From: a virus
Direction: 5' to 3' (one strand)
IMG/VR virus record: IMGVR_UViG_3300008050_000063
Location: 1-49,833 of that record
DNA length: 49,833 nucleotides
Shown here: positions 1-49,833 of the stretch, one piece after another
How the letters are laid out: every line of letters starts with the position of its first letter
How positions within the stretch are numbered: the first letter of the stretch is position 1
The notes under the pieces: model-generated
The model's database searches: none
Told to the model about the DNA's origin: nothing
The model's input: the letters and a program-made list of their open reading frames with translations, nothing else
Position numbers and translations under genes: made by a program

Positions 1-786
1 GGATGTCCTGCGTCTGAGCAAGGTTTACCTATTCTTAAAATTTTGTCGTTAATTTGCAATCAATCAATCTCAGAAATTAAATTAGAATATCTTAAATCTT
101 TCGGCAAAACAACAAAGAAGATAAGACCTAAAGAAAAAATAAAAGAATTACCAAAACAGAAAGTTGAACTTTTAGATTCATGGATTCCTATTGATGACAA
201 AATCCAGAAATATATTGACTTTCGACAAGTTTTAGATGCTCCACATGCCCCAAAAAATTGGACATTTTATTACGATAAAAGAAAAAAACGATTAGTTATT
301 CCTTGGTCATTTAAGGGAAAATTAAAATCATATCAATTGAGAGCTATATATAAAAATCAGGATCCAAAATATTTATTCCCGTTTAATGTAGACAAACCTG
401 TGTTTGGTATTGAAAATATTGATGAAAGTTTTCCATATATATTTGGGTTGGAAGGCGCATTTGACTCTGTATGGGTTAAAAACGGTGTAGCAGTAGGTGG
501 TTTAACTCCTACAGAAAATCAATTAAATATTATAAATTCTAAGTTATGTGAATATGTGTATATGTTTGATAACCAATGGACAGACAAAACGTCAATGGAA
601 AAATCCTGTAGACTTGCTAAAAAAGATGTGAATGCAAAAATTTTTATTTGGCCTAGAGATATTCAAGAAAAAGATGTGAATGAATATGTGATCAAACATA
701 AACAAAATCCTTTCAATGAAAAAAACTTCCTAAAAAAACACATTTATAGTGGTGTTAAAGCACTTCTGCTTCTTAAATCCATATAA
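1..786 (+). CDS. DNA primase, C-terminal part (gp61-like), truncated by window start
   Basis: The reading frame is open from base 1, so the gene begins upstream; a TTG at 43 is not a credible start. Seen: a TOPRIM-like core with GLEGAFDSVWVKNGVAVGG (conserved Glu, then hydrophobic strand and Gly), followed by MFDNQWTDKTS (Asp-rich metal-binding strand) and a KDVNEYV segment typical of phage/DnaG primases. Known: TOPRIM primases make RNA primers for lagging-strand synthesis, and T4 gp61 works with the gp41 helicase. The N-terminal zinc-binding domain must lie outside the window. It is followed after 31 bases by the histone-like gene, with a late promoter overlapping its own 3' end. Family call fairly sure; the gp61 equivalence is inferred. 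Confidence 0.75.
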   Translation, partial: GCPASEQGLPILKILSLICNQSISEIKLEYLKSFGKTTKKIRPKEKIKELPKQKVELLDSWIPIDDKIQKYIDFRQVLDAPHAPKNWTFYYDKRKKRLVIPWSFKGKLKSYQLRAIYKNQDPKYLFPFNVDKPVFGIENIDESFPYIFGLEGAFDSVWVKNGVAVGGLTPTENQLNIINSKLCEYVYMFDNQWTDKTSMEKSCRLAKKDVNAKIFIWPRDIQEKDVNEYVIKHKQNPFNEKNFLKKHIYSGVKALLLLKSI

Positions 787-816
787 ATATTTCTAACAAC
801 AAAAAGGAAATTTAAG
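772..816 (+). promoter_or_regulatory. Hairpin with late promoter in loop and SD in 3' arm (weaker example)
   Basis: Arm 772-780 (CTTAAATCC) pairs with 806-816 (GGAAATTTAAG): 7 bp, a 2-nt bulge, then 2 bp. The SD (AAGGAA, about 804-809) is in the right arm and TATAAATA in the loop. Transcripts started at the loop promoter (about 795) would lack the left arm and leave the SD free. The same layout is far stronger at 1928-1989. Confidence 0.4.
782..789 (+). promoter_or_regulatory. Late promoter TATAAATA upstream of the histone-like gene
   Basis: Exact match to the T4 late -10 box, overlapping the stop codon of the primase gene. Start codon 818 is 29 bases downstream. The box lies in the loop of an imperfect hairpin (772-780 with 806-816). 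Confidence 0.65.
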
Positions 817-817
817 T

Positions 818-1009
818 ATGGGTAATGAAAATTTAAGCCAAGTATTGTATGAAAAAATGACTGAGTTATGGGTAGATTTTGTAATCAATCATGAAAAAGC
901 TGCTGGTGGAAATAAAGCTGCTGGTGGAAGAGCACGTAAAGCAATCGGTGATATCAAAAAAATGGTAACCGAGTATCGTAAAGAAAGTATTACTGAAGGT
1001 AAGAAATAA
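818..1009 (+). CDS. Histone H1-like (Hc1-type) small basic protein
   Basis: 63 aa, start ATG with SD AAAAAGGA. Residues about 30-60 carry GNKAAGGRARKAIGDIKK and EYRKESI, closely resembling the core of chlamydial Hc1 and Bacteroidota histone H1-like proteins (GNKAA.RVRK...L..... RKES). Known: these lysine-rich helical proteins bind and condense DNA. Inferred: the phage version coats or compacts DNA, or remodels the host nucleoid; the late promoter just upstream favours a role during DNA packaging or in the virion. Much shorter than Hc1 because the repetitive C-terminal tail is absent. The family resemblance is clear by eye but was not scored. Confidence 0.6.
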   Translation: MGNENLSQVLYEKMTELWVDFVINHEKAAGGNKAAGGRARKAIGDIKKMVTEYRKESITEGKK

Positions 1010-1021
1010 GGTTAAAAAAAT

Positions 1022-1222
1022 ATGAATGCAAGAGAATATAAAGAATTAGATTGCCAAGCATTCGTCGACCAACACGGTACAAAATTTGTAAAGGGCCCCT
1101 TCGATGTCGAAGGGGTTGTTTACGATTACAAATTGATTGACAAGAATGGCGAAGATTATTGCACTGCCAAACAAATAGAAGATTGGTACTGTGATGTTGT
1201 TAAAAAGGAATTTAACAAATGA
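1022..1222 (+). CDS. Hypothetical acidic protein, 66 aa
   Basis: Start ATG 12 bases after the previous stop, SD AAGG. The predicted fold is mixed alpha/beta, with a hairpin-encoding stretch (GPFDVEGVVYDYKLID). No family recognised. The coding DNA holds a 9-bp perfect inverted repeat at 1096-1115, unusually GC-rich for this genome. Its stop overlaps the next start (ATGA), so the two are translationally coupled. Likely co-transcribed with the histone-like gene from the 782-789 promoter. Confidence 0.6.
   Translation: MNAREYKELDCQAFVDQHGTKFVKGPFDVEGVVYDYKLIDKNGEDYCTAKQIEDWYCDVVKKEFNK
1096..1115 (+). repeat. GC-rich perfect hairpin inside the 66-aa gene
   Basis: CCCCTTCGA (1096-1104) and TCGAAGGGG (1107-1115) pair perfectly; with the inner bases open this is an 8-bp stem with an ATGT loop. 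It is followed by TTGTTT, a poor U-tract. It could attenuate transcription, or simply reflect codon choice for PFDVEG. Confidence 0.5.
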
Positions 1223-1401
1223 AAAAAATAATTTATATAGCAGAAACAAAAGAATTTTTGGTGGATGGTCAAGTAGTTAAAACAGAAACATTGTCAGAAT
1301 GTGAATTACAAAAACTTATGCAACAAGCGGAAAAACAATCAATGCTTCTTGGTACGAACACTACCGCTTCCAATCCAGTAGACGAACAGCTTTTAGTATA
1401 A
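1219..1401 (+). CDS. Hypothetical protein, 60 aa
   Basis: Overlaps the preceding stop by ATGA, which suggests translational coupling. Short beta strands at the N-terminus (KKIIYIAETKEFLVDGQVV), then a Glu/Gln-rich helix and a Thr/Asn/Pro-rich tail. No family recognised. Its 3' end overlaps the late promoter at 1397-1404. Confidence 0.55.
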   Translation: MKKIIYIAETKEFLVDGQVVKTETLSECELQKLMQQAEKQSMLLGTNTTASNPVDEQLLV

Positions 1402-1404
1402 ATA
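1397..1404 (+). promoter_or_regulatory. Late promoter TATAAATA upstream of zinc-ribbon gene
   Basis: Exact T4-type late -10 box across the stop codon of the 60-aa gene, 27 bases before the start at 1431. A weak 6-bp hairpin (CTTTTA 1390-1395 with TAAAAG 1415-1420) brackets it and partly covers the SD (AAAAGGA). Confidence 0.65.
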
Positions 1405-1430
1405 ATATAAAGTTTAAAAGGAATTATTCA

Positions 1431-1718
1431 ATGAACAAATTTAAAAATTTATGTGAAGTTATACTGTCGAAAGGTGTTTTAAATGCTTATATGAGAGGTG
1501 GAAAATTAAAAGGGACTTGCCCTAAATGCGGTACAATGGTGCCTAAATATCCTGGCAGATATGGTAAATGTCCATATTGTTACACTCGTTTCTTAAATAA
1601 TCCTGACCCAGTTAAAAATCAGGAAGGTGGAGAAATTGCTGTAGTTCCTGATGATGCGGTTGATGCAACTGATGAAGATCCTGAAGAAACAATGAAAAAA
1701 CGTACATCAGGTGAATAA
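1431..1718 (+). CDS. Zinc-ribbon protein, 95 aa
   Basis: Four cysteines in two CxxC knuckles, C30-P-K-C33 and C47-P-Y-C50, form a classical zinc ribbon; the C-terminal third is strongly acidic. SD AAAAGGA. The N-terminus (KFKNLCEV) resembles that of the 85-aa protein at 15609 (KFNKLCEE) and contains an L-x-E tripeptide, the T4 prohead-protease consensus. Inference: a late, possibly virion-associated protein. The next gene starts directly after its stop and is also Cys-rich. Confidence 0.65.
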   Translation: MNKFKNLCEVILSKGVLNAYMRGGKLKGTCPKCGTMVPKYPGRYGKCPYCYTRFLNNPDPVKNQEGGEIAVVPDDAVDATDEDPEETMKKRTSGE

Positions 1719-1916
1719 ATGAATAAGAAGTGCTGCAAAAATTGCTCTCATTTTCAAGAAAGAACATCTTTCTGTCGTTTAACACCTCCTTCCCCTGTAG
1801 TTGTATACGAAGAAGAAGATAAAAACACCGTCTCAAAAATTAAAAGTATGTGGGCAGTAATTCATAAACCTGAGTTAGATTACTGTAGTCAATTTGACAA
1901 TATTAATTTAATTTAG
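1719..1916 (+). CDS. Small Cys-rich putative zinc-binding protein, 65 aa
   Basis: Begins immediately after the preceding stop (TAA-ATG). CCKNCSHF and SFC at residues 5-19 plus a distal DYC resemble the small CxxC..C proteins common in phages, though no named family is certain. Probably binds zinc; function unknown. Co-transcribed with the zinc-ribbon gene. The 3' side leads into a 17-bp inverted repeat. Confidence 0.6.
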   Translation: MNKKCCKNCSHFQERTSFCRLTPPSPVVVYEEEDKNTVSKIKSMWAVIHKPELDYCSQFDNINLI

Positions 1917-1927
1917 AAACCTGGTTT

Positions 1928-1989
1928 AAAAATCCTCTTTTGTTTAGTATATTTTGATTATAAATGTATTTTAACAAAAGAGGATTTTT
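1928..1989 (+). promoter_or_regulatory. RNA on/off switch: 17-bp hairpin enclosing a late promoter and trapping the SD
   Basis: AAAAATCCTCTTTTGTT (1928-1944) and AACAAAAGAGGATTTTT (1973-1989) are perfect complements over 17 bp around a 28-nt loop. The only SD for the gene at 1995 (AGAGGA, 1979-1984) is inside the right arm. A late-type box TATAAATG (1959-1966) is in the loop, so its transcript should start near 1972, at the foot of the right arm, and cannot form the hairpin. Read-through transcripts can. This is the known design of T4 genes e, soc, 49 and I-TevI. The stem plus TTTTT might also terminate upstream transcription. Confidence 0.75.
1959..1966 (+). promoter_or_regulatory. Late-type promoter TATAAATG in hairpin loop
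   Basis: One base from TATAAATA; its position exactly before the right hairpin arm supports a real promoter. Drives the 207-aa gene at 1995. Confidence 0.5.
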
Positions 1990-1994
1990 GCATT

Positions 1995-2618
1995 ATGGCT
2001 AAAAAAATTAGTTTGATAGGTTTTGTAAAAGCAAAACACAAAAGCGTTAAATTTAATGCTAACAAAGAACAACTACGCCCTGAAGATTTCATCAAATTTT
2101 ATTATGGTGTATCTGCTGACAAACCCATTATTGGAAAAGTAACGAAAGTTTTATCAAAAGGTGTTGAAGTTTACACAGACTATGGATGGATGAATGTTCT
2201 TTGGGAAAGAATTGATAGAGTTTTTAAAGTTAAAACTTCCGGTAAATTAAAAGAAACTAAATTGTTAAGTGTTGACGGTTCTTCACCATTACCACTTATT
2301 GATGCTGCAATAGATAGAATTATTGTTCAAGTCAAAAATGAAAATATTCCAATCAAACTCAAAGATAAAAGACTCAATAAAACAACATCTTATAGCAGAC
2401 ATCTAGAGCTAAAAGGTAAATCAGGTGTGATAACTATTGAGGTACAGACAAAAGATGACTCAGAGGCACTTATAAAAGGTCTGAAGCGGAAAGCTGTTAT
2501 TAAACTAAACAACAAAGGTAAAATATCTTCTTCAATTATCAAAAAGGTTGTTGAAGGTGCAAAAAAATTAATAAAACCTGCAAAAAAAGGCTCACCGTTA
2601 AATATAACTAGTCTTTAA
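1995..2618 (+). CDS. Hypothetical basic protein, 207 aa
   Basis: No family recognised. Residues about 28-75 look like a small beta barrel (PIIGKVTKVLSKGVEVYTDYGW), which is a plausible SH3/KOW-like nucleic-acid-binding fold. The rest is Lys-rich, ending in a basic helix (KKVVEGAKKLIKPAKKG). This suggests contact with nucleic acid, by inference only. Expression appears controlled by the hairpin switch just upstream, so the product is probably wanted only late in infection. Confidence 0.6.
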   Translation: MAKKISLIGFVKAKHKSVKFNANKEQLRPEDFIKFYYGVSADKPIIGKVTKVLSKGVEVYTDYGWMNVLWERIDRVFKVKTSGKLKETKLLSVDGSSPLPLIDAAIDRIIVQVKNENIPIKLKDKRLNKTTSYSRHLELKGKSGVITIEVQTKDDSEALIKGLKRKAVIKLNNKGKISSSIIKKVVEGAKKLIKPAKKGSPLNITSL

Positions 2619-2651
2619 TAGTATAATAAATCAAAAAGGAGAAAAAAAAAA

Positions 2652-3212
2652 ATGCCGAATGATAATATCGAAACAATTTTAAAAGTAGGCCAGATTATTA
2701 AATTAGGTAATCTGTATGGGAAAGTAATAAAAAACACAACAAATACAAATACAAAATCAAAGTTGAAGCGCTTTGGATTTCACTGTAGTAAGGGAATGCT
2801 GGTAGTAAGCTATTTTGCCCAGGAGCAAATACCCCCTACTGGTGAAACATATTATAGTAAGTACTCAGGATGGGACTTTCTTGATGACAATCGTAAGTTT
2901 TATGACAATAAATCTACTTTTGAGAAGATTACAAAAATATGGGATTGTCATCCCTGTTGTTTTGGTGTTGTGGATTTTGGGTATATCCCATCACTTGAAG
3001 AACTTGAATTAGGGGAAACAGATACAAGAGAATATTTTGAATTTGTATGGGAAAAAGAAAACACTGTTAAAGTAACAATCGATGATGAAAAATTTGAAGT
3101 TAATGATGAAAAAGCAGAAGAGATTTTAGAAATTTTGTACGCGGACCAGGAAAGTTATGGATTTACTCCTAATGTTTCTGCTGATACATATGATACAACA
3201 GGTTGGTGGTAA
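2652..3212 (+). CDS. Hypothetical acidic protein, 186 aa
   Basis: Start ATG after a purine-rich SD (AAAAAGGAGAAA). Beta-rich N-terminus (KVGQIIKLGNLYGKVIKN), a central CHPCCFG cysteine cluster (about residues 98-104), and an acidic C-terminus ending in TTGWW. No family recognised. It sits 3 bases before the exonuclease gene and is likely cotranscribed with it. Confidence 0.65.
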   Translation: MPNDNIETILKVGQIIKLGNLYGKVIKNTTNTNTKSKLKRFGFHCSKGMLVVSYFAQEQIPPTGETYYSKYSGWDFLDDNRKFYDNKSTFEKITKIWDCHPCCFGVVDFGYIPSLEELELGETDTREYFEFVWEKENTVKVTIDDEKFEVNDEKAEEILEILYADQESYGFTPNVSADTYDTTGWW

Positions 3213-3215
3213 AAA

Positions 3216-4088
3216 ATGATATTAGTAGATACTTCATATCTTGTTTATTTTCATGGATTTGGTGTTTGGGAGTGGTATAAAAGAGAATTTGGTACCAAGC
3301 ATATTCCTGATGATGGGTCTTTTGACCCAATGTCAGATCCTGAATTTAAAGCAATGTACAAAAAAAGATTTCTAACAAAAATTTACAACGCTGTGCAAAA
3401 CGACGTTGTATTTTTTGATAGAGGCGAGTTGGTTTTCTGTCTTGATTGTTCAAAAAAGAAAATCTGGAGAAATGATATTTTTCCTGAATATAAAATCAAA
3501 AGAAAAGCAGGCAAGAAAAGAAAATTTTCTTGGAATAATATTTTCAATTACACAATAAACAATATTATACCAGAATATCAAGAAAAATATGGGTGCAGAG
3601 TATTCTCAAATCCTGTAGCAGAAGGTGATGATATTATTGCTGTTTTAGCAAACCATGTTTATGATCACAATATTTGTAAAGATACTATCATCATTACATC
3701 TGATGGAGATATTACACAACTTTCTGATAAAGCAACTATAATAACTCTCAAAGGTGAAAAGAAAACTTACCAATCAGTAATGGATAAAAAGAAATTCAAA
3801 GAACAAATTGAATGGACACCAGAACTTTTTCTTATACACAAATCAATAATGGGTGATTCTTCTGATGAAATTCCTCCAATAATTCCTGGAGTGGGGCCTA
3901 AGAGGGCACTAAAGTATATAAATAATATTGAACTGTTGGAAAAGTTATTTGTTGAAAACACAGATGCTAAAACTAAATTTGCTATGAACACTCAGCTCAT
4001 AGATTTCAAATTTATACCGACAGAAATAAGTGAAGATGTTTTGTCGCAATTTAATGCGACAGTAGAAGATAAATTAACAAATCTTTGA
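3216..4088 (+). CDS. rnh: FEN-family 5'-3' exonuclease / RNase H (T4 Rnh-like)
   Basis: 290 aa versus 305 in T4 Rnh. Acidic metal ligands fall in the FEN pattern: MILVDTS (D5), FCLDCS, AEGDDIIAVL, ITSDGDITQL, and MGDSSDEIPPIIPGVGPKRA, the last being the helix-hairpin-helix-like C-terminal DNA-binding motif. Known: removes RNA primers and adjoining DNA from lagging-strand fragments. Its place near primase and a RuvC-like resolvase fits a replication/repair group. A TATAAATA string at 3917-3924 lies in the coding sequence and is probably chance. The symbol is by homology. Confidence 0.88.
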   Translation: MILVDTSYLVYFHGFGVWEWYKREFGTKHIPDDGSFDPMSDPEFKAMYKKRFLTKIYNAVQNDVVFFDRGELVFCLDCSKKKIWRNDIFPEYKIKRKAGKKRKFSWNNIFNYTINNIIPEYQEKYGCRVFSNPVAEGDDIIAVLANHVYDHNICKDTIIITSDGDITQLSDKATIITLKGEKKTYQSVMDKKKFKEQIEWTPELFLIHKSIMGDSSDEIPPIIPGVGPKRALKYINNIELLEKLFVENTDAKTKFAMNTQLIDFKFIPTEISEDVLSQFNATVEDKLTNL

Positions 4089-4099
4089 GGTACTTATAA

Positions 4100-4201
4100 A
4101 TGTTATTTTTGATCTGTATTGCTATAGGATGTTCTCTAGGATTTTTCAGTTTTAATATAATGTTATTGATTATGTTTTTATTTATCTTATTTCACGAGTA
4201 A
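4100..4201 (+). CDS. Small hydrophobic membrane peptide, 33 aa
   Basis: ATG at 4100 with SD TGAGG (4086-4090) that overlaps the stop codon of the exonuclease gene; stop TAA at 4199. The peptide is almost entirely hydrophobic (LFLICIAIGCSLGFF, then NIMLLIMFLFILF) and ends in HE, enough for one or two membrane passes. No family can be named; a small membrane peptide of this kind could be holin-like or bind a host membrane protein. It fills a gap that would otherwise be empty, and the next gene starts 11 bases later. Confidence 0.5.
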   Translation: MLFLICIAIGCSLGFFSFNIMLLIMFLFILFHE

Positions 4202-4212
4202 CAAAGGAATAT

Positions 4213-4713
4213 ATGGCACATAAATTTTACATCGGATTAGATAATGGGGTAAGTGGAGCGATAGGAATTGTCTCTGACGAACCTGGATTTTTACCAGCGT
4301 TATTCCAAACACCCACATTTTCACAACAAAATTATACAAAGAAAAAAGGTAATATCACAAGAATTAATATTCAAGAGTTAGAATCTCTTCTTGAACCATA
4401 CAAAGAGGATAGCTTTATATTGATTGAGCGTCCTCTTGTTAATCCGGGTAGATTTAAAGCAACTATATCAGCTGTTCGAGCACTTGAAGCAACTCTGATT
4501 GTTATTGAGAAATTAGGCATTCCATTTGAATACGCAGACAGTAAAAAATGGCAAACTGCTTTATTAGGCACAGGATTTAAAGGAAAAGAATTAAAAGTCG
4601 CTTCCGCAAATATAAGTAATCGTTTATTCCCTCATCTTAAAGATGTTATTACCAAACAGAAAGATGGGGATGCAATTTTAATGGCAGAATATGCTAGGAG
4701 ACAAAACTTTTGA
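4213..4713 (+). CDS. RuvC-like Holliday-junction resolvase
   Basis: 166 aa with RNase H-fold catalytic acids in the RuvC order: FYIGLDNGVSG (D10), FILIERP (E72), and KDGDAILMAEYA (D151, D153). The Lys-rich segment before the last helix and the length match RuvC/poxvirus A22-like resolvases. Known: cuts four-way junctions. In T4 this job is done by the unrelated endonuclease VII (gp49), so here it may resolve recombination intermediates before packaging. SD AAAGGAAT at 4202. Overlaps the next gene's TTG start. Confidence 0.85.
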   Translation: MAHKFYIGLDNGVSGAIGIVSDEPGFLPALFQTPTFSQQNYTKKKGNITRINIQELESLLEPYKEDSFILIERPLVNPGRFKATISAVRALEATLIVIEKLGIPFEYADSKKWQTALLGTGFKGKELKVASANISNRLFPHLKDVITKQKDGDAILMAEYARRQNF

Positions 4714-5273
4714 AGAATATAGTACTGATTAATTATATTGATTTAGTTGGACAAGCATTATTGAATTTTTTAAATGGGAGTGATGTCCCTGAAAATGCTA
4801 AAGGAAAGTATTTCATAAATTTAAGTTCAAGTAATAAAAAACAACTTCAGTTCTATATGAACTCAATGTTGAAAAACAATTTATTTTTTGGGAAAAAAAC
4901 AATTATCATACATACATGTGATGTAGAAAATAATTGGAGAAATTCCTTAGGTGATTCCTGGAAATCTGTCAAATATAAAATAACAGATGACTCTGTATGG
5001 CTTGAACCTTCTGCAATGAATTGTTTTTTTGATAAAGAATTTAAGAGGATTGAAAAAGAGTTTAAGAAATGTTCATTCATTTCAACCCACGAAATAGATA
5101 GTTTTGATTTAAAATTTTATCTCAAACGTATTCTAGGTGTTGATTGTTTTAATGAAAAAGGGTACAATATAATTGAAGATGGAAATATTGTCTATGAAAG
5201 AAATAATTATTTCCCAGATTTTATATTGAATGATATAGAAGCAAAGTTACGTCACAACAACATAATAATATAG
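4710..5273 (+). CDS. Hypothetical protein, 187 aa, TTG start
   Basis: TTG at 4710 overlaps the resolvase stop (TTGA) and is preceded at the right distance by TAGGAGA (about 4694-4700), so the non-AUG start is well supported. Residues 1-110 look alpha/beta: IVLINYIDLVGQALLNFL, a phosphate-loop-free Rossmann-like start. KTIIIHTCDVENNWRNSLG and an acidic linker follow. No recognised domain. Genetically coupled to the resolvase, suggesting a linked role. Confidence 0.6.
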   Translation: MKNIVLINYIDLVGQALLNFLNGSDVPENAKGKYFINLSSSNKKQLQFYMNSMLKNNLFFGKKTIIIHTCDVENNWRNSLGDSWKSVKYKITDDSVWLEPSAMNCFFDKEFKRIEKEFKKCSFISTHEIDSFDLKFYLKRILGVDCFNEKGYNIIEDGNIVYERNNYFPDFILNDIEAKLRHNNIII

Positions 5274-5285
5274 GAGATTGAAAAA

Positions 5286-5759
5286 ATGTTTTTCAACAAC
5301 ACACTAATCGAAGTTAGTCACAGAGAAAAAGGATTCATGACAGCAAGTGCTGCAGAAATCGGAAAGGAGATGCACAATTTTCAAGCATTGTCTGTTTATC
5401 CGAAGATTGAACAAACCGGAAAGTATAGAGTAATTGTACCAAAGTTCAGTTATGTACCTTTTAGATCAGTTGACGTATTTTACGATTCGCAACAAGTAAT
5501 TGAATTAAGATATAGAGACAATTACTACGAAAAAGATGTCACACTTTTAGTCGATCCATACAACAAAGTCTACACTACAAATAAAGGATATATTTCAGCA
5601 GGTAATTTAGGTGCTACTGATGTTCTTTTAAGCAGTGAAGGTAGAGTCGCCAAAATCATATCAAAGGAAAGATTAAATGTTTATGGAGATTTTTCTAAAA
5701 TGGAGTTGAAATATGGGAATAATATCATGGCTAACGGGATTGTTGTCATACCGAAATAA
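5286..5759 (+). CDS. Hypothetical beta-rich protein, 157 aa
   Basis: ATG with SD ATAGGAGA. The chain is dominated by short beta strands (KYRVIVPKFSYVPF, VIELRYRDNYYEKDVTLLV) ending in GIVVIPK; no transmembrane segment or known motif. The sandwich-like pattern would suit a small virion or baseplate part, but this is inference. Tightly linked to the following gene (10 bases). Confidence 0.6.
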   Translation: MFFNNTLIEVSHREKGFMTASAAEIGKEMHNFQALSVYPKIEQTGKYRVIVPKFSYVPFRSVDVFYDSQQVIELRYRDNYYEKDVTLLVDPYNKVYTTNKGYISAGNLGATDVLLSSEGRVAKIISKERLNVYGDFSKMELKYGNNIMANGIVVIPK

Positions 5760-5769
5760 GGAAAAAAAA

Positions 5770-6285
5770 ATGGATTTTACAATATTATACGACGATAAAG
5801 GACCATCATTTACTTCTGGTTCCAATATACAAGAAATTTTCACAAGATTAGAATCTGCAGGAGAAGATTATGTTGAAGTAGTTCCTGGACATAAAAAAAT
5901 ACCATCGAACGCAGTTAAAAAATTTAATAGTGACCCTATGGCTGTGTTGTTGTCTCAAATACCAGACGACAAACCTGCACAAGCACCTATTACAATTCCA
6001 CATAAATCAGATAATGGTGCGCCTGCTGCAATAAAAGGTACAAACCCTTTCCCTGATAAAAAATGGGTACCGCCAGTCCAAGAAGAAAAAATTAAGACAA
6101 AATATTTTGAAGAAGATGGTATAAGTTTTAAATTGGTGGGAGATGTTCTATATAAGAAGAAATGGGTTGAAAATAAAGACGCAAGACTTATTAATAGAAA
6201 ATCTGGTAAGAGTTATTCTGGTGATAATTATATTGTCCAAACACAAAATTGGAAAGTTGTTTCAGGGGTTCCTGAAACAACTTAG
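5770..6285 (+). CDS. Hypothetical protein, 171 aa
   Basis: I chose ATG 5770 (MDFTILYDD) because it has the SD AAGGAAA and avoids overlap with the upstream gene; the frame is open to an ATG at 5713. The N-terminal half is a possible DNA/protein-binding segment (FTRLESAGEDYVEVVPGHKK). A Pro/Ala-rich linker follows, then a C-terminal basic module with GKSYSGDNYIVQTQNWKVV. No family recognised. Its last codons form a 12-bp hairpin, 6255-6282, that closes the transcription unit. Confidence 0.6.
   Translation: MDFTILYDDKGPSFTSGSNIQEIFTRLESAGEDYVEVVPGHKKIPSNAVKKFNSDPMAVLLSQIPDDKPAQAPITIPHKSDNGAPAAIKGTNPFPDKKWVPPVQEEKIKTKYFEEDGISFKLVGDVLYKKKWVENKDARLINRKSGKSYSGDNYIVQTQNWKVVSGVPETT
6255..6282 (+). 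terminator. 12-bp hairpin at the end of the left gene block
   Basis: AGTTGTTTCAGG (6255-6266) pairs perfectly with CCTGAAACAACT (6271-6282) around a GGTT loop, immediately before the TAG stop. No U-tract follows, so it is either a weak terminator or an mRNA 3'-end stabiliser. It separates the left block from the late fibre block. Confidence 0.5.
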
Positions 6286-6316
6286 TAAAAACTGCATAGT
6301 TAGTCTATTCTATTCC

Positions 6317-6324
6317 TATAAATA
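6317..6324 (+). promoter_or_regulatory. Late promoter TATAAATA for the fibre block
   Basis: Exact late box 20 bases before the ATG at 6344, with SD AAAGGA between. No other late box was seen on the + strand until 15866, so it may drive the whole adhesin block. Confidence 0.75.
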
Positions 6325-6343
6325 TTAAAAAAAGGATATTAAA

Positions 6344-9337
6344 ATGGGAATAGAAATAGACAATATTGTGCATATAACAGATGACCAGATAGCATCTGGT
6401 TATATCCTGCACACAACCCAAACTGAAAAAGACCTTTGGAATAAAAACGCTGTAAGTGGTGATAATTTAAAGATAAATTACAATCCAACTGAAGGTTATA
6501 CTCCTGCTTCAACTACAGTTTCTGGGCATTTATCTGGCATTAAAGACGCTTTAAACGATTTACAAATTGAACCTAACCCACCTGGGGATAGTTTAAGTAT
6601 AGCATATTCTCCAACAGAATATGATGAAACAGATTCAACAGTTTCTGGTAACTTAGATGGTATATCAAAAGAATTAGGCGAAATTAAAACAATTCAATCA
6701 ACTTCTCTAGACGGCCGCTCAGTCATTTATAATCCAGATGGATATACAACTACAGGTCAAACTCTTTCTGCAAATCTAGACGGCATAGGGAATGAATTGA
6801 AGGGCAATGCAACAGATATAGCAACACTTGCTGGATTATCTGCAGATATTGTCTGGGAACACGGTGTTGGAGCAGCATCAGGAACAATACAACCGAAAAT
6901 ATCTACAAATAAACTTTTACTACCATATCTACACGGAAATGTTAATTCAATACCAGTAACAAACAGTTCTGGGGAAATAATAGATTCTTGTTCTACACTT
7001 ATCCCTGGACCTTCAGGAAATGGTAGTGTTATTAATATAAACCATTTTGAAACTAATCCAGCAATAGCAGAATTATTACCTGGTGACATATGGCTTCAAA
7101 GTATCGGAACATCTGGATATGTTTGGAGATACTATAATGGAGTGAGTACACAAAATGTGCCTATCGCTGCTGGAGGTGGTGGAGGTGCTGTTAGTTGGGG
7201 AGATATACTAGGAACATTAGCAAACCAAACTGATCTACAAAACGAATTCGCGAATATAAAACAAGTACCTAGCGGTGGAACAATAAATCAAGTATTGTCT
7301 AAAGCATCAAGTAGTGATTTTGATACTGAATGGAGCGACGTTGCTGCAGCAACTGGATCAAGTTACTGGAGCAGAACATCTGGTGGAATAATTAGTCCTT
7401 CAGTTAGTGGAGATAAATTAGATGTACATGAAATAGAAACCTCTAAAATATTTTCCGAAAATGAACAATCTGCATATATTGAATTTGATGATGAAGTTAT
7501 TAGTATTTATTCTGATTGGAAAAATATGGTTCATATCGATGGAGAAAATGAAGAAGTTGTTTGGAATCCTCATGCGGATTCGGTTGCCCAGGATATTATA
7601 ATTAAAGCTCCTAGTGGTGCTGGTATGAAAGATACATATAGATTTGATTACAGTGCACTTGCTCATATATACAACGATAAGATATTTGCGAATAGTGGAC
7701 TTGTACTAAATACACAAACACTTACTGGGGTTACAATAGGTTCATCCAATAACGATAAAATACCAACACAAGGATATGTTGATGATGCAGTTGGTTTATT
7801 ATCTGGTGCGGAATGGTTTAATGGTGATATGATTGAGCTGGATTTTGTACCAGGTGTTGGATATACTCAAACAAATGAAAAATTATCTGGACACTTAGAC
7901 GGAATTGATAAAAGTTTAAATTCTCTATCAGCTGCTGTTGATAATATAACAGGTGGAACAGGAGGAGGTGGAGCATATATACCACTTACCGGATCAAGTG
8001 ATATTATCGGAAGTCTAATTCCTAAAAATACAGGATTAACTTTAGGAACATCTGGTAATCCATGGCAAGAAGGATATTTCACAAGTGGTAGTTTATTTTT
8101 AGATATTAACAAATTATCTACACAGAACAACAGACTTTATTTTAATGATGAAACTGTTATAGTTAGTGGTGATATTGCAGATTTAGAAAGTGTTTACTCA
8201 AATGTAAACAGTAATAGTGGAAAATGGGACGGAACATATACAACAGTTAGAGCTAATAGTGCTACTTGGGAATTTGGTTCAAAACAATCTTTACATAACG
8301 TATTTGTAGATTACAGTGTTACTCCTGGTGGAGGAGGATCAATTGATGATCCTATTGATACTGTAGCAAATGCATTAGTGTGGATAAATTCTCCAACTGG
8401 TGGTAATGACCCTACAAATTCACAAGCTTGGAAAATTATAACAGCGGCTGGTATAAGTTATGCTAATATTACATTACCTAACAATATAACTCTTGCAGGT
8501 GTTGGTATTACTTCTAAAATTGGTGGTACAATAACGACTGGAAATGATTGCTGTTTAGAATATATTAATTTTACAAAAAATCATCCAGGAACTGGTGGAT
8601 GTGTTAATGTCCAAGGTGCAAGATGTATTATTAGAGAATGTTTTTTCTCTGGTAATTATAACGGCAATTTGCATTATTGTATCTATACTAACAATATTTG
8701 TACTGTTTCTGATACTGCATTCAGACTTAATATTGAAAGTGCAGCTGCTGATGTTTATTGTATAGCACAGGATGGAACACAAACTTCAAGAATGAGGGAT
8801 ATAGGAATACTTGAAAATGATACATATCCAAATAAAATTAAAATAGCTAGGGTAATCTACAATGGTCATATATCAATCAGCGGAATTGGTTCTACAATAG
8901 CCGATAAGTGGTGTAATCTGATTAATGAAGGTACTAATGGTGGGTCAATAACTTTTCAAGATATTGTTAAAATTCCTACAGGTGGAACAGTAGGACAAGT
9001 AGTAACTAAAGCTTCAAGTGGAGAATATGATGTTGGATGGAGTGATCCTGGTGCTCAAACATTTATAGATTGTGCAGATACTCCTTCTGGATATGTTGGG
9101 AAAGGGAATGAACTTGTCAAAGTTAATGCAGCAGAAGACGCAATAGAATTCTCAGGAGTTACAATAGAAGATGCTCCTGCTGGTGGTTCGATGTTAGGTT
9201 TAGATATATACACAACAGAACCTACAGCTCCTACAGGAGAAGATAGTTTATATGCATATCACAAATCAGCAACTGTTGTAGAATTAATCATAACCAACGG
9301 TTCTGATATTTATACTGTGGAGTTAACAAAAAGATAA
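6344..9337 (+). CDS. Long tail-fibre/adhesin protein, 997 aa
   Basis: Contains four copies of a fibre repeat of the form Y.P..GYT......SGHL.GI...L, at about residues 45-77, 84-115, 122-153 and 495-530, separated by Gly/Ser-rich linkers. Residues about 650-860 form a beta-helix-like section (ITLPNNITLAGVGITSK, CCLEYINFTKNHPG), then another linker and a short C-terminal head. Known: such repeats occur in trimeric phage fibres. Inferred role: receptor recognition. First gene after a late promoter; the next ATG follows directly on its stop. Confidence 0.75.
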   Translation: MGIEIDNIVHITDDQIASGYILHTTQTEKDLWNKNAVSGDNLKINYNPTEGYTPASTTVSGHLSGIKDALNDLQIEPNPPGDSLSIAYSPTEYDETDSTVSGNLDGISKELGEIKTIQSTSLDGRSVIYNPDGYTTTGQTLSANLDGIGNELKGNATDIATLAGLSADIVWEHGVGAASGTIQPKISTNKLLLPYLHGNVNSIPVTNSSGEIIDSCSTLIPGPSGNGSVININHFETNPAIAELLPGDIWLQSIGTSGYVWRYYNGVSTQNVPIAAGGGGGAVSWGDILGTLANQTDLQNEFANIKQVPSGGTINQVLSKASSSDFDTEWSDVAAATGSSYWSRTSGGIISPSVSGDKLDVHEIETSKIFSENEQSAYIEFDDEVISIYSDWKNMVHIDGENEEVVWNPHADSVAQDIIIKAPSGAGMKDTYRFDYSALAHIYNDKIFANSGLVLNTQTLTGVTIGSSNNDKIPTQGYVDDAVGLLSGAEWFNGDMIELDFVPGVGYTQTNEKLSGHLDGIDKSLNSLSAAVDNITGGTGGGGAYIPLTGSSDIIGSLIPKNTGLTLGTSGNPWQEGYFTSGSLFLDINKLSTQNNRLYFNDETVIVSGDIADLESVYSNVNSNSGKWDGTYTTVRANSATWEFGSKQSLHNVFVDYSVTPGGGGSIDDPIDTVANALVWINSPTGGNDPTNSQAWKIITAAGISYANITLPNNITLAGVGITSKIGGTITTGNDCCLEYINFTKNHPGTGGCVNVQGARCIIRECFFSGNYNGNLHYCIYTNNICTVSDTAFRLNIESAAADVYCIAQDGTQTSRMRDIGILENDTYPNKIKIARVIYNGHISISGIGSTIADKWCNLINEGTNGGSITFQDIVKIPTGGTVGQVVTKASSGEYDVGWSDPGAQTFIDCADTPSGYVGKGNELVKVNAAEDAIEFSGVTIEDAPAGGSMLGLDIYTTEPTAPTGEDSLYAYHKSATVVELIITNGSDIYTVELTKR

Positions 9338-10051
9338 ATGAAACTTAAACTTAATACATATAAATTTAATATACATAACGGCACAATTATCCATAAAAAA
9401 ATAGGCAATTGGACAGCAAACAGCTCAACATTATCAGCTCTTGAAGCTGGTATGGTTGCGTATTGGAAAGCAGAAGATTTGACAGATTCTAAGGGTAGTC
9501 ACACGCTTACTAATAATAACTCTGTAACTTTCACAAGCGGAAAACATAATAATGCGTTTACGTTGAATGGCAGTAGTCAATATCTTAAAGCAGATGCTAG
9601 TAGCGATTGGGATATGGGAACAGGAGATTGGACTGTTGGTATTTGGGTAAAATGGGGTTCAGTCGTTAATGATACAGGGCTAATTGGGATGAGTGCTACT
9701 GATAGTCAATTTAATTTATCATATCATGCTGGATATTTACGCAATGGAACTATGTCTCTGTCTTGGTTATACACACCTACAGTTGGCTCTTATGTTAATA
9801 TAGTATGGAGTCGTATAGGTAATACAGCATCATGCTATGTTAACGGAACAAAACTAGCAAGTGATAGAGATGTCACAGGAATTAGTTTTGGGAGAAGCGA
9901 TACGTTTTTACAATTGGGTTACACATACCAATTTGGTAATTTATTCAACGGACAAATAGACGAAGTCCTAATAAACAAAGGACACGGAGCAACGCAGGCG
10001 GAAGTAACTGCATTATACAACGGTGGAACAGGAGCATTTTATACACCATGA
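9338..10051 (+). CDS. LamG/concanavalin-A-like fibre protein, 237 aa
   Basis: From about residue 36 it is a LamG-like jellyroll: GMVAYWKAEDLTDSKG, GKHNNAFTLNGSSQYLK, DWTVGIWVKWG, SCYVNGTKLAS and GQIDEVLINKGHGATQAEV follow in the family order. Known: these domains bind sugars. Inferred: a carbohydrate-binding distal fibre component. Begins right after the stop of the long fibre gene and overlaps the next gene by ATGA, so the three are translated together. Confidence 0.8.
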   Translation: MKLKLNTYKFNIHNGTIIHKKIGNWTANSSTLSALEAGMVAYWKAEDLTDSKGSHTLTNNNSVTFTSGKHNNAFTLNGSSQYLKADASSDWDMGTGDWTVGIWVKWGSVVNDTGLIGMSATDSQFNLSYHAGYLRNGTMSLSWLYTPTVGSYVNIVWSRIGNTASCYVNGTKLASDRDVTGISFGRSDTFLQLGYTYQFGNLFNGQIDEVLINKGHGATQAEVTALYNGGTGAFYTP

Positions 10052-10359
10052 TACACTTAGCAAAAAAATATAATCTCAACATTAAAGATATAGAATTTAA
10101 ACGAGTTTCAATGTGGTTCGGTATGGCGTCTTGGACTTTATTAACACCTAATACAGTATACCTTAATAAGGGGTATGATGATTGGGATATGATTGATGAA
10201 GTTGCGCATGAGTTGATACATAGAGAGCAATGTAAACGAGATGGGATATTTGTTTATTTGGTTTTGAAAACATTAGGTAGATTATTTTTTGACAGCAGTT
10301 ATGAAGCCGAGGCATACGCAGAACAAGAAAGAATTGACACATTAAAAAGGATAATATAA
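10048..10359 (+). CDS. Small HExxH metalloprotease-like protein, 103 aa
   Basis: VAHELIHREQ (H54-E55-L-I-H58) is a zinc-protease motif, and SYEAEAYA (E86, E88) about 28 residues on could give the third ligand, as in DUF4157-type gluzincins. No signal peptide. Its position within a fibre operon is unusual; possible roles are fibre maturation or trimming of a surface protein. The protein is small for an active peptidase, so an inactive or substrate-tethered form cannot be excluded. Confidence 0.65.
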   Translation: MIHLAKKYNLNIKDIEFKRVSMWFGMASWTLLTPNTVYLNKGYDDWDMIDEVAHELIHREQCKRDGIFVYLVLKTLGRLFFDSSYEAEAYAEQERIDTLKRII

Positions 10360-10360
10360 T

Positions 10361-11389
10361 ATGAGTACAGGACACACAAAAGAACACGGACTAGGGGAGA
10401 CAGACAATCACACAGCTGCAACTATGTCACAAATAAGTAATTTAATATCAGATGGTGAAATAACATTAACAGGAACAACAGTGGTTGATTGCTCAACAGC
10501 AGTTCAAACACATACAATGCCTGCTATAAGTACTACTAACAATGGTTACACTTATAGAATAGGTAAAACAGGTATAAATTGGCTACGTATTGATACTACT
10601 GGTAGTGATACTGTCGATTCTATAGCAGAAATTTATTTCTTTATGGATAACGAATATGCTACTTTTAGAGCAAATAACACCTCAAAGAATTGGGAAATAG
10701 TTGAAAAAGTAGAACCTAAACTATATGCTGAAAAACAAGTTACTTTAACCAACACAATGAGTAATGCTGATATACTTGCAACTATACGTTCACAACCGAG
10801 AAATCTAAGTGGTAATAATCTTATCTTTAATTTCGCTGATGGTACATACACATTAACAGAAGAGTTAGACTTTTCGGGTTTTCGAGGAGGTGTCTTATGG
10901 ATAAGAGGTAATACATCTGAAGATCATCTTACTTTGCATTCAGATCAAGCAGTTATACTAGACAGTTCAGCAACAGATATTAATACCATTTTAATGTATA
11001 ATATAACATCTACAATTTATGTACGTAACTTACATATAAAAACAAAAACGGATGTAGACCACAGAAGTTGTATTTACGTAAGGAATGTTAGTTATCTTCA
11101 TGCTATAGCTGGGTGCAGGTTTGAGTGTAACAGTAAGGCAAATGGTTATTGTCTTTATTTTTCATTATCTAATGCAATGGTAAGAGCTTGTTATACTGAT
11201 TCCAGTGAATACGGAATTTCTGCTTATATCAATTCTAATGTATCTTCATTAGGGAATGACACACTCACGGTTAATTCAGAATATGGGCTTACAGCAAGTG
11301 CAAACGCAACGATAGGTAAGAGTGGTTCACAACCGAGTGGGGATACAGCAGACGAAAACACTAGCTTCGGTGGAGTAATAAGAAATTAA
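10361..11389 (+). CDS. Beta-helix tail-fibre/tailspike-like protein, 342 aa
   Basis: The N-terminal part includes HGLGETDNHTAATMSQISNL, an attachment-like segment, then a beta domain to about 125. Residues 130-330 show the short hydrophobic rungs of a right-handed parallel beta-helix (YVRNLHIKTKTDVDHRSCIY, YLHAIAGCRFECNS, GYCLYFSLSNAMVRAC). Known: such helices form tailspikes that bind or cleave polysaccharide. No catalytic residues can be assigned. Part of the late fibre operon. Confidence 0.65.
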   Translation: MSTGHTKEHGLGETDNHTAATMSQISNLISDGEITLTGTTVVDCSTAVQTHTMPAISTTNNGYTYRIGKTGINWLRIDTTGSDTVDSIAEIYFFMDNEYATFRANNTSKNWEIVEKVEPKLYAEKQVTLTNTMSNADILATIRSQPRNLSGNNLIFNFADGTYTLTEELDFSGFRGGVLWIRGNTSEDHLTLHSDQAVILDSSATDINTILMYNITSTIYVRNLHIKTKTDVDHRSCIYVRNVSYLHAIAGCRFECNSKANGYCLYFSLSNAMVRACYTDSSEYGISAYINSNVSSLGNDTLTVNSEYGLTASANATIGKSGSQPSGDTADENTSFGGVIRN

Positions 11390-11406
11390 TATTAAAGGAA
11401 TAAAAT

Positions 11407-11778
11407 ATGAAAGTAATATACAAAAAAGCAGATGGTGAGATAGTAGATTTTATTGAAGGTGAAGTAAAAGGATTAAATCCTTTATTCGCTACAATGGAAT
11501 ATACAGGAGATGAATCAGAAACTAACATTAGTGAGGTTGATGATTCGTTGGCATTATCTAATATGACAAAATTATCTAAGTTAGCAGTATTAGAAGCGAT
11601 GGATGTACTTACAGCAGAGCGTACTAAATTTGATACGTTGATGACTGATGCTACGTTTAAAGAACGTTGGCAGGCTACTACAGAGCTTGATATGACTCAC
11701 CCATTAACAATTGCAGCATTAGCACAAGTTGGGTTCGATGTAAATGCAATTAAAAGAGAAATAATAAAAAATTCTTAA
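11407..11778 (+). CDS. Hypothetical fibre-operon protein, 123 aa
   Basis: SD TAAAGGAAT. A beta N-terminus (MKVIYKKADGEIVDFIEGE) is followed by a helical half (TKLSKLAVLEAMDVLTAERTK, MTHPLTIAALAQVGFDVNAI). No family recognised. Size and position between fibre genes are like tail-fibre assembly chaperones, but no motif proves it. Confidence 0.55.
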   Translation: MKVIYKKADGEIVDFIEGEVKGLNPLFATMEYTGDESETNISEVDDSLALSNMTKLSKLAVLEAMDVLTAERTKFDTLMTDATFKERWQATTELDMTHPLTIAALAQVGFDVNAIKREIIKNS

Positions 11779-11790
11779 TAAGGAAATTTT

Positions 11791-13485
11791 ATGAAAATAT
11801 TGATTAATAATGGAAGAGTAATGATCAAGGGTAGCACGATTCTTGGTAAAAACGATGAACCAGCTCCACCACCAATAATACCAACGTATGCACTCAGAGA
11901 TGTAGGTCCCGCTGGTGGATTAATTTGTTATATCAATCCAAATTATATAGCAGATGGGTGGAAATATTTAGAAGCATCTCAAGTTTCAGGTGGGCAATAT
12001 GAATGGAGTGATGTTGAAACTTTATTAGGTACTACTTCTAGTGATGTAGGTGAAGGTCTAGATAATACTTCTAAGATTTTAGGACAATCTGGTTATGATT
12101 CTGCTAATAGTGGAGCTTCAATTTGTAATGAGTGGGTCGAAAGAACATTTGATGATTGGTTCTTACCTTCGTTAGATGAACTTGAAATAATGTACGATGA
12201 ATTGCATGCACATGGTGTAGGAAACTTTCCTACAACAACTAGTTATTGGAGTTCTACAGAATCAGACGCAGGAAATAGTTTTAGATTTAGTTTTGGATCT
12301 AATTATTCAAATGCAAGAGGTAAGGATACACATTATTTTGCTAGACCTCTTCGTAGATTTACATATATTGACACATACAGAATAACATATAACGGAAATG
12401 AAAATACAGCAGGTTCTGTTCCTTCAGATACAACATATTATAATCGAGGGAGTGATGTAACTATAGCTGCAGGGACTGGTCTAATAAACAATACAGATGC
12501 CTTCATAGGATGGAATACTCGTTCTGATGGATTTGGAACTGATTATTCTGCTAGTAGTACTTTAGTTATAGGAGAAAACACTACTCTGTATGCAAAATAT
12601 GCATCTGCGACGATTGCGTTCCTACCTGATACTCAATCATATGTTCATTATAGTGAAGAAGTAATGACAGACCAAATAAATTATTTAGTATCTAATAAAT
12701 CTAGTTTAAACTTAGCATTTGTAGGTCATGAAGGTGATGTTGTTCAAGATAGTTCTGATTCATCTGAATGGGTATTCGCAAGAACTGAAATGACTAAATT
12801 AGGTACAGCATCTATACCATATTCAGTATTACCAGGAAATCATGATTATCTTGCTGCTGGTGTAAGAACTAACACAACATTTAATTCTTATTTCCCATTA
12901 TCTGTATTTCAAGGAATGGCTACTTATGAAGGTGCTTATAATACAGACAGTGATAATACATATCATATAGTTAGTATCAATGAAAATGATTTACTTGTTA
13001 TATCATTAGAATTTGGAGCAAGAGGTGCTGTATTAACTTGGGCTAATGGAATACTTGCTGCTAATAGCACAATTCCAGCCATTATTATTACACATGCGTA
13101 TATTGGTATTAATGGAGAACCTCTAGAAAGTGATGATAACCATGCTCCTAGTAATGGATATGGTTTAGGAACAGTTCCTGCTGATGTGAATGATGGTAGT
13201 GATATTTGGACAACCCTTGTGTATCCTAATAATAATGTTAAATTAGTTATGAGTGGACATGATGGCTCACCATCAGTTGGAGCTAAATTAAAAACATCAA
13301 CACATGCTGATGGAAGTACTGTTTATCAATTGTTAAGTAACTATCAATATTATGGTGATTACCCTGGATATTTAACTTTATTTAGATTTAATTCTAGTAA
13401 AGTATATTTTAGAACCTATTCACCTACATTGGAAGAATTTAAGGAAGATGATCAAAGTCAAGGTGAATGGAGCTGGACTTGGTAA
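11791..13485 (+). CDS. Fusion: DUF1566/Lcl domain + InlB-type repeat + calcineurin-like phosphoesterase
   Basis: 564 aa in three parts. Residues 30-190 match DUF1566 (DWFLPSLDELEIMY, SYWSSTES, FARPLRRF), a C-type-lectin-like fold. Residues 195-271 match an InlB/Flg_new repeat (YRITYNGNENTAGSVPS, FIGWNTRSDGFGTDYS, TTLYAKYA). Residues 273-560 are a metallophosphoesterase with FLPDTQ (D280), GHEGDVV (D316), LPGNHD (N350, H351), IITHAY (H435) and a late MSGHDG. Metal ligands look intact, except that the first motif is DTQ, where other branches of this superfamily have DxH. Inferred: a virion surface enzyme that removes phosphate-containing groups from host surface polymers. Confidence 0.75.
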   Translation: MKILINNGRVMIKGSTILGKNDEPAPPPIIPTYALRDVGPAGGLICYINPNYIADGWKYLEASQVSGGQYEWSDVETLLGTTSSDVGEGLDNTSKILGQSGYDSANSGASICNEWVERTFDDWFLPSLDELEIMYDELHAHGVGNFPTTTSYWSSTESDAGNSFRFSFGSNYSNARGKDTHYFARPLRRFTYIDTYRITYNGNENTAGSVPSDTTYYNRGSDVTIAAGTGLINNTDAFIGWNTRSDGFGTDYSASSTLVIGENTTLYAKYASATIAFLPDTQSYVHYSEEVMTDQINYLVSNKSSLNLAFVGHEGDVVQDSSDSSEWVFARTEMTKLGTASIPYSVLPGNHDYLAAGVRTNTTFNSYFPLSVFQGMATYEGAYNTDSDNTYHIVSINENDLLVISLEFGARGAVLTWANGILAANSTIPAIIITHAYIGINGEPLESDDNHAPSNGYGLGTVPADVNDGSDIWTTLVYPNNNVKLVMSGHDGSPSVGAKLKTSTHADGSTVYQLLSNYQYYGDYPGYLTLFRFNSSKVYFRTYSPTLEEFKEDDQSQGEWSWTW

Positions 13486-13513
13486 TAAATAACATAAACA
13501 AAGGCAACAACCA

Positions 13514-15583
13514 ATGAACAAAAATAGATTAATACTGTGTAATACTGAAGATGTAAGATTTAACATTTGCGATAATACAAGATTTATGGTAAAGAAAATA
13601 GGTCAATATGATTACACAAATATAAGTGGGTTGGTTGGTTGGTTTGACGGCAATGATTCATCGTACATGGAATTTGATGAAGATGAAAGACTTGCGGTTT
13701 GGAAAGACAAAAGTAATTCAAGAAATGATTTAATACAACCTGTAGCATCAAGAAGACCTTACTATAAAGGAACAATAAATGATTTAAACAATTGTTATGT
13801 TGGAGAACCTGATGATGAAATAGGTGTTAGAACTGAGGCACCAGATATCTGGATGTACAATAAAGGAAAAGGATTTGATTTCACTGATAGACAAATCAAT
13901 TTCTTTGTGGTTGTTACTGTTTCAGAATTTGAAGATGTCTGGAAAACAATACTTTCACTTCAATGGTATAATCAAGGTCTTAGTGTTATGTTAGAAGGTA
14001 CTGAATGGCACACATATCAGAAAAGTTCAAAGGATTATATTTGGGGAGAATCTCCTTTAATTGATAATGGATCTGAAGATAGAAAAGTTCTACTTACATA
14101 CAGTTCTGAAAATATAGCAACCGGCACTGCTACTCTGGAAATTAATTTTCTTGAAGATCAAATCACAATTGCTGGAACACCTATACAAAATGTATATGGA
14201 AGATTGTATCTCAACTCAACAGAAATTGCTTCTTGGTGTGGTGGTTTTATTTATCATGAATTAGTATTTTTCAATAGAATTTTAGAACACCACGAAAAAA
14301 TATTAGTTCAAGGAACTCTTGCGTGGAAATGGCATTTGGAATATAAATTACCAGATGGGCATCCATATAAATATGTGTACAATATAACACCTCCTGTCCC
14401 ACCGCCTACAGTTCCTGGATTTAGTTCAACATGGAAAACTAACAATACTGGATCATCTAATGACAACCAAATTATGTTACCGTTGACAAATACAGGAACA
14501 TATAACTTTGTAGTTGAATGGGGAGACGGTTCTTCAGATACAATAACTTCATATACACAACCAGAAGTAATTCATACTTATTCAACACCAGGTACTTACA
14601 ACGTAACAATGAATGGTGTAATTACTGGATTTAGATTTAATAACGGTGGAGATGCTGAAAAAATTATAGATATATCTGAATTTTTAGCATTAACAATTAT
14701 AGACAATGCTGCATTTTATGGATGTGCTAATTTAAACATATCTGCTACTGATGCTCCTACTATTGCCGGTGGAGATTTAAGTTATATGTTTAGAGGTTGT
14801 TCATTACTTACAAATATTAATCCAGACGAATGGGACACAAGCAGTGTTACTAATATGAGTTATATGTTTAACAGTTGTTCAAAATTTAATCAACAAGTTA
14901 GTTCACTAAACACAAGTAATGTAATTGATATGAGTAATATGTTCTACAGTTGTTTATTATTTAACCAATCATTGTCATTTGATACAGCAAAAGTTGAAAA
15001 TATGGCAGCAATGTTTAGAAACTGTTATGTTTTCAATCAACCATTATCATTTGATACAAGTAGTGTTGAGGATATGGGAGGAATGTTTCATACTTGTTGG
15101 GAATTTAACCAACCATTGTCATTTGACACAAGCAGTGTTGAGGATATGGAGAGTATGTTTTATAATTGTAATGAATTTAATCAAGCTCTTACTTTCAATA
15201 CTGTTAATGTGATTGATATGAGTAATATGTTCTATAGTTGTACTTCATTTAACCAACCGATAAATTTCAATACGATAAATGTTACTAATATGGAAAATAT
15301 GTTTACTGCGTGTTTTACATTTAGACAAGATTTGGGAGGTCTTAATATCACCTCTTTAACTAATGCAGCAGAGATGCTTAGACCTTGTAACATTGATAGA
15401 GAAAATTATGATAAATTATTAATCGGATGGGCAGCCCAAACAGAACAACCGAATGTTACTCTTAATGTAAATAATTTGACTAATTATAGTGCTGGAGCAC
15501 CAGCAACAGCAAGAGCATCGTTAGTTGCAAACGGATGGACAATAACAGATGATGGACCATGGGGAACGTACGGATCGTACTAA
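13514..15583 (+). CDS. ConA-like + PKD-like + BspA/DUF285 repeat adhesin, 689 aa
   Basis: Residues 35-290 look like a ConA-type jellyroll (GLVGWFDGNDSSY, HELVFFNRILEHHEKIL). A Pro-rich linker follows, then a PKD-like domain (VEWGDGSSDTITSY, HTYSTPGTYNV). From about 430 come DUF285/BspA leucine-rich-type repeats with the signature F.Q.LSFDTS.V.DM..MF..C, about eight copies. The C-terminal cap (ATARASLVANGWTITDDG) is shared with the proteins at 23523 and 24657. Known: BspA-type repeats mediate adhesion. Inferred: a receptor-binding fibre tip. Confidence 0.8.
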   Translation: MNKNRLILCNTEDVRFNICDNTRFMVKKIGQYDYTNISGLVGWFDGNDSSYMEFDEDERLAVWKDKSNSRNDLIQPVASRRPYYKGTINDLNNCYVGEPDDEIGVRTEAPDIWMYNKGKGFDFTDRQINFFVVVTVSEFEDVWKTILSLQWYNQGLSVMLEGTEWHTYQKSSKDYIWGESPLIDNGSEDRKVLLTYSSENIATGTATLEINFLEDQITIAGTPIQNVYGRLYLNSTEIASWCGGFIYHELVFFNRILEHHEKILVQGTLAWKWHLEYKLPDGHPYKYVYNITPPVPPPTVPGFSSTWKTNNTGSSNDNQIMLPLTNTGTYNFVVEWGDGSSDTITSYTQPEVIHTYSTPGTYNVTMNGVITGFRFNNGGDAEKIIDISEFLALTIIDNAAFYGCANLNISATDAPTIAGGDLSYMFRGCSLLTNINPDEWDTSSVTNMSYMFNSCSKFNQQVSSLNTSNVIDMSNMFYSCLLFNQSLSFDTAKVENMAAMFRNCYVFNQPLSFDTSSVEDMGGMFHTCWEFNQPLSFDTSSVEDMESMFYNCNEFNQALTFNTVNVIDMSNMFYSCTSFNQPINFNTINVTNMENMFTACFTFRQDLGGLNITSLTNAAEMLRPCNIDRENYDKLLIGWAAQTEQPNVTLNVNNLTNYSAGAPATARASLVANGWTITDDGPWGTYGSY

Positions 15584-15608
15584 TATACAAATAATATAGG
15601 ACAATAAT

Positions 15609-15866
15609 ATGACTACTAAATTTAATAAATTATGTGAAGAACTCATAAAAGGTGGCAAAGCTGACGATATGACCTCACAAGACATTGCTGATAAGCATAA
15701 TGTAGGTGTAGAAGATATCGAAAAGCAGATAAATATCGGGGTTAAAATTGAGTTTGAACATACTACTGATACAAATGTTGCTAGAGAAATAGCAATGGAC
15801 CATTTGATGGAATTTCCTGATTACTACGATAGACTTATATCAATGGAGAAAGACGCAGAGAAATAA
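15609..15866 (+). CDS. DUF5661-like small protein, 85 aa
   Basis: The segment IGVKIEFEHTTDTNVAREI plus AMDHLMEFPDYYDRL matches the small DUF5661-type phage/bacterial proteins I recall (ELEHT ... ALDHL.E.PDYY). Function unknown. The N-terminus KFNKLCEE resembles that of the 95-aa zinc-ribbon protein and includes L-C-E, a possible prohead-protease site. Last gene of the + fibre block; it converges with the - strand block nine bases later, with no obvious terminator between. Confidence 0.65.
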   Translation: MTTKFNKLCEELIKGGKADDMTSQDIADKHNVGVEDIEKQINIGVKIEFEHTTDTNVAREIAMDHLMEFPDYYDRLISMEKDAEK

Positions 15867-15875
15867 ACAAGCTGA

Positions 15876-16385
15876 TTATAAAACTAATTCCATAGTTTCA
15901 ATTTCTACATATTTTTCAGCATTTTCTAGAAGTTCTAAATCTTCAGTAGAACTACCAAATAACTTCAATGCGTAATAAATTCGTTGTCTAGGACTCCATT
16001 TCATTCCTAACAATTCCAATGCATCATCAAGTATTATATTTGTTTCTTCCCAAGTAAAATGATTTGTTCTGACAAGAGCGTCATGTAGTAAGAATGCTCT
16101 AAAGAATTTTCCGGTAGGTGTTGCGTTAATAACTGGAACTATCATATTTTTAAAACTACCACCATCGGTTACAAAACCTTTTTTAATTACAATTTTAACA
16201 CAAATATTTTTGGGAATATGTAATGCTTTCTTAGTTTTCTTACTTATATAATATGATAGTTCTTCTTGATTTAGTTTCCAATTAGGTTTACCATTGAAAT
16301 TCTTTTCCCATTCGACAGGACCACCTAATTGTATTATTTCTAAATCACCATGATAAAATGTACTATTTTCTTTGATATAGTTCAT
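15876..16385 (-). CDS. DUF1353-family protein, about 169 aa
   Basis: Residues about 70-150 show the DUF1353 pattern: KGFVTDGGSFKN, a PTGKFFRAFLLHDALVR segment with the conserved HD, and WSPRQRIYYALKLFGS. Function of this phage family is unproven; a role in lysis or cell-wall processing has been suggested by context. ATG 16385 is my choice; the frame extends to a TTG at 16436. Neither has a strong SD and both overlap the membrane-protein gene, so translation is probably coupled to it. Paired with a holin-like membrane protein. Confidence 0.65.
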   Translation of the reverse strand: MNYIKENSTFYHGDLEIIQLGGPVEWEKNFNGKPNWKLNQEELSYYISKKTKKALHIPKNICVKIVIKKGFVTDGGSFKNMIVPVINATPTGKFFRAFLLHDALVRTNHFTWEETNIILDDALELLGMKWSPRQRIYYALKLFGSSTEDLELLENAEKYVEIETMELVL

Positions 16386-16731
16386 AATCTTGTTTATGTA
16401 AGATGATTTTTTGAAGTTGTTCAACACGAGTATCAACTGTATTGTTATTCATTGAATAATATAATGTAATACAAGTGGTCGCTAAACTTATAAAAACAGA
16501 TATTGCTAAACCTATAAACCATTTTCTGTTTTTTGAATAATCGTCATGATCATTTATATGATTATCATATTGAGTTTCTAAAATTTCATGTTTGGTCAGT
16601 AAACCCGGGGAACCGTTACCGTCAATCAATTTTTTTCGTATAAGACTTAAGTCTTTTTGTATTTGTGGAATACATGCAAGTATTTTTGTGTGTTCAACCA
16701 CAATATCTTTATTACATTCATTTTTAGCCAT
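16363..16731 (-). CDS. Membrane protein with coiled coil, holin/XhlA-like, 122 aa
   Basis: An N-terminal helical region (residues 10-65, heptad-like IQKDLSLIRKKL) precedes one clear membrane span, WFIGLAISVFISLATTCITL at about 71-90, and a short coiled tail. This coiled-coil plus single-span layout resembles XhlA-type haemolysin/holin accessory proteins. Inferred role: membrane step in lysis. Directly downstream of a late promoter, which fits. It overlaps the DUF1353 gene. Not certain: it could be a different one-span phage protein. Confidence 0.55.
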   Translation of the reverse strand: MAKNECNKDIVVEHTKILACIPQIQKDLSLIRKKLIDGNGSPGLLTKHEILETQYDNHINDHDDYSKNRKWFIGLAISVFISLATTCITLYYSMNNNTVDTRVEQLQKIILHKQDYELYQRK

Positions 16732-16902
16732 GTTATTAACCTTTTTAGTTATTTATAATTTTTAATTATGCTAGTATCATATTATTTATTTGTTGTGCCA
16801 ATTTCATCTATTTTATTATCTTCCATATAAAACCTTTTATATTTTTTTTTAATTGGTATTTATTCTCTTGTTTCTATTAAATATTCTCATTTCAAAATTC
16901 CT
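16732..16902. other. Intergenic stretch with one late promoter
   Basis: 171 very AT-rich bases. It holds the - strand late box at 16750-16757 and two tiny - strand frames of 13 and 14 codons with passable SDs, which I do not call as genes. No hairpin terminator was seen after the 603-aa gene. Confidence 0.5.
16750..16757 (-). promoter_or_regulatory. Late promoter for the membrane-protein/DUF1353 pair
   Basis: TATTTATA on the + strand, i.e. TATAAATA on the - strand, 19 bases before the start codon at 16731, with SD AAAAGG between. Confidence 0.7.
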
Positions 16903-18714
16903 TTATCTTAAAAATCTAGCAATCGTTGTCGTGAAATGACTTACTATAATATCTTCATTCGTTTTATCTACTTGTAATACAATTTGTATAGTATCGTTTG
17001 TTTCAAGTTCTAATACATTTGTACCACTTATACCAAATGCTTCTCCTGCAGTTTTACAATATATTCCCATTTTTTGTGTTGCTAATATTTCACATTCTGT
17101 CCATGTACCTGTAGCATCATTAGCAACATATGCTGCATTAATATCAAAAGTGTCTGTTGTGACTCCACTAACAGTGAATAATCCATTATAATTAGTTGTA
17201 CCTACAATTTCAACACAATCATCGTTTGATAAACCATGACCAGTACTTGTTATCGTTGTGTTAGTTCCACTAGACATTGCGGTTATAGAGACAGGTGTAC
17301 TATTAGTCGAACATTTAGAAATACAAATGTGAGGAGTAGTACCATTAGAATCACTTTTAACTAGTGCATGATAATCTATCTCAAATTTTTCTGTTAAAGT
17401 TCCATCGTATCGTATCCTATCAGTCACAAAACTGAAATTAGTAAGATCGTTAGTAAAACTTCCAGCAATAGGGTACCAATTATTATTAATTTTACATGTT
17501 GTAGTTGTTGCAGTATTTAGATAAGCATATACACCAGCTAAATTTTGGAACCTGTTAAATTCACTCAGTGTCAAGTGTTGATAATCTCCAGTATTTAATC
17601 CTGCTAAACCATTATGTGACACACTTGAAGATGACGAACCACTAGATTGATATTTCCTTAAATCTACATAAACTTCTGTATTACCGTCATCCTCAAGAGT
17701 TCCATTTCTTTTGTAGATATACGCGAATTGAAATTGACACTCGGAAGATGATAAGCCTTCAAGATATAATGTATCAACATTCTTAAATAAAGCATTTCTA
17801 GCAGTGTTTCTATTAGGGTAAGCATGCTGCCCTACAACTTTAACTCGTCCTGGTTCACCATCTAAATTTGTTTCTAATATATAACCTATAACAAAGTCTG
17901 TAGAAGATGCACAATCTGTCAATTTCCAAATAGAACCATTCCACTCATTCCACACGGCGTTTGATCCGTTCATTAGTGCAATAGCGTTATCTGCTGTGTT
18001 ACTATGCAATTTCCAGCCACCAGTTGTCCCATCACGATACATGAATTTTAATGCTGTGCTTGTTGGTGTAGCTTTGATAATATCTTCATCATGATATACT
18101 CCAGTACTAATATTAGTAAATGTAGTAGAACCATCAGCTAATCCTGTTATATCACCACCGTGTGAATTTCTAAACTTTAAAGTCATGTGAGTTAAAAGGT
18201 GATCTGCAGAGTCCATAATGATACCATGAAACTCATCTTTAGCTAGCCATACAGTTCCTTCTTCTTTGTTATAGTATACTAATCCACAAATTGCAGATAC
18301 AAGGAAAATATCCTCAGTCATTGCGGAATTTTCAATAAATTGTAGTACCCCAGAAGTATCATAGTAAAAATAGTATGTGCCTGTAGTGTTTGTAAATGTT
18401 ATTGATTGAGTGGTTGTTTTTGAGTATTTTATACCACCAGCCCAGAAATAAAATTCCAATTCTCCACCTTTAACTGAATGTGAGAACGTTTGAGTACTCG
18501 CAACTGCTGATACTTCCCCTTTAGTATTTGGGTTTAATCTATTAAATCCTCTAGTATTAATATTTTTACTAGTAAATGACCCACCTAGTTGAACATTATC
18601 CCCACTAGTAGAAGGAGTTAAAGTATCACCTGCCTTTTCCCATAAAGATAAAGTTCTAGCATCATCGAGTTCAACTCCTGTACTTATATCTATTAAACCT
18701 CTTAATTTACCCAT
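16903..18714 (-). CDS. Tail-fibre/baseplate-type protein with swapped N-terminal tag, 603 aa
   Basis: Opens with MGKLRGLIDISTGVELDDA, the same 19 residues that begin the 100-aa protein at 22037. The rest is a chain of beta modules: a TYYFYYDTSGVLQFI region, HGGDITGLADGSTTF, a Ser-rich hinge (SSGSSSSSVSHNGLAGL) followed by GDYQHLTLSEFNRFQNL, and a C-terminal domain with STGHGLSNDDCVEIVG and ATQKMGIYCK. The hinge segment (HNGLAGL..GDYQHLT) is a common phage-fibre motif. Inferred: fibre attached through the short N-terminal tag. SD AAAAAGGACAT. Confidence 0.65.
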   Translation of the reverse strand: MGKLRGLIDISTGVELDDARTLSLWEKAGDTLTPSTSGDNVQLGGSFTSKNINTRGFNRLNPNTKGEVSAVASTQTFSHSVKGGELEFYFWAGGIKYSKTTTQSITFTNTTGTYYFYYDTSGVLQFIENSAMTEDIFLVSAICGLVYYNKEEGTVWLAKDEFHGIIMDSADHLLTHMTLKFRNSHGGDITGLADGSTTFTNISTGVYHDEDIIKATPTSTALKFMYRDGTTGGWKLHSNTADNAIALMNGSNAVWNEWNGSIWKLTDCASSTDFVIGYILETNLDGEPGRVKVVGQHAYPNRNTARNALFKNVDTLYLEGLSSSECQFQFAYIYKRNGTLEDDGNTEVYVDLRKYQSSGSSSSSVSHNGLAGLNTGDYQHLTLSEFNRFQNLAGVYAYLNTATTTTCKINNNWYPIAGSFTNDLTNFSFVTDRIRYDGTLTEKFEIDYHALVKSDSNGTTPHICISKCSTNSTPVSITAMSSGTNTTITSTGHGLSNDDCVEIVGTTNYNGLFTVSGVTTDTFDINAAYVANDATGTWTECEILATQKMGIYCKTAGEAFGISGTNVLELETNDTIQIVLQVDKTNEDIIVSHFTTTIARFLR

Positions 18715-18721
18715 TATTTAA
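18657..18721 (-). repeat. N-terminal tag repeat, copy 1
   Basis: About 65 bp nearly identical (about 3 differences) to 22282-22346, covering codons 1-19 and the stretch just before the ATG. A recombination seam that would allow different bodies to be joined to one tag. Confidence 0.75.
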
Positions 18722-18729
18722 TGTCCTTT

Positions 18730-21700
18730 TTAAATTAATATCATATTATTTGTTGCTAGTTGTGTTGATAATTTCCCATCAAGTATAACTGATTCTGTTC
18801 CTGTTTGAATATGAGTTAATTCAACATTACCAGTAGGCATAAACACTCCTGCTGTACAACTAGAATCTATATCCAGCATCCCACCATCGAAGTGGGTTAA
18901 TGCGCTTGATGTCACACTAGTACTATTAATAAACTTCAATAATCCTCCGAAGTTATAAGTATGTAAATGGCTTCCTGCTGCAGCGAAATCAAATACAATA
19001 TCAGTATCAAGTTGAGATTTACAGTTATATAACATTAATTCATTTGTACCGTTTAGTGTTATATTCGTGGTAGACATAAACTTACAGTCATTCATTACAC
19101 CATATAGATTGGTTATATTCACAATACGACAATTAAAGTATAGACCTAATCCATTGTTTGCGCCATAAACTTTTAATTCTGTGAATCTAGTGGCCATACA
19201 CAACTGTCCGTTTAAATCGACCTTTCCATTTCTCCAAGATTTAAACTCATAACCACTGACATTTCTATCAAGTGTTAATGTTCCAGCTAGATGGATTAAA
19301 CTTCTATTATTTGCAACACAAATGGCTAGAGCATCCTCTAGATTATTAACAGGTCTATGGCGTCCACCATTAAGGTTACCTGTACCACTATAAGATGAGG
19401 ATACATCTAAGTATATTCCATTATCAAATACTTGTGACTGTACCAAGCTACCAAAGCTATTATCAGAGTATGTGAGTGTCGCCAATACATCCCACACCGC
19501 ATTTGGACTCCAGTTTGCCATTTCTAGCATCAGCATAGATGGCATTGCATTATCCCAACAACTGAAGTCTGTCATCATGTTTGTTCCTGCGTTGATATCA
19601 GACATATACACACTACTTAACCCATCCTCTGAATATATTTGCATTCTCACACCCGCTCTGGAGTTATATGTTTTTGTAGTCGTAGCTTTTAAAGCACCTG
19701 AAGTCCATGAAGGGATAGGTCCAAAAACTTCAATATTATCTATTGGGTCTACATCGCCAAACAGTTTCAGTTCTCCTTTCATAAACGAATCTGCATGTGC
19801 TGATGTGTGTAACCATTGACCATAAAGGTAGACATCTCCACCAGCTTTTTCAGGGACTTGGAAATCCCAGTATAAAGACATTCCAGCATTAGGTGTGAAC
19901 TTAACACAATTCTTATTTGTTGGACTTTCTGTATTGTCAGATAAATCTGCACCAATGGAGTTTTTCCCTGTCTTTTCAATAGTTCCACTAGGTAGATAAT
20001 TTATTACATTCTCAGCACCATTTGTATATTGGAATCCTATACGTGTATCTAGTGCAGAAGTTTCTAAAGACACATCATAAAATATAGCATCTTTATCTGC
20101 GATAATAGCAGGTAGGATATTACAATTAATGTAAGAAAACTCGGCTAAATATGTTGTAGATATACGAATCAAATTTTCAGTATCGCCTATGCCTGATAAT
20201 ATCATATCCATACCTGTTATAACGTTATCAAGCGAATCCCCTTGCACGTACCATAAACGTCCGTCAACAGCAGATATTTGACCACCATTGAACCTGTTTC
20301 CATGAGCATTTTGAAGAGCAATACCATAATAACTACTATGTGGTTGGTCACTACAACGTAAGTTATTGAATATACATTTATTGGTTGTTATGACCCTCAT
20401 GAAATATGCATTGGAGAAAACTATTCTCATATTATTGAAAGTACAAGCTGTTGTACCATTTAATGACATACCATAAGACCCCGTTTGGTCACTACTATTG
20501 AGATTATATCCTACAATATTATCAAATGTACATCCCGTACAATTGAAATATACTGCTTCTTCCCAGGATTTATTAATAAAAAGACCGTTAGTATATATTG
20601 AGTCTTTGCTTGATAAAAAATATACCGCTGAGTCACTTCTACCATCCATATGATTATCTATTATTTCAACACCCTGTAAAGCACTATTACCGCTGTTATT
20701 ATCATTGTAAAAATAACAGTGAAAATAATTAGTAGCGCCTTGGAACTTAATGTTTTTAGAGCAATTAATCGCAAGACAAGTCTCGCCATTAATATCAGAA
20801 TAATCTGTACCACTTAACCCACTCTCAATACCACCTACTGTATCCGATAATGTAAATGAAGTTGAACTATTAATCGTTCTGATATACTTTAGTGCTGATT
20901 CGTTATTATTGTGGGACTCAATTACTATTGGATCATTAACATCCCAATTATCTGACGCATCTGTAATAACCAATGGACTTGCTGTAGTGCCTACACCACT
21001 GATAATAATAGATTCTTGTATATCATCGTTATCATGGGCATTTAAACCCCACAATCTAACTGTCTGTCTACGAAGAGCATATAATCCTCCATATTCATCT
21101 GTAGTATTTGTAAAATTAAATGTAACAGTATTTCCGTCAGCAAGTGGATTCGCTTCACTCCCCACCCATATTCTACCCTCGTTAACATTATAAAGGAATC
21201 CTGACATTGTAACTGTTCTTGATGCTGTACTTGGGAAATCTAATGTTCCGCTATTCTGTAAAGAATGCAATAGCCCTTGGTCTTGTGACCTAGGACTGTT
21301 TACTGTAGCAATACCTGCTAATGTAATATCAGCATCAATAGTTAAGTGATGGAAATTATATAACTGGTCAGAGCTTGTAATTGCAACATCTCTATCGTCA
21401 ACAACTATCTGAGCGATTCCTCCACTAGTGTCTTGACCTACGCTGTGAGTGGCGTTGATTCTTTTGACAGAAAATCTATAATAATCTGCTGTAGTTGTAG
21501 TATAATCGTAATTTATACCTTCCATATACAGCCAGAAATGTTCATCCGACGAAGATACTAACTGTTCGTGTGTCCACGTTGCTTCTGTTCCTACGTCATT
21601 CCAAGTAGCACCATCATATTCTTGTAACATTACAGCCAGTCCACTGTTTCGTGTAGTGGCTGTTGCTGTTAAATACAGAGCTACCCCAAGACACCTATTA

Positions 21701-21864
21701 GATGTACTGGGTGCTGTGAATGTAGGTGTGTAGAATGAACCATAATTAGAGTTACTAATAGATGTATAATTACTTACATGTAATGATGGTGTACCAGTTG
21801 ATATTCCACCGCAAATATCAGCATCACTATAGTTACCGTCTTTTTTTGTGATTACAATAGCCAT
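18730..21864 (-). CDS. Large beta-helix tailspike-like protein, 1044 aa
   Basis: N-terminal beta-sandwich (about 1-165, with ADYYRFSVKRINATHS). A helical-solenoid section follows (about 165-300), then a long parallel beta-helix (about 300-600) with short rungs such as CTFDNIVGYNL, CTFNNMRIVFSN and CIFNNLRCSD. A C-terminal part with a second solenoid (NRSLIHLAGTLTLDRNV) ends in LSTQLATNNMILI. Known: beta-helix proteins of phage bind or degrade polysaccharides. No catalytic acids can be fixed by eye. Its start overlaps the stop of the 53-aa gene (TAATG). Confidence 0.65.
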   Translation of the reverse strand: MAIVITKKDGNYSDADICGGISTGTPSLHVSNYTSISNSNYGSFYTPTFTAPSTSNRCLGVALYLTATATTRNSGLAVMLQEYDGATWNDVGTEATWTHEQLVSSSDEHFWLYMEGINYDYTTTTADYYRFSVKRINATHSVGQDTSGGIAQIVVDDRDVAITSSDQLYNFHHLTIDADITLAGIATVNSPRSQDQGLLHSLQNSGTLDFPSTASRTVTMSGFLYNVNEGRIWVGSEANPLADGNTVTFNFTNTTDEYGGLYALRRQTVRLWGLNAHDNDDIQESIIISGVGTTASPLVITDASDNWDVNDPIVIESHNNNESALKYIRTINSSTSFTLSDTVGGIESGLSGTDYSDINGETCLAINCSKNIKFQGATNYFHCYFYNDNNSGNSALQGVEIIDNHMDGRSDSAVYFLSSKDSIYTNGLFINKSWEEAVYFNCTGCTFDNIVGYNLNSSDQTGSYGMSLNGTTACTFNNMRIVFSNAYFMRVITTNKCIFNNLRCSDQPHSSYYGIALQNAHGNRFNGGQISAVDGRLWYVQGDSLDNVITGMDMILSGIGDTENLIRISTTYLAEFSYINCNILPAIIADKDAIFYDVSLETSALDTRIGFQYTNGAENVINYLPSGTIEKTGKNSIGADLSDNTESPTNKNCVKFTPNAGMSLYWDFQVPEKAGGDVYLYGQWLHTSAHADSFMKGELKLFGDVDPIDNIEVFGPIPSWTSGALKATTTKTYNSRAGVRMQIYSEDGLSSVYMSDINAGTNMMTDFSCWDNAMPSMLMLEMANWSPNAVWDVLATLTYSDNSFGSLVQSQVFDNGIYLDVSSSYSGTGNLNGGRHRPVNNLEDALAICVANNRSLIHLAGTLTLDRNVSGYEFKSWRNGKVDLNGQLCMATRFTELKVYGANNGLGLYFNCRIVNITNLYGVMNDCKFMSTTNITLNGTNELMLYNCKSQLDTDIVFDFAAAGSHLHTYNFGGLLKFINSTSVTSSALTHFDGGMLDIDSSCTAGVFMPTGNVELTHIQTGTESVILDGKLSTQLATNNMILI

Positions 21865-22025
21865 TAGCTTGCTCCTTCTATTTTGTCATCAAGTGATATT
21901 GAGTATTCTTCTAATCCCAGTATTACCTCATCGAGATACTCATTATTAAGCATACTTAATTTGTTGAATATTTCTAAGTATACTGCTTTCAATCTCATTG
22001 TTTCTTCTAATGTTAAATCAGCCAT
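21864..22025 (-). CDS. Small acidic helical protein, 53 aa
   Basis: ATG at 22025 with SD AAGGA; the stop overlaps the ATG of the 1044-aa gene by one base, so the pair is coupled. The sequence (LTLEETMRLKAVYLEIFNKL, then EVILGLEEYSISLDDKIEG) is predicted fully helical and acidic. Possibly a chaperone or adaptor for the tailspike-like protein, from position only. No family recognised. Confidence 0.6.
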   Translation of the reverse strand: MADLTLEETMRLKAVYLEIFNKLSMLNNEYLDEVILGLEEYSISLDDKIEGAS

Positions 22026-22036
22026 TTTGTTTTTCC

Positions 22037-22339
22037 TTATGAATATACTATACCAGTGATATTTCCGCTAGTATATGTATATGTCTTCGTTAAATCTATT
22101 CCGTCAGGGGTAGCACCACTAAGTACAATACTTGTCAAATTACCGCTTGTATAATTCAAAGTCTTTGTAATACCGTCAGCATATACAACACTTGTAAGAA
22201 CACCACTTGTGTAATTATATGTAGCATTTGACGATACAATATTGCTATTTACTGTTTCAAAACTCGATAAAGTTAATGAATTAGCATCATCGAGTTCAAC
22301 TCCTGTACTTATATCTATTAAACCTCTTAATTTGCCCAT
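22037..22339 (-). CDS. Short fibre-like protein sharing the N-terminal tag, 100 aa
   Basis: Codons 1-19 duplicate those of the 603-aa protein. The body is a run of beta repeats, YNYTSGVLTSVVYADG, LNYTSGNLTSIVLSG and YTYTSGNITGIVYS, resembling RHS/YD-like or fibre repeats. Too short to be a full fibre, so either a cap subunit or what is left after recombination replaced a longer body. SD AAAAGGAGTT. Confidence 0.6.
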   Translation of the reverse strand: MGKLRGLIDISTGVELDDANSLTLSSFETVNSNIVSSNATYNYTSGVLTSVVYADGITKTLNYTSGNLTSIVLSGATPDGIDLTKTYTYTSGNITGIVYS

Positions 22340-22346
22340 AATTTAA
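22282..22346 (-). repeat. N-terminal tag repeat, copy 2
   Basis: Partner of 18657-18721; same orientation, separated by 3.6 kb that contain the 1044-aa and 53-aa genes. Recombination between the copies would delete those genes and fuse the tag to the 603-aa body. Confidence 0.75.
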
Positions 22347-22354
22347 AACTCCTT

Positions 22355-22816
22355 TTAAAACCAACCATTAGCTTCCATCTCAGCTCTAGTTCTTTTATTT
22401 TGTTCACTATCTTGTAGTTTCTGTAATAGCATATTTTTAATATCTCCATCAGGTATTGAATTAAAAACCAATACTTGATAAGGTGTAGCCCAATAACCAC
22501 TAACTGGATGTTGTATTGGCTTCAATTTTATTTTGTCTGATATTGACATTATTAAATCACATACTTGCTGTGCTTCCTCTTCAGTATCATAATTAATATG
22601 CCATAATATTTCATAAGGTTCACCAACTATTTCATCTTCGTTTCCAATAGTATATTCACTGTAAAATAGATCACAAACTTCTTCCCAACTATCACCAATC
22701 AACATAAAAGTCTGTCCACTTGATGTAACTGTCTTTTCGATATTATGAATATTTACTACTAAATCTCTACCATTAGAAATTATTAAATATTTGTCTTCTT
22801 TCTTGACTTCTTGCAT
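22355..22816 (-). CDS. Hypothetical protein, 153 aa
   Basis: Beta-rich N-terminus (KYLIISNGRDLVVNIHNI), then SGYWATPYQVLVFNSIPDG and a helical tail ending NKRTRAEMEANGWF. The C-terminus DGDIKNMLLQKLQDS looks like a coiled coil. No recognised family; within a fibre operon it may be an assembly factor. Late promoter at 22842-22849 lies 26 bases upstream; SD AAGGAAA. Confidence 0.55.
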   Translation of the reverse strand: MQEVKKEDKYLIISNGRDLVVNIHNIEKTVTSSGQTFMLIGDSWEEVCDLFYSEYTIGNEDEIVGEPYEILWHINYDTEEEAQQVCDLIMSISDKIKLKPIQHPVSGYWATPYQVLVFNSIPDGDIKNMLLQKLQDSEQNKRTRAEMEANGWF

Positions 22817-22841
22817 TTTTATTATGTTTCCTTATTAGTAT

Positions 22842-22849
22842 TATTTATA
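22842..22849 (-). promoter_or_regulatory. Late promoter for the 22816-16903 gene set
   Basis: TATTTATA on the + strand. It is the only exact late box between here and 16903 on this strand, so it probably drives five genes. Confidence 0.7.
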
Positions 22850-22857
22850 ATTTTTAT

Positions 22858-23181
22858 TTATTTCATGTTATCATATTCTATTTTGAATACTTTAAAATCT
22901 CTTTTAGGTCCATTAAATAAATGATAATATCTTTGAATATTACTCAGATAAAACCACTTACCATCTAGTTTAACACGTGCTTGTGTATGATAACGAACAC
23001 CAAAAGATTCATCGATACGACTATCCCTTTTTAATAACACAATTTGAACTTGTGCACCAGGATATTCGTCCTCGAGTGCTGCTTTTTGGGCAAGTACTTC
23101 GTGATATGATTGCGATACAACTCCATTCATACATCCGAACATTGTCATCATTAAAAGTATTGATAAAATAATTTTTTTCAT
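22858..23181 (-). CDS. Small lipoprotein, 107 aa
   Basis: A textbook lipoprotein signal: MKKIILSILLMMTMFGC, with lipobox MFGC at residues 14-17. The mature part is mixed alpha/beta and basic (VQIVLLKRDSRIDESFG, ARVKLDGKWFYLSNIQRYYH). Known: phage lipoproteins of this size include receptor blockers (T5 Llp), Cor-like proteins and o-spanins. This one is not proline-rich as Rz1 is, so superinfection exclusion is more likely than spanin, though neither is proven. Its start overlaps the stop of the next upstream lipoprotein gene. Confidence 0.65.
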   Translation of the reverse strand: MKKIILSILLMMTMFGCMNGVVSQSYHEVLAQKAALEDEYPGAQVQIVLLKRDSRIDESFGVRYHTQARVKLDGKWFYLSNIQRYYHLFNGPKRDFKVFKIEYDNMK

Positions 23182-23507
23182 TTCTTTTTCCTAGGCATAT
23201 ATTTCATACCATTTGTTTTAATCCAGTTATAATCATAGTCACTAATTAACTTTCTATTCTTTAACTCTTCAAGGTATACCCATTCCTTAGTGGGGTAGTC
23301 AATATTAATAAACTGCATCCAAGCAATTACACCCCATTTACCCTTATGTTTCCATAAATATTTACGATTATCTTTGATATATTCCTCGTAAGTAATACTA
23401 GGAGTTGGTTGATATTTCAAGCAGTGAGGATATACCTTGCTCATATCTTTTGACGATTTACATCCTGTTAAAATCATTAACGACATTATAATTATTATTT
23501 TTTTCAT
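23178..23507 (-). CDS. Small lipoprotein, 109 aa
   Basis: Signal MKKIIIIMSLMILTGC with lipobox LTGC (residues 13-16), then a short Ser/Lys spacer and a Trp/Tyr-rich basic domain (YLWKHKGKWGVIAWMQF, DYDYNWIKTNGMKY). Overlaps the following lipoprotein gene by four bases, so the two are expressed together and may act as a pair. No family recognised. Located between adhesin genes rather than with lysis genes. Confidence 0.65.
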   Translation of the reverse strand: MKKIIIIMSLMILTGCKSSKDMSKVYPHCLKYQPTPSITYEEYIKDNRKYLWKHKGKWGVIAWMQFINIDYPTKEWVYLEELKNRKLISDYDYNWIKTNGMKYMPRKKK

Positions 23508-23522
23508 ATTTTTCCTTTAATT

Positions 23523-24644
23523 TTAAACTAATCCACCATCCGTAATTATCCAACCATCAGCAACTAATGAGGCTCTTGCAGCAGCTGCAGCAGAACTATA
23601 TTTTGTTGTTCCTACACCCAAAGGAACATCATCAAGATGAGTTTGATTATTCCAAGCAATTAGAAGTTTATCATAATTTTCAGTACTAAAAGAAGTGGAT
23701 GTTAGCATATCCACAGCATTTGTTAGAGAATTAATATTCCACATAGAAATATCTTGATTAAAAGCATATGCTCTATTAAATAAATATCGCATGTCATCAA
23801 CTTTACTAGTATCCCAATTATCTAATGGTTGATTAAAAACATAGCAATTCCTAAACATATCATTCATTGATGTGACTTTACTAGTATCCCAATTATCTAA
23901 TGGTTGATTAAAAACATTGCAACTTCTGAATATACCATACATACTGCTCAACTTACTAGTATTAAAATGATTTACTGGCTGGTTAAATTTAGGACATATC
24001 CAAAACATTCGTGACATATTAGTAACATTTTCAGTATTAAAATTATCAACAGGTTGATTAAAATTATTACAATTACTAAATAATTGAGATGTACTTGTTG
24101 TATTAGAAGTATCCCAATGTGATACAGAACTATTAAATTTATCGCATCCTGAAAAAAGTTGAGATAATGATATTGAATTTGATACATTTGATATAAAAAC
24201 TTCCTCTAAATTAATACAATCTCTAAATGCTGCTGCTAATGCTATGTTTGCACCGCTTATATTTTTATTATACATCTCAACCTTAGTTAAATTATTACAT
24301 CCGTCAAATGTCGCTATCTCTTTTATCTGAAAATCACCGTATGATTTAACCGTTATTATTTTATCTTTATCACCACTATTATCAAATCGCCAAGATCCAC
24401 AATCTCCACTACATCTAACTGTATAAGTTCCTGGTTGTGGGTATGTATGTGTTACTGCTGATTGATTATAAGCTGTAATAGTATCTGAAGTCCCATCACC
24501 CCACTCAACTAACATATTCACAGTGCCACTTATTAATGGCAAAGTAATTTGATTGTCGTTACTTGAACCGGAATTATCTGTTTTCCAAGTAGTAGCAAAT
24601 TTATTTTCAGTTTCAAAATGTCTTCCGTTTACTGTATATATCAT
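23523..24644 (-). CDS. PKD-like + BspA/DUF285 repeat adhesin, 373 aa
   Basis: Residues 15-100 are PKD-like (MLVEWGDGTSDTITAY, HTYPQPGTYTVRCSG). From 115 on come DUF285-type repeats: FNQPVDNFNTENVTNM, FNQPLDNWDTSKVTSM and similar units, about seven copies. Shares its C-terminal cap (AAARASLVADGWIITDGG) with the gene just upstream and with the 689-aa protein. Lacks the N-terminal jellyroll of the latter. Inferred: receptor-binding adhesin subunit. No strong SD other than AAGGAAA before the ATG. Confidence 0.8.
   Translation of the reverse strand: MIYTVNGRHFETENKFATTWKTDNSGSSNDNQITLPLISGTVNMLVEWGDGTSDTITAYNQSAVTHTYPQPGTYTVRCSGDCGSWRFDNSGDKDKIITVKSYGDFQIKEIATFDGCNNLTKVEMYNKNISGANIALAAAFRDCINLEEVFISNVSNSISLSQLFSGCDKFNSSVSHWDTSNTTSTSQLFSNCNNFNQPVDNFNTENVTNMSRMFWICPKFNQPVNHFNTSKLSSMYGIFRSCNVFNQPLDNWDTSKVTSMNDMFRNCYVFNQPLDNWDTSKVDDMRYLFNRAYAFNQDISMWNINSLTNAVDMLTSTSFSTENYDKLLIAWNNQTHLDDVPLGVGTTKYSSAAAAARASLVADGWIITDGGLV
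23530..23600 (-). repeat. DUF285 C-terminal cap repeat, copy 1
   Basis: 71 bp near-identical to 24664-24734, covering the last codons of two adjacent DUF285 genes. Supports a recent tandem duplication or gene conversion. Confidence 0.75.
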
Positions 24645-24656
24645 ATTTTATTTCCT

Positions 24657-25619
24657 TTATATTAATCCACCATCTGTAATTACCCAACCATCAGCTACCA
24701 ATGATGCTCTTGCAGCAGCTGCAGCAGAACTATAACCAACATATCCTGCATGAAGAGGTACATCATCTTGATGTGATTGGTTATTGAATGATATTAATGC
24801 TTTATCGTAATTTTCAGTTGACCACATTGTACCAAGAAATAAATTATGCATCGTTGTAACATTTGAAATATCCCAATTTGAAAGATCGACAGTGTGTGTA
24901 CCAGCTATAAATTGAAATGTACCTTGCATATTAGTTACATTGCTTGTGTTCCAATTATCTATATTTGGTGTAATTATATTAGAAGCTGAAAACATTTCAC
25001 TTAAATTTTCTGCAGAAGATGTATCTAAAAATGATAAATCTATCCCTTCTAATCTTGTTGAATGAAGAAATCTTGAAAAGTTAACAACATTACTTGTGTC
25101 CCATGTATCTATTCTTAAATCTGTTAATGTACCATAACTTCTAAACCAGTGTGACATCGATATTTGATTTGATACATCCCATCTACGACAATCTAAAGAA
25201 GTGATTGGTGAATAAGTTAAATATGAAATATTATTTGATGTTAATTTTAATTTATCAACAGCAGTAATAGAGATTAAATTAGTACAACCCCACAAGAAAA
25301 AACTCGAATTAATTTCTAACGGTCCCCAATTTTGTATACCTATTATTTTCCATGCTCCTGTTCCTCCACCCCAACCAAAATTCTCACATTTACCACTTAT
25401 TTTAACTGTATATGTACCAGGAGAAGGATATGTATGTGTTTTTTTAACGTCTGAGTATGAAGTTATAGTATCGCTTGTTCCATCACCCCATTCAACTAAC
25501 ATGTTATAGGTACCAGAAGATTTCAATGGTAAACCGATTTGAGTGGGTAACAACACACCATCATCAATATCTGTTTTCCAAGTTGATACAAATTTATTTT
25601 CTACTGCGAATTTAGTCAT
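24657..25619 (-). CDS. PKD-like + DUF285 repeat adhesin, 320 aa
   Basis: Same plan as the 373-aa neighbour: VEWGDGTSDTITSY plus HTYPSPGTYTVKISG, then a divergent set of repeats (WDTSNVVNFSRFL, LDTSSAENLSEMF, WNTSNVTNMQGTF, WDISNVTTMHNLF) and the shared cap. The repeats have lost most of the C/F-N-Q signature, so this copy is under different selection. Its start is adjacent to the stop of the 110-aa gene. Confidence 0.78.
   Translation of the reverse strand: MTKFAVENKFVSTWKTDIDDGVLLPTQIGLPLKSSGTYNMLVEWGDGTSDTITSYSDVKKTHTYPSPGTYTVKISGKCENFGWGGGTGAWKIIGIQNWGPLEINSSFFLWGCTNLISITAVDKLKLTSNNISYLTYSPITSLDCRRWDVSNQISMSHWFRSYGTLTDLRIDTWDTSNVVNFSRFLHSTRLEGIDLSFLDTSSAENLSEMFSASNIITPNIDNWNTSNVTNMQGTFQFIAGTHTVDLSNWDISNVTTMHNLFLGTMWSTENYDKALISFNNQSHQDDVPLHAGYVGYSSAAAAARASLVADGWVITDGGLI
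24664..24734 (-). repeat. DUF285 C-terminal cap repeat, copy 2
   Basis: Partner of 23530-23600, same orientation, 1.1 kb apart. It includes the Ala-rich string of GCAGCAGCTGCAGCAG type, itself a likely recombination point. Confidence 0.75.
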
Positions 25620-25952
25620 TTAATTAGTCCACCCAGATGTTGCTACAACAGAACGAACCCATAAATCATCTTCTATACATTCGTAAAGATAATTACCAAG
25701 ATATGATTTTTGTCCTTTTAGTCCCGTCGCAACTGCTCCTGAAGGAGGACTGATCCATTGCTCAATTGTTTCAATTTCTTTTATAATGTCCCCAGAAATA
25801 CCATCGAATCCAGCAAGTCCGCCATTTGTTACAGGAACATCACTAGGTTTTGATACTTTGTTTAATATTTCATCAGCATTCTCAATCACTTCAACGTGAT
25901 CATGCATTAAAGGACCTTTTACTATTTTATCAACTGTTAATTTCATAGACAT
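25620..25952 (-). CDS. Hypothetical fibre-operon protein, 110 aa
   Basis: ATG with SD AAGGAGATAG. Helical middle (NADEILNKVSKP), a Gly/Pro-rich turn region, and a C-terminal beta module (GQKSYLGNYLYECIEDDLWVRS) resembling short carbohydrate- or chitin-binding-like modules. No family sure. Located between the 159-aa and DUF285 genes, all from the late promoter at 26524-26531; perhaps an adaptor between fibre and baseplate. Confidence 0.55.
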   Translation of the reverse strand: MSMKLTVDKIVKGPLMHDHVEVIENADEILNKVSKPSDVPVTNGGLAGFDGISGDIIKEIETIEQWISPPSGAVATGLKGQKSYLGNYLYECIEDDLWVRSVVATSGWTN

Positions 25953-25963
25953 AATCTATCTCC

Positions 25964-26443
25964 TTAAGGTGTAAATGTTAAACCGCTTAATTCAACATTA
26001 GCAGGTTGTGAAAAGTTTGAACCATCAGCCCAAGTTGTTGTCCCAGTTTCTTCAATTTTTTGGACTCTCCATCCTGATGTTGCATAAGATGTTCCTACAT
26101 TTGCTTCTGCAATAAAAACATTTGTACCTCTTGTTTGAATTACTGAGGAGTAATTCGAAGGCACTAAATTATTAACTGCATCGACTACGCTTTTATCAAA
26201 TGTTTTTAATTGATCTCCTGAAAGTTTCACATCTCCAGAGTTGTCTATTCCTACTGAATCTACGTTTATTGTCGCGCCTGAAATGTTAAGTTGTGATGGG
26301 TTTACTGAATATACTAGTTGGGCGAATCTTTGCTCAGTTAAAGGTTTACTTTCGTCACCTTCAACCATCGCTGATACAACTGCCCAAGGAACTTGCATAT
26401 ATTTGCCGTAGTCTGCTCTTCCGTGTTTGCTCGGTTGGTACAT
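25964..26443 (-). CDS. Hypothetical virion-type protein, 159 aa
   Basis: A helical start (YGKYMQVPWAVVSAMVEG) precedes a beta-rich region with ISGATINVDSVGIDNSGDVK and a C-terminal module ending VELSGLTFTP. TRGTNVFIAEANVGTSYATSGWRV resembles a short repeat unit found in the 110-aa neighbour (SVVATSGWTN). Probably a fibre-base or hinge protein, from context. First gene after the late promoter; SD GGAGAAAA. Confidence 0.55.
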   Translation of the reverse strand: MYQPSKHGRADYGKYMQVPWAVVSAMVEGDESKPLTEQRFAQLVYSVNPSQLNISGATINVDSVGIDNSGDVKLSGDQLKTFDKSVVDAVNNLVPSNYSSVIQTRGTNVFIAEANVGTSYATSGWRVQKIEETGTTTWADGSNFSQPANVELSGLTFTP

Positions 26444-26518
26444 ATTTTTCTCCGTATGTGTATATGTTAGCTTTCGCTTAGATGTAAAACATCTTAAACA
26501 ATTAAATTTTATATTGTT

Positions 26519-27247
26519 TTAAATATTTATAAGTTTAATCATCTTTATAACTTCAGTAGGAAATGATTTCCATTTAAGCATTTTAAACATTTTGAGTTTG
26601 TCTTGCAATATGATTTCCTTTGAAGTTTTTGATGTTGTTGGAGCATTTTGATATTGAATCATTTTAAAACTATCTTTAATATCAGGGAAATGGAAAAATT
26701 CTGGTTTAAAATCAAATTTTTGGTGAATTCTTGCTGTATATTCTATATGTTCCCAGCATTGGTTAGATAGTTCGGTAGAATACAGACCAGCCGTCTCTAC
26801 ACACTCCCTAGAGTAAAAAGAGAAATATCCGTATAGAATATTGCATATATCAACTTCAGATGCTAGAGTGTACTTAATATAGTTTTTATGATCTTGTTTT
26901 AAAATAGCATTTAGATGAACTAACTTATATTTTTCTGAGATTCTTATATATTCTTTAAAACAATCGTTGTTTATAATTTGGACATCGTCTTCAATTAAGA
27001 ATAAATAATCTTCTCCAGACATTAAAAAATCGTGAATCAAAATATTCTTATTATGATTCACGGATTTAAAATTCGGTAAAGAGTTATGTATATATTTCCT
27101 TACACCTGGGAGATATTCTTTGACTTGGTCATATAGTGGTTTGTCAGAAGCATCTACGATTCTAACATTTTCAATATTGGGTTGTAGGGACTTTAACAAA
27201 ACTTTAAGACAATCTAATCTGTCTTTTACTATTATACCTATATACAT
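26519..27247 (-). CDS. GT-A type glycosyltransferase, 242 aa
   Basis: N-terminal strand-turn of GT-A enzymes (MYIGIIVKDRLDCLKVLLKSL), NVRIVDASDKP, and YLFLIEDDVQIIN, where E86-D87-D88 is the DxD-like metal/nucleotide-sugar site. A later WEHIEYTARIHQK fits the acceptor side. Known: phage GTs modify DNA bases, host O-antigen or phage proteins. Which applies here is not visible; lack of a T4 AGT/BGT signature and position beside fibre genes favour virion or surface glycosylation. No exact late box upstream. Confidence 0.75.
   Translation of the reverse strand: MYIGIIVKDRLDCLKVLLKSLQPNIENVRIVDASDKPLYDQVKEYLPGVRKYIHNSLPNFKSVNHNKNILIHDFLMSGEDYLFLIEDDVQIINNDCFKEYIRISEKYKLVHLNAILKQDHKNYIKYTLASEVDICNILYGYFSFYSRECVETAGLYSTELSNQCWEHIEYTARIHQKFDFKPEFFHFPDIKDSFKMIQYQNAPTTSKTSKEIILQDKLKMFKMLKWKSFPTEVIKMIKLINI
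26524..26531 (-). promoter_or_regulatory. Late promoter for the 26443-23178 gene set
   Basis: TATTTATA (+ strand), inside the last codons of the glycosyltransferase gene and about 80 bases before the ATG at 26443. The longer leader holds a 6-bp hairpin (AGATGT/ACATCT, about 26479-26493). Confidence 0.65.
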
Positions 27248-27255
27248 ATTATACT

Positions 27256-27459
27256 TTATACTGGAAAATATAATTCAATCGTTGTGATATTTTCGCCGTT
27301 AACTCTTATAATTTTGCTATTATCTTTAGCTTCAATTATTGCACCACTTACAAGCATTGTTTCTAAATGAGTTAATGCATCTCCACTTGTTGAGTGTTCT
27401 GTGTCGTACCAAAATGGTGGTATATCAACCGTCTTAATTAGCATTGGATATTTTGCCAT
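27256..27459 (-). CDS. Hypothetical protein, 67 aa
   Basis: ATG with SD AAAGGAAAA. Compact alpha/beta sequence (MLIKTVDIPPFWYD, ALTHLETMLVSGA, IIRVNGENITTIELYFPV). No family recognised. Nine bases before the glycosyltransferase gene in the same direction, so a linked role is likely. The 126 bases upstream (27460-27585) show no promoter match and only a 28-codon frame without SD. Confidence 0.5.
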   Translation of the reverse strand: MAKYPMLIKTVDIPPFWYDTEHSTSGDALTHLETMLVSGAIIEAKDNSKIIRVNGENITTIELYFPV

Positions 27460-27585
27460 AATTTATTTTCCTTTTTTTTTCACTTTTTTAGTTAAAATTG
27501 GTTTAAAGTGTGAGTAAAATTAGTATAACATCCAATGGTTTTTTGGGAGTCATAAAACACTACACTAGCACTATACATATTTTTA

Positions 27586-29481
27586 TTAAAATGATACAAG
27601 AATTGTTCCTGTGCCTTCAATATTCATTCCTAATTTTGTCATCATGTATGACAATCCTTTATCTGCCCAACCTTTAATAATTCCCCAGAATCTATCCCAG
27701 ATTTTTTTAAAACCTTCTGTTAATTTTGCTGCTAGTTTTCCAGAGAAATCTTTAACAGCATTGACAGCAGATTTTAGGTTCCAATCTAATAGAAGTTCTG
27801 CTTCTTCAAAGATAGGTGTTAATTCTTCATCAATTATAACGTTTAAATAATCCCATAATGAATTATTGTTAATTGACTCATTTACATTTTTTGCTTGAGA
27901 ACTAATTGCTAAAGCAGAACCACCACCAGTTTTTACCCTGACTTTAAAATCAACTTTATTAGCATATTGTTCTGACCACTTAATAGCAGATAAATCAGAA
28001 TATTCTTTAGTTCCTTCAGGACCAAATACTAAAATTTTATTTGCAATTGAGTCTGCTTCAGGACTTTTTGCAATTGCTTCATCAATATCTAGTAAACCAC
28101 TGTATTTATATGTTCCGGTTGCTGCTTCAAATATGCACCATTTCTTGTAATTGAAATCACCCATAATAACTTGTAACTTTTGATGCAAGTTTGCTTCTAA
28201 GTCTTTCATCTTGATAGCTTTCTGAACTTCATTCTGCATTTGTTTTGATTGTGTTTTAAGAAAATCCATATACCACTTATTGATAAAACCTTTATCAGGT
28301 ATTAATGATTTATCTAGTAATGTGTATGCATCTTTCTTAGGTAAATCAACAACCCCAGCTAAATCTTTTGAATTTTTCATTTCCCAATTTATTTGATTAT
28401 TGATTGCTGAGTTCTTTTCTGCTTTATTTTTACTTTTGATATTTTTGTCATACCATTTTTCTATTTCTTTTTTCCTCATTTCAACATAAGCTTCACGAAC
28501 TAATTTTCTAGTACCACCCATTCCATATTTGAATTTTGCAGTGAATGCTTTTTCTTCTGCTTCTTCAATAAATTGGTAAGCAAGTTTACTACTTTCACCT
28601 TTTTCAAACTTATCATAATACAACATACCAGCATATAGAACTCCTGCAGCATCTTTAGTTAATGAACCAGACATAAGCTGTGAACCACCAGTTTGTTTTA
28701 AACTTATTTGATTTTTCTTGTCACCTTTGATATCTGTTTTAGGTACATCTGATTTACCAAATCCTTTGGCGCCTTCTTGTGTAAGTAATGAAGAACCCCA
28801 ACCTTTGATGTGCTTAGGTGATGTACTTCCAAAAAATTCTAAACTTTTTCCTAAAGCACCTTTAGAATATTTTTTAATAACATTATTTCCAGTACTTATT
28901 AATTCATCAAAGAATGATTGAAATGTTGTTATATTATTTTTATCCATTTTTGCTAAACTGTATGCTTTTTCTAAATCTTCTGGTTTAGGTTTTTCTTGTA
29001 TAGATCCAGTTATCTGCCGTAAATTATATGCAACTGATATTCCCATTTCAAAATCTGCTGCTTTCGGTGCAGATGATTTTTTCCCAAGTGTTGCTTTGTT
29101 AATTTTGATACGATAAAATATATTTGTTGCTTTGTCAACACGTATAACTGCTTGCATACTGCTAGATGCATGATCTAAACCACCATTTACTATTTTAATA
29201 TCAGTTATACCTCTTGAATTAACTTCATCATTAACAGCAATACCAGCAGGAACTAGAATTACATTGTCTTTACCAAATACTTTTTGAAAATCTTTCTCTA
29301 CACTTTGTATCTTAACTTCATTATCAATTGTCATACTTGGACCACTATCACTTTTCGGATTAAGATAAATAATATCTGCTTTATCAAGTATATCTTTAAT
29401 TTTATTATTATTGTCTGACGTTGCAGATTCTTTAATTAATATTTTATTTTTTTCATCACAAAATTCTTTAAAACTTATCAT
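27586..29481 (-). CDS. Large probable capsid-internal protein with N-terminal targeting peptide, 631 aa
   Basis: ATG 29481 (MISFKEFCDEKNKILIKES) is preferred; the longer frame to 29613 reads through a remnant of the neighbouring gene in a wrong frame. The N-terminus contains I-K-E-S (cut after E18), a T4 prohead-protease type site. About residues 230-290 hold PKTDIKG...QISLKQTGGSQLMSG, which resembles the D...(D/E/S)xK core of PD-(D/E)XK nucleases. Lys-rich helices follow, then a C-terminal amphipathic region (FKKIWDRFWGIIKGWADKGL). Inferred: a packaged, possibly ejected protein. No family named. Confidence 0.6.
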   Translation of the reverse strand: MISFKEFCDEKNKILIKESATSDNNNKIKDILDKADIIYLNPKSDSGPSMTIDNEVKIQSVEKDFQKVFGKDNVILVPAGIAVNDEVNSRGITDIKIVNGGLDHASSSMQAVIRVDKATNIFYRIKINKATLGKKSSAPKAADFEMGISVAYNLRQITGSIQEKPKPEDLEKAYSLAKMDKNNITTFQSFFDELISTGNNVIKKYSKGALGKSLEFFGSTSPKHIKGWGSSLLTQEGAKGFGKSDVPKTDIKGDKKNQISLKQTGGSQLMSGSLTKDAAGVLYAGMLYYDKFEKGESSKLAYQFIEEAEEKAFTAKFKYGMGGTRKLVREAYVEMRKKEIEKWYDKNIKSKNKAEKNSAINNQINWEMKNSKDLAGVVDLPKKDAYTLLDKSLIPDKGFINKWYMDFLKTQSKQMQNEVQKAIKMKDLEANLHQKLQVIMGDFNYKKWCIFEAATGTYKYSGLLDIDEAIAKSPEADSIANKILVFGPEGTKEYSDLSAIKWSEQYANKVDFKVRVKTGGGSALAISSQAKNVNESINNNSLWDYLNVIIDEELTPIFEEAELLLDWNLKSAVNAVKDFSGKLAAKLTEGFKKIWDRFWGIIKGWADKGLSYMMTKLGMNIEGTGTILVSF

Positions 29482-29483
29482 TT

Positions 29484-29600
29484 TTATCCTACGAAAAACC
29501 CAATTGCTGGATATTCTGCTTTTATTTCTTCCATTAGAGCATCTCGCTCTGTTATACCTTCGTCTTTGATACTTGTGTTTACAGTTCCTCCTCCGAGAAT
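29484..29600 (-). pseudogene. Displaced C-terminal remnant of the neck-like gene
   Basis: Reading - strand from 29600 gives 38 codons plus stop that match the last 38 codons of the gene at 30381-31136: both begin ILGGGT and end EYPAIGF(F/Y)VG. 28 of 38 residues are identical and the other ten are conservative (V/I, T/S, D/E, R/K, F/Y). It lacks a start and is cut off by a stop just upstream. This is the older ending, separated from its gene by the HNH insertion. Confidence 0.85.
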
Positions 29601-29602
29601 TT
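29584..29602. repeat. 19-bp direct repeat at HNH cassette border, left copy
   Basis: GTTCCTCCTCCGAGAATTT, identical to 30481-30499 in the same orientation. The pair bounds an 897-bp unit holding the HNH gene and the replacement gene ending. Confidence 0.85.
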
Positions 29603-29641
29603 ACCAAACCCATTTTTTTAACCCAAGACTAAATTTTTTAT

Positions 29642-29657
29642 TATAAATATATTTATA
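29642..29657. promoter_or_regulatory. Back-to-back bidirectional late promoters
   Basis: TATAAATATATTTATA is a perfect 16-bp palindrome made of a + strand TATAAATA (29642-29649) and a - strand TATAAATA (29650-29657). The + box drives the HNH gene; the - box would restore expression of the 631-aa gene that the insertion cut off from its operon. An 8-bp AT stem (29635-29642 with 29660-29667) touches the HNH SD. Confidence 0.7.
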
Positions 29658-29677
29658 AAAATAAAAAGGTGTAAATC

Positions 29678-30403
29678 ATGAACTATCAAAAAAATTATAA
29701 CTTACTCATCGAAAAATATAAAAATCTAAATATTCAAAAAAGTAAAGAAATTAATCTTGAAAAACATCACATACTCCCAAAATCCATGGGTGGTACAAAC
29801 AATAAAGAAAATTTAGTTAATTTAACGGTAAAGGCACATTTTGTCGCTCACCATTTACTTTGGAAAATACATAGAAATAAAGAAATGGCATTTGCTTTTT
29901 GGCGAATGGTTAATAATAAAAATATTAATTTATCGATGTATGTAGAGGCAAAAAATAATTTTATAAAATTTAATAAAGGAGAAACAGCACCTAATTATGG
30001 TAAAAAACACACAGAAAAAACTAAGAACCAGATTAGTGTAACAATGAAAAAGAAAAATTTAACAGGAAAAAATAATTATTTTTATGGTAAAAAACACACA
30101 GAAAAAACTAAGAAAATGTATTCATTACAAAGAAAAGGAAAAACAAGACCCCAAAGTTTTATTGATAAAATGAAAACTAAAATGAAGGGGGAAAATAATC
30201 CAATGTTTGGTAAAAAAATATCAGAAGAACATAAAGAAAAAATTAGAGAAGCAAATCGTAAAAGAAAAGGTTTGCCTTCTCCTAACAAAGGCAAACCTCA
30301 AGATAAATCACAATGTCCGTTTTGTATGAAAATAGGCGGTAAGAGTAATATGAAACGTTATCATTTTAATAACTGCAGATCTAACCCACGTAAAAACCAA
30401 TAG
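29678..30403 (+). CDS. HNH homing endonuclease with NUMOD3-type repeats and zinc finger, 241 aa
   Basis: HNH core KHHILPKSMGGTNNKENLVN plus KAHFVAHHL (H30, H31, N45, H58, H59). Three DNA-binding repeats follow, of NUMOD3 type: NYGKKHTEKTKNQIS, FYGKKHTEKTKKMYS and MFGKKISEEHKEKIREA. A C-terminal CPFCMKIGG...RYHFNNC zinc finger ends the protein. Known: free-standing HNH enzymes spread by cutting alleles that lack them. Its 3' end overlaps the end of the neck-like gene by 23 bases, and its direction opposes all flanking genes. Paralogue of the protein at 38750. Confidence 0.9.
   Translation: MNYQKNYNLLIEKYKNLNIQKSKEINLEKHHILPKSMGGTNNKENLVNLTVKAHFVAHHLLWKIHRNKEMAFAFWRMVNNKNINLSMYVEAKNNFIKFNKGETAPNYGKKHTEKTKNQISVTMKKKNLTGKNNYFYGKKHTEKTKKMYSLQRKGKTRPQSFIDKMKTKMKGENNPMFGKKISEEHKEKIREANRKRKGLPSPNKGKPQDKSQCPFCMKIGGKSNMKRYHFNNCRSNPRKNQ
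29996..30112 (+). repeat. 30-bp exact repeat inside the HNH gene
   Basis: TATGGTAAAAAACACACAGA and the following ten bases occur at 29996-30025 and 30083-30112, 87 bp (29 codons) apart. They encode NUMOD3 units 1 and 2. Confidence 0.8.
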
Positions 30404-31136
30404 CAGGATATTCTGCTTTAAGTTCTTCTAAAAGTGTTTCTTTTTCTGCAATGCCTTCTTCCTTTATAGAAGAATTTATTGTTCCTCCTCCGAGAATTTG
30501 CACACCTTCATATTTTGCTCTAATATTTCCTAGTGTTATTTTTGCCTCTGCTAAACCTAAGCGTTTAACTATTGATTCACCATACTGTTGATCTTCAGGA
30601 CGTATTGTGTAACATCCACATACTACCCACGCAGCAGGAACATCACCACCAATTTTTGTAGGGTCTGGATTTAATTTAAGCATTTTTGTTCTGGGATTAT
30701 ATTCAAATTGATACCCTCCTCCAGTCATTCTTTTTGTGAGTTCAATTGATTGCATTGCGAGATGATAAGAAGTCCAACCACCTGGTGACATCATTGGCCA
30801 GGCTCCACCAGTTGCGTTCCAAAAAGCATTTTCAACTGTAAATAATGTGTTTATACCATCTGTTCTGATTCCACCATCATCATTGAACGCAAATACACCC
30901 TGTACATTTCCTGGCATTTCAAAACCAACACCTTGTACATATCCAGATAATGGGCATGCAATATATTCTTGTTCTTGTATTACCCAACGTGTAAATTCTT
31001 CAACTGAATCGTTTATACAATCATCAAGTTGGTCATCTGTTAACTCAGCTTGAATTAAAGGCCATCCTAATTTTCTTAAGATCCAACCCTTAAATTCCTC
31101 TCTGGTTGTTATTGAAAAGTCAAGATATGTTGACAT
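30381..31136 (-). CDS. Putative neck / head-tail connector protein, 251 aa
   Basis: Begins LDFSITTREEFKGWILRKLG, LIQAELTDDQLDDCINDSVEEFTRW, then a Gly/Pro-rich virion domain (GYVQGVGFEMPGNVQGVFAF) and a basic helical end. Similar proteins in large T4-like phages are annotated as neck or connector proteins (gp13-like), but I recall this rather than can prove it. The last 38 codons were replaced along with the HNH gene. Divergent from terminase with shared overlapping late promoters. Confidence 0.6.
   Translation of the reverse strand: MSTYLDFSITTREEFKGWILRKLGWPLIQAELTDDQLDDCINDSVEEFTRWVIQEQEYIACPLSGYVQGVGFEMPGNVQGVFAFNDDGGIRTDGINTLFTVENAFWNATGGAWPMMSPGGWTSYHLAMQSIELTKRMTGGGYQFEYNPRTKMLKLNPDPTKIGGDVPAAWVVCGCYTIRPEDQQYGESIVKRLGLAEAKITLGNIRAKYEGVQILGGGTINSSIKEEGIAEKETLLEELKAEYPAIGFYVG
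30481..30499. repeat. 19-bp direct repeat at HNH cassette border, right copy
   Basis: Encodes the Leu-Gly-Gly-Gly-Thr turn of the neck-like protein (- strand). Identity to 29584-29602 marks the crossover point. Confidence 0.85.
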
Positions 31137-31160
31137 AATTTTTAAGTTCCTTTTTAATAT

Positions 31161-31172
31161 TATTTATAAATA
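31161..31172. promoter_or_regulatory. Overlapping divergent late promoters (terminase / neck-like gene)
   Basis: TATTTATAAATA is a palindrome that contains TATAAATA on the + strand (31165-31172, 26 bases before the terminase ATG) and on the - strand (31168-31161, 24 bases before 31136). The two boxes share four bases, so only one direction can be used at a time on a given molecule. Confidence 0.75.
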
Positions 31173-31198
31173 TATTTAACAGTACACAAGGTTATAGT

Positions 31199-32962
31199 AT
31201 GAACACAGTAAGAAAAGCAAAAAAAGCTTTCGTGAAAGGTAATGAAAATTTAAAATCCCCAGATTATATTGAATATATAACTACACAAGAATATAAAAAA
31301 CGAACAAGAGAACTTCTGAAATGTAAAAAAGACCCAATCTATTTTGCAGAACATTTTTATTACATCATCAATCCAGAAAAAGGTAAGCATATAATAAAGT
31401 TGTATGCTAAACAGAAAGAGTTAATTAGATGTTTTCAAAACAACGATAGGATAGTAACGTTAGCAAGTCGACAAGTTGGAAAAACAACTGCGTACAATGT
31501 CTTTGCGTTATGGTTAACATTGTTTCATCCAGAACAATCGGTATTGATATGTGCAAATACTGGTGACTCAGCATCAGAGTTTGTATCAAGAATTCGACTT
31601 GCTTACGAATTAATACCGATGTGGTTAAAACCTGGAGTTAAAGAATGGAATAAAAGAACTTTGAAATTTGCAAATGAAAGTAAAATATCTGCATCTCCTA
31701 CATCACCAGGTGTTCGTGGTAAAACTGGTAATTTACTTATTCTTGATGAGATGGCTTTTGTTGATCCAGGAATTGAGAAAGAATTTTGGGAAGCTGTATA
31801 TCCTACAGTATCTTCTTCAAAAGGTACTAAAGTTATTATGGTAAGTACACCTAACGGAACTGGTAATTTATTTTATGAAACTTGGGATAGAGCAACTATG
31901 GGAATTGGGACTGATGGTTGGGTACCATTCAGGATTGATTGGTTTGAAGTACCTGGTCGTGATGAAAAGTGGAAGAAAAAACAAATTGCATCTCTTAATG
32001 GAGACATGAGAGCGTGGGCACAAGAATTTGGAAATACATTTTTTGGTTCTGCACAAACACTCCTTGAAGGAAAAAAGATAAGTGAGTTTAAAGAAAACAT
32101 ATTGAAACAACAAGAAGCAGGTCTAGAACCGTCAGTAAGCAATCTAGGGCAAGGAGATGATATATTCAATGTCAATATATGGAAAGAACCATCTAGTGCT
32201 CTAACATACATCGTAGGCGGTGACGGAGGAGAAGGAATTGGTGGTGATTTTAGTACTATTTTGGTTTTTGATATTTCAAATATGAAACAAATTGAATTGG
32301 TTGCGTCTTATGGAAACAATGAGATTTCTACAAAAGAATTTGCATATCTTATAACTAAAGTAGCACAAAAATATAACAATGCATTTATAGCTATTGAGAA
32401 TAACGGGATAACTAAAAGTATTGTTGATGATATTTGGCATGTTTATGAATATGACAATATGATCAACATTGGTAAACCTGGTAAAATCGGAATATCCTCA
32501 ACACATGGAGTTAAAGTTGATGCTTGCTTGTGGCTTAAATCACTTACACAAACTGATGAGATTCATATAGATATAAAAGAACCAATCCTAGTAAATGAGA
32601 TGGAATATTTTGAAAGAAAATCTGGCAATCGTTCAATTTTTGCTGCAGTCGGTATGAAACATGATGACTATATGATGTCATTTATTTGGGCATTTTATGC
32701 ACTAACCACTGCAAGAATAGATGATTATTATCACGTTTCAAAATGGATGAAAACAACGTTTGGAATTATGCTCCCTGAAAGAATATCACAGTATCGCTCA
32801 ACAAGCGCAATCTATAGTGGTGATTCAATTGACTCAAAATTTAACAATACAATGCATCGATTATCTAAAGATATGAATCCAGCACCAGTAGAAAATGATA
32901 ACAGTTTCTCCAGTGCTGGATTTTTTGGTGATGATGATTCAAATTTCTATAATGATTTTTAA
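31199..32962 (+). CDS. 17: Terminase large subunit (gp17-like)
   Basis: 587 aa versus 610 in T4 gp17. ATPase: Walker A SRQVGKTT (90-97), Walker B LLILDE (179-184), coupling motif VSTPNGTGN. Nuclease: GGDGGEGIGGDFSTILVFD near 340-358, AIENNG, and the later KHDDYMMSFIWA with its conserved acids. Known: the motor that pumps DNA into the prohead through the portal and cuts headful ends. The gene order is unusual: it runs opposite to portal and capsid genes. Its end overlaps the 130-aa gene by four bases in convergent arrangement. Confidence 0.95.
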   Translation: MNTVRKAKKAFVKGNENLKSPDYIEYITTQEYKKRTRELLKCKKDPIYFAEHFYYIINPEKGKHIIKLYAKQKELIRCFQNNDRIVTLASRQVGKTTAYNVFALWLTLFHPEQSVLICANTGDSASEFVSRIRLAYELIPMWLKPGVKEWNKRTLKFANESKISASPTSPGVRGKTGNLLILDEMAFVDPGIEKEFWEAVYPTVSSSKGTKVIMVSTPNGTGNLFYETWDRATMGIGTDGWVPFRIDWFEVPGRDEKWKKKQIASLNGDMRAWAQEFGNTFFGSAQTLLEGKKISEFKENILKQQEAGLEPSVSNLGQGDDIFNVNIWKEPSSALTYIVGGDGGEGIGGDFSTILVFDISNMKQIELVASYGNNEISTKEFAYLITKVAQKYNNAFIAIENNGITKSIVDDIWHVYEYDNMINIGKPGKIGISSTHGVKVDACLWLKSLTQTDEIHIDIKEPILVNEMEYFERKSGNRSIFAAVGMKHDDYMMSFIWAFYALTTARIDDYYHVSKWMKTTFGIMLPERISQYRSTSAIYSGDSIDSKFNNTMHRLSKDMNPAPVENDNSFSSAGFFGDDDSNFYNDF

Positions 32963-33351
32963 TATCCTTTTGTGAACATAAGAGGATATGCTATTCTATC
33001 TAAATCATATTTGTATGCTTGACGGAATACCCAATGGGTTCTGAATAATCTATCCAACGACATTCTGTCACAGATATATTCACATTCCCCAATAAAATCT
33101 AGAACCAATTGTTCTGAACTCATGTCTTTAAAACGAGTATTCTCAATATGCATTGCCATCCAGTTACACATTTCAAAATCATAAAACAAAGATTCAATTG
33201 ATTTATCATTATAACCTAAAGTAGTTAGATAATAATTAAAACAATCCATCCATTTTTGATGATTAACGTCGAACTGTGCACCATCATCCCAACTACACAT
33301 TATGTTGTAAAATGTGTCTTCATCTATTATTAAATTTGGTTTAACTTTCAT
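32959..33351 (-). CDS. Hypothetical protein, 130 aa
   Basis: Mainly helical, rich in Tyr/Trp/Cys (SWDDGAQFDVNHQKWMDCFNYY is too long to be a known motif; FYDFEMCNWMAMHIE and FIGECEYICDRM follow). No family recognised. Fifteen bases after RtcB in the same early operon; ends against the terminase gene. SD AAAAGGAG. Confidence 0.6.
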   Translation of the reverse strand: MKVKPNLIIDEDTFYNIMCSWDDGAQFDVNHQKWMDCFNYYLTTLGYNDKSIESLFYDFEMCNWMAMHIENTRFKDMSSEQLVLDFIGECEYICDRMSLDRLFRTHWVFRQAYKYDLDRIAYPLMFTKGY

Positions 33352-33366
33352 TTTTATTTACTCCTT

Positions 33367-34647
33367 TTATGATAATGATTTAATATTTAATATAGGTTTA
33401 ACTGTGTGTAAAATATCCACAGTTGGTCCTATTGCATTTTTAATAACTTCATAATCTTTATAAGCATTTGGTGCTTCGTCTAATGTTGATCTACAAACTG
33501 AAGAAGAATAAATTCCACTCATTTGTTCCTTAAACTCATCTAATGATAAATTTCGTTTTGCAGCACCTCTTGCTAATACTCTACCAGCACCGTGAGGAGC
33601 AGAACAATTCCAATCTTTGTTAGATTTTCCTTCACCTATAATTAACCCGTCTCTCATATTCCAAGGAATAATAACTTTCTGGTCTTTGTAAGCAGAAATA
33701 GCACCTTTACGAATAATATCATCTTCAAAATCAAGATAGTTGTGTATTGATTCAATTGTTTCTACACCTTCATTTACATTTAGTATTTCAAGTACAGTAT
33801 CTATTATAGCCAACCTATTAGCAGATGCATAATATTGAGCAACGATCATATCCTCTAAATAATCTATCAAATAATCATCTCTTAAATAATAATTATCTTG
33901 GTTACGAGAATCATTTCTACCATAAATGTTTTTCAATTCTTTGAAATTGTGTTCCCAAGTAGATTTATCACATTTTTGTTTGATATCTGATATTGCTTTT
34001 TGGTACTCTTCTAAAATTACTTTCTTTACAACATTCTTTGCAATATTAGTGTGATATTCACAAACCTGCTTCCCTAAATTTCTAGAACCAGTGTGAACAG
34101 TTAACCAATGATTTCCTTCTTCATCTTTCCCAATTTCAATAAAATGATTCCCTCCACCTAATGTTCCAACGGAGTTTTTAATTCTTCCGATATTACAATC
34201 GAATTTCTCAATCATTTTATCAAACTTATCTTCTGTAAAATCGCCTTTATAACCAACAGCATCTCTCAATTTTTTAGTCAGCACTTTAAAATTCATCTGA
34301 TATTTAAAATGTTTATCATCTTTATTTGTAGATGTTCCCATTGGTACATCACGTCTAATTTTGTCATTAATAGTTTTCAAATTAGATAAATCAGTATCCT
34401 TAGGTAATTTTACCGACATCATCCCACATCCTATATCAACACCGATTATCTCTGGTGAGATTTTATCACTAGATTTCATAGTGAATCCAATACATGAACC
34501 TTTCCCTGCATGACAGTCAGGCATAATTTTGATAGGATTTGTAAATGCTATATTGTTCACAAATTGAATAATCTGTTTATAGCAATTTTCTTCAATATCA
34601 TCTATCATTACATCTGCATTTGTGTATTTACCTTTAATTGTAATCAT
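33367..34647 (-). CDS. rtcB: RtcB-type RNA ligase
   Basis: 426 aa with all RtcB landmarks: PDCHAGKG (44-50), GVDIGCGM with metal-binding C74, LGGGNHFIEIG (164-172), VHTGSRNLG (H185), HN at 302, and APHGAGRVLARG with the guanylated His at 352. Known: joins 2',3'-cyclic phosphate or 3'-phosphate RNA to 5'-OH ends using GTP and Mn2+. Inferred: mends tRNAs cut by host defence nucleases early in infection, since it is expressed from an early promoter. An 8-bp palindrome lies across its ribosome-binding region. Confidence 0.93.
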   Translation of the reverse strand: MITIKGKYTNADVMIDDIEENCYKQIIQFVNNIAFTNPIKIMPDCHAGKGSCIGFTMKSSDKISPEIIGVDIGCGMMSVKLPKDTDLSNLKTINDKIRRDVPMGTSTNKDDKHFKYQMNFKVLTKKLRDAVGYKGDFTEDKFDKMIEKFDCNIGRIKNSVGTLGGGNHFIEIGKDEEGNHWLTVHTGSRNLGKQVCEYHTNIAKNVVKKVILEEYQKAISDIKQKCDKSTWEHNFKELKNIYGRNDSRNQDNYYLRDDYLIDYLEDMIVAQYYASANRLAIIDTVLEILNVNEGVETIESIHNYLDFEDDIIRKGAISAYKDQKVIIPWNMRDGLIIGEGKSNKDWNCSAPHGAGRVLARGAAKRNLSLDEFKEQMSGIYSSSVCRSTLDEAPNAYKDYEVIKNAIGPTVDILHTVKPILNIKSLS

Positions 34648-34773
34648 ATTTTTTGTCCTGCCCAGTCTGGGCAGTTCCTTATTTCGTCATAAAAATCTCC
34701 GCTGAAACTTTTACTCTTTATTTTGCATTCAGGAGAACCACCAAACGGGTCAATCGTCTGCGTGTTGTCCCAT
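34644..34773 (-). pseudogene. Small gene with one-base frameshift after the start codon
   Basis: ATG 34773 has a strong SD (AGGAGAATAAA) but reads only 7 codons. In the frame one base over, 41 codons run open to a TGA overlapping the RtcB ATG: DNTQTIDPFGGSPECKIKS... CPDWAGQKI, a plausible small zinc-binding-like protein. Dropping one G of the GGG just after ATG restores MDNTQTIDPFGG. So this is a sequencing or real one-base insertion, or a programmed slip; not a spurious frame, because the repaired product keeps proper spacing. Confidence 0.55.
34658..34674 (-). promoter_or_regulatory. Palindrome over the RtcB translation start region
   Basis: CTGCCCAGTCTGGGCAG: 8-bp arms round one base, the most GC-rich patch nearby, ending 11 bases before the RtcB ATG. 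In RNA it forms a stem that includes the GCAGGAC ribosome-binding region, so it could reduce RtcB translation unless opened. Confidence 0.45.
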
Positions 34774-34836
34774 TTTATTCTCCTTTTTTAATAAACTCTA
34801 TAAGTTAATTGCTCCTGTATTTTCCCTTACAATATT

Positions 34837-35073
34837 TCATTTTTTCTTCTCGTTGTCATAAGCTTTAACTAATTCTTTTAATTTATCAAACGGTATTGTA
34901 AAAATCTCGGTTAAGCTTGAAGAATAACCCTCGATTTGTACTTCAAAATCTACATTATCATCAATTATTTCGATATCTAAATAATTTTTATTTTTAAATA
35001 TTTCTATTGATACTTGAGGTTTTTCTTTAAAAAATCCAGTATTGTGTATTTGTATTTCATTAATCTTGTTCAT
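34837..35073 (-). CDS. Hypothetical early protein, 78 aa
   Basis: ATG 35073 (MNKINEIQIHNTG) has the strong SD AAAAGGAGA; the frame is open further up but without SD. Beta-rich (VSIEIFKNKNYLDIEIID, DFEVQIEGYSSS) with a helical, charged end. No family recognised. Second gene of the early operon that leads to RtcB. Confidence 0.6.
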   Translation of the reverse strand: MNKINEIQIHNTGFFKEKPQVSIEIFKNKNYLDIEIIDDNVDFEVQIEGYSSSLTEIFTIPFDKLKELVKAYDNEKKK

Positions 35074-35098
35074 TTTGTCTCCTTTTATATAATACTCT

Positions 35099-35272
35099 TT
35101 ATTTCTGTAATTCAACCCAGATTTGATCTATTAATGTTTCAGTAAATTCTATATAATTAATTTCCTCAATAACATCTGTTTTTCCACAAGCAGCTTCCAT
35201 ATCATATTTGATTCCTTGAAGCCTCCCTTCAACTCTTCCTAACAATCTTGCTATTTTTGTCTTGTCAATCAT
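35099..35272 (-). CDS. Hypothetical early protein, 57 aa
   Basis: ATG 35272 behind AAGGAGGTTAC, the strongest SD in the window. The SD sits in the loop of a TGTAAC/GTTACA hairpin. The peptide is helical (DKTKIARLLGRVEGRLQGIK, then acidic CGKTDVIEEINYIEF). No family recognised; short early proteins of this type often target host enzymes. First gene after the early promoter at 35305-35333. Confidence 0.65.
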   Translation of the reverse strand: MIDKTKIARLLGRVEGRLQGIKYDMEAACGKTDVIEEINYIEFTETLIDQIWVELQK

Positions 35273-35304
35273 CTTTGTAACCTCCTTATTTTTGTTACAT
35301 AGAT

Positions 35305-35333
35305 AATATATACCCTTGACATGTAGTTGTCAA
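35305..35333 (-). promoter_or_regulatory. Early sigma70 promoter of the RtcB operon
   Basis: TTGACA (35333-35328), 17-bp spacer, TATATT (35310-35305). Upstream ACCG and a run CTCTAAAAA match the two other early promoters, as does the start of the leader (TAACAAAAATAAGGAG). Confidence 0.85.
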
Positions 35334-35376
35334 ACGGTTTTTAGAGAATAAACGCAAAATAATTTAATTTAGGCAC

Positions 35377-35410
35377 AAAAAAACGAGATACAAATTAATG
35401 TACCTCGTTT
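35377..35410 (-). terminator. Intrinsic terminator after the major capsid gene
   Basis: On the - strand an 11-bp stem (one G-U pair; arms 35410-35400 and 35391-35381) with an 8-nt loop is followed by seven U residues. Lies 18 bases after the capsid stop and just before the early promoter. Confidence 0.85.
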
Positions 35411-35427
35411 AAAATATTCAAATACGA

Positions 35428-36879
35428 TTACGCGTATGTGAAAACTCTTCCGTTTGCTCCGTCGCCAAGTAAGGCAGTAGATGCAAGATCGTCAATTTTT
35501 ATCATGTGATAATAATTTTCTGCGCCGAAGAGATGGTTTAAGATTCCGTAACGAGTACGAACACCAAGTCTAGGACTAAAGTTTTCTTGTGCAGTAGCAC
35601 GCATTAATTGAACTGGAATATACGGACAGTAGATAATACCAGAATCATAAGGAGTAGGTCCTTTATATCCAAGTAAAATGTAGTTTCCGCCAGCAAATGT
35701 ATCTCTGTAAAGAGTAATGTTTCCATTACGAAGAACTCCAACTTTTGCAATTCCAACAGCTCCAGTATCAACTTGTGATGATGCTTGATCTAATGTGAAA
35801 TCTTGAAGTCTTTCTAATACTGTGCAAGATTTTGGATCAGCTATTGCGAAAGTAGCAGGTCCACGTCTTGTTGTAATAGCAATTTCATTAGCTTTGTCTA
35901 ATACGTGAGTATATAGAGTACCAATTCTTTCTAATTGATTACGTCCATCTGCAGATACAGGAGACCAAGTAGATGTACGTCCACCGTGAATCGCTGCTCT
36001 TACCATTTCAGTAAGTAATTGTCTATCGATTTCTTGTTGAATTTCATAAGAAATAATATTAACCATTTCGTCATCAACGTTAACACCTTGCATTGCCATC
36101 ATATCTTCTGCAATTTCAAGAGAGAAAGCAGCAGCTAATTTACGTGAACGCGCAGTAACTGTACCTTTTTCCATTTTTAGTTTCGCCATTGGCATATCTT
36201 CACCAACGTTCCACCATTCTGAATCTCCAAGTGTAGCACCTTTACCAGATTCGTCATAAGTATTAACACCTAAATTAGTTGCTACACCAGAACCAGCAAA
36301 TGCTTCCCAGAAATCTCCTGTTCCAGCATTACCAGATGCACCAGTAAATGAAGAATCAATTTCATTGTAACCAATTTCTTTATTGTTCATATCTGTAGCA
36401 CCTTTACCATTAACTCCGTATTGTCCACGAAGAGCAAAAGCGAATCCAACAGGACCGTTCATTGGTTGAACACCAACAACACTATGTGCTAAAAGGTTAG
36501 GAAAGATACGTCTAACTGTAGGGATAACTACTGAAGGCATTCTAGCATCATCAGTTGCTCCACCACCATATCCAGGTTGTGCTCCGCCACCTTGTGCAGC
36601 ATTACCAGCATCCACAGGATAATTTCCAAATGCTCCACCACCAGCAAGCGGTGATGCTGCAGATGATTGTGCACCCATTGAACCAAATTGCGACATTGCC
36701 GCAGGTCCAGAATATGCTTCTGTTAAGTTAGCTTCTTCAGAGTTCTGAAGTACTATAGCAGTTGCTAATGCAACCTGTTCGTTTTGAATTGGAGCTTGGC
36801 CATCAGCTTCTAAAAGCGGTTGCCATTTTTCCAAACATTTTTCCTGATAGTCAGGACCTAGTTGTTTATAAAAACCCAT
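35428..36879 (-). CDS. 23: Major capsid protein (gp23-like)
   Basis: 483 aa (T4: 521). Features of gp23: an N-terminal propeptide with L-T-E54/A55, the prohead-protease consensus, then HK97-fold regions (PVGFAFALRGQYG, KLAAAFSLEIAEDMMAMQG, DRQLLTEMVRAAI, and the RYGILNHLFGAENYY end). Known: hexamers build the shell; maturation follows cleavage. A Gly/Ala/Gln-rich stretch at about 56-107 is longer than usual. No exact late box precedes it; a weaker CAATAAATA lies at about 36914-36922 within gene 22. Strong terminator follows. Confidence 0.93.
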   Translation of the reverse strand: MGFYKQLGPDYQEKCLEKWQPLLEADGQAPIQNEQVALATAIVLQNSEEANLTEAYSGPAAMSQFGSMGAQSSAASPLAGGGAFGNYPVDAGNAAQGGGAQPGYGGGATDDARMPSVVIPTVRRIFPNLLAHSVVGVQPMNGPVGFAFALRGQYGVNGKGATDMNNKEIGYNEIDSSFTGASGNAGTGDFWEAFAGSGVATNLGVNTYDESGKGATLGDSEWWNVGEDMPMAKLKMEKGTVTARSRKLAAAFSLEIAEDMMAMQGVNVDDEMVNIISYEIQQEIDRQLLTEMVRAAIHGGRTSTWSPVSADGRNQLERIGTLYTHVLDKANEIAITTRRGPATFAIADPKSCTVLERLQDFTLDQASSQVDTGAVGIAKVGVLRNGNITLYRDTFAGGNYILLGYKGPTPYDSGIIYCPYIPVQLMRATAQENFSPRLGVRTRYGILNHLFGAENYYHMIKIDDLASTALLGDGANGRVFTYA

Positions 36880-36906
36880 TGTATAATTCCTTATATATTT
36901 TTATAA

Positions 36907-37827
36907 TTAGTGATTGTATTTATTGCTTCGTTTAAAACGATCAATGTAATGATTCATCATATCAGATGTATTACTATTTTTAGTTTTATCGTCAGCGGCA
37001 CCCTCAGTTAAGATTTTCTTAGGGTTAACATTAGAAGTTGCTTGATCTTTTAATTCTTCTCTTAAAAGAGTCTCATCTTCTTCGAAAGCTGCAATAGCTT
37101 CTTCAAACGTATCCTCAATTTCTTCTACGTCTGCATCTTTGAAACGAGTTTCAATATATGCACGCATTTTAGGATTTATGTTTTTACATTTATCTTCAAG
37201 CAAATTACTTGCTTCATTTCTTTTCAATTTTTTACTTAATTCAATTTTCTCAATCATCAAAGTATTAATCTCAGAATCTTTATCTTCAATAATTGTTTTA
37301 GCATCTTGAACAGCTTCTTTAATTTCTTCATCCATAGAGATTTCAGAGATTACAGCAATCTGTTTAATTTCGTTGAACATTTCTTCTAATTTTTCTAAAC
37401 GAACTGTATCTACGATTTTTCCTTCTGGAAGTTTATCTTCAATATAAACATCTAAGAAATCTGAAACTTTTCCTTCAAGTTCTTCCTGCATTCCATTTTC
37501 ATATTTTTCAACAACCTTTTTTAAACCAACAGTATGATCTTCATCAATTTTAGATAAAACACCTTCTAATAATTCAGTATGATCTTCATCAATTTTAGAT
37601 AAAACTTTGTTTAATGATTCAGTATGGTCTTCGTCAATTTTAGATACAACTTTATCTAAAAGAGCAATGTGTTTTTCGTCAACACTTTCTAAAGCTTCTT
37701 CAAATATTTTTTCTTTGTATTCTTTTATTTTTGTTTCAAAAAGAATGTTAAGCTCATCTTTTCTTTCTTCACTTATAACATCTTTTGATGATAAATCGTC
37801 TAAAAGCTTTTTAAATAAATCTTTCAT
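36907..37827 (-). CDS. 22: Prohead scaffold core protein (gp22-like) with 15-residue repeats
   Basis: 306 aa, highly charged, nearly all helical, between capsid and protease genes as in T4. Residues about 47-95 contain SKIDEDHTE-type units repeated three times plus degenerate copies on either side. Possible gp21 cut sites: V-I-S-E near residue 20 and I-L-T-E-G near 276. Ends HYIDRFKRSNKYNH. Known: gp22 forms the inner core that is degraded by gp21 on maturation. Assignment relies on position and composition. Confidence 0.85.
   Translation of the reverse strand: MKDLFKKLLDDLSSKDVISEERKDELNILFETKIKEYKEKIFEEALESVDEKHIALLDKVVSKIDEDHTESLNKVLSKIDEDHTELLEGVLSKIDEDHTVGLKKVVEKYENGMQEELEGKVSDFLDVYIEDKLPEGKIVDTVRLEKLEEMFNEIKQIAVISEISMDEEIKEAVQDAKTIIEDKDSEINTLMIEKIELSKKLKRNEASNLLEDKCKNINPKMRAYIETRFKDADVEEIEDTFEEAIAAFEEDETLLREELKDQATSNVNPKKILTEGAADDKTKNSNTSDMMNHYIDRFKRSNKYNH
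37531..37650 (-). repeat. 45-bp tandem repeat in the scaffold gene
   Basis: Units begin near 37531, 37576 and 37621 (each starts AGTATG on the + strand) and repeat ATCTTCATCAATTTTAGAT with few changes. The 15-codon period keeps frame and heptad-like helix spacing, so copy number could vary without frameshift. Confidence 0.8.
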
Positions 37828-37830
37828 ATA

Positions 37831-37965
37831 TTAAATCTCCGTTTTTATTTTAGATTTTTTACTTTCGTATTTTTCTGTTAAAGCTTCTTGTAGACGTTCT
37901 TTAGCATTTTTTAAATTGCCTTGACGTAATTCTTTAACAAATTTTCCAATGTTCTTATTTTCCAT
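37831..37965 (-). CDS. Small prohead core protein (gp67-like), 44 aa
   Basis: ATG 37965 with SD AAGGAAA. The sequence FVKELRQGNLKNAKERLQEAL is like the N-terminal helix of T4 gp67 (AIKSNDLVAARKLFAEAM), and its place between protease and scaffold genes is the T4 place for gp67/gp68. Known: gp67 helps shape the prohead core and is cut to small peptides. Shorter than gp67 (80 aa), with no acidic tail. Late box at 38005-38012 lies 40 bases upstream. Confidence 0.65.
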   Translation of the reverse strand: MENKNIGKFVKELRQGNLKNAKERLQEALTEKYESKKSKIKTEI

Positions 37966-38004
37966 TTTTGGATTTCCTTCAACATTTTTTTATTTTATTA
38001 TATT

Positions 38005-38012
38005 TATTTATA
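38005..38012 (-). promoter_or_regulatory. Late promoter for gp67-like and gene 22
   Basis: TATTTATA on + strand, overlapping the last codons of the protease gene. Probably reads through to gene 23 because no closer exact box is present. Confidence 0.7.
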
Positions 38013-38718
38013 AGTTTATGTCCCTTATGAACTGCTTAAAAATATCATAAACGAATTCCCCACCTATATCTGTTTTTACAGAATGAGAAGGAATATTTTT
38101 TAAACCTTCGGTAAATTTATCGAAAGCTACTTCAATTATATCTCCATGATTATCAATCATAAATTCTTTTGATTCCATTATTCCATCCACAAAGCAACCA
38201 GGCCCAGATGGATCCACAACAGTGTCTACAGTAATCATCTTGTATTTTGTGTCAATTCTAGATGATTCATTAATTTCTCCAACACCTCTTGTTGATTTAC
38301 CAATCTTTCCACCGTGTTGTAATAATGAAGCAACTATATCACCATTTGGAGTTCCAATAATCCCAAATCTTGGGTCACTCGCCATAACAATTGATTCACC
38401 AATCCAGATTTTTCCATCTTGTTTAAGTGATAAAATTCTGTCACTTGCAAGTTTAGGATCAATTTTAGTGGACTGCGGATGATTTAACTCACCGTATGCT
38501 CTTTTTGTATCAATCCAATTTTTTTGAAAATCAGGGATAGTTTTTTCTTCTAACAACTTCTGAGAATATACTCTACCATTTGCGTTCTTAGTTTCAGAAA
38601 CAACATACGGTCCTTTAATTTTTATAGATAAAGGTTTTGTTGTGTTTTGTTGTTCAATGATTATATCATAATCAAAATTATCGAATAATGTTTCATATAT
38701 TAATTTAAGCGGCTTCAT
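38008..38718 (-). CDS. 21: Prohead core protease (gp21-like, family S80)
   Basis: 236 aa (T4: 212). Catalytic pattern of family S80/U9: AYGELNHPQS (H80) and KIGKSTRGVGEIN (S142), in a herpesvirus-assemblin-like fold; NANGRVYS and DPRFGIIGT are also typical. The N-terminus (MKPLKLIYET) carries an I-Y-E/T self-processing site. Known: cuts after (L/I)-x-E in gp23, scaffold and internal proteins. It therefore predicts which N-terminal tags in this window are removed. Confidence 0.92.
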   Translation of the reverse strand: MKPLKLIYETLFDNFDYDIIIEQQNTTKPLSIKIKGPYVVSETKNANGRVYSQKLLEEKTIPDFQKNWIDTKRAYGELNHPQSTKIDPKLASDRILSLKQDGKIWIGESIVMASDPRFGIIGTPNGDIVASLLQHGGKIGKSTRGVGEINESSRIDTKYKMITVDTVVDPSGPGCFVDGIMESKEFMIDNHGDIIEVAFDKFTEGLKNIPSHSVKTDIGGEFVYDIFKQFIRDINL

Positions 38719-38737
38719 GTTTATCCTGTTTTTATTT

Positions 38738-38755
38738 ATTTATATTTATTTATAA
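38738..38755 (-). promoter_or_regulatory. Tandem late promoters for the protease gene
   Basis: Two TATTTATA boxes (+ strand) at 38738-38745 and 38748-38755, ten bases apart, about one helical turn, so they lie on the same DNA face. Confidence 0.65.
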
Positions 38756-39499
38756 GTTTATAAGTGTCTTACAATTTTTAAAATGCCATCTATGCATATT
38801 ACTTATCCCACCTATTTTATCACAATGTGGGCATTTAACTATATTCTGTTTTTTTCCTGATTTAGATTGACTTATTTTTGCTTTTGTTTTTTCAGAAACA
38901 AATTTATTTTTAGAAGATTGACTTATTTTTGCTTTTGTTTTTTCAGAATGTTTTCGATTTTTGAATTTTGTGCTCATTTCTTTACTTCTTTCTTTTAAAA
39001 TTTGTGTGTCAATATTTGGATTTAATCTACATTTAGCACCATGCCATCGTGCATACATGTGAGGATGTATTTTTTTATCACAGAAAATACATTTTTTGTG
39101 TTTTCTATTTTTGGCAGCTATTTTCATGTTATCAACACATTTTTTAGTTTTTCTGATTCCTTTAAATTGATTTGATAATCTTATACTAAATTCTTTTTTA
39201 ATTTTTTCATACATAGAAGAAGTTACTTTGTACTTTCTTTTATTGTTATTACTTGTTTTAGTTACGAACATCCAAAACGAATATATTATTTTATTATTGT
39301 TTGGATAAATTTTACAAAGTAAATGATGAGCAACAAAATGAGCTTTTGCTGTTAAATTAACTAAATTTTCTTTATTGTTTGTGCCTCCTATAGATTTAGG
39401 TAAGATGTGATGTGATTCAAGATATATATCTTGGCCTTTTTTAAAATTTAAAATTTTGTGTTTTTTAATAATCAAATCGTAGAGTTTCTGATAGTTCAT
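38750..39499 (-). CDS. HNH homing endonuclease paralogue, 249 aa
   Basis: HNH core SHHILPKSIGGTNNKENLVN plus KAHFVAHHL, almost the same as the enzyme at 29678. Two zinc-finger-like clusters (CIFCDKKIHPHMYARWHGAKC and CPHCDKIGGISNMHRWHF...C) flank NUMOD3-like units HSEKTKAKISQSSK and VSEKTKAKISQSKSG. It sits between portal and protease, where T4 has genes 67/68. Its mRNA start is under a promoter-in-hairpin switch (39509-39571). The pair shows one endonuclease family has entered the head region twice. Confidence 0.9.
   Translation of the reverse strand: MNYQKLYDLIIKKHKILNFKKGQDIYLESHHILPKSIGGTNNKENLVNLTAKAHFVAHHLLCKIYPNNNKIIYSFWMFVTKTSNNNKRKYKVTSSMYEKIKKEFSIRLSNQFKGIRKTKKCVDNMKIAAKNRKHKKCIFCDKKIHPHMYARWHGAKCRLNPNIDTQILKERSKEMSTKFKNRKHSEKTKAKISQSSKNKFVSEKTKAKISQSKSGKKQNIVKCPHCDKIGGISNMHRWHFKNCKTLINL
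38864..38947 (-). repeat. 33-bp direct repeat in the HNH paralogue
   Basis: AGATTGACTTATTTTTGCTT and the bases following occur at 38864-38896 and 38915-38947, 51 bp (17 codons) apart. They encode the tandem SEKTKAKISQS units. Confidence 0.8.
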
Positions 39500-39508
39500 A
39501 TATTCTTT

Positions 39509-39571
39509 CCTTTAATGTGTGGTTGAATATATTTATAAGAAAAAGAGAACAACCCTGCACCACACTAAAGG
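39509..39571 (-). promoter_or_regulatory. RNA switch: late promoter inside hairpin masking the HNH SD
   Basis: On the - strand CCTTTAGTGTGGT (39571-39559) pairs with ACCACACATTAAAGG (39523-39509): 7 + 6 bp with a 2-nt bulge. The SD (AAAGGAAA) falls in the second arm and TATAAATA (39537-39530) in the loop, with the predicted start at about 39523, the foot of the second arm. Upstream transcripts fold and hide the SD; loop-promoter transcripts cannot. Same logic as 1928-1989 and as T4 I-TevI. Confidence 0.7.
39530..39537 (-). promoter_or_regulatory. Late promoter for the HNH paralogue
   Basis: Exact late box in the hairpin loop described for 39509-39571; 31 bases before ATG 39499. Confidence 0.7.
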
Positions 39572-39592
39572 AAAAATCCACGGGTTGTTCTC
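39540..39592 (-). terminator. Terminator after the portal gene
   Basis: - strand: GAGAACAACCC (39592-39582) pairs perfectly with GGGTTGTTCTC (39555-39545), followed by five U residues. The 26-nt loop contains the first arm of the HNH switch. The two hairpins interleave, so in a read-through RNA both together would make a pseudoknot or compete. Confidence 0.75.
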
Positions 39593-39601
39593 AAAATTAT
39601 C

Positions 39602-41263
39602 TTACCAGTCTTCTTCCTCTTCTTTATGAAGTGGATTTGGGTCACCCTGTTCTTCTGCTAAATTTGCGTGGAAATTAATAATTCCTTGCTGTACAGCATC
39701 TTCTTCTAAACGTTTCCAATTTTCTGCAATATCTTCTTTGCTCCAACCTAAATATCTTTCCATACAGAATGTGTTAGAAAATTCTTCCCTATCTGCCATA
39801 GATGTATATTGTTCGATGATTATCGTCATTCTTTGTTGTTCTTCATATCTGTCAAATGACGATGGTGGAGTAAATCTGATTTTTAAATCTTTGTCTTTTA
39901 TTTTCTGTTTATCCCAGATTCCTTTAAGTTTAAGATGTGTTTTGAATCCATCCTTCAAACCTAACGCAAATCTGTTATGAAGTCTCATTATAAATTTTGC
40001 AAATCTGTATTCTTCATAATTGATAGATGTAGATCGTTCTAAATTATCTGTAGGTTCTGCATATCTGTTATATGGAACTTTCAATGAAATATATAATTTT
40101 CTTAAGAAATAGTTTAAATCTTCCAATTCACCTAAATTCTGTCCTCCACCAAGTGTAGTTACCTCTGTACCGCTACCACCTTGTGACTTAACAAACCAAA
40201 AACTTTCAAGCATTGAATGTGGATCATAATCATTAGCAATTGTCGCAGTGTTAGGATTATATACCTTTTTAGTGTTATACTTCTGCATCATTTTCATAAC
40301 TTCTTCTTCAGCTTTAGTTCTTGTTGCATTACCTACATCAACATTGAAAACTAATCTTTCTGGCGCTCTAACTAACCTGTATATTATAATAGAATCTTCA
40401 ATCATTGCAAGTTGGTTGTATGCTCTCCGTGCTCTTTCAAGAACAGGAAATACAAATGAACCAATTGAATTATAAAGTCCTGTATTAATATAAGTAATCT
40501 GTTCAGATGGTAAGAACACCGCTGATTCATCGTTTAAAGCATCATAAGTATTAAGTGTCTGTATATTGACATTACCTACACTGTATTTGCTAGACTTTTG
40601 TTTCTGTTCACTCTCATGAGCATTGATATTAACATCACCGTCATTTACAAATACAGTAAGACCAACACGTTGTTGTGTTGTCATATCGTATGTAAATTCA
40701 TAACTTTCTGATGGTAGAAATTTTATATCTAAAACTCCAGCAGTTGGTTCAGTTTTTGAAACAATATTTTCCCAAGCAAGTTCACCGTCGATACAAAACA
40801 ATCTCATATATTCAAACATTCGATTCTCAAAATCAAACAAGTTTATATATTCACTCCAGGCATTGTTAATTTCTTTTTGATCTAAGTCTCCGAATTTAGA
40901 TGGAAGTTTTAAGTTCAATAAATTATCATTTTCATCTGATGTAATTGCGGAATCACATATTTCATCAATTGCATCCCCAACTTCAGGAAATTCTGCCATT
41001 CTTCTATATGATGAAAGTCTTACTACTTTATTTGTTGAAATGGAACCATACATTGTGTCTCCCATTCCTTGACCCATTTGCCCACCTGCTGTACCAAATT
41101 CTTGGTTGTCAATATTTTTAAAGTATTTAGCAACAGCTGACCAATCATTGACATTAACTTCTTGTGCAAGTTTGTCAAAAATTTCATATTTATAATTTGT
41201 TTTTTCAGCATCCTTAGATGAAAATCTAAACACACCGTCCATAATGGTATTATACCAGCTCAT
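39602..41263 (-). CDS. 20: Portal vertex protein (gp20-like)
   Basis: 553 aa (T4: 524). Typical regions: AEFPEVGDAIDEICDSAIT, IKFLPSESYEFTYD, LERARRAYNQLAMIEDSIII, VRAPERLVFNVDVGN, GGGQNLGELEDLNYFLRKLY and DNLERSTSINYEEYRFAKF, all as in gp20 proteins. Known: dodecameric ring that starts prohead assembly, conducts DNA and binds terminase and neck. A Lys/Ser-rich insertion near 215-225 probably lies on a surface loop. Late box 41294-41301 is upstream. Confidence 0.95.
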   Translation of the reverse strand: MSWYNTIMDGVFRFSSKDAEKTNYKYEIFDKLAQEVNVNDWSAVAKYFKNIDNQEFGTAGGQMGQGMGDTMYGSISTNKVVRLSSYRRMAEFPEVGDAIDEICDSAITSDENDNLLNLKLPSKFGDLDQKEINNAWSEYINLFDFENRMFEYMRLFCIDGELAWENIVSKTEPTAGVLDIKFLPSESYEFTYDMTTQQRVGLTVFVNDGDVNINAHESEQKQKSSKYSVGNVNIQTLNTYDALNDESAVFLPSEQITYINTGLYNSIGSFVFPVLERARRAYNQLAMIEDSIIIYRLVRAPERLVFNVDVGNATRTKAEEEVMKMMQKYNTKKVYNPNTATIANDYDPHSMLESFWFVKSQGGSGTEVTTLGGGQNLGELEDLNYFLRKLYISLKVPYNRYAEPTDNLERSTSINYEEYRFAKFIMRLHNRFALGLKDGFKTHLKLKGIWDKQKIKDKDLKIRFTPPSSFDRYEEQQRMTIIIEQYTSMADREEFSNTFCMERYLGWSKEDIAENWKRLEEDAVQQGIINFHANLAEEQGDPNPLHKEEEEDW

Positions 41264-41293
41264 ATTTTTTAATCTCTCTTTTGTTATTGTAAT

Positions 41294-41301
41294 TATTTAT
41301 A
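41294..41301 (-). promoter_or_regulatory. Late promoter for the portal gene
   Basis: TATTTATA (+ strand), 31 bases before ATG 41263; divergent with the box at 41321-41328. Confidence 0.75.
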
Positions 41302-41320
41302 TCATAGAAGTATTCTAGTT

Positions 41321-41328
41321 TATAAATA
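41321..41328 (+). promoter_or_regulatory. Late promoter for gene 15 and the packaged-protein operon
   Basis: TATAAATA 33 bases before the TTG start at 41361; SD AAAGGAG. Confidence 0.75.
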
Positions 41329-41360
41329 TATTTAACAAAACTAAATTAAAGGAGTTTTAA

Positions 41361-42332
41361 TTGAAAACTCGTTCATATAATTCGGAAATCAGGACAGCAA
41401 CTGCACAGACATTAGATGTTTTTAACAACATTATAATAGACAGAAGGGATTCTTCTGGTATTCAAAAATTGATAGAAGTTCCTTGCTACTACGGTAATAG
41501 AAGTAGAATTTTAAAATCTTTAGAAAACGAAAACAAAACTTTAAAAATTCCTCTAATTACTTTAGTCAAGGGTTCAATATCAAGAGATACGATGAGAGTA
41601 GCCGATACAAATAACGGACTATTATTCCAAAGTGGCACAGCTGACGGCTATGATGTACTCAAAAACAGACCACAACCAATGAATATAGAATTTGAATTAT
41701 CAATCATTACAAAATATGAAGATGATATGGACCAAATTATTTCAAATTTTATACCGATGATGTCACCAGATTTTTATGTTGTTTGGCCTAATCCAAAACA
41801 ACCTGGGAAAAATCTTAAATCCCAGGTAGTATGGGATGGTGCAATAAATTATGAATATCCTACTGATGTATCTGAAACTGATCCTTATAGAATAATTGTA
41901 ACAACTAACTTAGTGTATAAAACATGGATTTTTCCAGGATTGGGAGAGGATCCAGATGACGGTCCGTTGATTCGTAAAATGAATTTCTGTCCTAATCTCT
42001 TAAGTATTGGTGACGGTAACTTTGGATTGGATCGTTGGTATGATGTTCCTATGGGAATGACAATTAACGAATATCAGGAAAATGTTGTATGCGGAATGAT
42101 TAAAATGGATAGAACTCGTGCAAATTGGGATTGGTTACCTTGTTCAGTTTCTGGTATTCCTTCAGGATATCCTCCTTCAGGAAGTTCTTGGCCTCCATTG
42201 ACTGCTATAATTGCAGAGTGTTGTACATCAGGTTGTGCTACAGGTGACATAATAAGTTCAATACCACCAGAAGAATTAAATAATCTTAATTATCTTTTCA
42301 ATGAAAATAATATAATAATACTAGGAGAATAA
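41361..42332 (+). CDS. 15: Tail sheath stabiliser / tail completion protein (gp15-like), TTG start
   Basis: 323 aa (T4 gp15: 272). Aligns by eye with T4 gp15: YNSEIRTATAQTLDVFNNI and PMNIEFELSIITKYEDDMDQ correspond to gp15 YNSSFRRYATLMGDLFSNI and PIKMIYELSIFTRYEDDMFQ. Known: a hexamer capping the contractile tail where it meets the head. TTG at 41361 is supported by AAAGGAG at good spacing and no better ATG. A Cys/Pro-rich C-terminal extension (PSGYPPSGSSWPP, ECCTSGCATGD) is absent from T4. Confidence 0.85.
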   Translation: MKTRSYNSEIRTATAQTLDVFNNIIIDRRDSSGIQKLIEVPCYYGNRSRILKSLENENKTLKIPLITLVKGSISRDTMRVADTNNGLLFQSGTADGYDVLKNRPQPMNIEFELSIITKYEDDMDQIISNFIPMMSPDFYVVWPNPKQPGKNLKSQVVWDGAINYEYPTDVSETDPYRIIVTTNLVYKTWIFPGLGEDPDDGPLIRKMNFCPNLLSIGDGNFGLDRWYDVPMGMTINEYQENVVCGMIKMDRTRANWDWLPCSVSGIPSGYPPSGSSWPPLTAIIAECCTSGCATGDIISSIPPEELNNLNYLFNENNIIILGE

Positions 42333-42650
42333 ATGATAGCAGAAAATTTAGCAATAAATAATTTAAACATGTTGTATAATGAGATATGTTTTGCAGAAAA
42401 TATAAATAATAACATAAAAAATCCAAAAATAGCAAAGATGCTTATTGATTGGAAAAAGAAATGGTCTAAAACTAGTAATGATAAAGCTAAAGTTGATAAG
42501 ACACTTAAAAGATTAGCAGAACTATTAGGCAATAACTCAGAAAATACTGACTTGATGGATAGAATAACAAGTTATTTCATAATATTATCAAAAAATGTAA
42601 ATGATGAAGCAAATGACGAACTGTCAAAAATATTAGGAGAAATAGAATAA
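42333..42650 (+). CDS. Hypothetical helical protein, 105 aa
   Basis: Starts directly after the gp15 stop (TAA-ATG), SD AGGAGAA. All-helical and charged (KMLIDWKKKWSKTS, VDKTLKRLAELLG). Lacks the short (L/I)-x-E tag seen in its downstream neighbours. No family recognised; could be a small neck or core component. Its stop overlaps the next ATG (TAATG). Confidence 0.6.
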   Translation: MIAENLAINNLNMLYNEICFAENINNNIKNPKIAKMLIDWKKKWSKTSNDKAKVDKTLKRLAELLGNNSENTDLMDRITSYFIILSKNVNDEANDELSKILGEIE

Positions 42651-43543
42651 TGAAATTTGGAGAATTAACTTTAATATTTGAGGGTGGAAATGCTGTACAA
42701 GGTGTAACACGAATCAATCAAGAAAATGTGCAACAAACATTAGACAATATTATAAACGACTTGAAAAAGAACACTCCTCTAACTGAAAAGGACGTGGCAT
42801 CTCTAGGTTCAACAGGAAAGAAAAACAAAGGTGGTTCTTCTGGTGATATTGATTTAGCAGTTGACTTTACAAAATTGATTAGTAAGGATGTTAAAGATAT
42901 TGATGATGTTTTAATTTATCTAAAGAATCTAGCAGACAAGTTGTCAGCAAATACAAAACTATCTAAAGGTTTAGGTGAAGTTCATTTAGCATATCCTATT
43001 GCAAATGTTGATGGTAAACAGAAAGATGAATTTGTACAATTAGATTTTATGCCAACAGATAATATGGCATTTTCAAAATTTACATATTACTCACCTGCAG
43101 AATGGGAAAGTAAATACAAAGGATTGCATAGGAATATTTTGTTATTTGCAATACTTAAATTTTCAACCCTTGAGGTTCTTGAGACTGGTGAAGATGCTGA
43201 AGGTAATGAAGTCCCTGCTGTTGTTCGTAAAGTTTTACTTAATATGGGCAAAGGACTTTCAAAAGTTACTCAAAGTTTCAAAGGTAAAAAAGGTAATATA
43301 ACTAAAGGAAGTAAAGCAATCAAAAGAGAATTTTTATCAAATGATCCAGAATTGATTACAAATATGGTTGTAGGCTCAGAATTTGGTCCAAAAGATATAA
43401 TGAAGTATGATGACTTAATTAAAATTGTTTTAAGTTCAACATTCATTCATAAAAAACAACGTAACGAAATATTGAAAGAAGCAGGAAATACATTTATTAA
43501 ATTAGGTGCACTGTTTCCATCTGAATTAAAGGAATATGTATAA
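42650..43543 (+). CDS. Pol-beta-type nucleotidyltransferase with capsid-targeting-like N-terminus
   Basis: 297 aa. GSTGKKNKGGSSGDIDLAVD at 53-72 is the signature hG[S/G]...SGDhDh of the nucleotidyltransferase fold (catalytic D66, D68); FVQLDFMP later can supply the third acid. The N-terminus MKFGELTLIFEGG holds I-F-E/G, a gp21-type cut site. Known: the fold transfers NMP to nucleic acids, sugars, drugs or proteins. Inferred: carried in the capsid and delivered with DNA. Target unknown. Overlaps both neighbours by start/stop, next to the ligase-like gene. Confidence 0.7.
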   Translation: MKFGELTLIFEGGNAVQGVTRINQENVQQTLDNIINDLKKNTPLTEKDVASLGSTGKKNKGGSSGDIDLAVDFTKLISKDVKDIDDVLIYLKNLADKLSANTKLSKGLGEVHLAYPIANVDGKQKDEFVQLDFMPTDNMAFSKFTYYSPAEWESKYKGLHRNILLFAILKFSTLEVLETGEDAEGNEVPAVVRKVLLNMGKGLSKVTQSFKGKKGNITKGSKAIKREFLSNDPELITNMVVGSEFGPKDIMKYDDLIKIVLSSTFIHKKQRNEILKEAGNTFIKLGALFPSELKEYV

Positions 43544-44703
43544 TGAAATTTTCAATGCTCCTAGAAGCTTTAAACACTGATAAGAATTTTATTCTGAAAA
43601 TCAAAGCAATGAATAAAAAACAGATGGTTGAATTTATTAAAAAAATTGCACCTTATGTTAAAAATGGTAAAATAAATTCTACAGAATTAAATATAACAGA
43701 AAAAGTAGATGGGTCTAGTGTTAAAATATCTTGGTATAATGATGCTATTAATATTGAATCAAGTTATTCGGGTATGGTAAGTGATCCGAATGATTTCAAG
43801 AAAAATCCATTCGGTGAACCTTTTGCTGAGGTTCTGAAATATTATCAGAAAACATTTACAAAACAATTTAGAAAAACATTCGGTGATAAAAACTTTAAAG
43901 TTGTTGGAGAATTATTTTATACTAAAGATATTGAAACTGATAAAGATGGTTCTGTTACATTTGTAGCAACTAAATACAATCCAAAAATGTTAGGAAAAAT
44001 TGCAACGGTTGTGACATTTACTGCTTTAGAATATGATGGAAACTCTTTCTCAAAACCAAATAATAAAATACTAAAACAATTCAATAACATTTCTGATAAG
44101 AATGTTACTGTACAAACTATCAAAGAACTTAAATTCCAATCTGAAATTAATATGGACGTTCCTGTATTACAACAGATTCTGAAAAAACCTGAAAAAATAT
44201 TAGAAGATAAAGAATTGTTGGAAACTGTCCGTGCTGCGTTTATTGCAAGTTTTGGAGATGCATTAAAAAATGCAAAACAATATGAAGGTGATTTAAAATC
44301 TATTGGTTCTGTAATTGAAGGAATAGTTTTAGATTTAGGGGAACTTCAAGTGGCATTCCAAAATCCTGAATGGCAGAAAATGCATAAAGAACTATGGAAC
44401 ATACCTGAGATGATGGGAGAAATTGATAAAGAGTTTTATTTTGACATTATTGCTAAAAGATCAAAAGTCAGTGTTAAAAAATATTTACGACAAAATGGAT
44501 TTGATGAAGAATTAAGAAATAAACTTAAAACAGCAATTCCGGTACTGGTAAAGAAGTATAATAAACTAAAGGTGCCTCAAGATATACCTAAGAATTTGAA
44601 AAAAGGACAGGAAAAAGGATTGAAAAATAGAATGGCGCAAGTCAATAACCTAAGTGCAGATAGTGAACAATCACTTAAGCAATTTATAAATATGAAAGAT
44701 TAA
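43543..44703 (+). CDS. ATP-dependent nucleic-acid ligase-like protein with capsid-targeting-like N-terminus
   Basis: 386 aa. Motif I EKVDGSS with K54; motif Ia-like ESSYSGM (72-78); motif III VVGELFY (120-126); IIIa-like FTALEYDG; motif IV VIEGIVL (258-263). These are in covalent-nucleotidyltransferase (RNA/DNA ligase) order and spacing. The motif V lysines are not obvious (LQVAFQNPEWQKM), so activity is not certain. Starts MKFSMLLEA with L-L-E/A cut site. Inferred: packaged RNA or DNA repair ligase paired with the nucleotidyltransferase. Confidence 0.65.
   Translation: MKFSMLLEALNTDKNFILKIKAMNKKQMVEFIKKIAPYVKNGKINSTELNITEKVDGSSVKISWYNDAINIESSYSGMVSDPNDFKKNPFGEPFAEVLKYYQKTFTKQFRKTFGDKNFKVVGELFYTKDIETDKDGSVTFVATKYNPKMLGKIATVVTFTALEYDGNSFSKPNNKILKQFNNISDKNVTVQTIKELKFQSEINMDVPVLQQILKKPEKILEDKELLETVRAAFIASFGDALKNAKQYEGDLKSIGSVIEGIVLDLGELQVAFQNPEWQKMHKELWNIPEMMGEIDKEFYFDIIAKRSKVSVKKYLRQNGFDEELRNKLKTAIPVLVKKYNKLKVPQDIPKNLKKGQEKGLKNRMAQVNNLSADSEQSLKQFINMKD
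44685..44692 (+). promoter_or_regulatory. Late promoter for the 85-aa tagged protein
   Basis: TATAAATA within the last codons of the ligase-like gene, 27 bases before ATG 44719; SD AAAGGAAA. Confidence 0.65.
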
Positions 44704-44718
44704 AAAAAGGAAAATAAT

Positions 44719-44976
44719 ATGAAATTTGAAGAAAAAATAGAAACGTTACTTACAGAAGGATCATCAATGCATTCAGTTGGTAAAATCTTAGCAGTAATAG
44801 ATGCACAGTTAGCAGATTTAATTAAAGCAGTTAAAGGACAAAATGGTGCAGATGATGATGCTATAGAAAACTCTTCTGAGATAACTAAACCTGCAGCAGC
44901 ATTCCGTAAAGAACTGAAAAAATTAAAAAAATCCCACGGTAAAGAAGAGGTATGGTTTAGAGGATCATATAAATAA
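44719..44976 (+). CDS. Small tagged protein, 85 aa, capsid-internal candidate
   Basis: MKFEEKIETLLTEGSS has L-T-E/G, a very good match to the T4 prohead-protease site (cut after E13). The rest is helical (MHSVGKILAVIDAQLADLIKAV) with a basic end (KKLKKSHGKEEVWFRGSYK). No enzyme motif. Size and basic character are like T4 internal proteins IPI-IPIII, some of which counter host restriction. That role here is inference. Confidence 0.65.
   Translation: MKFEEKIETLLTEGSSMHSVGKILAVIDAQLADLIKAVKGQNGADDDAIENSSEITKPAAAFRKELKKLKKSHGKEEVWFRGSYK
44968..44975 (+). promoter_or_regulatory. Late promoter for the HxGH gene
   Basis: TATAAATA overlapping the stop of the 85-aa gene, 36 bases before ATG 45012. 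Confidence 0.7.
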
Positions 44977-45011
44977 AGATTTAACATAAAACCAGTTAAA
45001 GGAATAATAAA

Positions 45012-45599
45012 ATGAAATTTTTCGAACTTGAAAAATATTATATGATAGAAGATAAAAGAAAAACGGTTGCGGTTGTACCGGGTTCTTTTAAACCTCCTCA
45101 TGCAGGTCACTGGGATATGATTAAAAAATATTCAAAACAAGCAGATGAGGTTTTTGTAATAATTTCTGCACCTGGAAAACAAAAACGCACAACAAAAACT
45201 GGGAATGAAATTACTCCAAAAACAGCAGTTAAAATATTTGAAATTTTCAATAAAGCGACTGGATTAAAGAATGTAAAATTTATCATTTCAGATTCTCCGT
45301 CACCTGTCAAAGCTACTTATGATTATGTTGAATACGAATTAAAAGATGTTGATGTGTTGTTAGGTGCAAGTGACAAAGGTGGAGATTTTAAAAGATGGAT
45401 GAGCACTCCTAAATATTTTGCAGAACATAATCCGTCGGTTACTATTATTGATCCAAAGAAAGCGGCTGTGAAGGCATTTAAAAATGTCTCAGCATCAACT
45501 ATCCGAGACAATATAGACAACCACGAATTAATTAAAGAATTATTACCGACAGAATTATCAGAAAAAGATATAAATAAAATTATAGAAATATTGACATAG
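45012..45599 (+). CDS. HxGH nucleotidylyltransferase (NMNAT/cytidylyltransferase superfamily), tagged
   Basis: 195 aa. AVVPGSFKPPHAGHWDMI contains the HxGH nucleotide-binding motif (H30-A-G-H33). VSASTIRD (161-165) is the ISxTxxR-type second motif and DVLLGASDKGGDF lies between. Known relatives: NMN, phosphopantetheine, FAD and glycerol-3-phosphate nucleotidyltransferases. Similar proteins with short tags are found in other T4-like phages. The N-terminus MKFFELEKYYMIEDK has a weaker site (M-I-E/D). Inferred: cofactor or NAD-related reaction at the start of infection. Confidence 0.8.
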   Translation: MKFFELEKYYMIEDKRKTVAVVPGSFKPPHAGHWDMIKKYSKQADEVFVIISAPGKQKRTTKTGNEITPKTAVKIFEIFNKATGLKNVKFIISDSPSPVKATYDYVEYELKDVDVLLGASDKGGDFKRWMSTPKYFAEHNPSVTIIDPKKAAVKAFKNVSASTIRDNIDNHELIKELLPTELSEKDINKIIEILT

Positions 45600-45609
45600 G
45601 AATTCTAAA

Positions 45610-45909
45610 ATGAAATTTAAAGAAGCAATAAATTTTTACTTAACAGAAGCAAAAAAAATAACTATTGATATCGATATGGATTGGTCTGAAGAAAGAGCAA
45701 TTAAAAAATCTGCTATTAGATTCGGTATTAAAATAAAAGAAACGGGTAGAACTACCGCAGATATAACAGGACAACCAGAAGATATCAAAAAATATCTTTT
45801 AAGTTCTTACTATGGAATGGATGAAAAAGATATTGAAGAAATTTACCCAGAGCTGGGGAAAATTAATGAAAGTAAAAAAATTACCAAAGTCAGCGATTTT
45901 ATGTGTTAA
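45610..45909 (+). CDS. Tagged hypothetical protein, 99 aa
   Basis: MKFKEAINFYLTEAKK has L-T-E/A (cut after E13), identical to the site in the major capsid protein. The remainder alternates beta strand and helix (ITIDIDMDWSEERAIKKSA, TTADITGQPEDIKKYLLSS), a ferredoxin-like pattern, and is followed by an acidic EEIYPELGKI. No family recognised. SD AGGAATT. Inferred capsid-internal protein. Confidence 0.6.
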   Translation: MKFKEAINFYLTEAKKITIDIDMDWSEERAIKKSAIRFGIKIKETGRTTADITGQPEDIKKYLLSSYYGMDEKDIEEIYPELGKINESKKITKVSDFMC

Positions 45910-45911
45910 TT

Positions 45912-46124
45912 ATGGAAATACGTTTACCACAAACTACTTTTAAATCTGTACCAAGCAGAGCATGGGTTTATATATCATTAGGTATTATGATTCTATTGAT
46001 TTTGGTAGGTGCAGCATTTTATAAACACGGTGGGATATATATCAAAACCGAAAAAGAATCATTAAAAGAATCTAAAAATAAAATTGAACAGATTAATAAA
46101 GGAATAAATGAAAATATTAAATGA
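45912..46124 (+). CDS. Single-span membrane protein, 70 aa
   Basis: I chose ATG 45912 (MEIRLPQTTFK); a GTG at 45903 is also in frame. One clear membrane span, WVYISLGIMILLILVGAAFY, follows a short N-terminal segment, then a Lys/Glu coiled-coil tail. It is the only membrane protein in the tagged-protein run; candidates are a holin-like or injection-channel component. The start of the next gene overlaps its end by 17 bases. Confidence 0.55.
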   Translation: MEIRLPQTTFKSVPSRAWVYISLGIMILLILVGAAFYKHGGIYIKTEKESLKESKNKIEQINKGINENIK

Positions 46125-46797
46125 AACAAAAGTAGACGGAAAAATTAAGAAAATTGTGAAGGTGAAAACCCCAGCAATGATGAGTGATAGTGCTAAATTA
46201 AAACAATCATTTTCTGGGTGGTATATTCCTAAAGAAAGTATGTTAATTTATTTTAATTTTGGTTATCATCGTAGATGGATGAATAGATTTTGGCCTGGTT
46301 TAAACGCACGTGATGTCGCTAGCAGGGGATTAACAGAACCAGCGATAAAAGAAAAAGACAAAGGTACTGACAAAATAATTAAGAAATATAAAGACAAAAT
46401 TAAAAAACTTAAAGACTTTAAATGGGACGGTTTAAATGCGGTCAATGTTGATTATGAGGATTTGTATGCATTAGGTTGGATGCGTATTAACTTATACAGT
46501 AAAGAATTAACAATTACCCATGATTCAAAAAACCCAGATGCTGCAAAAAATTTACTATTGTGGTGTTCTGAACAAAAAATGCCGGTTTTTTCTGCTACAA
46601 TTTATGATAATTCTCATTATACATCAATTGATCTCACAGGTGAAGAATTTAAACAATTGTCTGCAACGATCAACACAAAAAATGTTACAGGTGATTTAAT
46701 TGACCAAGTAAGAAATCAGATGTTTGGTCCTGGATTTTACACTGATGAGAAAATTACATTTGCGGATGTTGTTAATTTCTTACTTGAAAAAAAATAA
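46108..46797 (+). CDS. Hypothetical tagged-type protein, 229 aa
   Basis: MKILNETKVDGK has L-N-E/T at residues 4-6, a possible but very short protease tag. The body has aromatic-rich strands (SGWYIPKESMLIYFNFGYH), a Lys-rich helix (KGTDKIIKKYKDKIKKLKD), and LGWMRINLYSKELTITHDS. No family recognised. Last gene before convergence with the gp44 operon. Confidence 0.55.
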   Translation: MKILNETKVDGKIKKIVKVKTPAMMSDSAKLKQSFSGWYIPKESMLIYFNFGYHRRWMNRFWPGLNARDVASRGLTEPAIKEKDKGTDKIIKKYKDKIKKLKDFKWDGLNAVNVDYEDLYALGWMRINLYSKELTITHDSKNPDAAKNLLLWCSEQKMPVFSATIYDNSHYTSIDLTGEEFKQLSATINTKNVTGDLIDQVRNQMFGPGFYTDEKITFADVVNFLLEKK

Positions 46798-46907
46798 CCC
46801 ATCTCTCTGCCGCTAGACAAGATAAAAATAAAGTCCTTGGTCAATATTGTATAAAGATTTAAACGGTCTCAGTATAGGTTACAGAAGGACTAGTAACGGA
46901 AATAAAC
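46798..46907. other. Intergenic stretch with 7-bp closing stem
   Basis: 110 bases between convergent operons. AGTCCTT (46832-46838) pairs with AAGGACT (46885-46891), enclosing 46 nt. It looks like a structured RNA or relic, but is too short and lacks T- and D-arms for a tRNA. Confidence 0.35.
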
Positions 46908-46942
46908 AAAGGGAATGATACATAAATATCATTCCCTTTTTT
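46908..46942. terminator. Bidirectional intrinsic terminator
   Basis: AAAGGGAATGATA (46908-46920) pairs perfectly with TATCATTCCCTTT (46927-46939) around CATAAA. A run of six T closes the + side and TTTGTTT the - side. Separates the late + operon from the early - operon that ends with gp44. Confidence 0.9.
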
Positions 46943-46957
46943 AGTGAATCAAAAAAC

Positions 46958-47881
46958 TTATTTCTTGATTTGAAGCAACATTGCGTAAAATTGTACTTCT
47001 GAATCCAAACAAACTGCCATACGATACATCGATTCAGCAATAACGAGTTGGGTTTTTCCACCTTTTGCGTCATCAAAGTATTTCTCAAAGAGTAATTTTG
47101 CAAGCATTTCATAATCTCCAGAAAATTTATCTTCATTGCTGATTAAAAATTCTCTGATTTTAAGAACATTGTCAGCTTTATATATTCCCTCAATTATTTT
47201 CTCAATTTCAGCAGATTCGTTTGAACCCTTATTTTCAAGTGTTCCTGAAATTGACCATTGTTCAAGATTATTAACAATACTTCTTACATCAGGTAATTTT
47301 CTTTTAATAACTTCTTGAGCAAATTCGGTGAGTGTTTCAGCATCAAATTTAACTTTTTCTGCTTGTAATATAGTAACACAACGTTTTAATACATCATCAA
47401 TTGTAAATCTCAATTTGATAGGTGAACATCTGGATTGTATTGGTTCAATAATCTTATTAAGATAATTACAAGTTAATATAAAACGAGTATCATCAGATGA
47501 TGTTTCAATTATATTTCTTAATGCACCTTGTGCAGATGCTCCTGTTCCTGCATTACTTGACAATGAATCTGCTTCATCAAGTATGACAATTTTCAAACCG
47601 TCAAGTGCAACACTGTCACAGAATTCTTTAACTTTTGTTCTCACTGTCTCAACATTATTATCAACAGATGCGTTAATGTAAAGTAATGTTGCATTCAATT
47701 CATTAGATATGATTTTTGCTAAAGTTGTTTTTCCTATTCCTGCTCTGCCTGCTAACAATAGATTACAGATGGTTTTTTTCTTAAGAAAACCTGAAATCAC
47801 TGAACGGATATCTTCATTCAACACCAAATCTTTTAAAATTGCAGGGCGGTATTTCTCCACCCATTGATATTCTAAACTCAT
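46958..47881 (-). CDS. 44: Clamp-loader large subunit (gp44-like AAA+ ATPase)
   Basis: 307 aa (T4 gp44: 319). Starts EYQWVEKYRP as in RFC/gp44; Walker A GRAGIGKTT (45-53), Walker B VILDEAD (99-105), sensor 1 FILTCNYLNKII and the SRC motif (150-152). Known: four gp44 with one gp62 load the gp45 clamp onto primer-template DNA. Neither gp45 nor gp62 is in the window. A TATAAT box without a clear -35 lies at 47914-47909, a possible middle promoter. SD AAAGGAGAAA. Confidence 0.95.
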   Translation of the reverse strand: MSLEYQWVEKYRPAILKDLVLNEDIRSVISGFLKKKTICNLLLAGRAGIGKTTLAKIISNELNATLLYINASVDNNVETVRTKVKEFCDSVALDGLKIVILDEADSLSSNAGTGASAQGALRNIIETSSDDTRFILTCNYLNKIIEPIQSRCSPIKLRFTIDDVLKRCVTILQAEKVKFDAETLTEFAQEVIKRKLPDVRSIVNNLEQWSISGTLENKGSNESAEIEKIIEGIYKADNVLKIREFLISNEDKFSGDYEMLAKLLFEKYFDDAKGGKTQLVIAESMYRMAVCLDSEVQFYAMLLQIKK

Positions 47882-47937
47882 ATATTTCTCCTTTTATTTT
47901 CTTTTAATATTATACATCAATAAATGATAAATTTGAA

Positions 47938-48153
47938 CTATTCGATCATTTCACCGATAGTTCTCATATTTTCAAATCCTTGAGGGTCAAGAATACAATC
48001 AGTTCCGAAAAACAAATTCATAGGAACCACATTCCCGGATTTCCAATGTTCCTTTATTTTTTCAAAGATATCTAATTTTCTTTTTGATTTTAGAATATGT
48101 TGGTGAATTTTTTCATCAGCATCGGTTGTTACGTAAAAATAAGTATATTTCAT
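47938..48153 (-). CDS. Hypothetical early protein, 71 aa
   Basis: Beta start (KYTYFYVTTDADEKIHQHIL), a basic helix (KSKRKLDIFEKIKEHW), and an acidic end. SD AAGGAAA. No family recognised; a T4 gp45/gp62 match was looked for and not seen. Between the 224-aa gene and gp44 in an early operon. Confidence 0.6.
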   Translation of the reverse strand: MKYTYFYVTTDADEKIHQHILKSKRKLDIFEKIKEHWKSGNVVPMNLFFGTDCILDPQGFENMRTIGEMIE

Positions 48154-48164
48154 TTTGTGTTTCC

Positions 48165-48839
48165 TTAATTTATTTTTTTCATTATTAGACGTTGAAAACA
48201 GACAGTGTGCATATTTGCTACAGCAACATCAGGGGATGTATATCCTGGCACATAATCAGAAAGATATAACTCATTATATTTAGGGATTCTAAATTCACCT
48301 GTATAACAAAATCCCTCAATATATGGTAGTTTAATACCAGCGATAGTTTCTTCTTTTATATCAATTTTTTTAACATCAACTGAATCAATTAAAAACTGTG
48401 CATCACCGTCCATTGATTCAAGTGCAACTATTGTTTGATGAGGTCTTTCCGGGTGGGTTACTTTTGCTAACACTTTACAAGCAACGTGCATTTGCGGCGC
48501 CAAATTATTATATTTTGTTAAACCTATAGAATCAGCAAAAGTAGTGTAAGAATCATAAACTCCACCAAGATCAGTAATCTCAACTTTGTCACCTATATTA
48601 TAATTTAATATCCAAGAACAACTTTTAGAACTGATTAAATATTGTTTTCCGTCTCTCTCAATAGCAAAGATTTCATCCCTTGTATTAGGATGACGAAATA
48701 CAGAAAGTAGATTGAATTTTAATCCTATTTCAGGGTAAATATTATATTGATAATTTGTCAAATTTGCTTTTAACGCTAATCCCTCAGATGTTGAATAACA
48801 TCCAAGATTTTCGTTTACGATTACTTTTTCTATTTTCAT
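48165..48839 (-). CDS. Hypothetical early protein, 224 aa
   Basis: Contains two related halves: SVFRHPNTRDEIFAIERDGK with QYLISSKSCSW, and AKVTHPERPHQTIVALESMD with DAQFLIDSVD. This is an internal duplication of a roughly 100-residue beta unit (V.(H)P......I.A(I/L)E..... QFLI.S). No family recognised. First gene after the - strand early promoter, SD AAGGAGTTA. Confidence 0.65.
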   Translation of the reverse strand: MKIEKVIVNENLGCYSTSEGLALKANLTNYQYNIYPEIGLKFNLLSVFRHPNTRDEIFAIERDGKQYLISSKSCSWILNYNIGDKVEITDLGGVYDSYTTFADSIGLTKYNNLAPQMHVACKVLAKVTHPERPHQTIVALESMDGDAQFLIDSVDVKKIDIKEETIAGIKLPYIEGFCYTGEFRIPKYNELYLSDYVPGYTSPDVAVANMHTVCFQRLIMKKIN

Positions 48840-48870
48840 TTTTATAACTCCTTATTTTTGTTACATAGAT

Positions 48871-48899
48871 AATATATACCCTTTTGTGTGAGATGTCAA
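48871..48899 (-). promoter_or_regulatory. Early sigma70 promoter of the gp44 operon
   Basis: TTGACA (48899-48894), 17-bp spacer, TATATT (48876-48871). Upstream CTCCAAAAACCG matches the other early promoters; lies inside the 42-bp inverted repeat. Confidence 0.85.
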
Positions 48900-49074
48900 A
48901 CGGTTTTTGGAGAAAAAATGCATTTTTTTTCAAGAGATTGCTATATTGATCTATAATACTACAAGCTGAATAAACTCACAGAAAATGAGAGAATTCAAAC
49001 AACCTTCAAAGAAAAGTTTCTTGTGTACAACATGAAAAAAAATGCATTTTTTCTCCAAAAACCGTTTGACATCT
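48891..49074. repeat. Perfect 42-bp inverted repeat around divergent early promoters
   Basis: 48891-48932 is the exact reverse complement of 49033-49074. Each arm holds the -35 box, the ACCG/CTCC upstream element and an A-tract with ATGCAT. The 100-bp spacer is AT-rich with few signals (TATAAT-like at about 48953-48958). In single strand it could form a large cruciform or hairpin. Possibly an early control region or origin. Confidence 0.9.
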
Positions 49075-49093
49075 CGTCCCAAGGGTGTATATT
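49066..49093 (+). promoter_or_regulatory. Early sigma70 promoter of the last gene
   Basis: TTGACA (49066-49071), 16-bp spacer, TATATT (49088-49093); the leader begins with TTGTAACAAAAATAA as in the other early units. Confidence 0.85.
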
Positions 49094-49141
49094 AATCTTG
49101 TAACAAAAATAAAGATGACAAATTTTAACAAAGGAGAAAAA

Positions 49142-49666
49142 ATGAAACATCTATTTAACATCGTCGTAAACGGAACTGGGGAAACACACGGAAAGAATTA
49201 CAAGTCATTAAATTCGGCCCAAGTTGCTTGTACTAAATTGTATCGTGAGATGCAAGCTGAAGAAGACCCTGCAAGATTTACACTCGGGATCAATGAAATG
49301 AAACTTGAGTATGTTAAAACTCATGAGATTTATTCTTTATCGAAACGAGATAGATATCGTTTGAAAGTTTTGGAAAACAAAATTCACCGTGATGCTGTTA
49401 AGGAACAGAAGGAAATAGGAAAATGGGAAAGAGCAAATACTCGCTTTGAAGCACGCCAGGCAAAACTCGCTGTTAAAGCTGTTAAAGCTGCTGAAGCTGA
49501 ATACAAATCAGCTGTCCGTGAAAACAAGCAAGTTGCAAAATGGGCTAAATCAAATGAGATTTATCATGACAGAGCGACAAAAAGAACTATCAAGGAGATT
49601 GCAGAAATAACTAAATGGAGAAAATATGATATCGAGTATCATAAAAATTTAGAAACAGTAAAATAA
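49142..49666 (+). CDS. Early basic coiled-coil protein, 174 aa
   Basis: ATG 49142 with SD AAAGGAG is preferred; the frame extends to 49085 but that lies in the promoter leader. After a beta start (LFNIVVNGTGETHGKNYKS) with EEDPARFTLGIN, the chain is one long, highly charged helix (LKVLENKIHRDAVKEQ, AKLAVKAVKAAEAEYKSAV, repeated REN/AKW..SNE units of about 30 residues). The repeats suggest a rod that binds nucleic acid or a host complex. No family recognised. Confidence 0.65.
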   Translation: MKHLFNIVVNGTGETHGKNYKSLNSAQVACTKLYREMQAEEDPARFTLGINEMKLEYVKTHEIYSLSKRDRYRLKVLENKIHRDAVKEQKEIGKWERANTRFEARQAKLAVKAVKAAEAEYKSAVRENKQVAKWAKSNEIYHDRATKRTIKEIAEITKWRKYDIEYHKNLETVK

Positions 49667-49667
49667 A

Positions 49668-49818
49668 TTATTCAATTAACCTCCTTATTTGAATAAGTGG
49701 AGTTCTAATTAATATCAGGACTCCACCCTTCAACAAAGGAAGTTGTAAATTAAATATCGATAGTGAGTAACTTAATAAGAAGTTATACACGATCTATTAC
49801 GGTGAAAGCTATCGATAT
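49668..49818 (+). ncRNA. Candidate structured RNA after the early gene
   Basis: Three hairpins in a row: TTATTCAA/TTGAATAA (49668-49675, 49689-49696) with CCTCCTTA in its loop; GTGGAGTTCT/AGGACTCCAC (49697-49706, 49717-49726; one G-U); and a 10-bp ATATCGATAG/CTATCGATAT stem (49754-49763, 49809-49818) enclosing a 7-bp GTAACTT/AAGTTAT hairpin. No T-tract and no credible frame. The loop 49677-49690 is complementary over 14 nt to the SD leader of the RtcB operon. Could be a 3'-UTR, sRNA or only DNA symmetry; the window ends 15 bases on. Confidence 0.35.
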
Positions 49819-49833
49819 AATTGTTCTTTGAAA

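Follow-up and report, generated by a model that had tools for sequence, protein, structure and literature searches.

A probable translational lock of the T4 kind ahead of an orphan gene in an uncultured virus

Translational locks have been described for the T4 genes e, soc, 49, and I-TevI, and among endonuclease genes for I-TevI, I-TevII, I-TevIII, segB, and Aeh1 mobE (PMC3014915, PMC2988022). In T4 e, the Shine–Dalgarno (SD) sequence is hidden in the read-through RNA, and the late start lies between the left arm and the SD (PMC3014915). In T4 I-TevIII and I-TevII, the late box is located in or at the loop, the SD is in the right arm, and the late transcript drops the left arm (PMC2988022). 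The same logic is found in T4 49, soc, I-TevI, and segB, which are late genes carried on long multi-gene transcripts (PMC2988022, PMC3014915).

The hairpin considered here lies at positions 1928–1989 of the window, which is the entire 49,833-base IMG/VR virus record IMGVR_UViG_3300008050_000063, ahead of a gene for a 207-aa protein. The features discussed below are listed in Table 1. The initial annotation likened this arrangement to those of T4 e, soc, 49, and I-TevI. The likeness holds for the anatomy of the locks (PMC3014915, PMC2988022) and extends to the sequestration and release of the SD as predicted by folding.

Table 1. Positions of the hairpin at 1928–1989, the second lock, and related features in the window
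Feature	Positions	Strand	Basis or remark
Consensus late box TATAAATA, before ORF 818–1009	782–789	+	Possible source of late read-through
Consensus late box TATAAATA, before ORF 1431–1718	1397–1404	+	Possible source of late read-through
Lock hairpin, left arm	1928–1944	+	17 nt, 100% complementary to 1973–1989
Inner 9-bp A-U/G-U helix in the 28-nt loop	1946–1970 (1946–1954 with 1962–1970)	+	Minimum-free-energy fold
Late-promoter-like box TATAAATG, in the hairpin loop	1959–1966	+	−36 from the start codon; 7/8 consensus
Lock hairpin, right arm, SD inside	1973–1989	+	17 nt, 100% complementary to 1928–1944
SD AGAGGA	1979–1984	+	Sequence; 10 nt before ATG 1995
207-aa gene under the lock, no recognised family	1995–2618	+	ORF; coding score; no match above cut-off
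HNH homing endonuclease gene behind the second lock	38750–39499	−	phrog_655, E 9e-45
Second, imperfect lock	39506–39574	−	Arms 39574–39561 / 39519–39506, 13/14 paired
Terminator-like hairpin GAGAACAACCC/GGGTTGTTCTC followed by TTTTT	39540–39592 (39592–39582 with 39555–39545)	−	Sequence, fold

With the same folding parameters, the stem of the hairpin at 1928–1989 is computed at −24.9 kcal/mol, compared with −19.0 for segB, −16.3 for 49, −15.5 for I-TevII, −14.9 for both e and I-TevIII, −11.6 for I-TevI, and −8.6 kcal/mol for soc, and it is predicted to be the strongest among the locks folded here. The stems of 49, soc, I-TevI, and segB (−8.6 to −19.0 kcal/mol) are also shorter. In anatomy, the closest T4 lock would be that of I-TevIII, which has its box in the loop and whose right-arm SD reads AAGAGGA, compared with AGAGGA here. 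The hairpin at 1928–1989 differs from those of I-TevIII and I-TevII in its perfect, much stronger stem, in a box whose last base is G, and in the gene that follows, which falls in no recognised homing-endonuclease family. The difference from T4 e lies in the boxes, since those of e are TATAAATA with one of them overlapping the left arm, whereas the whole box lies in the loop at 1928–1989. In addition, structural studies and a cited 100-fold effect support the switch at e (PMC3014915), whereas at 1928–1989 it is predicted from sequence and folding.

The source virus is, as judged from its sequence, an uncultured, distant T4-type myovirus. The window encodes T4-type genes for the portal, prohead protease, major head protein, terminase, and clamp loader, along with a primase, an RNase H-like exonuclease, and a Holliday junction resolvase. 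The best matches of the portal protein among phage records are approximately 30–33% identical and mostly from cyanophages; its identity is below 35% to each of the 25 phage matches listed. The sigma factor gp55 was not identified among the genes of the 49,833-base window. An RtcB-type RNA ligase gene (33367–34647) is flanked by the terminase and major head protein genes, and the scaffold gene region (37530–37653) gives two 79-bp matches offset by 45 nt, suggesting a 45-nt tandem repeat.

T4-type late promoters are evidently used by the source phage, since 17 of the 25 TATAAATA boxes in the window sit 26–44 nt ahead of a start codon, these starts belonging to 16 of the 61 genes considered. At 29642–29657 and 31161–31172, divergent gene pairs share near-palindromic TATAAATA boxes that overlap or adjoin each other on opposite strands, forming back-to-back late promoters. 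Near-identical leaders containing CCGTTTGACA are found upstream of 35272 (−), 48839 (−), and 49085 (+); they are sigma-70-like and possibly early promoters, with TATATT following CCGTTTGACA in the leaders of 35272 (−) and 48839 (−).

The perfect 17-bp hairpin reported in the initial annotation is borne out, as is the placement of the gene's only SD inside the right arm. The arms are fully complementary and enclose a loop of 28 nt, and the hairpin is the sole perfect inverted repeat of at least 14 bp with a 3–60-nt loop in the window. Stems of at least 15 bp appeared in two of 200 order-2 Markov windows of equal length, and a 17-bp stem in none. Simulating only the upstream stretch, while keeping the box, the start codon, and all bases between them constant, gave 17 bp in 0 of 100,000 cases, the maximum being 15 bp (once). 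The stem is by far the longest at the 17 late-box genes of the window, the other 16 having stems of 4–9 bp. For the 121-nt leader, the computed folding energy is −35.5 kcal/mol (z = −6.4), and none of 200 shuffles is as good. We also asked whether the right arm might be mobile or repeated, and rejected this idea. Its 17-mer is found in 64 viral stretches, but these matches are attributed to chance because none of them has the whole left arm upstream; the longest perfect stem is 9 bp, in 2 of the 64.

Such a structure could serve purposes other than hiding an SD. The 17 perfect and 9 inner pairs together make a long double-stranded RNA, and an RNase III-type enzyme might cleave the read-through RNA there, parting the arms and thereby freeing or destroying the SD. 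This is very unlikely, as specific evidence for it is lacking and the late box in the loop is left unexplained. The dyad might instead act as DNA, namely as a protein-binding operator with half sites approximately 45 bp apart. A perfect dyad does surround the promoter-like box, and T4 I-TevI binds an operator that overlaps the late promoter of its own gene (PMC2988022). However, the 207-aa product has no recognised DNA-binding domain in the sequence-database searches, and the pairing with exactly the SD is unexplained, which makes an operator the most improbable of the alternatives.

The accessibility of the SD was compared between a read-through model RNA including 150 nt upstream and a late model RNA whose 5′ end lies 13 nt downstream of the box's first base. 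From the 61 genes, five with non-ATG starts (4710, 15876, 34837, 45903, and 49085) were set aside, and 4 of the remaining 56 lack an SD by the rule used, leaving 52 to be scored. In the read-through model, the GAGG core of the SD of the 207-aa gene has a mean unpaired probability of 0.00, the lowest among the 52 genes (the next is 0.13), whereas the value is 0.88 in the modelled late transcript. Thus, as in T4 e-type locks, the SD is predicted to be sequestered in a helix of the read-through RNA and to be open in the late transcript.

The position of the box in the loop should be noted. The T4 late box is numbered −13 to −6 by convention (PMC1524935), which puts the predicted +1 of the TATAAATG box at 1972, the foot of the right arm, so that a transcript from there would be without the left arm. 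Its distance from the start codon falls within the range of −26 to −44 seen for the 17 TATAAATA boxes. The initial annotation described a late-type box so placed, and the placement stands. The box itself fares less well as a late promoter, because it is off-consensus at the last base (position −6), having G where functional boxes have A, and is rare as a promoter. The initial annotation does not mention this deviation. When boxes 24–46 nt before an ATG-ORF were counted in four genomes (the window, T4, and two marine Kyanoviridae records), TATAAATG was so placed in 3 of 45 cases, the box at 1959 included, versus 49 of 76 for TATAAATA. By genome, the numbers for TATAAATG are 1/7 in the window (the 1959 box), 2/23 in T4, and 0/10 and 0/5 in the Kyanoviridae records, and those for TATAAATA are 16/25, 18/32, 11/13, and 4/6, respectively. 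With SD, ATG, and ORF all required downstream, the counts in T4 are 0/23 for TATAAATG versus 20/32 for TATAAATA. The use of TATAAATG as a late promoter with a start near 1972 is plausible and is the weakest link in reading the hairpin as a lock.

The SD lock could therefore be real while TATAAATG is not a late promoter, activation depending on another start, such as a middle or host-type promoter in the loop, or on opening of the stem. The scarcity of TATAAATG near ATG-ORFs (only 2/38 across T4 and the two Kyanoviridae records) points in this direction, as does a weak sigma-70-like pair (TTTAAA, 17 nt, TATATT) ending at 1953. However, sigma-70-like sites number 37 in 1–6500 against 31.7 expected by chance, and TATAAATG agrees with the consensus at seven of eight bases, is correctly positioned, and is followed by A/T-rich DNA. 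T4 also tolerates some single deviations: of its 50 listed late sites, 32 are perfect, 9 have A at −13, and most others show single deviations (PMC2988020). We therefore regard activation by such other means as improbable.

The hairpin at 1928–1989 is probably a cis-acting translational lock of the T4 e and I-TevI kind with its own late start at approximately 1972. In mRNA reading through from upstream, the 17-bp stem would pair the sole SD and block binding of the 30S subunit. A transcript starting at approximately 1972, about 6 nt past the box, would be free of the left arm and would be translated from a short, open leader. The stem, its improbability, the predicted occlusion and release of the SD, and the T4-type late promoters in the genome support this reading. 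We infer that read-through RNA exists, that the stem lowers its translation, and that TATAAATG acts as a late promoter.

The genes upstream of the lock are co-directional with it, and the consensus late boxes at 782 and 1397 are on the same strand. A terminator scan found no plus-strand terminator-like site between these boxes and the hairpin, suggesting that the lock would insulate the gene from all read-through, early and late, and make it dependent on its own start site. The initial annotation had early read-through alone in view, and its proposal that the product would be harmful or useless early does not follow, since late read-through from these boxes would be locked as well. Furthermore, removal of the I-TevI hairpin left T4 viability unharmed, with thymidine added (PMC3014915).

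Several points argue against a lock: TATAAATG ends in G, the hairpin sits where a terminator would, the right arm ends in TTTTT, and no relative of the gene was found that could show covariation of the arms. The strongest rival is that the main role of the hairpin is intrinsic termination of the operon ending at 1916 (stem 1933–1944/1973–1984, U-tract 1985–1989), the occlusion of the SD being incidental or a second function. The hairpin begins only 12 nt past the upstream stop codon, and its left arm opens with AAAAA while the right arm runs into TTTTT, as in two-way terminators. The part 1933–1984 folds at −20.2 kcal/mol, compared with −16.6 kcal/mol for the convergent-gene hairpin at 46905–46942, and at the second lock described below a terminator-like hairpin does adjoin the lock. 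On the other hand, the loop is 28 nt long, shrinking to 7 nt only when the weak inner A-U helix is present, the 12-bp stem has only four G-C pairs, and the U-run is just five long, is itself paired in the 17-bp stem, and is followed by GCA. The hairpin is absent from the list of the terminator scan, though the loop limit of 8 and the tail rule of the scan exclude it anyway. Termination would also not require that an arm overlap the SD of the gene that follows. A mainly terminating role is unlikely on this balance, though still the strongest of the alternatives, and the roles of terminator and lock are compatible.

There is a small chance that both roles are combined in a single stem, which would end upstream transcription and hide the SD when transcription leaks through, the sole escape being the weak, non-consensus start in the loop. 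If so, no neighbouring message, early or late, would yield the 207-aa product, which would come only from a late promoter kept deliberately weak, and the logic of terminator plus lock would be used twice in this phage, the second time interleaved at the HNH endonuclease gene.

The 207-aa frame reads as coding, with a score of 0.27 versus −0.07 to −0.88 in the five other frames, and no in-frame ATG, GTG, or TTG is found upstream of ATG 1995. As stated in the initial annotation, the gene has no known family: searches of Pfam, PHROGs, and NCBIfam gave nothing above the cut-off or better than E 0.07, and PDB sequences gave no match better than E 0.39. A search of 50,697 phage records with E values up to 10 yielded no relatives, and none were found in IMG/VR viral contigs or genome contigs with single-protein patterns, which reach close relatives only. 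A single-sequence AlphaFold model has a mean pLDDT of 42, too poor for a fold search.

A second, imperfect lock is seen in the same window ahead of an HNH endonuclease gene, both sitting behind the portal gene. Its right arm would hide the SD (AAAGGA) at 39513–39508, and a consensus TATAAATA box is in the loop at 39537–39530. A perfect core of 9 bp, as in this stem, was obtained by chance in 34 of 3,000 cases. The lock resembles those of Aeh1 mobE and T4 segB in preceding a free-standing endonuclease gene, and a locked endonuclease is expected, since the T4 reviews describe locks for I-TevI, I-TevII, I-TevIII, segB, and Aeh1 mobE. It differs in being interleaved with a terminator-like hairpin, whose loop contains the left arm of the lock; such an arrangement is not mentioned in the available portions of PMC2988022 and PMC3014915.

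That the second lock competes with this terminator-like fold counts against reading the hairpin at 1928–1989 as a lock. The SD is unpaired with a probability of 0.62 with the full leader and 0.03 without the left arm of the terminator-like fold, in nested folding models, which cannot display both stems simultaneously. The two stems (39506–39592) could form a pseudoknot or compete with each other. A paralogue of the endonuclease at 29678 is 45% identical and has no comparable stem (7 bp, a length reached by chance in 678 of 3,000 cases). Its upstream neighbour is on the opposite strand, and the paralogue is therefore less exposed to co-directional read-through. Thirteen relatives of the endonuclease were found. 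One of them is on a near-identical contig, the nearest record, with 4 mismatches in 11,939 bases. This contig covers 35,325–47,263 and has an identical second-lock leader, but ends short of the hairpin at 1928–1989. None of the other 12 has a comparable lock, and a late-like box is found only in two of them (L210 and L214), so that these relatives lend the second lock no support through covariation. The presence of a second lock in the same phage raises the odds that the lock before 1995 is real.

In a survey of viral contigs, complementary arms around TATAAATA were found in 84 stretches, compared with 54 for a reversed-arm control. The analysis used the 80 listed test loci, which hold 84 matches (four unlisted stretches were dropped), and the complete set of 54 control loci. 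Matches with a start codon and ORF numbered 49 of 84 at the listed test loci versus 19 of 54 among the controls. We do not take this excess as evidence for locks, because it is confounded by divergent SDs and by terminators supplying TCCTTTT. A closer pattern, built on AAAGAGGA arms, matched 14 stretches in viral contigs, with no evident relative among them.

Other hairpins were observed along the way. In two unrelated viral contigs, at approximately 3857–3913 of L226 and 1025–1067 of L229, stems of 18–19 bp (G-U allowed) hide an SD before an ATG; with a TATAAT-like motif in the loop, they may be locks working in the same way from host-type promoters. In the window itself, a GC-rich hairpin (CCCCTTCGA/TCGAAGGGG) at 1088–1123 is followed by TTGTTT and appears terminator-like, yet it lies inside the small ORF 1022–1222.

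The hairpin at 1928–1989 is most likely a further case, here on an orphan gene, of the kind of switch known from T4. With it, locks of the T4 e and I-TevI style would extend to an uncultured virus only distantly related to T4, and to a gene without a recognised family. A second and less expected arrangement would be the terminator interleaved with the lock at the endonuclease gene. The lock also flags the 207-aa gene as one whose expression the phage may isolate from that of its neighbours.

Follow-up and report, generated by a model that had tools for sequence, protein, structure and literature searches.

The phage tail enzymes known to act on host coats are mostly glycosidases, lyases, and deacetylases or esterases. 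A phosphodiesterase in such a position is also on record: enterococcal phages have tail-associated GDPD lysins in which the phosphodiesterase lies in the tail module, in one case together with a BppU baseplate domain, and these lysins are predicted to cut the phosphodiester bonds of wall teichoic acid (PMC10194240). Among cellular proteins, Bacillus subtilis YvnB, renamed ShfP, is placed in a vast radiation of cell-surface calcineurin-like phosphoesterases that are fused to adhesion and carbohydrate-binding domains. ShfP sets free extracellular glycerol, with lipoteichoic acid as the suggested source, and its function is impaired by changing D927, D963, NHD997-999, H1080, or H1114/H1116 (PMC11488536).

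Here we describe a phage gene that joins a phosphoesterase domain, apparently of the ShfP/YvnB-like type, to a lectin-like domain. The GDPD lysins have another fold and belong to another family (PF03009), whereas this protein combines a calcineurin-like fold with a lectin-like partner. A tail-borne phosphodiesterase is thus already known in the GDPD fold; the calcineurin fold and the ShfP-type family appear to be new in that role, and our searches of the open-access PMC literature turned up no paper that places a ShfP/YvnB-type phosphoesterase in a fibre of a phage.

A metallophosphoesterase gene in a fibre-like operon

The stretch of DNA that we analysed (the window; 49,833 bases) is the IMG/VR virus record IMGVR_UViG_3300008050_000063, which has no end repeats. 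Three of its proteins, namely the terminase, the major head protein, and the portal, fall into T4-like phage families, and it further encodes a tail-sheath stabilizer and a head-tail adaptor. The terminase and major head protein are 30-36% identical to those of isolated T4-like phages, and the best matches of the terminase (33-36% identity) come from phages of several hosts. This record covers part of a divergent T4-like phage genome. A second contig of 13.7 kb (L012) encodes a portal 100% identical to that of the window, which indicates that the same virus gave more than one assembled contig. The gene of interest and its surroundings are laid out as follows.

6344-9337, plus strand: fibre-like protein of 997 aa with repeated segments, the probable main fibre; only phrog_22680, a family of unknown function, matches
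9338-10051, plus strand: Laminin_G_3 (concanavalin-type) protein of 237 aa, with matches to phage virion and baseplate families
10048-10359, plus strand: HELIH-containing zincin-like protein of 103 aa, a member of the fibre-like operon that matches phrog_87 (metallo-protease, E 0.0023)
10361-11389, plus strand: protein of 342 aa that by eye resembles a beta-helix, with no Pfam match at E 0.1 and a weak one to phrog_18190
11407-11778, plus strand: protein of 123 aa with no known family, ending 12 nt before gene 11791-13485
11780-11784, plus strand: AAGGA, a likely ribosome-binding site read from the sequence
11791-13485, plus strand: lectin-like, Flg_new, and metallophosphoesterase (MPP) protein of 564 aa, from the ORF list, family searches, and a model
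11791-11886, plus strand: N-terminal segment and Pro-rich linker (residues 1-32), a possible docking segment
11887-12360, plus strand: Lcl_C/DUF1566 domain (phrog_4245; residues 33-190), C-type-lectin-like by family
12376-12597, plus strand: Flg_new, or Listeria-Bacteroides (InlB-type), repeat (residues 196-269), a likely spacer
12607-13482, plus strand: calcineurin-like phosphoesterase of the DxQ, ShfP/YvnB-like type (residues 273-564), with D280, Q282, D316, N350, H351, H435, and H490
13514-15583, plus strand: PKD and DUF285 (PARCEL-type repeat) protein of 689 aa, 28 nt past gene 11791-13485

Gene 11791-13485 is a single uninterrupted frame with an ATG start, and it sits in a same-strand run of genes whose gaps are mostly short. 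We consider "fibre operon" a fair label for this run, partly inferred since the single family matched by the 997-aa protein has no known function. The G+C contents at the three codon positions are similar in the N-terminal (0.43/0.48/0.15) and C-terminal (0.44/0.42/0.12) halves, as expected of one gene.

An earlier note on this DNA had called the combination of domains unusual for a fibre operon. In agreement with this, a tblastn search of 50,697 phage records returned no whole-protein match, and megablast of positions 5200-16000 against phages returned no match. At E 1e-5, the only MPP matches in the same 50,697 records were three faecal contigs named "Bacteriophage sp." (MT835827, MT837443, and MT836095; our L002, L003, and L004). 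We rejected these as phage evidence, as their genes look bacterial: when the ORFs were read without a family search, two of the records contained SusC/SusD-type, hexosaminidase-type, or glutamate-dehydrogenase-type genes, and the remaining one contained a secreted multi-domain protein and a transporter-like gene. The three records are poor evidence for phage genes.

Several other features of the contig are recorded here as separate observations. The PKD and DUF285 (PARCEL-type) protein at 13514-15583 (plus strand) is one of three, the others lying at 23523-24644 and 24657-25619 (both minus strand); they are 35-43% identical in pairs, and the two minus-strand genes have a common 79-bp 3' end (91% identical). 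Each copy of a 93-bp direct repeat (87%; 18642-18734 and 22267-22359) holds a gene start. The two genes that start there are 87.5% identical over their first 24 residues and differ in the rest, which, judging from the sequence, suggests that modules were swapped behind a docking segment common to both. Two HNH/NUMOD3 homing-endonuclease-like genes at 29678-30403 (plus strand) and 38750-39499 (minus strand) are related (42%); one of them is found between 118-bp, 75% identical direct repeats (29485-29602 and 30382-30499) that lie in the flanking minus-strand genes.

Domains of the 564-residue protein

The earlier note had proposed lectin-like, InlB-type, and metallophosphoesterase parts, and family searches recovered all three, as Lcl_C, Flg_new, and Metallophos in Pfam, with phrog_4245 in addition. 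Chance is excluded by the E-values of these matches and by the resemblance to an independent viral protein (L013, described below), which is 54% identical over 535 residues. Residues 1-32 contain no signal-peptide-like stretch (hydrophobicity of 1.14 against a threshold of 2.0 in a crude test). A common N-terminal docking segment was looked for but did not emerge: in a BLAST comparison of 45-residue N termini, the best and only match covered 12 residues, at E 0.30, and was to the MPP gene of another viral contig (L014).

The first domain matches phrog_4245 over residues 34-191 (E 1.7e-26) and Pfam Lcl_C over residues 104-188 (E 8.5e-6), the latter with 26.5 bits, under the curated 34.9. It also matches the solved protein HbP1 (8q4e; E 1.9e-7) and a Porphyromonas phage protein annotated as "DUF1566 C-type lectin fold protein," which, unlike the window protein, has no phosphoesterase annotated beside it. 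Another phage, on viral contig L101, has a homologous Lcl_C domain within a tail fibre of the collagen type. The AF2 model of the domain has a pLDDT of 44.9, too low to use, and the term "lectin-like" therefore rests on family membership. The Flg_new repeat that follows scores above the Pfam cut-off over residues 196-269 (E 3.9e-7).

DUF1566 is described as a common target of diversity-generating retroelements (DGRs), and this includes homologous domains in Bacteroides phages (PMC4159848, PMC8143477). The lectin-like domain could accordingly serve as a DGR target through which receptor binding is varied, the MPP being a passenger. We found no template-repeat-like copy in the window, where the gene's first 590 bases have no other match longer than 17 bases, and no reverse-transcriptase-like ORF in the window fragment by a YxDD check or among the families matched. 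DGR variable regions are usually at the C terminus, and the domain is internal in the window protein. These observations make the DGR reading highly improbable.

The third domain matches Pfam Metallophos over residues 275-491 (E 4.6e-6; 27.6 bits against a curated 21.5). An AF2 model built from 32 rows was confident over residues 271-564, with block means of 80-98 and pLDDT mostly above 90. When this model was compared with solved structures by VIA-align, the same fold was found in Lmo2642 (2xmo; Z 23.0, rmsd 3.1, 247 aligned), GpdQ (3d03; Z 21.9, rmsd 2.7, 222 aligned), and purple acid phosphatases (Z about 21; 21.3 for the human enzyme), at sequence identities of 11-17%, and also in the Plasmodium anchor GAP50 (3tgh; Z 20.3). 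Foldseek against viral models returned distant MPPs, for the most part exonucleases and unnamed phage proteins of large size. The profile score above the cut-off and the predicted fold place the domain in the calcineurin-like phosphoesterase superfamily (PF00149); sharing the modelled fold does not prove activity.

All metal ligands that the earlier note had named (D280, D316, N350, H351, H435, and the histidine of a late SGH, H490) are present. Two canonical positions that it had passed over differ. The canonical motif is given as DxH-GD-GNH[DE]-H-GHxH (PMC4320098), and the window reads DTQ-GD-GNHD-H-GHDG, with Q282 turning DxH into DxQ and GHDG in place of GHxH. Assignment to the class III phosphodiesterases (Rv0805/GpdQ-like) was rejected on the same two motifs, DxH and GHxH, the other motifs being present.

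To place these differences, we aligned the MPP domain with 89 related rows: 79 genome contigs (80 were fetched, and L062 was left out for a stop), 7 plasmid-borne copies, and the 3 faecal contigs. D280, Q282, D316, N350, H351, and H435 are conserved in 100% of the rows and H490 in 99%; as PDTQ was part of the search pattern that yielded 79 of the 89 rows, positions 280-282 are unbiased only in the other 10, in which the conservation of D280 and Q282 also holds. A glutamine occupies column 282 in all 89 rows, and a histidine stands in the aligned second-histidine column in just 5. DxQ and GHDG are therefore family traits and not signs of decay.

ShfP-type relatives in bacteria and phages

Among the closest cellular proteins are some that are secreted or lie at the surface and contain S-layer, cadherin-like, or LamG parts, and surface-type MPPs matched by tblastn include a Paenibacillus S-layer protein (E 3e-25) and a Bacillus badius protein (E 3e-20). 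We compared the window with ShfP through the published residue numbers of ShfP and through shared relatives. The D-D-N spacings of 36 and 34 in the window equal those of ShfP, and two S-layer relatives (L007 and L010) equal ShfP at all four spacings (36, 34, 83, and 34); the DxQ-type MPP of the window is homologous to these relatives. The catalytic D, D, NHD, H, and H of ShfP correspond to D280, D316, N350-H351-D352, H435, and H490, and in both proteins the MPP is joined to adhesion or carbohydrate-binding domains (PMC11488536). By sequence and ligand spacing, the window MPP belongs to the ShfP/YvnB-like type.

The two proteins also differ. The window lacks the equivalent of H1116, the second histidine of GHxH; absent from most of the 89 relatives, this residue does not define the wider ShfP-like radiation. 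It has 21 extra residues between H435 and H490, its partners are Lcl_C and Flg_new, and it lies in a phage fibre-like operon. Of 78 cellular MPP ORFs, 38 had a hydrophobic N terminus in the same crude hydrophobicity test, compared with 53 of the 322 other ORFs at the same loci (Fisher p 1.4e-8); the test detected no such stretch in the window protein or in its viral relatives L013 and L014. With neither a signal peptide nor a membrane or surface anchor, the window protein has a ShfP-type domain but is not a ShfP. The absence of a leader is as expected for a phage structural protein.

The earlier note had suggested a search for the same architecture in other phages, and the search succeeded. 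A whole-protein scan of viral contigs gave no match; a scan with a reduced alignment (A2) gave L013 to L016, and rescans with alignment A3, the L014 protein, and alignment A9 added only L110. There are thus at least five MPP relatives in viral contigs besides the window, in scans that start from short degenerate patterns. The L013 protein (1058 aa) has all three domains fused behind a right-handed beta-helix. Its upstream neighbour (75-1826) is a putative polysaccharide-deacetylase-like protein (PF15421, below cut-off), and its downstream neighbour is a collagen/tailspike-family protein. L014 has the split form, in which an Lcl_C gene (186 aa) and an MPP gene (347 aa) adjoin with 14 bases between them. 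This pair is flanked by two collagen-like fibre genes, the upstream one judged by eye, and a SASA carbohydrate esterase gene (10650-11480) follows. Fibre blocks with MPP relatives thus gather surface-polymer enzymes, namely the esterase in L014 and the deacetylase-like protein in L013. The lectin-like part and the enzyme travel together yet are separable, given the split form in L014 and the beta-helix form in L013, and such separability is expected of modular host-recognition proteins.

Neither the terminase nor the major head protein of the window was found in L013 to L016. On the 73-kb L014 contig there are genes for a tail sheath and for a protein of baseplate type, and this contig has an RtcB relative in common with the window (42.6%), where the RtcB-type tRNA/RNA ligase gene lies at 33367-34647 (minus strand). 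In L015, a free MPP lies between the terminase and portal genes of an unrelated phage of 50% G+C. L110 has a free MPP with a Tat-like leader, recognized by eye, two genes past a protein with a marginal tail-fibre family match (E 0.018). L016, which by eye resembles a large virus of eukaryotes, encodes a distant ShfP-like MPP with an N-terminal hydrophobic leader at 7920-9158.

In a tree of 94 rows, the window, L013, and L014 form a clade with support of 100/100. Its stem measures 1.25 changes per column, and the clade lies a long way from any cellular row and apart from all 89 non-viral rows. From these sequences, the phage domain would be an old capture from bacterial cell-surface proteins that several phages have retained. 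The tree also bears on the origin of the gene in the contig. Contamination or chimeric assembly, with a bacterial surface gene joined into a viral contig, would account for nearest cellular relatives that are bacterial secreted proteins. It is at odds with the phage terminase, major head protein, and portal on the same contig, with the base composition of the gene, which agrees with that of its neighbours, and with relatives on two independent viral contigs that fall with the window in the fully supported clade. We regard contamination as exceedingly improbable; it and the DGR reading are largely excluded.

All seven family catalytic positions are retained in the window, L013, L014, and L015. 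Three other positions are near-invariant in the family, G523 (92%), G524 (97%), and R529 (98%), and all three are lost in the window, L013, and L014, which have D/N, Y/D, and T/L/V there; L015 and L016 keep G, G, and R. Judging from the alignment, the pocket may be altered in this phage trio, or activity may be lost. If activity were lost, the MPP would be a binding-only module, a rigid receptor-binding or structural head without catalysis. Such a use of the fold has a parallel among the structural matches, as GAP50 is an MPP-fold protein with no known enzyme activity. We nevertheless consider a binding-only module quite unlikely: all metal and catalytic family positions are kept in three diverged phage copies (L013 and L014 are 60% and 56% identical to the window), which is not expected if catalysis has been dispensable since their common ancestor.

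Proposed role at the host surface

From the gene, its domains, the modelled enzyme fold, the kept catalytic residues, and the recurrence in two viral contigs, which the analysis shows, we infer a location in the virion, an activity, a substrate, and an order of events. On balance, the protein is probably an enzyme associated with the fibre or tailspike, which would attach to a surface glycan and cleave phosphoester bonds at that site. It would carry no signal peptide and would be built into the virion as an accessory enzyme of the fibre/tailspike apparatus. The lectin-like domain would grip a glycan of the host surface, with the Flg_new repeat as a spacer, and the MPP, captured long ago from bacterial cell-surface proteins, would use its metal centre to cut a phosphoester or phosphodiester in a surface polymer. 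Candidate polymers are teichoic-type polymers and phosphorylated capsule or LPS, and cleavage might expose the receptor or clear a path.

The short-gap, same-strand operon with a LamG virion-type protein and the beta-helix fusion in L013 are consistent with placement in the fibre. The site-1 ligands depart from the canonical motif, which counts against the proposed role, as does the outcome of the comparison of N termini, in which no common docking segment emerged. The earlier note had imagined a virion phosphoesterase that strips phosphate from LPS or from teichoic-like or phosphonate-bearing polymers. Nothing supports its phosphonate part, and the calcineurin-like fold is not known to cleave the C-P bond of phosphonates. 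We favour a surface-acting enzyme, given that ShfP is described as a surface phosphoesterase (PMC11488536) and that the phage module is fused to adhesion-type domains.

Phages may also use such enzymes off the virion. A protein that acts inside the cell or is released at lysis could scavenge phosphate, clear polymer for the next round, or counter nucleotide-signalling defence, and phage calcineurin-like phosphoesterases are listed as auxiliary metabolic genes (PMC11267871, PMC10196503) and as counter-defence or repair enzymes (PMC7824862). The free-standing copies in L014, L015, and L110 would fit this alternative. For the window protein we consider it unlikely, since the enzyme is fused to adhesion-type domains in the window and L013, in the latter to a beta-helix too, within fibre-like operons, since the hydrophobic leader found in about half of the cellular relatives is missing, and since the ShfP family is described as extracellular and not as nucleotide signalling (PMC11488536). 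The free-standing MPPs and the Tat-like leader of L110 do suggest that some phage copies may be exported and not virion-bound.

Beyond the fibre-associated enzyme itself, we put forward a more specific and tentative idea, which may well prove wrong: that T4-like phages have remade ShfP-type phosphoesterases of the bacterial cell surface as lectin-guided heads of fibres or tailspikes, which cut host polymers linked by phosphodiesters, with the pocket, in which G523, G524, and R529 are lost, retuned to a different substrate. If true, these proteins would be a new catalytic class among phage enzymes for surface polymers and a calcineurin-fold counterpart of glycosidase and lyase tailspikes and of the GDPD tail lysins. 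The short genes lend themselves to direct expression and testing. Joined to a lectin-like domain, a calcineurin-fold enzyme would extend the means of phages against LPS, teichoic-type polymers, or capsules that contain phosphate. It would also help to identify what the large ShfP-like surface family acts on and would explain host-range steps in uncultured T4-like phages.

Follow-up and report, generated by a model that had tools for sequence, protein, structure and literature searches.

A late promoter enclosed in a hairpin that covers the ribosome-binding site (RBS) is a published design, described for the T4 genes e, soc, 49, segB and I-TevI, and for mobE of Aeh1 (PMC2988022; PMC3014915). 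In the T4 examples the late RNA lacks the 5' arm of the hairpin and the RBS lies in the 3' arm, and the available text of one account stresses that the switch genes lie on long early and middle transcripts (PMC2988022). Aeh1 mobE, a free-standing HNH homing endonuclease gene inside a ribonucleotide reductase gene, also has an RBS hairpin on long transcripts and is under multilayer control; an interleaved terminator is not described for it in the text of these accounts that was available to us (PMC2988022; PMC3014915). In T4 mobE, a terminator within the 5' coding region limits the transcripts of the MobE endonuclease, with about 30% termination, and the same available text describes no interleaved RBS hairpin there (PMC2988022).

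We analysed a virus record of 49,833 bases from a T4-like myovirus (the whole stretch is called the window below), and found a related arrangement before a gene for a predicted MobE-like HNH homing endonuclease. As in the T4 switches, the RBS lies in the 3' arm and the predicted late RNA lacks the 5' arm; whereas the T4 switches lie on early and middle transcripts, the upstream gene here is a late gene. The stem is stronger than T4 switch stems by the scoring used here, and its 5' arm lies within the loop of a terminator-like hairpin. We found no terminator interleaved with a homing-endonuclease RBS hairpin in the open-access literature, as far as the available text of the reports goes (PMC2988022; PMC3014915; PMC2988020; PMC1524935). 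The type of switch and the type of gene are known, and the interleaving with a terminator looks new.

An HNH gene between the portal and prohead protease genes

All features of this locus lie on the minus strand, in the order portal gene 20, HNH gene, prohead protease gene 21, a scaffold-like gene (with a T4_CASP match slightly under the Pfam cut-off) and a gene in the major-capsid position. The HNH gene fills the slot between genes 20 and 21 that is held by genes 67 and 68 in T4. Gene 20 (39602..41263, stop codon at 39604-39602) encodes a T4-like gp20 of 553 aa (Pfam Portal_T4, PF07230, E 2e-103) and forms the upstream transcription unit. An exact match to TATAAATA at 41294..41301, 30 nt before its ATG, is its putative late promoter; the neighbour further upstream (41361) is transcribed divergently.

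The HNH gene (38750..39499) encodes a protein of 249 aa that begins with MNYQKLYD at an ATG at 39499. It matched phrog_655 (E 9e-45) and no Pfam family at a threshold of 0.001, and the protein aligned with phage T6 MobE and its relatives. The HNH residues and the MNY start were invariant in the family alignment (A2), and since this start is shared across the family the assigned start codon is credible. Judged by the profile match and the HNH residues, the protein is classed as a MobE-like HNH homing endonuclease. Gene 21 has two putative late promoters at 38737..38754 (minus strand), the first of which overlaps the HNH stop codon; the pair recalls cases in T4 where an endonuclease gene carries the promoter for the following gene.

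Interleaving of a terminator-like hairpin, a late promoter and an RBS hairpin

Arm A of the terminator-like hairpin (GAGAACAACCC, 39582..39592) starts 9 nt past the stop codon of gene 20. Its perfect 11-bp complement, A', lies at 39545..39555 and is followed by a U-rich tail (TTTTTCTT, 39537..39544). The A-A' hairpin had an energy of -20.8 kcal/mol, and none of 5,000 shuffles was equally stable. With its stable 11-bp stem and U-rich tract it is a predicted intrinsic terminator, with a loop of 26 nt that exceeds the short loop expected of such terminators; T4 terminators are described with loops of 4 nt (PMC2988022). It is one of 71 terminator-like hairpins counted across 490,897 bases, made up of the window, the HNH loci and some 149 kb from T4 and its neighbours; L001-L004, L012 and L093, which duplicate the window or its twin, were excluded from the count. 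Loops were 11 nt or shorter in 50 of the 71, the commonest being 4 nt, and 21 had loops of at least 12 nt; of these, only A/A' was followed by a promoter and a leader able to pair. Loop length is a typical feature of intrinsic terminators and not a strictly defining one.

The last T of the tail is also the first T of a predicted T4-type late promoter (TATAAATA, 39530..39537). Because T4 late promoters occupy positions -13 to -6 (PMC1524935), the start of transcription is predicted at 39524. Aeh1 late promoters, as given in the available text, read CTAAATA and differ from TATAAATA (PMC1524935).

Arm B of the putative switch (TTTTTCCTTTAGTGTGGT, 39559..39576) lies inside the 26-nt terminator loop, and arm B' (ACCACAC-AT-TAAAGGAAAGA, 39504..39523) holds the Shine-Dalgarno sequence (SD) of the HNH gene (AAAGGAAAG, 39513-39505). 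The two arms form 13 bp, interrupted by a 2-nt bulge; the helix can be lengthened to 18 pairs, one of them G-U, with a duplex energy of -20.6 kcal/mol. The 3' arm of this stable hairpin thus contains the SD. Read 5' to 3', the order of the arms is A-B-A'-B'. A weak alternative arm C (ATATATTC, 39525..39532) can pair with 39498-39505 across the start codon (-4.6 kcal/mol).

An earlier note on this DNA had placed the SD in the second arm of a 13-bp hairpin with a 2-nt bulge, the first arm inside the loop of the portal terminator, and a specified short sequence in the loop of the SD hairpin. The coordinates bear out the hairpin, every element of the interleaved order was located in the sequence, and the loop holds the consensus T4 late promoter at 39537-39530. 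The A-B-A'-B' arrangement before the HNH gene is a real and well-formed feature. The promoter lies between the arms and B ends at 39559, so the predicted late RNA contains all of B' and none of B. When folded in silico, this RNA (from 39524) gave only a weak structure (-3.4 kcal/mol), in which the SD was unpaired with a probability of 0.55.

Strength of the RBS hairpin against chance and among the genes of the window

When the terminator loop and the leader were each shuffled separately, the observed -22.2 kcal/mol was reached in 46 of 50,000 trials. The same value was reached by 6 of 14,214 equally spaced placements in the window, among which the B-B' site itself may be counted. When the 110 nt preceding the HNH gene were shuffled, a stem as strong arose in 10 of 20,000 cases; multiplied by the 48 genes tested, this gives about 0.024. 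B and B' match better than expected by chance.

Across these 48 genes, the SD-covering stems of the HNH gene (-22.2) and of gene 1995-2618 on the plus strand (-22.0) were by far the strongest, the next reaching -14.0. The same two genes stood out among the 18 with a late-promoter-like site (z of -3.8 for HNH and -5.7 for gene 1995; next -1.2); they are the 2 of 18 with a hairpin that holds the SD, and both follow a co-directional gene. Upstream of gene 1995 lies an 18-bp hairpin (1928..1989, plus strand) whose arms enclose TATAAATG and whose 3' arm contains the SD, and the fold of the whole region had a z of -5.8. The earlier note had spoken of the same switch elsewhere in this DNA; such a switch exists, and this hairpin is probably the one meant. 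The product of gene 1995 matched no Pfam or PHROG family, and a homology search returned no relatives of the gene. The 3' arm of its hairpin (1918-1998, plus strand) ends in ATTTTTG, so that transcripts arriving from upstream might also be terminated by this hairpin, directly in front of the start codon.

A paralogue of the HNH gene at 29678-30403 (plus strand), 44% identical and with a NUMOD3 motif, has a late promoter and lies behind a divergent gene, a setting in which read-through would not be expected, and it showed no such hairpin (z -0.3). The presence of the hairpin at the HNH gene and its absence at this paralogue fit an insulation from read-through, a comparison that is suggestive and concerns few genes. 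The other late-promoter genes of the window that lie behind co-directional neighbours also lacked such a hairpin. Gene 6344-9337 is preceded by a perfect hairpin with a stem of 11 bp or more and then by a late promoter (6247-6360, plus strand). This promoter lies between two further complementary arms of 11 nt, the second of which covers the region of the start codon, and the arrangement scored moderately (z -1.2).

We calibrated the scoring on 23 T4 genes, 17 of which have a late-promoter-like site. The lowest z values were those of gene 51 (-3.3), I-TevIII (-2.8), e (-2.5) and I-TevII (-1.8); soc, 49 and I-TevI did not stand out (-0.3 to -0.4), and segB had a z of +1.7. Both hairpins of the window thus score stronger than the proven T4 switches. 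Because soc, 49, I-TevI and segB, which are proven or implicated switches, score unremarkably, the z-score misses some true switches, does not cleanly split functional from non-functional hairpins, and is limited as proof of function.

Queries of the viral collection with the portal gene, the HNH gene and the gene in the capsid position each returned the same contig as the only close relative. This twin is 99.97% identical over 9,659 bases, and its three differences all fall in gene 20. A pattern search for B/B' found only this contig, and phage records contained only distant portal homologues (<60% identity). With the sole close relative identical across the region, and no diverged relative found, these searches gave no covariation for or against A/A' or B/B'.

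Interplay of the two helices in the read-through RNA

We folded a 211-nt read-through RNA with a nested (pseudoknot-free) model. The central A-A' pair formed with a probability of 0.98, and the SD was 0.68 unpaired and so more open than in the late RNA. When A was removed, the unpaired fraction of the SD fell to 0.02. In a 128-nt stretch the B-B' fold was optimal (-27.6, compared with -24.6 when B was blocked), and in a 131-nt stretch the A-A' fold was optimal. Since the optimum differs between these stretches, the two folds are close in energy and depend on the flanks. Because nested folding favours A-A', sequestration of the SD in the full read-through RNA would need either a pseudoknot or a failure of A-A'.

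We estimated by crude A-form geometry whether both helices could coexist, allowing about 6 Angstrom per bridging nucleotide. By this estimate, 13-16 bp of B-B' are compatible with A-A' (33.6-38.3 Angstrom spanned by 10 to 7 nt), whereas the full 18 bp are not (43.1 Angstrom for 5 nt). A pseudoknot of A-A' with 13-16 bp of B-B' is sterically possible in this model; winding more than one turn within a closed loop may be slow.

B' starts 13 nt past the U-rich tail and is synthesised only once the termination decision has been made, which leaves B-B' no influence on termination. Control runs one way, in that A-A' can influence B-B' and not the reverse. A role of B-B' as an antiterminator is ruled out by this order of synthesis. 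Trp-type attenuators likewise rely on alternative RNA hairpins in a leader, which are mutually exclusive there; unlike those, A-A' and B-B' share no bases, and B-B' forms after the termination decision.

The proposal that terminator and switch layer transcriptional and translational control on one short region held in part. The interleaved elements match the published homing-endonuclease design as described in the available text (PMC2988022; PMC3014915). Layering can act in one direction only, the folding gives no simple closed switch (A-A' 0.98, SD 0.68 unpaired), and a classical early/late timing has no evident early transcript here, gene 20 being late and the next gene divergent.

Proposed insulation of the endonuclease from portal read-through and alternative explanations

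The reading that we lean towards is that a T4-type RBS hairpin with a late promoter in its loop, interleaved with the portal terminator, shields the MobE-like HNH endonuclease from late portal read-through. The portal RNA would form A-A' and mostly terminate in the U-rich tail. An RNA that reads through would contain B, and a failure of A-A' or a pseudoknot would let B pair with B'; this pairing would bury the SD, and the endonuclease would not be made. In this preferred reading the interleaving serves as a fail-safe, in that a failed terminator helix would leave B available to cover the RBS. The RNA from the gene's own late promoter (predicted +1 at 39524) would lack A, B and A', leaving the SD largely single-stranded and open to translation.

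Several results argue for this insulation. The positions of the arms, the promoter and the SD match those of published switches, as far as the available text describes them (PMC2988022; PMC3014915). The strength of B-B' (-20.6 kcal/mol) is rarely matched in either set of shuffles (46/50,000 and 10/20,000), and the feature is selective, since only the HNH gene and gene 1995 stand out among the 18 and both lie behind co-directional genes. The SD is 0.02 unpaired without the pairing of A, as against 0.55 in the late RNA. The insulation reading is weakened by the preference of nested folding for A-A', which leaves the SD mostly unpaired, by the lack of covariation, by the occurrence of such a hairpin in only 1 of 86 HNH loci and its absence at other co-directional late-promoter genes, and by the poor values that the scoring gave to soc, 49, I-TevI and segB.

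A further step, which we consider possible though on balance doubtful, is an interlocked fail-safe, in which the very failure of A-A' that permits read-through, for example through a ribosome ending gene 20, would free B to shut the SD. Escape from transcriptional control would then automatically trigger translational control. Homing endonucleases survive by sparing the genes that they adjoin, and insulation at this site, between two essential head genes, would show a selfish gene silenced on its neighbour's RNA. It would also extend the known early/late switch to the separation of two late transcripts.

The alternative that survives best, although we think it rather unlikely, is that only the terminator and the promoter matter, A-A' ending the portal RNA, the HNH gene being expressed from its own late promoter, and B-B' being an accident or a functionless relic. 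Terminator and promoter alone suffice for expression, A-A' wins in nested folding with the SD mostly free, no covariation is available for B-B', and AT-rich sequence yields many short stems. Yet a B-B' match of this strength is rare in shuffled sequence and coincides with the positions of the SD, the promoter and the loop, and the window contains a second strong case before gene 1995.

It is less likely still that the two genes are coupled through translation, a ribosome finishing gene 20 covering the foot of A, blocking the terminator hairpin and steering the RNA into B-B'. If true, portal translation would be coupled to repression of the endonuclease. Folding is consistent with such a step, as an RNA with its 5' end at 39588, in which the first bases of A are missing as if covered, had the SD 0.02 unpaired, compared with 0.47 for a 5' end at 39594. 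Against it, terminators right behind stop codons are common, and the footprint of the ribosome is an assumed value.

A classical early/late timer, as in T4 e and I-TevI, would have early or middle RNAs cross gene 20 into the HNH gene, which would stay silent until late promoters fire. The anatomy is the same as in the proven cases, as described in the available text (PMC2988022; PMC3014915). We regard a timer as very improbable, and insulation from portal read-through as the likelier of the two, because gene 20 is itself preceded by a late promoter and its upstream neighbour is transcribed divergently. Sigma-70-like sites were also not enriched between 32000 and 46000 (60 found, against a shuffled mean of 77.1).

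A DNA-level operator, in which the inverted repeat around the promoter would serve autorepression by analogy with I-TevI, which is described as binding an operator that overlaps its late promoter (PMC2988022), is highly improbable given that the repeat holds the SD and is placed where an RNA switch needs it.

Leaders of related HNH loci

We surveyed related HNH loci under 87 identifiers, of which 86 were evaluated (the omitted one was apparently L022, whose match lay too near a contig end); start codons were assigned automatically, and some loci are nearly identical. A late-promoter-like site together with a strong stem was found in 1 of 86 (L051), which has no clear SD. The switch as a trait of the whole HNH family is not supported by this survey.

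Other arrangements recurred. In 11 of the 86 MobE-like loci (L016, L027, L028, L031, L046, L058, L060, L064, L066, L086 and L087), NATAAATA occupies precisely positions -13 to -6 relative to the ATG, and in L079 it lies at -12. In most of them the site comes soon after a terminator-like hairpin, with no evident SD. If NATAAATA serves as a late promoter, the A of the ATG would be the first transcribed base and the mRNA would be leaderless. Some of the loci contain sites resembling TTGAC...TATTAT, and an SD-less leader from a sigma-70-type promoter would be an alternative.

A conserved RNA-like block lies directly before the MobE-like HNH genes of L030 (795-905) and L068 (150-262), and also in L098 and L099. 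By eye, the loop of one hairpin pairs with the loop of a second (kissing loops), and both the loop-loop helix and the second stem show compensatory changes between L030 and L068. The L030 and L068 loci matched no Rfam family at the gathering score, and a pattern scan for the block found only these two contigs. Another block of about 60 nt (GTG-AGTT-CGCGA ... CTCTA ... AAGG ... CAGCA-ATG), about 60 nt before the HNH ATG, is similar across L021, L037, L048, L052, L053, L056, L061, L076, L080, L089 and L091. The HNH gene of L056 is closely followed by a freshwater-2 RNA (RF02980), at 2195-2268.

Follow-up and report, generated by a model that had tools for sequence, protein, structure and literature searches.

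Does this locus encode enzymes that a phage packs in its head and delivers at entry, or enzymes that are made and used late in the infected cell? The effectors known to be delivered from phage heads are mostly ADP-ribosyltransferases, restriction inhibitors and virion RNA polymerases. The window (the whole 49,833-nt stretch analysed, IMG/VR record IMGVR_UViG_3300008050_000063) came from a marine, T4-like phage that encodes a linked set of a nucleotidyltransferase, an RNA-ligase-like protein and an HxGH enzyme. In T4, IPI-IPIII and Alt are capsid-targeting sequence (CTS) proteins, Alt being a packaged enzyme (PMC5694885, PMC3012670). The cassette is likely to encode a nucleic-acid repair set that is targeted to the capsid in T4 style, trimmed by gp21 and delivered when the phage infects.

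Leaders of the cassette proteins

Five near-consecutive genes of the cassette start with MKF, and all MKF-type starts and [LI]xE sites described in an earlier note on this DNA were present. MKF starts were found in 5/7 cassette ORFs and 0/53 other window ORFs (p=3.8e-6), and [LIM]xE within residues 4-16 in six of the seven against 11 of the 53 (p=0.0014), both patterns having been picked post hoc, after the cassette was inspected. The leaders span 8-13 aa in five proteins. Two of these have no assigned function: an 85-aa protein (44719..44976, + strand) with the leader MKFEEKIETLLTE/G (44719-44757; the slash marks the junction), of a type common to its neighbours, and a 99-aa protein (45610..45909, + strand) with the leader MKFKEAINFYLTE/A (45610-45648). 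An L065 homologue of the latter has a leader of different length (MKTFKETLVE), and the alignment begins at the junction.

The weakest member was a 229-aa protein (46108..46797, + strand), included by position and [LI]xE only, with a possible leader MKILNE/T; it had no homologue among phage isolates and zero family matches. A 70/73-aa membrane-type ORF (45903 or 45912 to 46124) had no leader and is a weak member of the interval. Outside the interval, a 631-aa protein (27586..29481, - strand) that starts with MISFKEFCDEKNKILIKE/S is an extra cargo candidate, and is weakly similar to HTVC008M gp126, whose start is MLSFTGYSNLSE/A.

The leader motif alone was rejected as proof of packaging, being too common in T4-like N-termini; across T4-like phages, a permissive leader pattern was found at 10-15% of N-termini, compared with 7-9% at internal Mets.

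Head protease, capsid and late promoters

The presumed leader cutter is a gp21-like prohead protease of family S77 (38008..38718, - strand; PF03420, Peptidase_S77, 5.9e-19; phrog_207, 4.3e-39) with a TATAAATA box upstream. It starts MKPLKLIYE/T, and the gp23-like major capsid protein (35428..36879, - strand) has a candidate maturation site NLTE/A at E54, taken from alignment with T4 gp23, itself FLTE/A at E65; these are the protease IYE/T and capsid LTE/A sites that had been pointed out before. Between the two genes lies a scaffold, gp22-like by position (36907..37827, - strand), in which ten candidate [LI]xE sites precede A, G, S, T or D.

The description of the cassette genes as late was backed by late-promoter-like TATAAATA boxes, all on the + strand, at 44685..44692, 44968..44975 and 45569..45576, which lie 27, 37 and 34 nt upstream of the 85-aa (44719), 195-aa (45012) and 99-aa (45610) genes, respectively. 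Of 25 T4-type late boxes, 16 sat 19-37 nt before ORF starts, against an expectation of 0.74, and three of these belong to cassette genes. The gene immediately preceding the cassette, for a gp15-like tail-sheath stabiliser (41361..42332, + strand; PF16724, 9.8e-24), has TATAAATA 33 nt upstream. Late expression of the genes at 44719, 45012 and 45610 is supported by these predicted promoters.

Pol-beta-like nucleotidyltransferase

The first cassette gene (42650..43543, + strand) encodes a 297-aa protein in which the leader MKFGELTLIFE (42650-42682) is followed by GGNAV. Its assignment to the pol-beta superfamily was borne out by motif and fold. The motif GSTGKK..SGDIDLA and Asp132 were invariant among homologues, and the AF2 model had a pLDDT of 89, with residues 1-12 alone below 50. 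DNA polymerase beta/lambda was the closest fold (E about 1e-4), at a moderate TM of about 0.4, and among the PDB matches listed all 50 were DNA polymerase beta or lambda. The family matched no library profile; the Pol-beta palm profile PF14792 did not match the protein, and the RlaP profile PF10127 gave no match at E<=10 in the window or its relatives.

Single-protein scans of IMG/VR returned only an identical contig, and relatives emerged with profile scans. The IMG/VR homologues came from about a dozen lineages and had leaders unlike in sequence and length, which always end in [LIV]xE right before the conserved GG start. Leaderless homologues begin M-GG, with the start Met at the junction position.

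RNA-ligase-like protein

The 386-aa protein (43543..44703, + strand) has the leader MKFSMLLE/A (43543-43566) and is homologous to the L065, L071 and L075 ligases. The earlier ligase-like call stood in part: PF09414 was matched (1.7e-5), and the L065 homologue scored 31.4 bits, above the curated cut-off of 27, whereas the window protein, at 25.5 bits, fell just under it. Motif I (EKVDGSS) is present, and motif V may be displaced or lost. In hhalign comparisons with T4 Rnl1, Rnl2 and DNA ligase, the motif IV-V alignment was weakly closest to T4 Rnl1. The structure model was too poor for use, profile searches of solved structures gave zero matches, and tblastn with the protein found nothing in isolate phages. 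In the literature collection searched, no paper matched all terms of a query on RNA ligase in virions.

HxGH nucleotidylyltransferase and virion cytidylyltransferases

The third enzyme is a 195-aa NMNAT/cytidylyltransferase-like protein (45012..45599, + strand). Its leader, MKFFELEKYYMIE/D (45012-45050), has Met at P3 and was absent from the earlier list of sites. Its identification as an HxGH nucleotidylyltransferase was confirmed by a score of 29.6 bits to PF01467 (CTP_transf_like; cut-off 21), with PHAGH and SASTIR motifs present; phrog_3041 (2.7e-10) and phrog_3462 (5.4e-10) were also matched. The Lak homologue begins at the end of the leader extension, and NMNAT-type homologues in Atu_ph07, B23 gp46 and VmeM-32 have no leader. 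The presence of S77 failed to discriminate leader-bearing from leaderless homologues, because Lak and other large phages also encode S77.

Cytidylyltransferases have been detected by virion mass spectrometry (MS) in S-SM1, S-SZBM1, S-SCSM1 and S-CREM2 (PMC3037559, PMC9146016, PMC9602691, PMC10665884); the accessible portions of those studies report none of their N-terminal peptides and, for S-CREM2 and S-SCSM1, carry the authors' remark that such virion-detected proteins may be co-purified. Leaders were read in the sequences from S-SZBM1 (MRFRQFIIE/A), S-SCSM1 (MKSFLQFLKE/A) and S-CREM2 (MKNFSSFLTE/A). These virion HxGH proteins form the T4-GC190 family, distantly related to the 195-aa protein (best BLAST E about 0.001).

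Genetic linkage and fusions

About ten other uncultivated phage lineages carry the linked enzyme set, nearly all leader-fronted. The ligase-like gene adjoined the nucleotidyltransferase gene in 10/10 ligase lineages sampled, and the HxGH enzyme was usually near the pair, most of these genes having their own leaders. Pairwise domain fusions joined nucleotidyltransferase to DUF6267, DUF6267 to HxGH, and nucleotidyltransferase to ligase; DUF6267 by that name had no mention in the literature search. Weak Pfam matches, including DUF447_C and GGDEF, were judged to be chance.

Proposed mechanism and alternatives

Leaders that vary before a fixed [LIV]xE junction, leaderless homologues that start at the same position, late boxes, the S77 protease and the published cytidylyltransferase MS together argue for head packaging and trimming, the reading put forward in the earlier note. 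For the window's own proteins, packaging and trimming are highly probable. The main cassette proteins would be synthesised late, each with a capsid-targeting leader of 8-13 residues at the N-terminus that would place it in the prohead scaffold core. Cleavage by the gp21 protease after the Glu of [LIM]xE would then free the mature enzymes within the head, and we infer that they exit with the DNA at infection. There the pol-beta-like transferase would add missing nucleotides and the ligase-like protein would seal the break, while the HxGH enzyme may transfer adenylyl or cytidylyl groups, which could for instance yield NAD or an activated end. Repair would precede the expression of phage genes, and its targets would be either RNA cleaved by defence RNases, such as host tRNA, or nicked and gapped sites in the entering genome.

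The enzymes are genetically linked, by adjacency and by domain fusions, and nucleic-acid end repair is the best reading of them; action on nucleic-acid ends is favoured, though with less assurance than packaging, and the predicted substrate leans only slightly towards RNA rather than DNA. The strongest competitor, which is possible but clearly less probable, has the packaged and trimmed enzymes mend the entering phage genome, a pol-X-like gap filler working with the ligase. African swine fever virus repairs nicks and gaps with PolX and a ligase. Incoming DNA is a substrate available at time zero, the transferase motif resembles the Pol-X palm, and the listed structural matches were all to DNA polymerases; against this, the palm profile did not match, the fold match was moderate, and the ligase matches RNA_ligase and no DNA-ligase family, its motif IV-V alignment leaning to Rnl1. 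It is doubtful that the packaged enzymes instead serve to tag host molecules or to adjust cofactor levels (protein nucleotidylylation, NAD supply): T4 Alt is packaged and modifies the host, and pol-beta transferases are able to modify proteins (PMC5512222), and the HxGH domain resembles NMNAT families, but the constant ligase-like partner, fusions included, points to nucleic-acid ends. That these are unpackaged, late cytoplasmic enzymes sharing a common short helical N-terminus with a chance [LI]xE is very unlikely; the permissive pattern is indeed frequent, and the DUF6267 proteins of P-SSM4 and S-SZBM1 have no leader, but the junction is kept while leaders vary, the start Met replaces the leader in other homologues, and leader-bearing cytidylyltransferases were found by virion MS.

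If end repair by packaged enzymes is true, some phages counter nucleic-acid damage, such as tRNA cleavage by host defences, at entry. The chances are about even that widespread uncultivated phages pack an end-repair kit in the head, with repair preceding any phage gene expression. The capsid-targeting leader offers a reason for the recurring cytidylyltransferases in cyanophage virion proteomes, and the junction rule ([LIV]xE, then the start of leaderless homologues) is a sequence test for head cargo in uncultivated phages.

Comparison with known systems

Like the T4 CTS proteins, the cassette proteins combine a short leader ending in [LI]xE (6-10 aa in T4; MKTYQEFIAE/A in IPII/IPIII) with an S77 protease and late expression. 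Unlike the T4 IPs and Alt, the predicted cargo is a linked nucleotidyltransferase, a ligase and an HxGH enzyme, not a restriction inhibitor or ADP-ribosyltransferase. Jumbo phages encode RNA-repair pairs of an RNA ligase and RlaP, a pol-beta protein (PMC7824862), and the cassette likewise sets a pol-beta transferase alongside a putative ATP-dependent enzyme of RNA-ligase type; it differs in the missing PF10127 match and in its leaders and late promoters, so that this pair probably enters the cell ready-made instead of being synthesised after infection. A ligase-like partner for an HxGH enzyme also occurs in the (KWDGAP) DUF6267/phrog_455 proteins, there as fusions to HxGH domains, some members bearing leaders (HTVC008M, MYNDLLVE/D; L069, MEIQSFSSFLTE/S), whereas the window ligase is a separate gene with no detectable sequence similarity to DUF6267. 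The cyanophage virion cytidylyltransferases (T4-GC190; phrog_395/3041) share with the 195-aa protein the HxGH superfamily and a leader; unlike them, the 195-aa protein is shorter, NMNAT-like and weakly similar in direct comparison, and it is encoded alongside the ligase and pol-beta transferase genes.

Cassette layout and candidate late promoters

The head and tail genes of this 49,833-base viral record from IMG/VR are of T4 type. Profile matches identified the tail-sheath stabiliser gp15 and the S77 protease gp21, and alignment with T4 identified gp23; from sequence and position we read gp20, gp22 and terminase as also present. The closest isolate relatives of the protease were from Pelagibacter and Synechococcus T4-like phages (~34% identity); an S77 protease was present in Lak phages too. 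Following gp15 on the + strand, the cassette (42650-46797) encodes, in order, proteins of 297, 386, 85, 195, 99, ~70 and 229 aa.

The T4 late-promoter box, TATAAATA, occurred 25 times in the window (11.7 expected). Sixteen copies lay 19-37 nt upstream of same-strand ORF starts vs 0.74 by random placement, which ignores intergenic AT-richness. Boxes preceded the gp15, portal, protease and putative terminase genes and cassette genes 44719, 45012 and 45610, sequence evidence that supports the late expression proposed in the earlier note. The genes at 42650 and 43543 had no box directly upstream, and could be transcribed from gp15.

Two related HNH-type putative homing endonucleases with starts MNYQK(L/N)Y.. 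(38750-39499 and 29678-30403) each lay among structural genes. The true start of a 675-aa ORF (27586-29613, - strand) is probably the internal Met at 29481 (MISFKEFCDEKNKILIKE/S). Just upstream, next to the putative endonuclease at 29678-30403, another frame nearly duplicates the C-terminal end encoded by the adjacent gene, 30381-31136. The proteins of 16903-18714 and 22037-22339 had the same N-terminus, MGKLRGLIDISTGVELDDA(R/N), a start repeated among putative tail-fibre genes.

Cassette enzymes and gene linkage

The 297-aa protein (42650) contains GSTGKK..SGDIDLA and a third invariant Asp, and all 50 PDB structures among the matches listed for its model were DNA polymerase beta or lambda (TM ~0.4), in agreement with the proposed pol-beta nucleotidyltransferase. 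No PHROG, RlaP or Pol-beta-palm profile matched; judged by sequence, it is a family outside these libraries. Its Pfam hits were judged not credible. In the isolate phage collection, detectable relatives were found in Lak phages only.

The 195-aa protein (45012) passed the PF01467 threshold and carries HxGH and STIR motifs, as expected of the HxGH nucleotidylyltransferase. For the ligase-like 386-aa protein (43543) the assignment stood in part: EKVDGSS was present and the L065 relative exceeded the RNA_ligase threshold, while the window copy was sub-threshold and its motif V not clear.

The ligase gene adjoined the nucleotidyltransferase gene, in either order, in 10/10 ligase lineages with enough sequence (window, L065, L071, L075, L197, L198, L199, L201, L202, L203). 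Nearly all of these genes had their own leaders, and in the majority of lineages an HxGH gene was a few genes away at most. The nucleotidyltransferase was fused to DUF6267 in L091 and to an A3-type ligase in the L077 region (the reading crosses one TAG), and DUF6267 to HxGH in L110; the phrog_455 profile covers both DUF6267 and HxGH. These predicted fusions unite the same kinds of partner as the neighbouring genes.

A phrog_1462 protein, function not assigned (L187 27459-28793; L065 3714-5090), is annotated in S-SCSM1 as a virion protein; in L065 its gene lies directly upstream of the ligase/nucleotidyltransferase pair.

Leader peptides and junctions

The short MKF leaders with (L/I)-x-E sites noticed earlier were concentrated in the cassette: MKF starts in 5/7 genes vs 0/53 other window ORFs (p=3.8e-6) and [LIM]xE within residues 4-16 in 6/7 vs 11/53 (p=0.0014), both patterns having been picked after the cassette was seen. 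The leader motif by itself is not diagnostic, because a permissive pattern hit 10-15% of N-termini (T4, HTVC008M, B23, part of S-CREM2) vs 7-9% at internal Met; at the level of sequence, the question is decided by relatives.

An IMG/VR profile search gave 44 nucleotidyltransferase loci, and a later ligase profile search more. Leaders varied in sequence and length (5-16 residues; L068 has one longer N-terminus). Homologues began, for example, MISFKKFIAE/GGNAV, MLTFKKFIIE/GGNAV, MLAYKQFLENKRQLSE/GGNAV, MITFRKFMSLNE/GGNAV, MILKE/GGNVF, MKSFKKYVQSLTE/GGNAV, MKQFNHFRETITE/GGNAV, MTIRFKTFIKE/GGNAV and MINFKQFIQINE/GGNAV (slash, predicted gp21 cut site), and in all leader-bearing copies read Glu directly preceded GG, with L or I at P3. 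Leaderless homologues had their start Met at the junction position (M-GGNVF, M-GGHVF, M-GGKAF), and therefore a cut after Glu would restore the native N-terminus; the Lak relatives, also leaderless, read M-SGMAI. The 99-aa protein (45610) behaved likewise, its L065 homologue having a 10-aa leader and the alignment beginning at the junction. In the AlphaFold2 model of the nucleotidyltransferase (pLDDT 89) values fell below 50 only at residues 1-12.

Some Lak proteins (L004 8845-9228, L007 8834-9214, L005 6680-8812) have common N-termini of MxKNxKRALYExIMKDVSKTIKRKINEN or MKRKLNES type, perhaps leaders of their own. In the cultured Pelagibacter phage HTVC008M (L036 11768-19719) a series of leader-like starts adjoins a cytidyltransferase: MLSFTGYSNLSE/A, MYNDLLVE/D (DUF6267), MIPFILKE/G (P-loop/Zeta-toxin-like) and MTRYTKTMAE/A.

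Proposed role and comparison with known systems

The best-supported reading is that the cassette enzymes would be targeted to the prohead core, have their leaders trimmed by gp21 and be co-delivered with DNA as an end-repair set. Packaging and trimming of the cassette proteins are highly probable, and nucleic-acid end repair is a reasonably likely role. RNA may be marginally the likelier substrate: RNA repair is favoured slightly, given the RNA_ligase match and the fact that phages are known to pair pol-beta transferases with RNA ligases (PMC7824862), and the Pol-beta fold match speaks for DNA gap repair.

Searches of the open-access literature turned up no account of a ligase/nucleotidyltransferase set targeted to the capsid, nor any report of a cassette-type ligase or nucleotidyltransferase in virions. 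It has been argued before that ADP-ribosyltransferase, Macro, NADAR and Nudix proteins are packaged (PMC9503650), and neither the targeting mechanism nor the association of cytidylyltransferases with virions is new. MS of purified virions detected cytidylyltransferase or NMNAT-like proteins in S-SM1 (T4-GC190; PMC3037559), S-SZBM1 (PMC9146016), S-SCSM1 (PMC9602691) and S-CREM2 (PMC10665884); the authors of the last two cautioned that such proteins possibly merely co-purified. Three of these cytidylyltransferase genes, when translated, gave the leaders MRFRQFIIE/A, MKSFLQFLKE/A and MKNFSSFLTE/A, and orthologues read MKKFSAFLKE/A (P-SSM4), MKSFTSFFTE/A (P-TIM68) and MKKYLEFIIE/A (B23). In T4, a sequence of this type targets the internal proteins, which gp21 trims (PMC5694885, PMC3012670). 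T4 IPII and IPIII, identified by sequence, read MKTYQEFIAE/A.

Follow-up and report, generated by a model that had tools for sequence, protein, structure and literature searches.

We found that a perfect inverted repeat in the window, the 49,833-nt stretch of viral DNA analysed here (IMG/VR record IMGVR_UViG_3300008050_000063), coincides with what is probably (at a probability of roughly 0.7, judged from the sequence) a divergent pair of strong sigma70-type phage promoters of the early class, P(-) and P(+), with upstream halves homogenised by local copying. Host RNA polymerase would use both promoters early in infection, with P(-) driving a 224-aa gene and then gp44, and P(+) driving a 174-aa gene. 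Each promoter is a copy of a multi-site cassette, composed of an UP-element-like A/T-rich part, AAAAACCG, TTGACA, TATATT and a fixed leader, GTAACAAAAATAA. The features are as follows.

48890..48932, minus strand: arm 1, the upstream half of P(-), with the A/T palindrome, AAAAACCG, the -35 box and TCTC; complementary to arm 2 at 43/43 positions
48933..49032, no strand: spacer between the arms, 100 bp
49033..49075, plus strand: arm 2, the upstream half of P(+)
48913..48928, no strand: A/T palindrome AAAAAATGCATTTTTT with TGCA at its centre, in arm 1; a mirror copy lies in arm 2
48894..48899, minus strand: -35 box TTGACA of P(-)
48871..48876, minus strand: -10 box TATATT of P(-), at 17-bp spacing
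48848..48865, minus strand: leader of P(-), conserved TGTAACAAAAATAAGGAG with ribosome-binding site
48165..48839, minus strand: gene downstream of P(-), 224 aa, at the gp45 position upstream of gp44, of no detectable family
49066..49071, plus strand: -35 box TTGACA of P(+)
49088..49093, plus strand: -10 box TATATT of P(+), at 16-bp spacing
49099..49141, plus strand: leader of P(+), TGTAACAAAAATAA and then the ribosome-binding site AAAGGAG before the ATG at 49142
49142..49666, plus strand: gene downstream of P(+), a 174-aa Lys/Glu-rich protein of no known family
35270..35366, minus strand: third cassette copy (P35k), TTGACA at 35333-35328 and TATATT at 35310-35305, before a 57-aa ORF (35099-35272)

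Anatomy of the Divergent Promoter Pair

The best two promoter matches in the region lie on opposite strands, TTGACA-17-TATATT at 48899-48871 (minus) and TTGACA-16-TATATT at 49066-49093 (plus), in agreement with the divergent early promoters proposed in the first-pass annotation. Outward from the centre, both sides show the same order of an A/T palindrome around TGCA, CTCC, AAAAACCG, a single T and TTGACA, followed by a gap of 16 or 17 bp before TATATT and the leader, which contains TGTAACAAAAATAA; the arms do run from the A-tract to the -35 box, as that annotation had stated. When TTGACA is numbered as -35 to -30, AAAAA occupies -44 to -40 in both arms. The repeat is perfect, as first described, over 43 bp rather than 42 bp, with 100% complementary arms lying 100 bp apart. 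The parts from promoter spacer to leader had been described as different between the two sides, which is only partly right, as the repeat picks up again outside the arms (48849-48883 / 49081-49115) at 83%, including the identical TGTAACAAAAATAA leader. The 100 bp between the arms (48933-49032) contain no ORF of note and gave no Rfam match.

The length of the repeat is exceptional for this DNA. With arms within 1 kb, the second-longest perfect inverted repeat in the window is 17 bp, and the longest in each of 30 dinucleotide shuffles of the window was 12-16 bp. Among other phage loci (1,716,258 bases), the longest perfect pair at a spacing of 30-500 was 21 bp, a base rate that is a lower bound because such repeats are probably under-represented in short-read assemblies.

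Probable Assignment to the Early Class

T4-like early promoters carry an A-rich element at -40 to -44 (PMC1524935), and the early promoters of T4 combine UP, -35 and -10 elements (PMC2988021). The cassette resembles the early promoters of T4, RB49, Aeh1 and 44RR (PMC1524935, PMC2988021) in its several genomic copies, its strong sigma70-type boxes spaced within 16-18 bp, its A-rich -40 to -44 and its location before non-structural genes, with late-type TATAAATA boxes before structural genes. It differs from them in several ways: TTGACA takes the place of GTTTAC, TGn is absent, the leader TGTAACAAAAATAA is conserved, most copies carry a TGCA-centred A/T palindrome further upstream, and two copies stand here back to back with identical upstream halves. 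T4 itself has a TGn extended -10, and conservation of the GT-rich stretch varies among relatives (PMC1524935). No TG precedes the -10 box of either P(-) or P(+), and we therefore describe the pair as early-promoter-like, of T4 type, rather than as T4 promoters.

A TTGACA -35 box is found instead of the MotA box at -30 that replaces it in T4 middle promoters, and no T4-type late promoter (TATAAATA at -13 to -6) was found before the genes of P(-) and P(+). In the window, TATAAATA lies 26-44 bp upstream of gp17, gp20, gp21 and other genes, and is absent before the P(-) gene, the P(+) gene and the 57-aa ORF at 35.3 kb. Its total of 25 is within the range of base-shuffled sequences (mean 18), so that its position, not its number, carries weight. 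The occurrence of late boxes at structural genes but not here supports, rather than proves, an early class for the cassette promoters.

Genes at the Site and the Phage

The window encodes Gp23 (Pfam E 1e-80) and a T4-type terminase, and the identity to cyanophage and pelagiphage proteins is ~32% for gp23 and ~36% for gp44; it is part of a divergent marine-type T4-like phage. In the direction of P(-), the 224-aa gene is followed by a 71-aa ORF and gp44 (phrog_168, E 1e-65). The 224-aa gene could not be identified as gp45: it gave no Pfam, PHROG or PDB match, and when it was compared at profile level with six clamps, annotated or syntenic, the probability was 0.1%. Its single-sequence structure model had a pLDDT of 35, and a comparable gene before gp44 is not present in L100, the closest relative by gp44 (54%).

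Several other repeats were observed in the window. Two related homing-endonuclease-like genes in opposite orientation (29678-30403 and 38750-39499) share 77% identity over 203 nt, and both starts are preceded, at ~37 bp, by a late-type TATAAATA box. Coding repeats of 72 to 75 nt are present at 14834-15328 and 23800-24099, in surface-protein-like genes that repeat the motif DTSSVxxMxxMFxxCxxFNQ, and a 45-nt coding repeat (SKIDEDHT...) occurs three times at 37530-37664, in a scaffold-like gene at the gp22 position before gp23.

The Promoter Cassette Family

The cassette was found in six copies: three in the window, one in contig L119 (3300025133_000876) and two, L180a and L180b, in contig L180 (3300025133_001461), both contigs being from the same sample as the independent contig L072 discussed below. 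Over the -10 box and leader, P35k is identical to P(-) at 36/36 positions. When the window was scanned with a profile built from the six copies, including the three that it recovers, exactly the three known sites were obtained at 67-73 bits, as compared with at most 8.4 bits in five base shuffles. Searches of annotated phages, plasmids, IMG/VR and GTDB genomes gave no relatives of the site beyond contigs of sample 3300025133, and the other database matches were rejected as unrelated chance matches to short promoter words. A comparison of relatives across IMG/VR, phage records and GTDB genomes yielded only the near-identical L072, and no less perfect state of the arms was found there.

The L119 copy precedes a peptide deformylase gene, and this contig also encodes UvsX and a gp41-type helicase; genes for a tail sheath and a sigma factor are found on L180. 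Both contigs are probably pieces of the same phage as the window, a link based on their common sample and cassette and on the complementary T4 genes that they carry. The 236-aa phage sigma factor of L180 (L180:3783-4493) has recognisable regions 2, 3 and 4 (Pfam), and is possibly a gp55 counterpart that retains region 4. Immediately ahead of its -35 region, the L180a promoter (L180:2690-2735) contains two ATGCATTTTTT units that together form an inverted repeat (GGGAAAAAATGCAT/ATGCATTTTTTCCC). In three leaders (48840-48865, 35270-35300 and L119:2450-2476), a weak 6-bp stem (UGUAAC/GUUACA) with the ribosome-binding site in or beside the loop can form, in one of them preserved via a G-U pair. A structured leader RNA was nevertheless rejected, as the other copies are without the hairpin and the energies are ordinary.

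Origin of the Arm Identity

The six copies were compared in a gapped, hand-made alignment of 44 upstream and 32 downstream columns. Apart from the pair P(-)/P(+), the -10/leader half of the family is nearly invariant, and the upstream half shows 8-24 differences in 44 columns; P(-), P35k, L119 and L180a have 0 differences over the 32 downstream columns and 8-20 over the 44 upstream columns. The comparison of P(-) with P(+) reverses this pattern, with 0 upstream and 5 downstream differences. The contrast with this pair was examined both for P(-) vs L119 (8 upstream, 0 downstream; Fisher p 0.0008) and for P(-) vs P35k (11 upstream, 0 downstream; Fisher p 0.0002), in tests that are post hoc and treat sites that are not independent. 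The upstream counts depend on the hand-made alignment: among the L119 differences, several are indels or positions within the promoter spacer. Otherwise L119 is close to the arms in its upstream half, and part of the arm identity is, as far as the alignment indicates, family resemblance. P(+) shares the 16-bp spacing and TATATTAATCTTGTAAC with L180b, unlike the other four copies.

A family-wide constraint would guard the downstream half, and hence does not account for identical upstream halves. Strong constraint, one of the causes put forward in the first-pass annotation, accordingly fails as a family-wide cause, since the other copies tolerate at least 8 upstream differences; recent copying or gene conversion, which it had offered as well, is favoured, the upstream half being normally variable among the six copies. 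A copying event is probable from the comparison of paralogous copies within what is probably one phage. The local copying would have taken one of two routes, a duplication of the upstream element in inverted orientation, or template-switch correction of one arm while the strand was folded into a stem of 43 bp with a 100-nt loop. On either route, the arm identity would record past replication or recombination, and no protein reading both arms would be required.

Template switching is known to perfect imperfect inverted repeats (quasipalindromes), an effect first reported for yeast CYC1 and for rIIB of phage T4 (PMC7202029, PMC8604942). As in quasipalindrome correction (Ripley 1982, cited in PMC7202029 and PMC8604942), the nearby inverted copies are fully complementary over a defined stretch and have different flanks, and, as in a quasipalindrome homogenised by template switching, the arms are identical where the sister sequences differ and the flanks have diverged. 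Unlike in such correction, the arms (43 bp) and the loop (100 nt) are long, the loop being longer than the spacers of up to 70 examined in PMC8604942, and the event is deduced from sister promoters rather than observed as a mutation.

Alternative Explanations

An alternative explanation, which we consider unlikely, is that selection has kept the arms identical, with a phage or host protein binding the TGCA-centred palindromes and co-regulating the two genes, perhaps through a loop that spans the 100 bp. Consistent with this, AAATGCATTT is confined within the window to the two arms and has one full occurrence in the L180 locus, at the L180a promoter, and TGCAT units are found twice in L180a and once in L119. 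However, the palindrome AAATGCATTT is absent or broken in P35k (TTTTGCGTTTATT) and L180b (ATGAATAAAA), both of which retain the -35 box, the -10 box and the leader, and an UP element would also look like an A/T tract at the palindrome position. Since the TGCA palindrome is present in four of the six copies, it is dispensable for the cassette in general, and could matter where it is present. No more probable is the proposal that the paired TGCA palindromes form an operator linking the divergent transcripts, with the arms kept identical for equal affinity to a phage regulator; we know of no operator-type regulatory switch of this kind in T4-like phages.

We regard it as quite improbable that the hairpin or a cruciform is itself functional, for instance as a replication origin where transcription diverges. 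The single-stranded fold of the region reaches -74 kcal/mol, as compared with -21 for shuffles (z -16), but this is what any perfect inverted repeat gives, and with a 100-nt loop the extrusion of a cruciform from duplex DNA is unlikely. The GC skew changes sign at the site, but the change tracks gene direction. No origin signatures were seen at the site beyond A/T richness and transcriptional divergence, and neither a MotA-type box nor iterons were seen there. The T4 origins oriE, oriF and oriG are likewise A/T-rich sites near transcription divergence, and oriE uses, and needs, an early promoter (PMC3016281); in contrast to these origins, the present site is without a middle-mode promoter and iterons. 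Nothing specific was found in favour of the shared operator, the functional cruciform or the origin.

The least probable explanation, to which we give very little weight, is that the inverted repeat is an assembly artefact from the joining of different promoter copies, as the independent contig L072 (IMGVR 3300025133_001273, 13,727 bp), which matches window positions 35323-49049 at 13721/13727 bases (99.96%), runs in the same order through arm 1 and the full spacer and ends 17 nt into arm 2, the two arms have different flanks, and each promoter precedes its own gene. Up to the end of L072, the two assemblies agree on the inverted arrangement. On the other side, L072 starts and stops within promoter copies, and of its six differences two, at the extreme left end, change TTGACAACTA to TTGACAGCTG (promoter strand), which is the L180a sequence. 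This switch from P35k to L180a sequence (L072:1-15; window 35323-35337) is a small assembly chimera at a repeated promoter. The ends of L072 and its left-end L180a bases indicate that the cassette breaks or confuses assembly in sample 3300025133.

Implications

Taken together, the site is a control region of an ordinary kind, of interest for its recombination history, and not a new kind of switch or origin. The divergent pair with upstream halves probably homogenised by local copying provides a natural case of promoter halves with separate histories, the downstream half being constant genome-wide and the upstream half apparently copied between neighbours, and arm homogenisation in phages becomes testable through relatives. 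The cassette, with its fixed leader, also serves as a promoter signature by which scattered contigs and early genes of this uncultured marine lineage of T4-like phages become recognisable.
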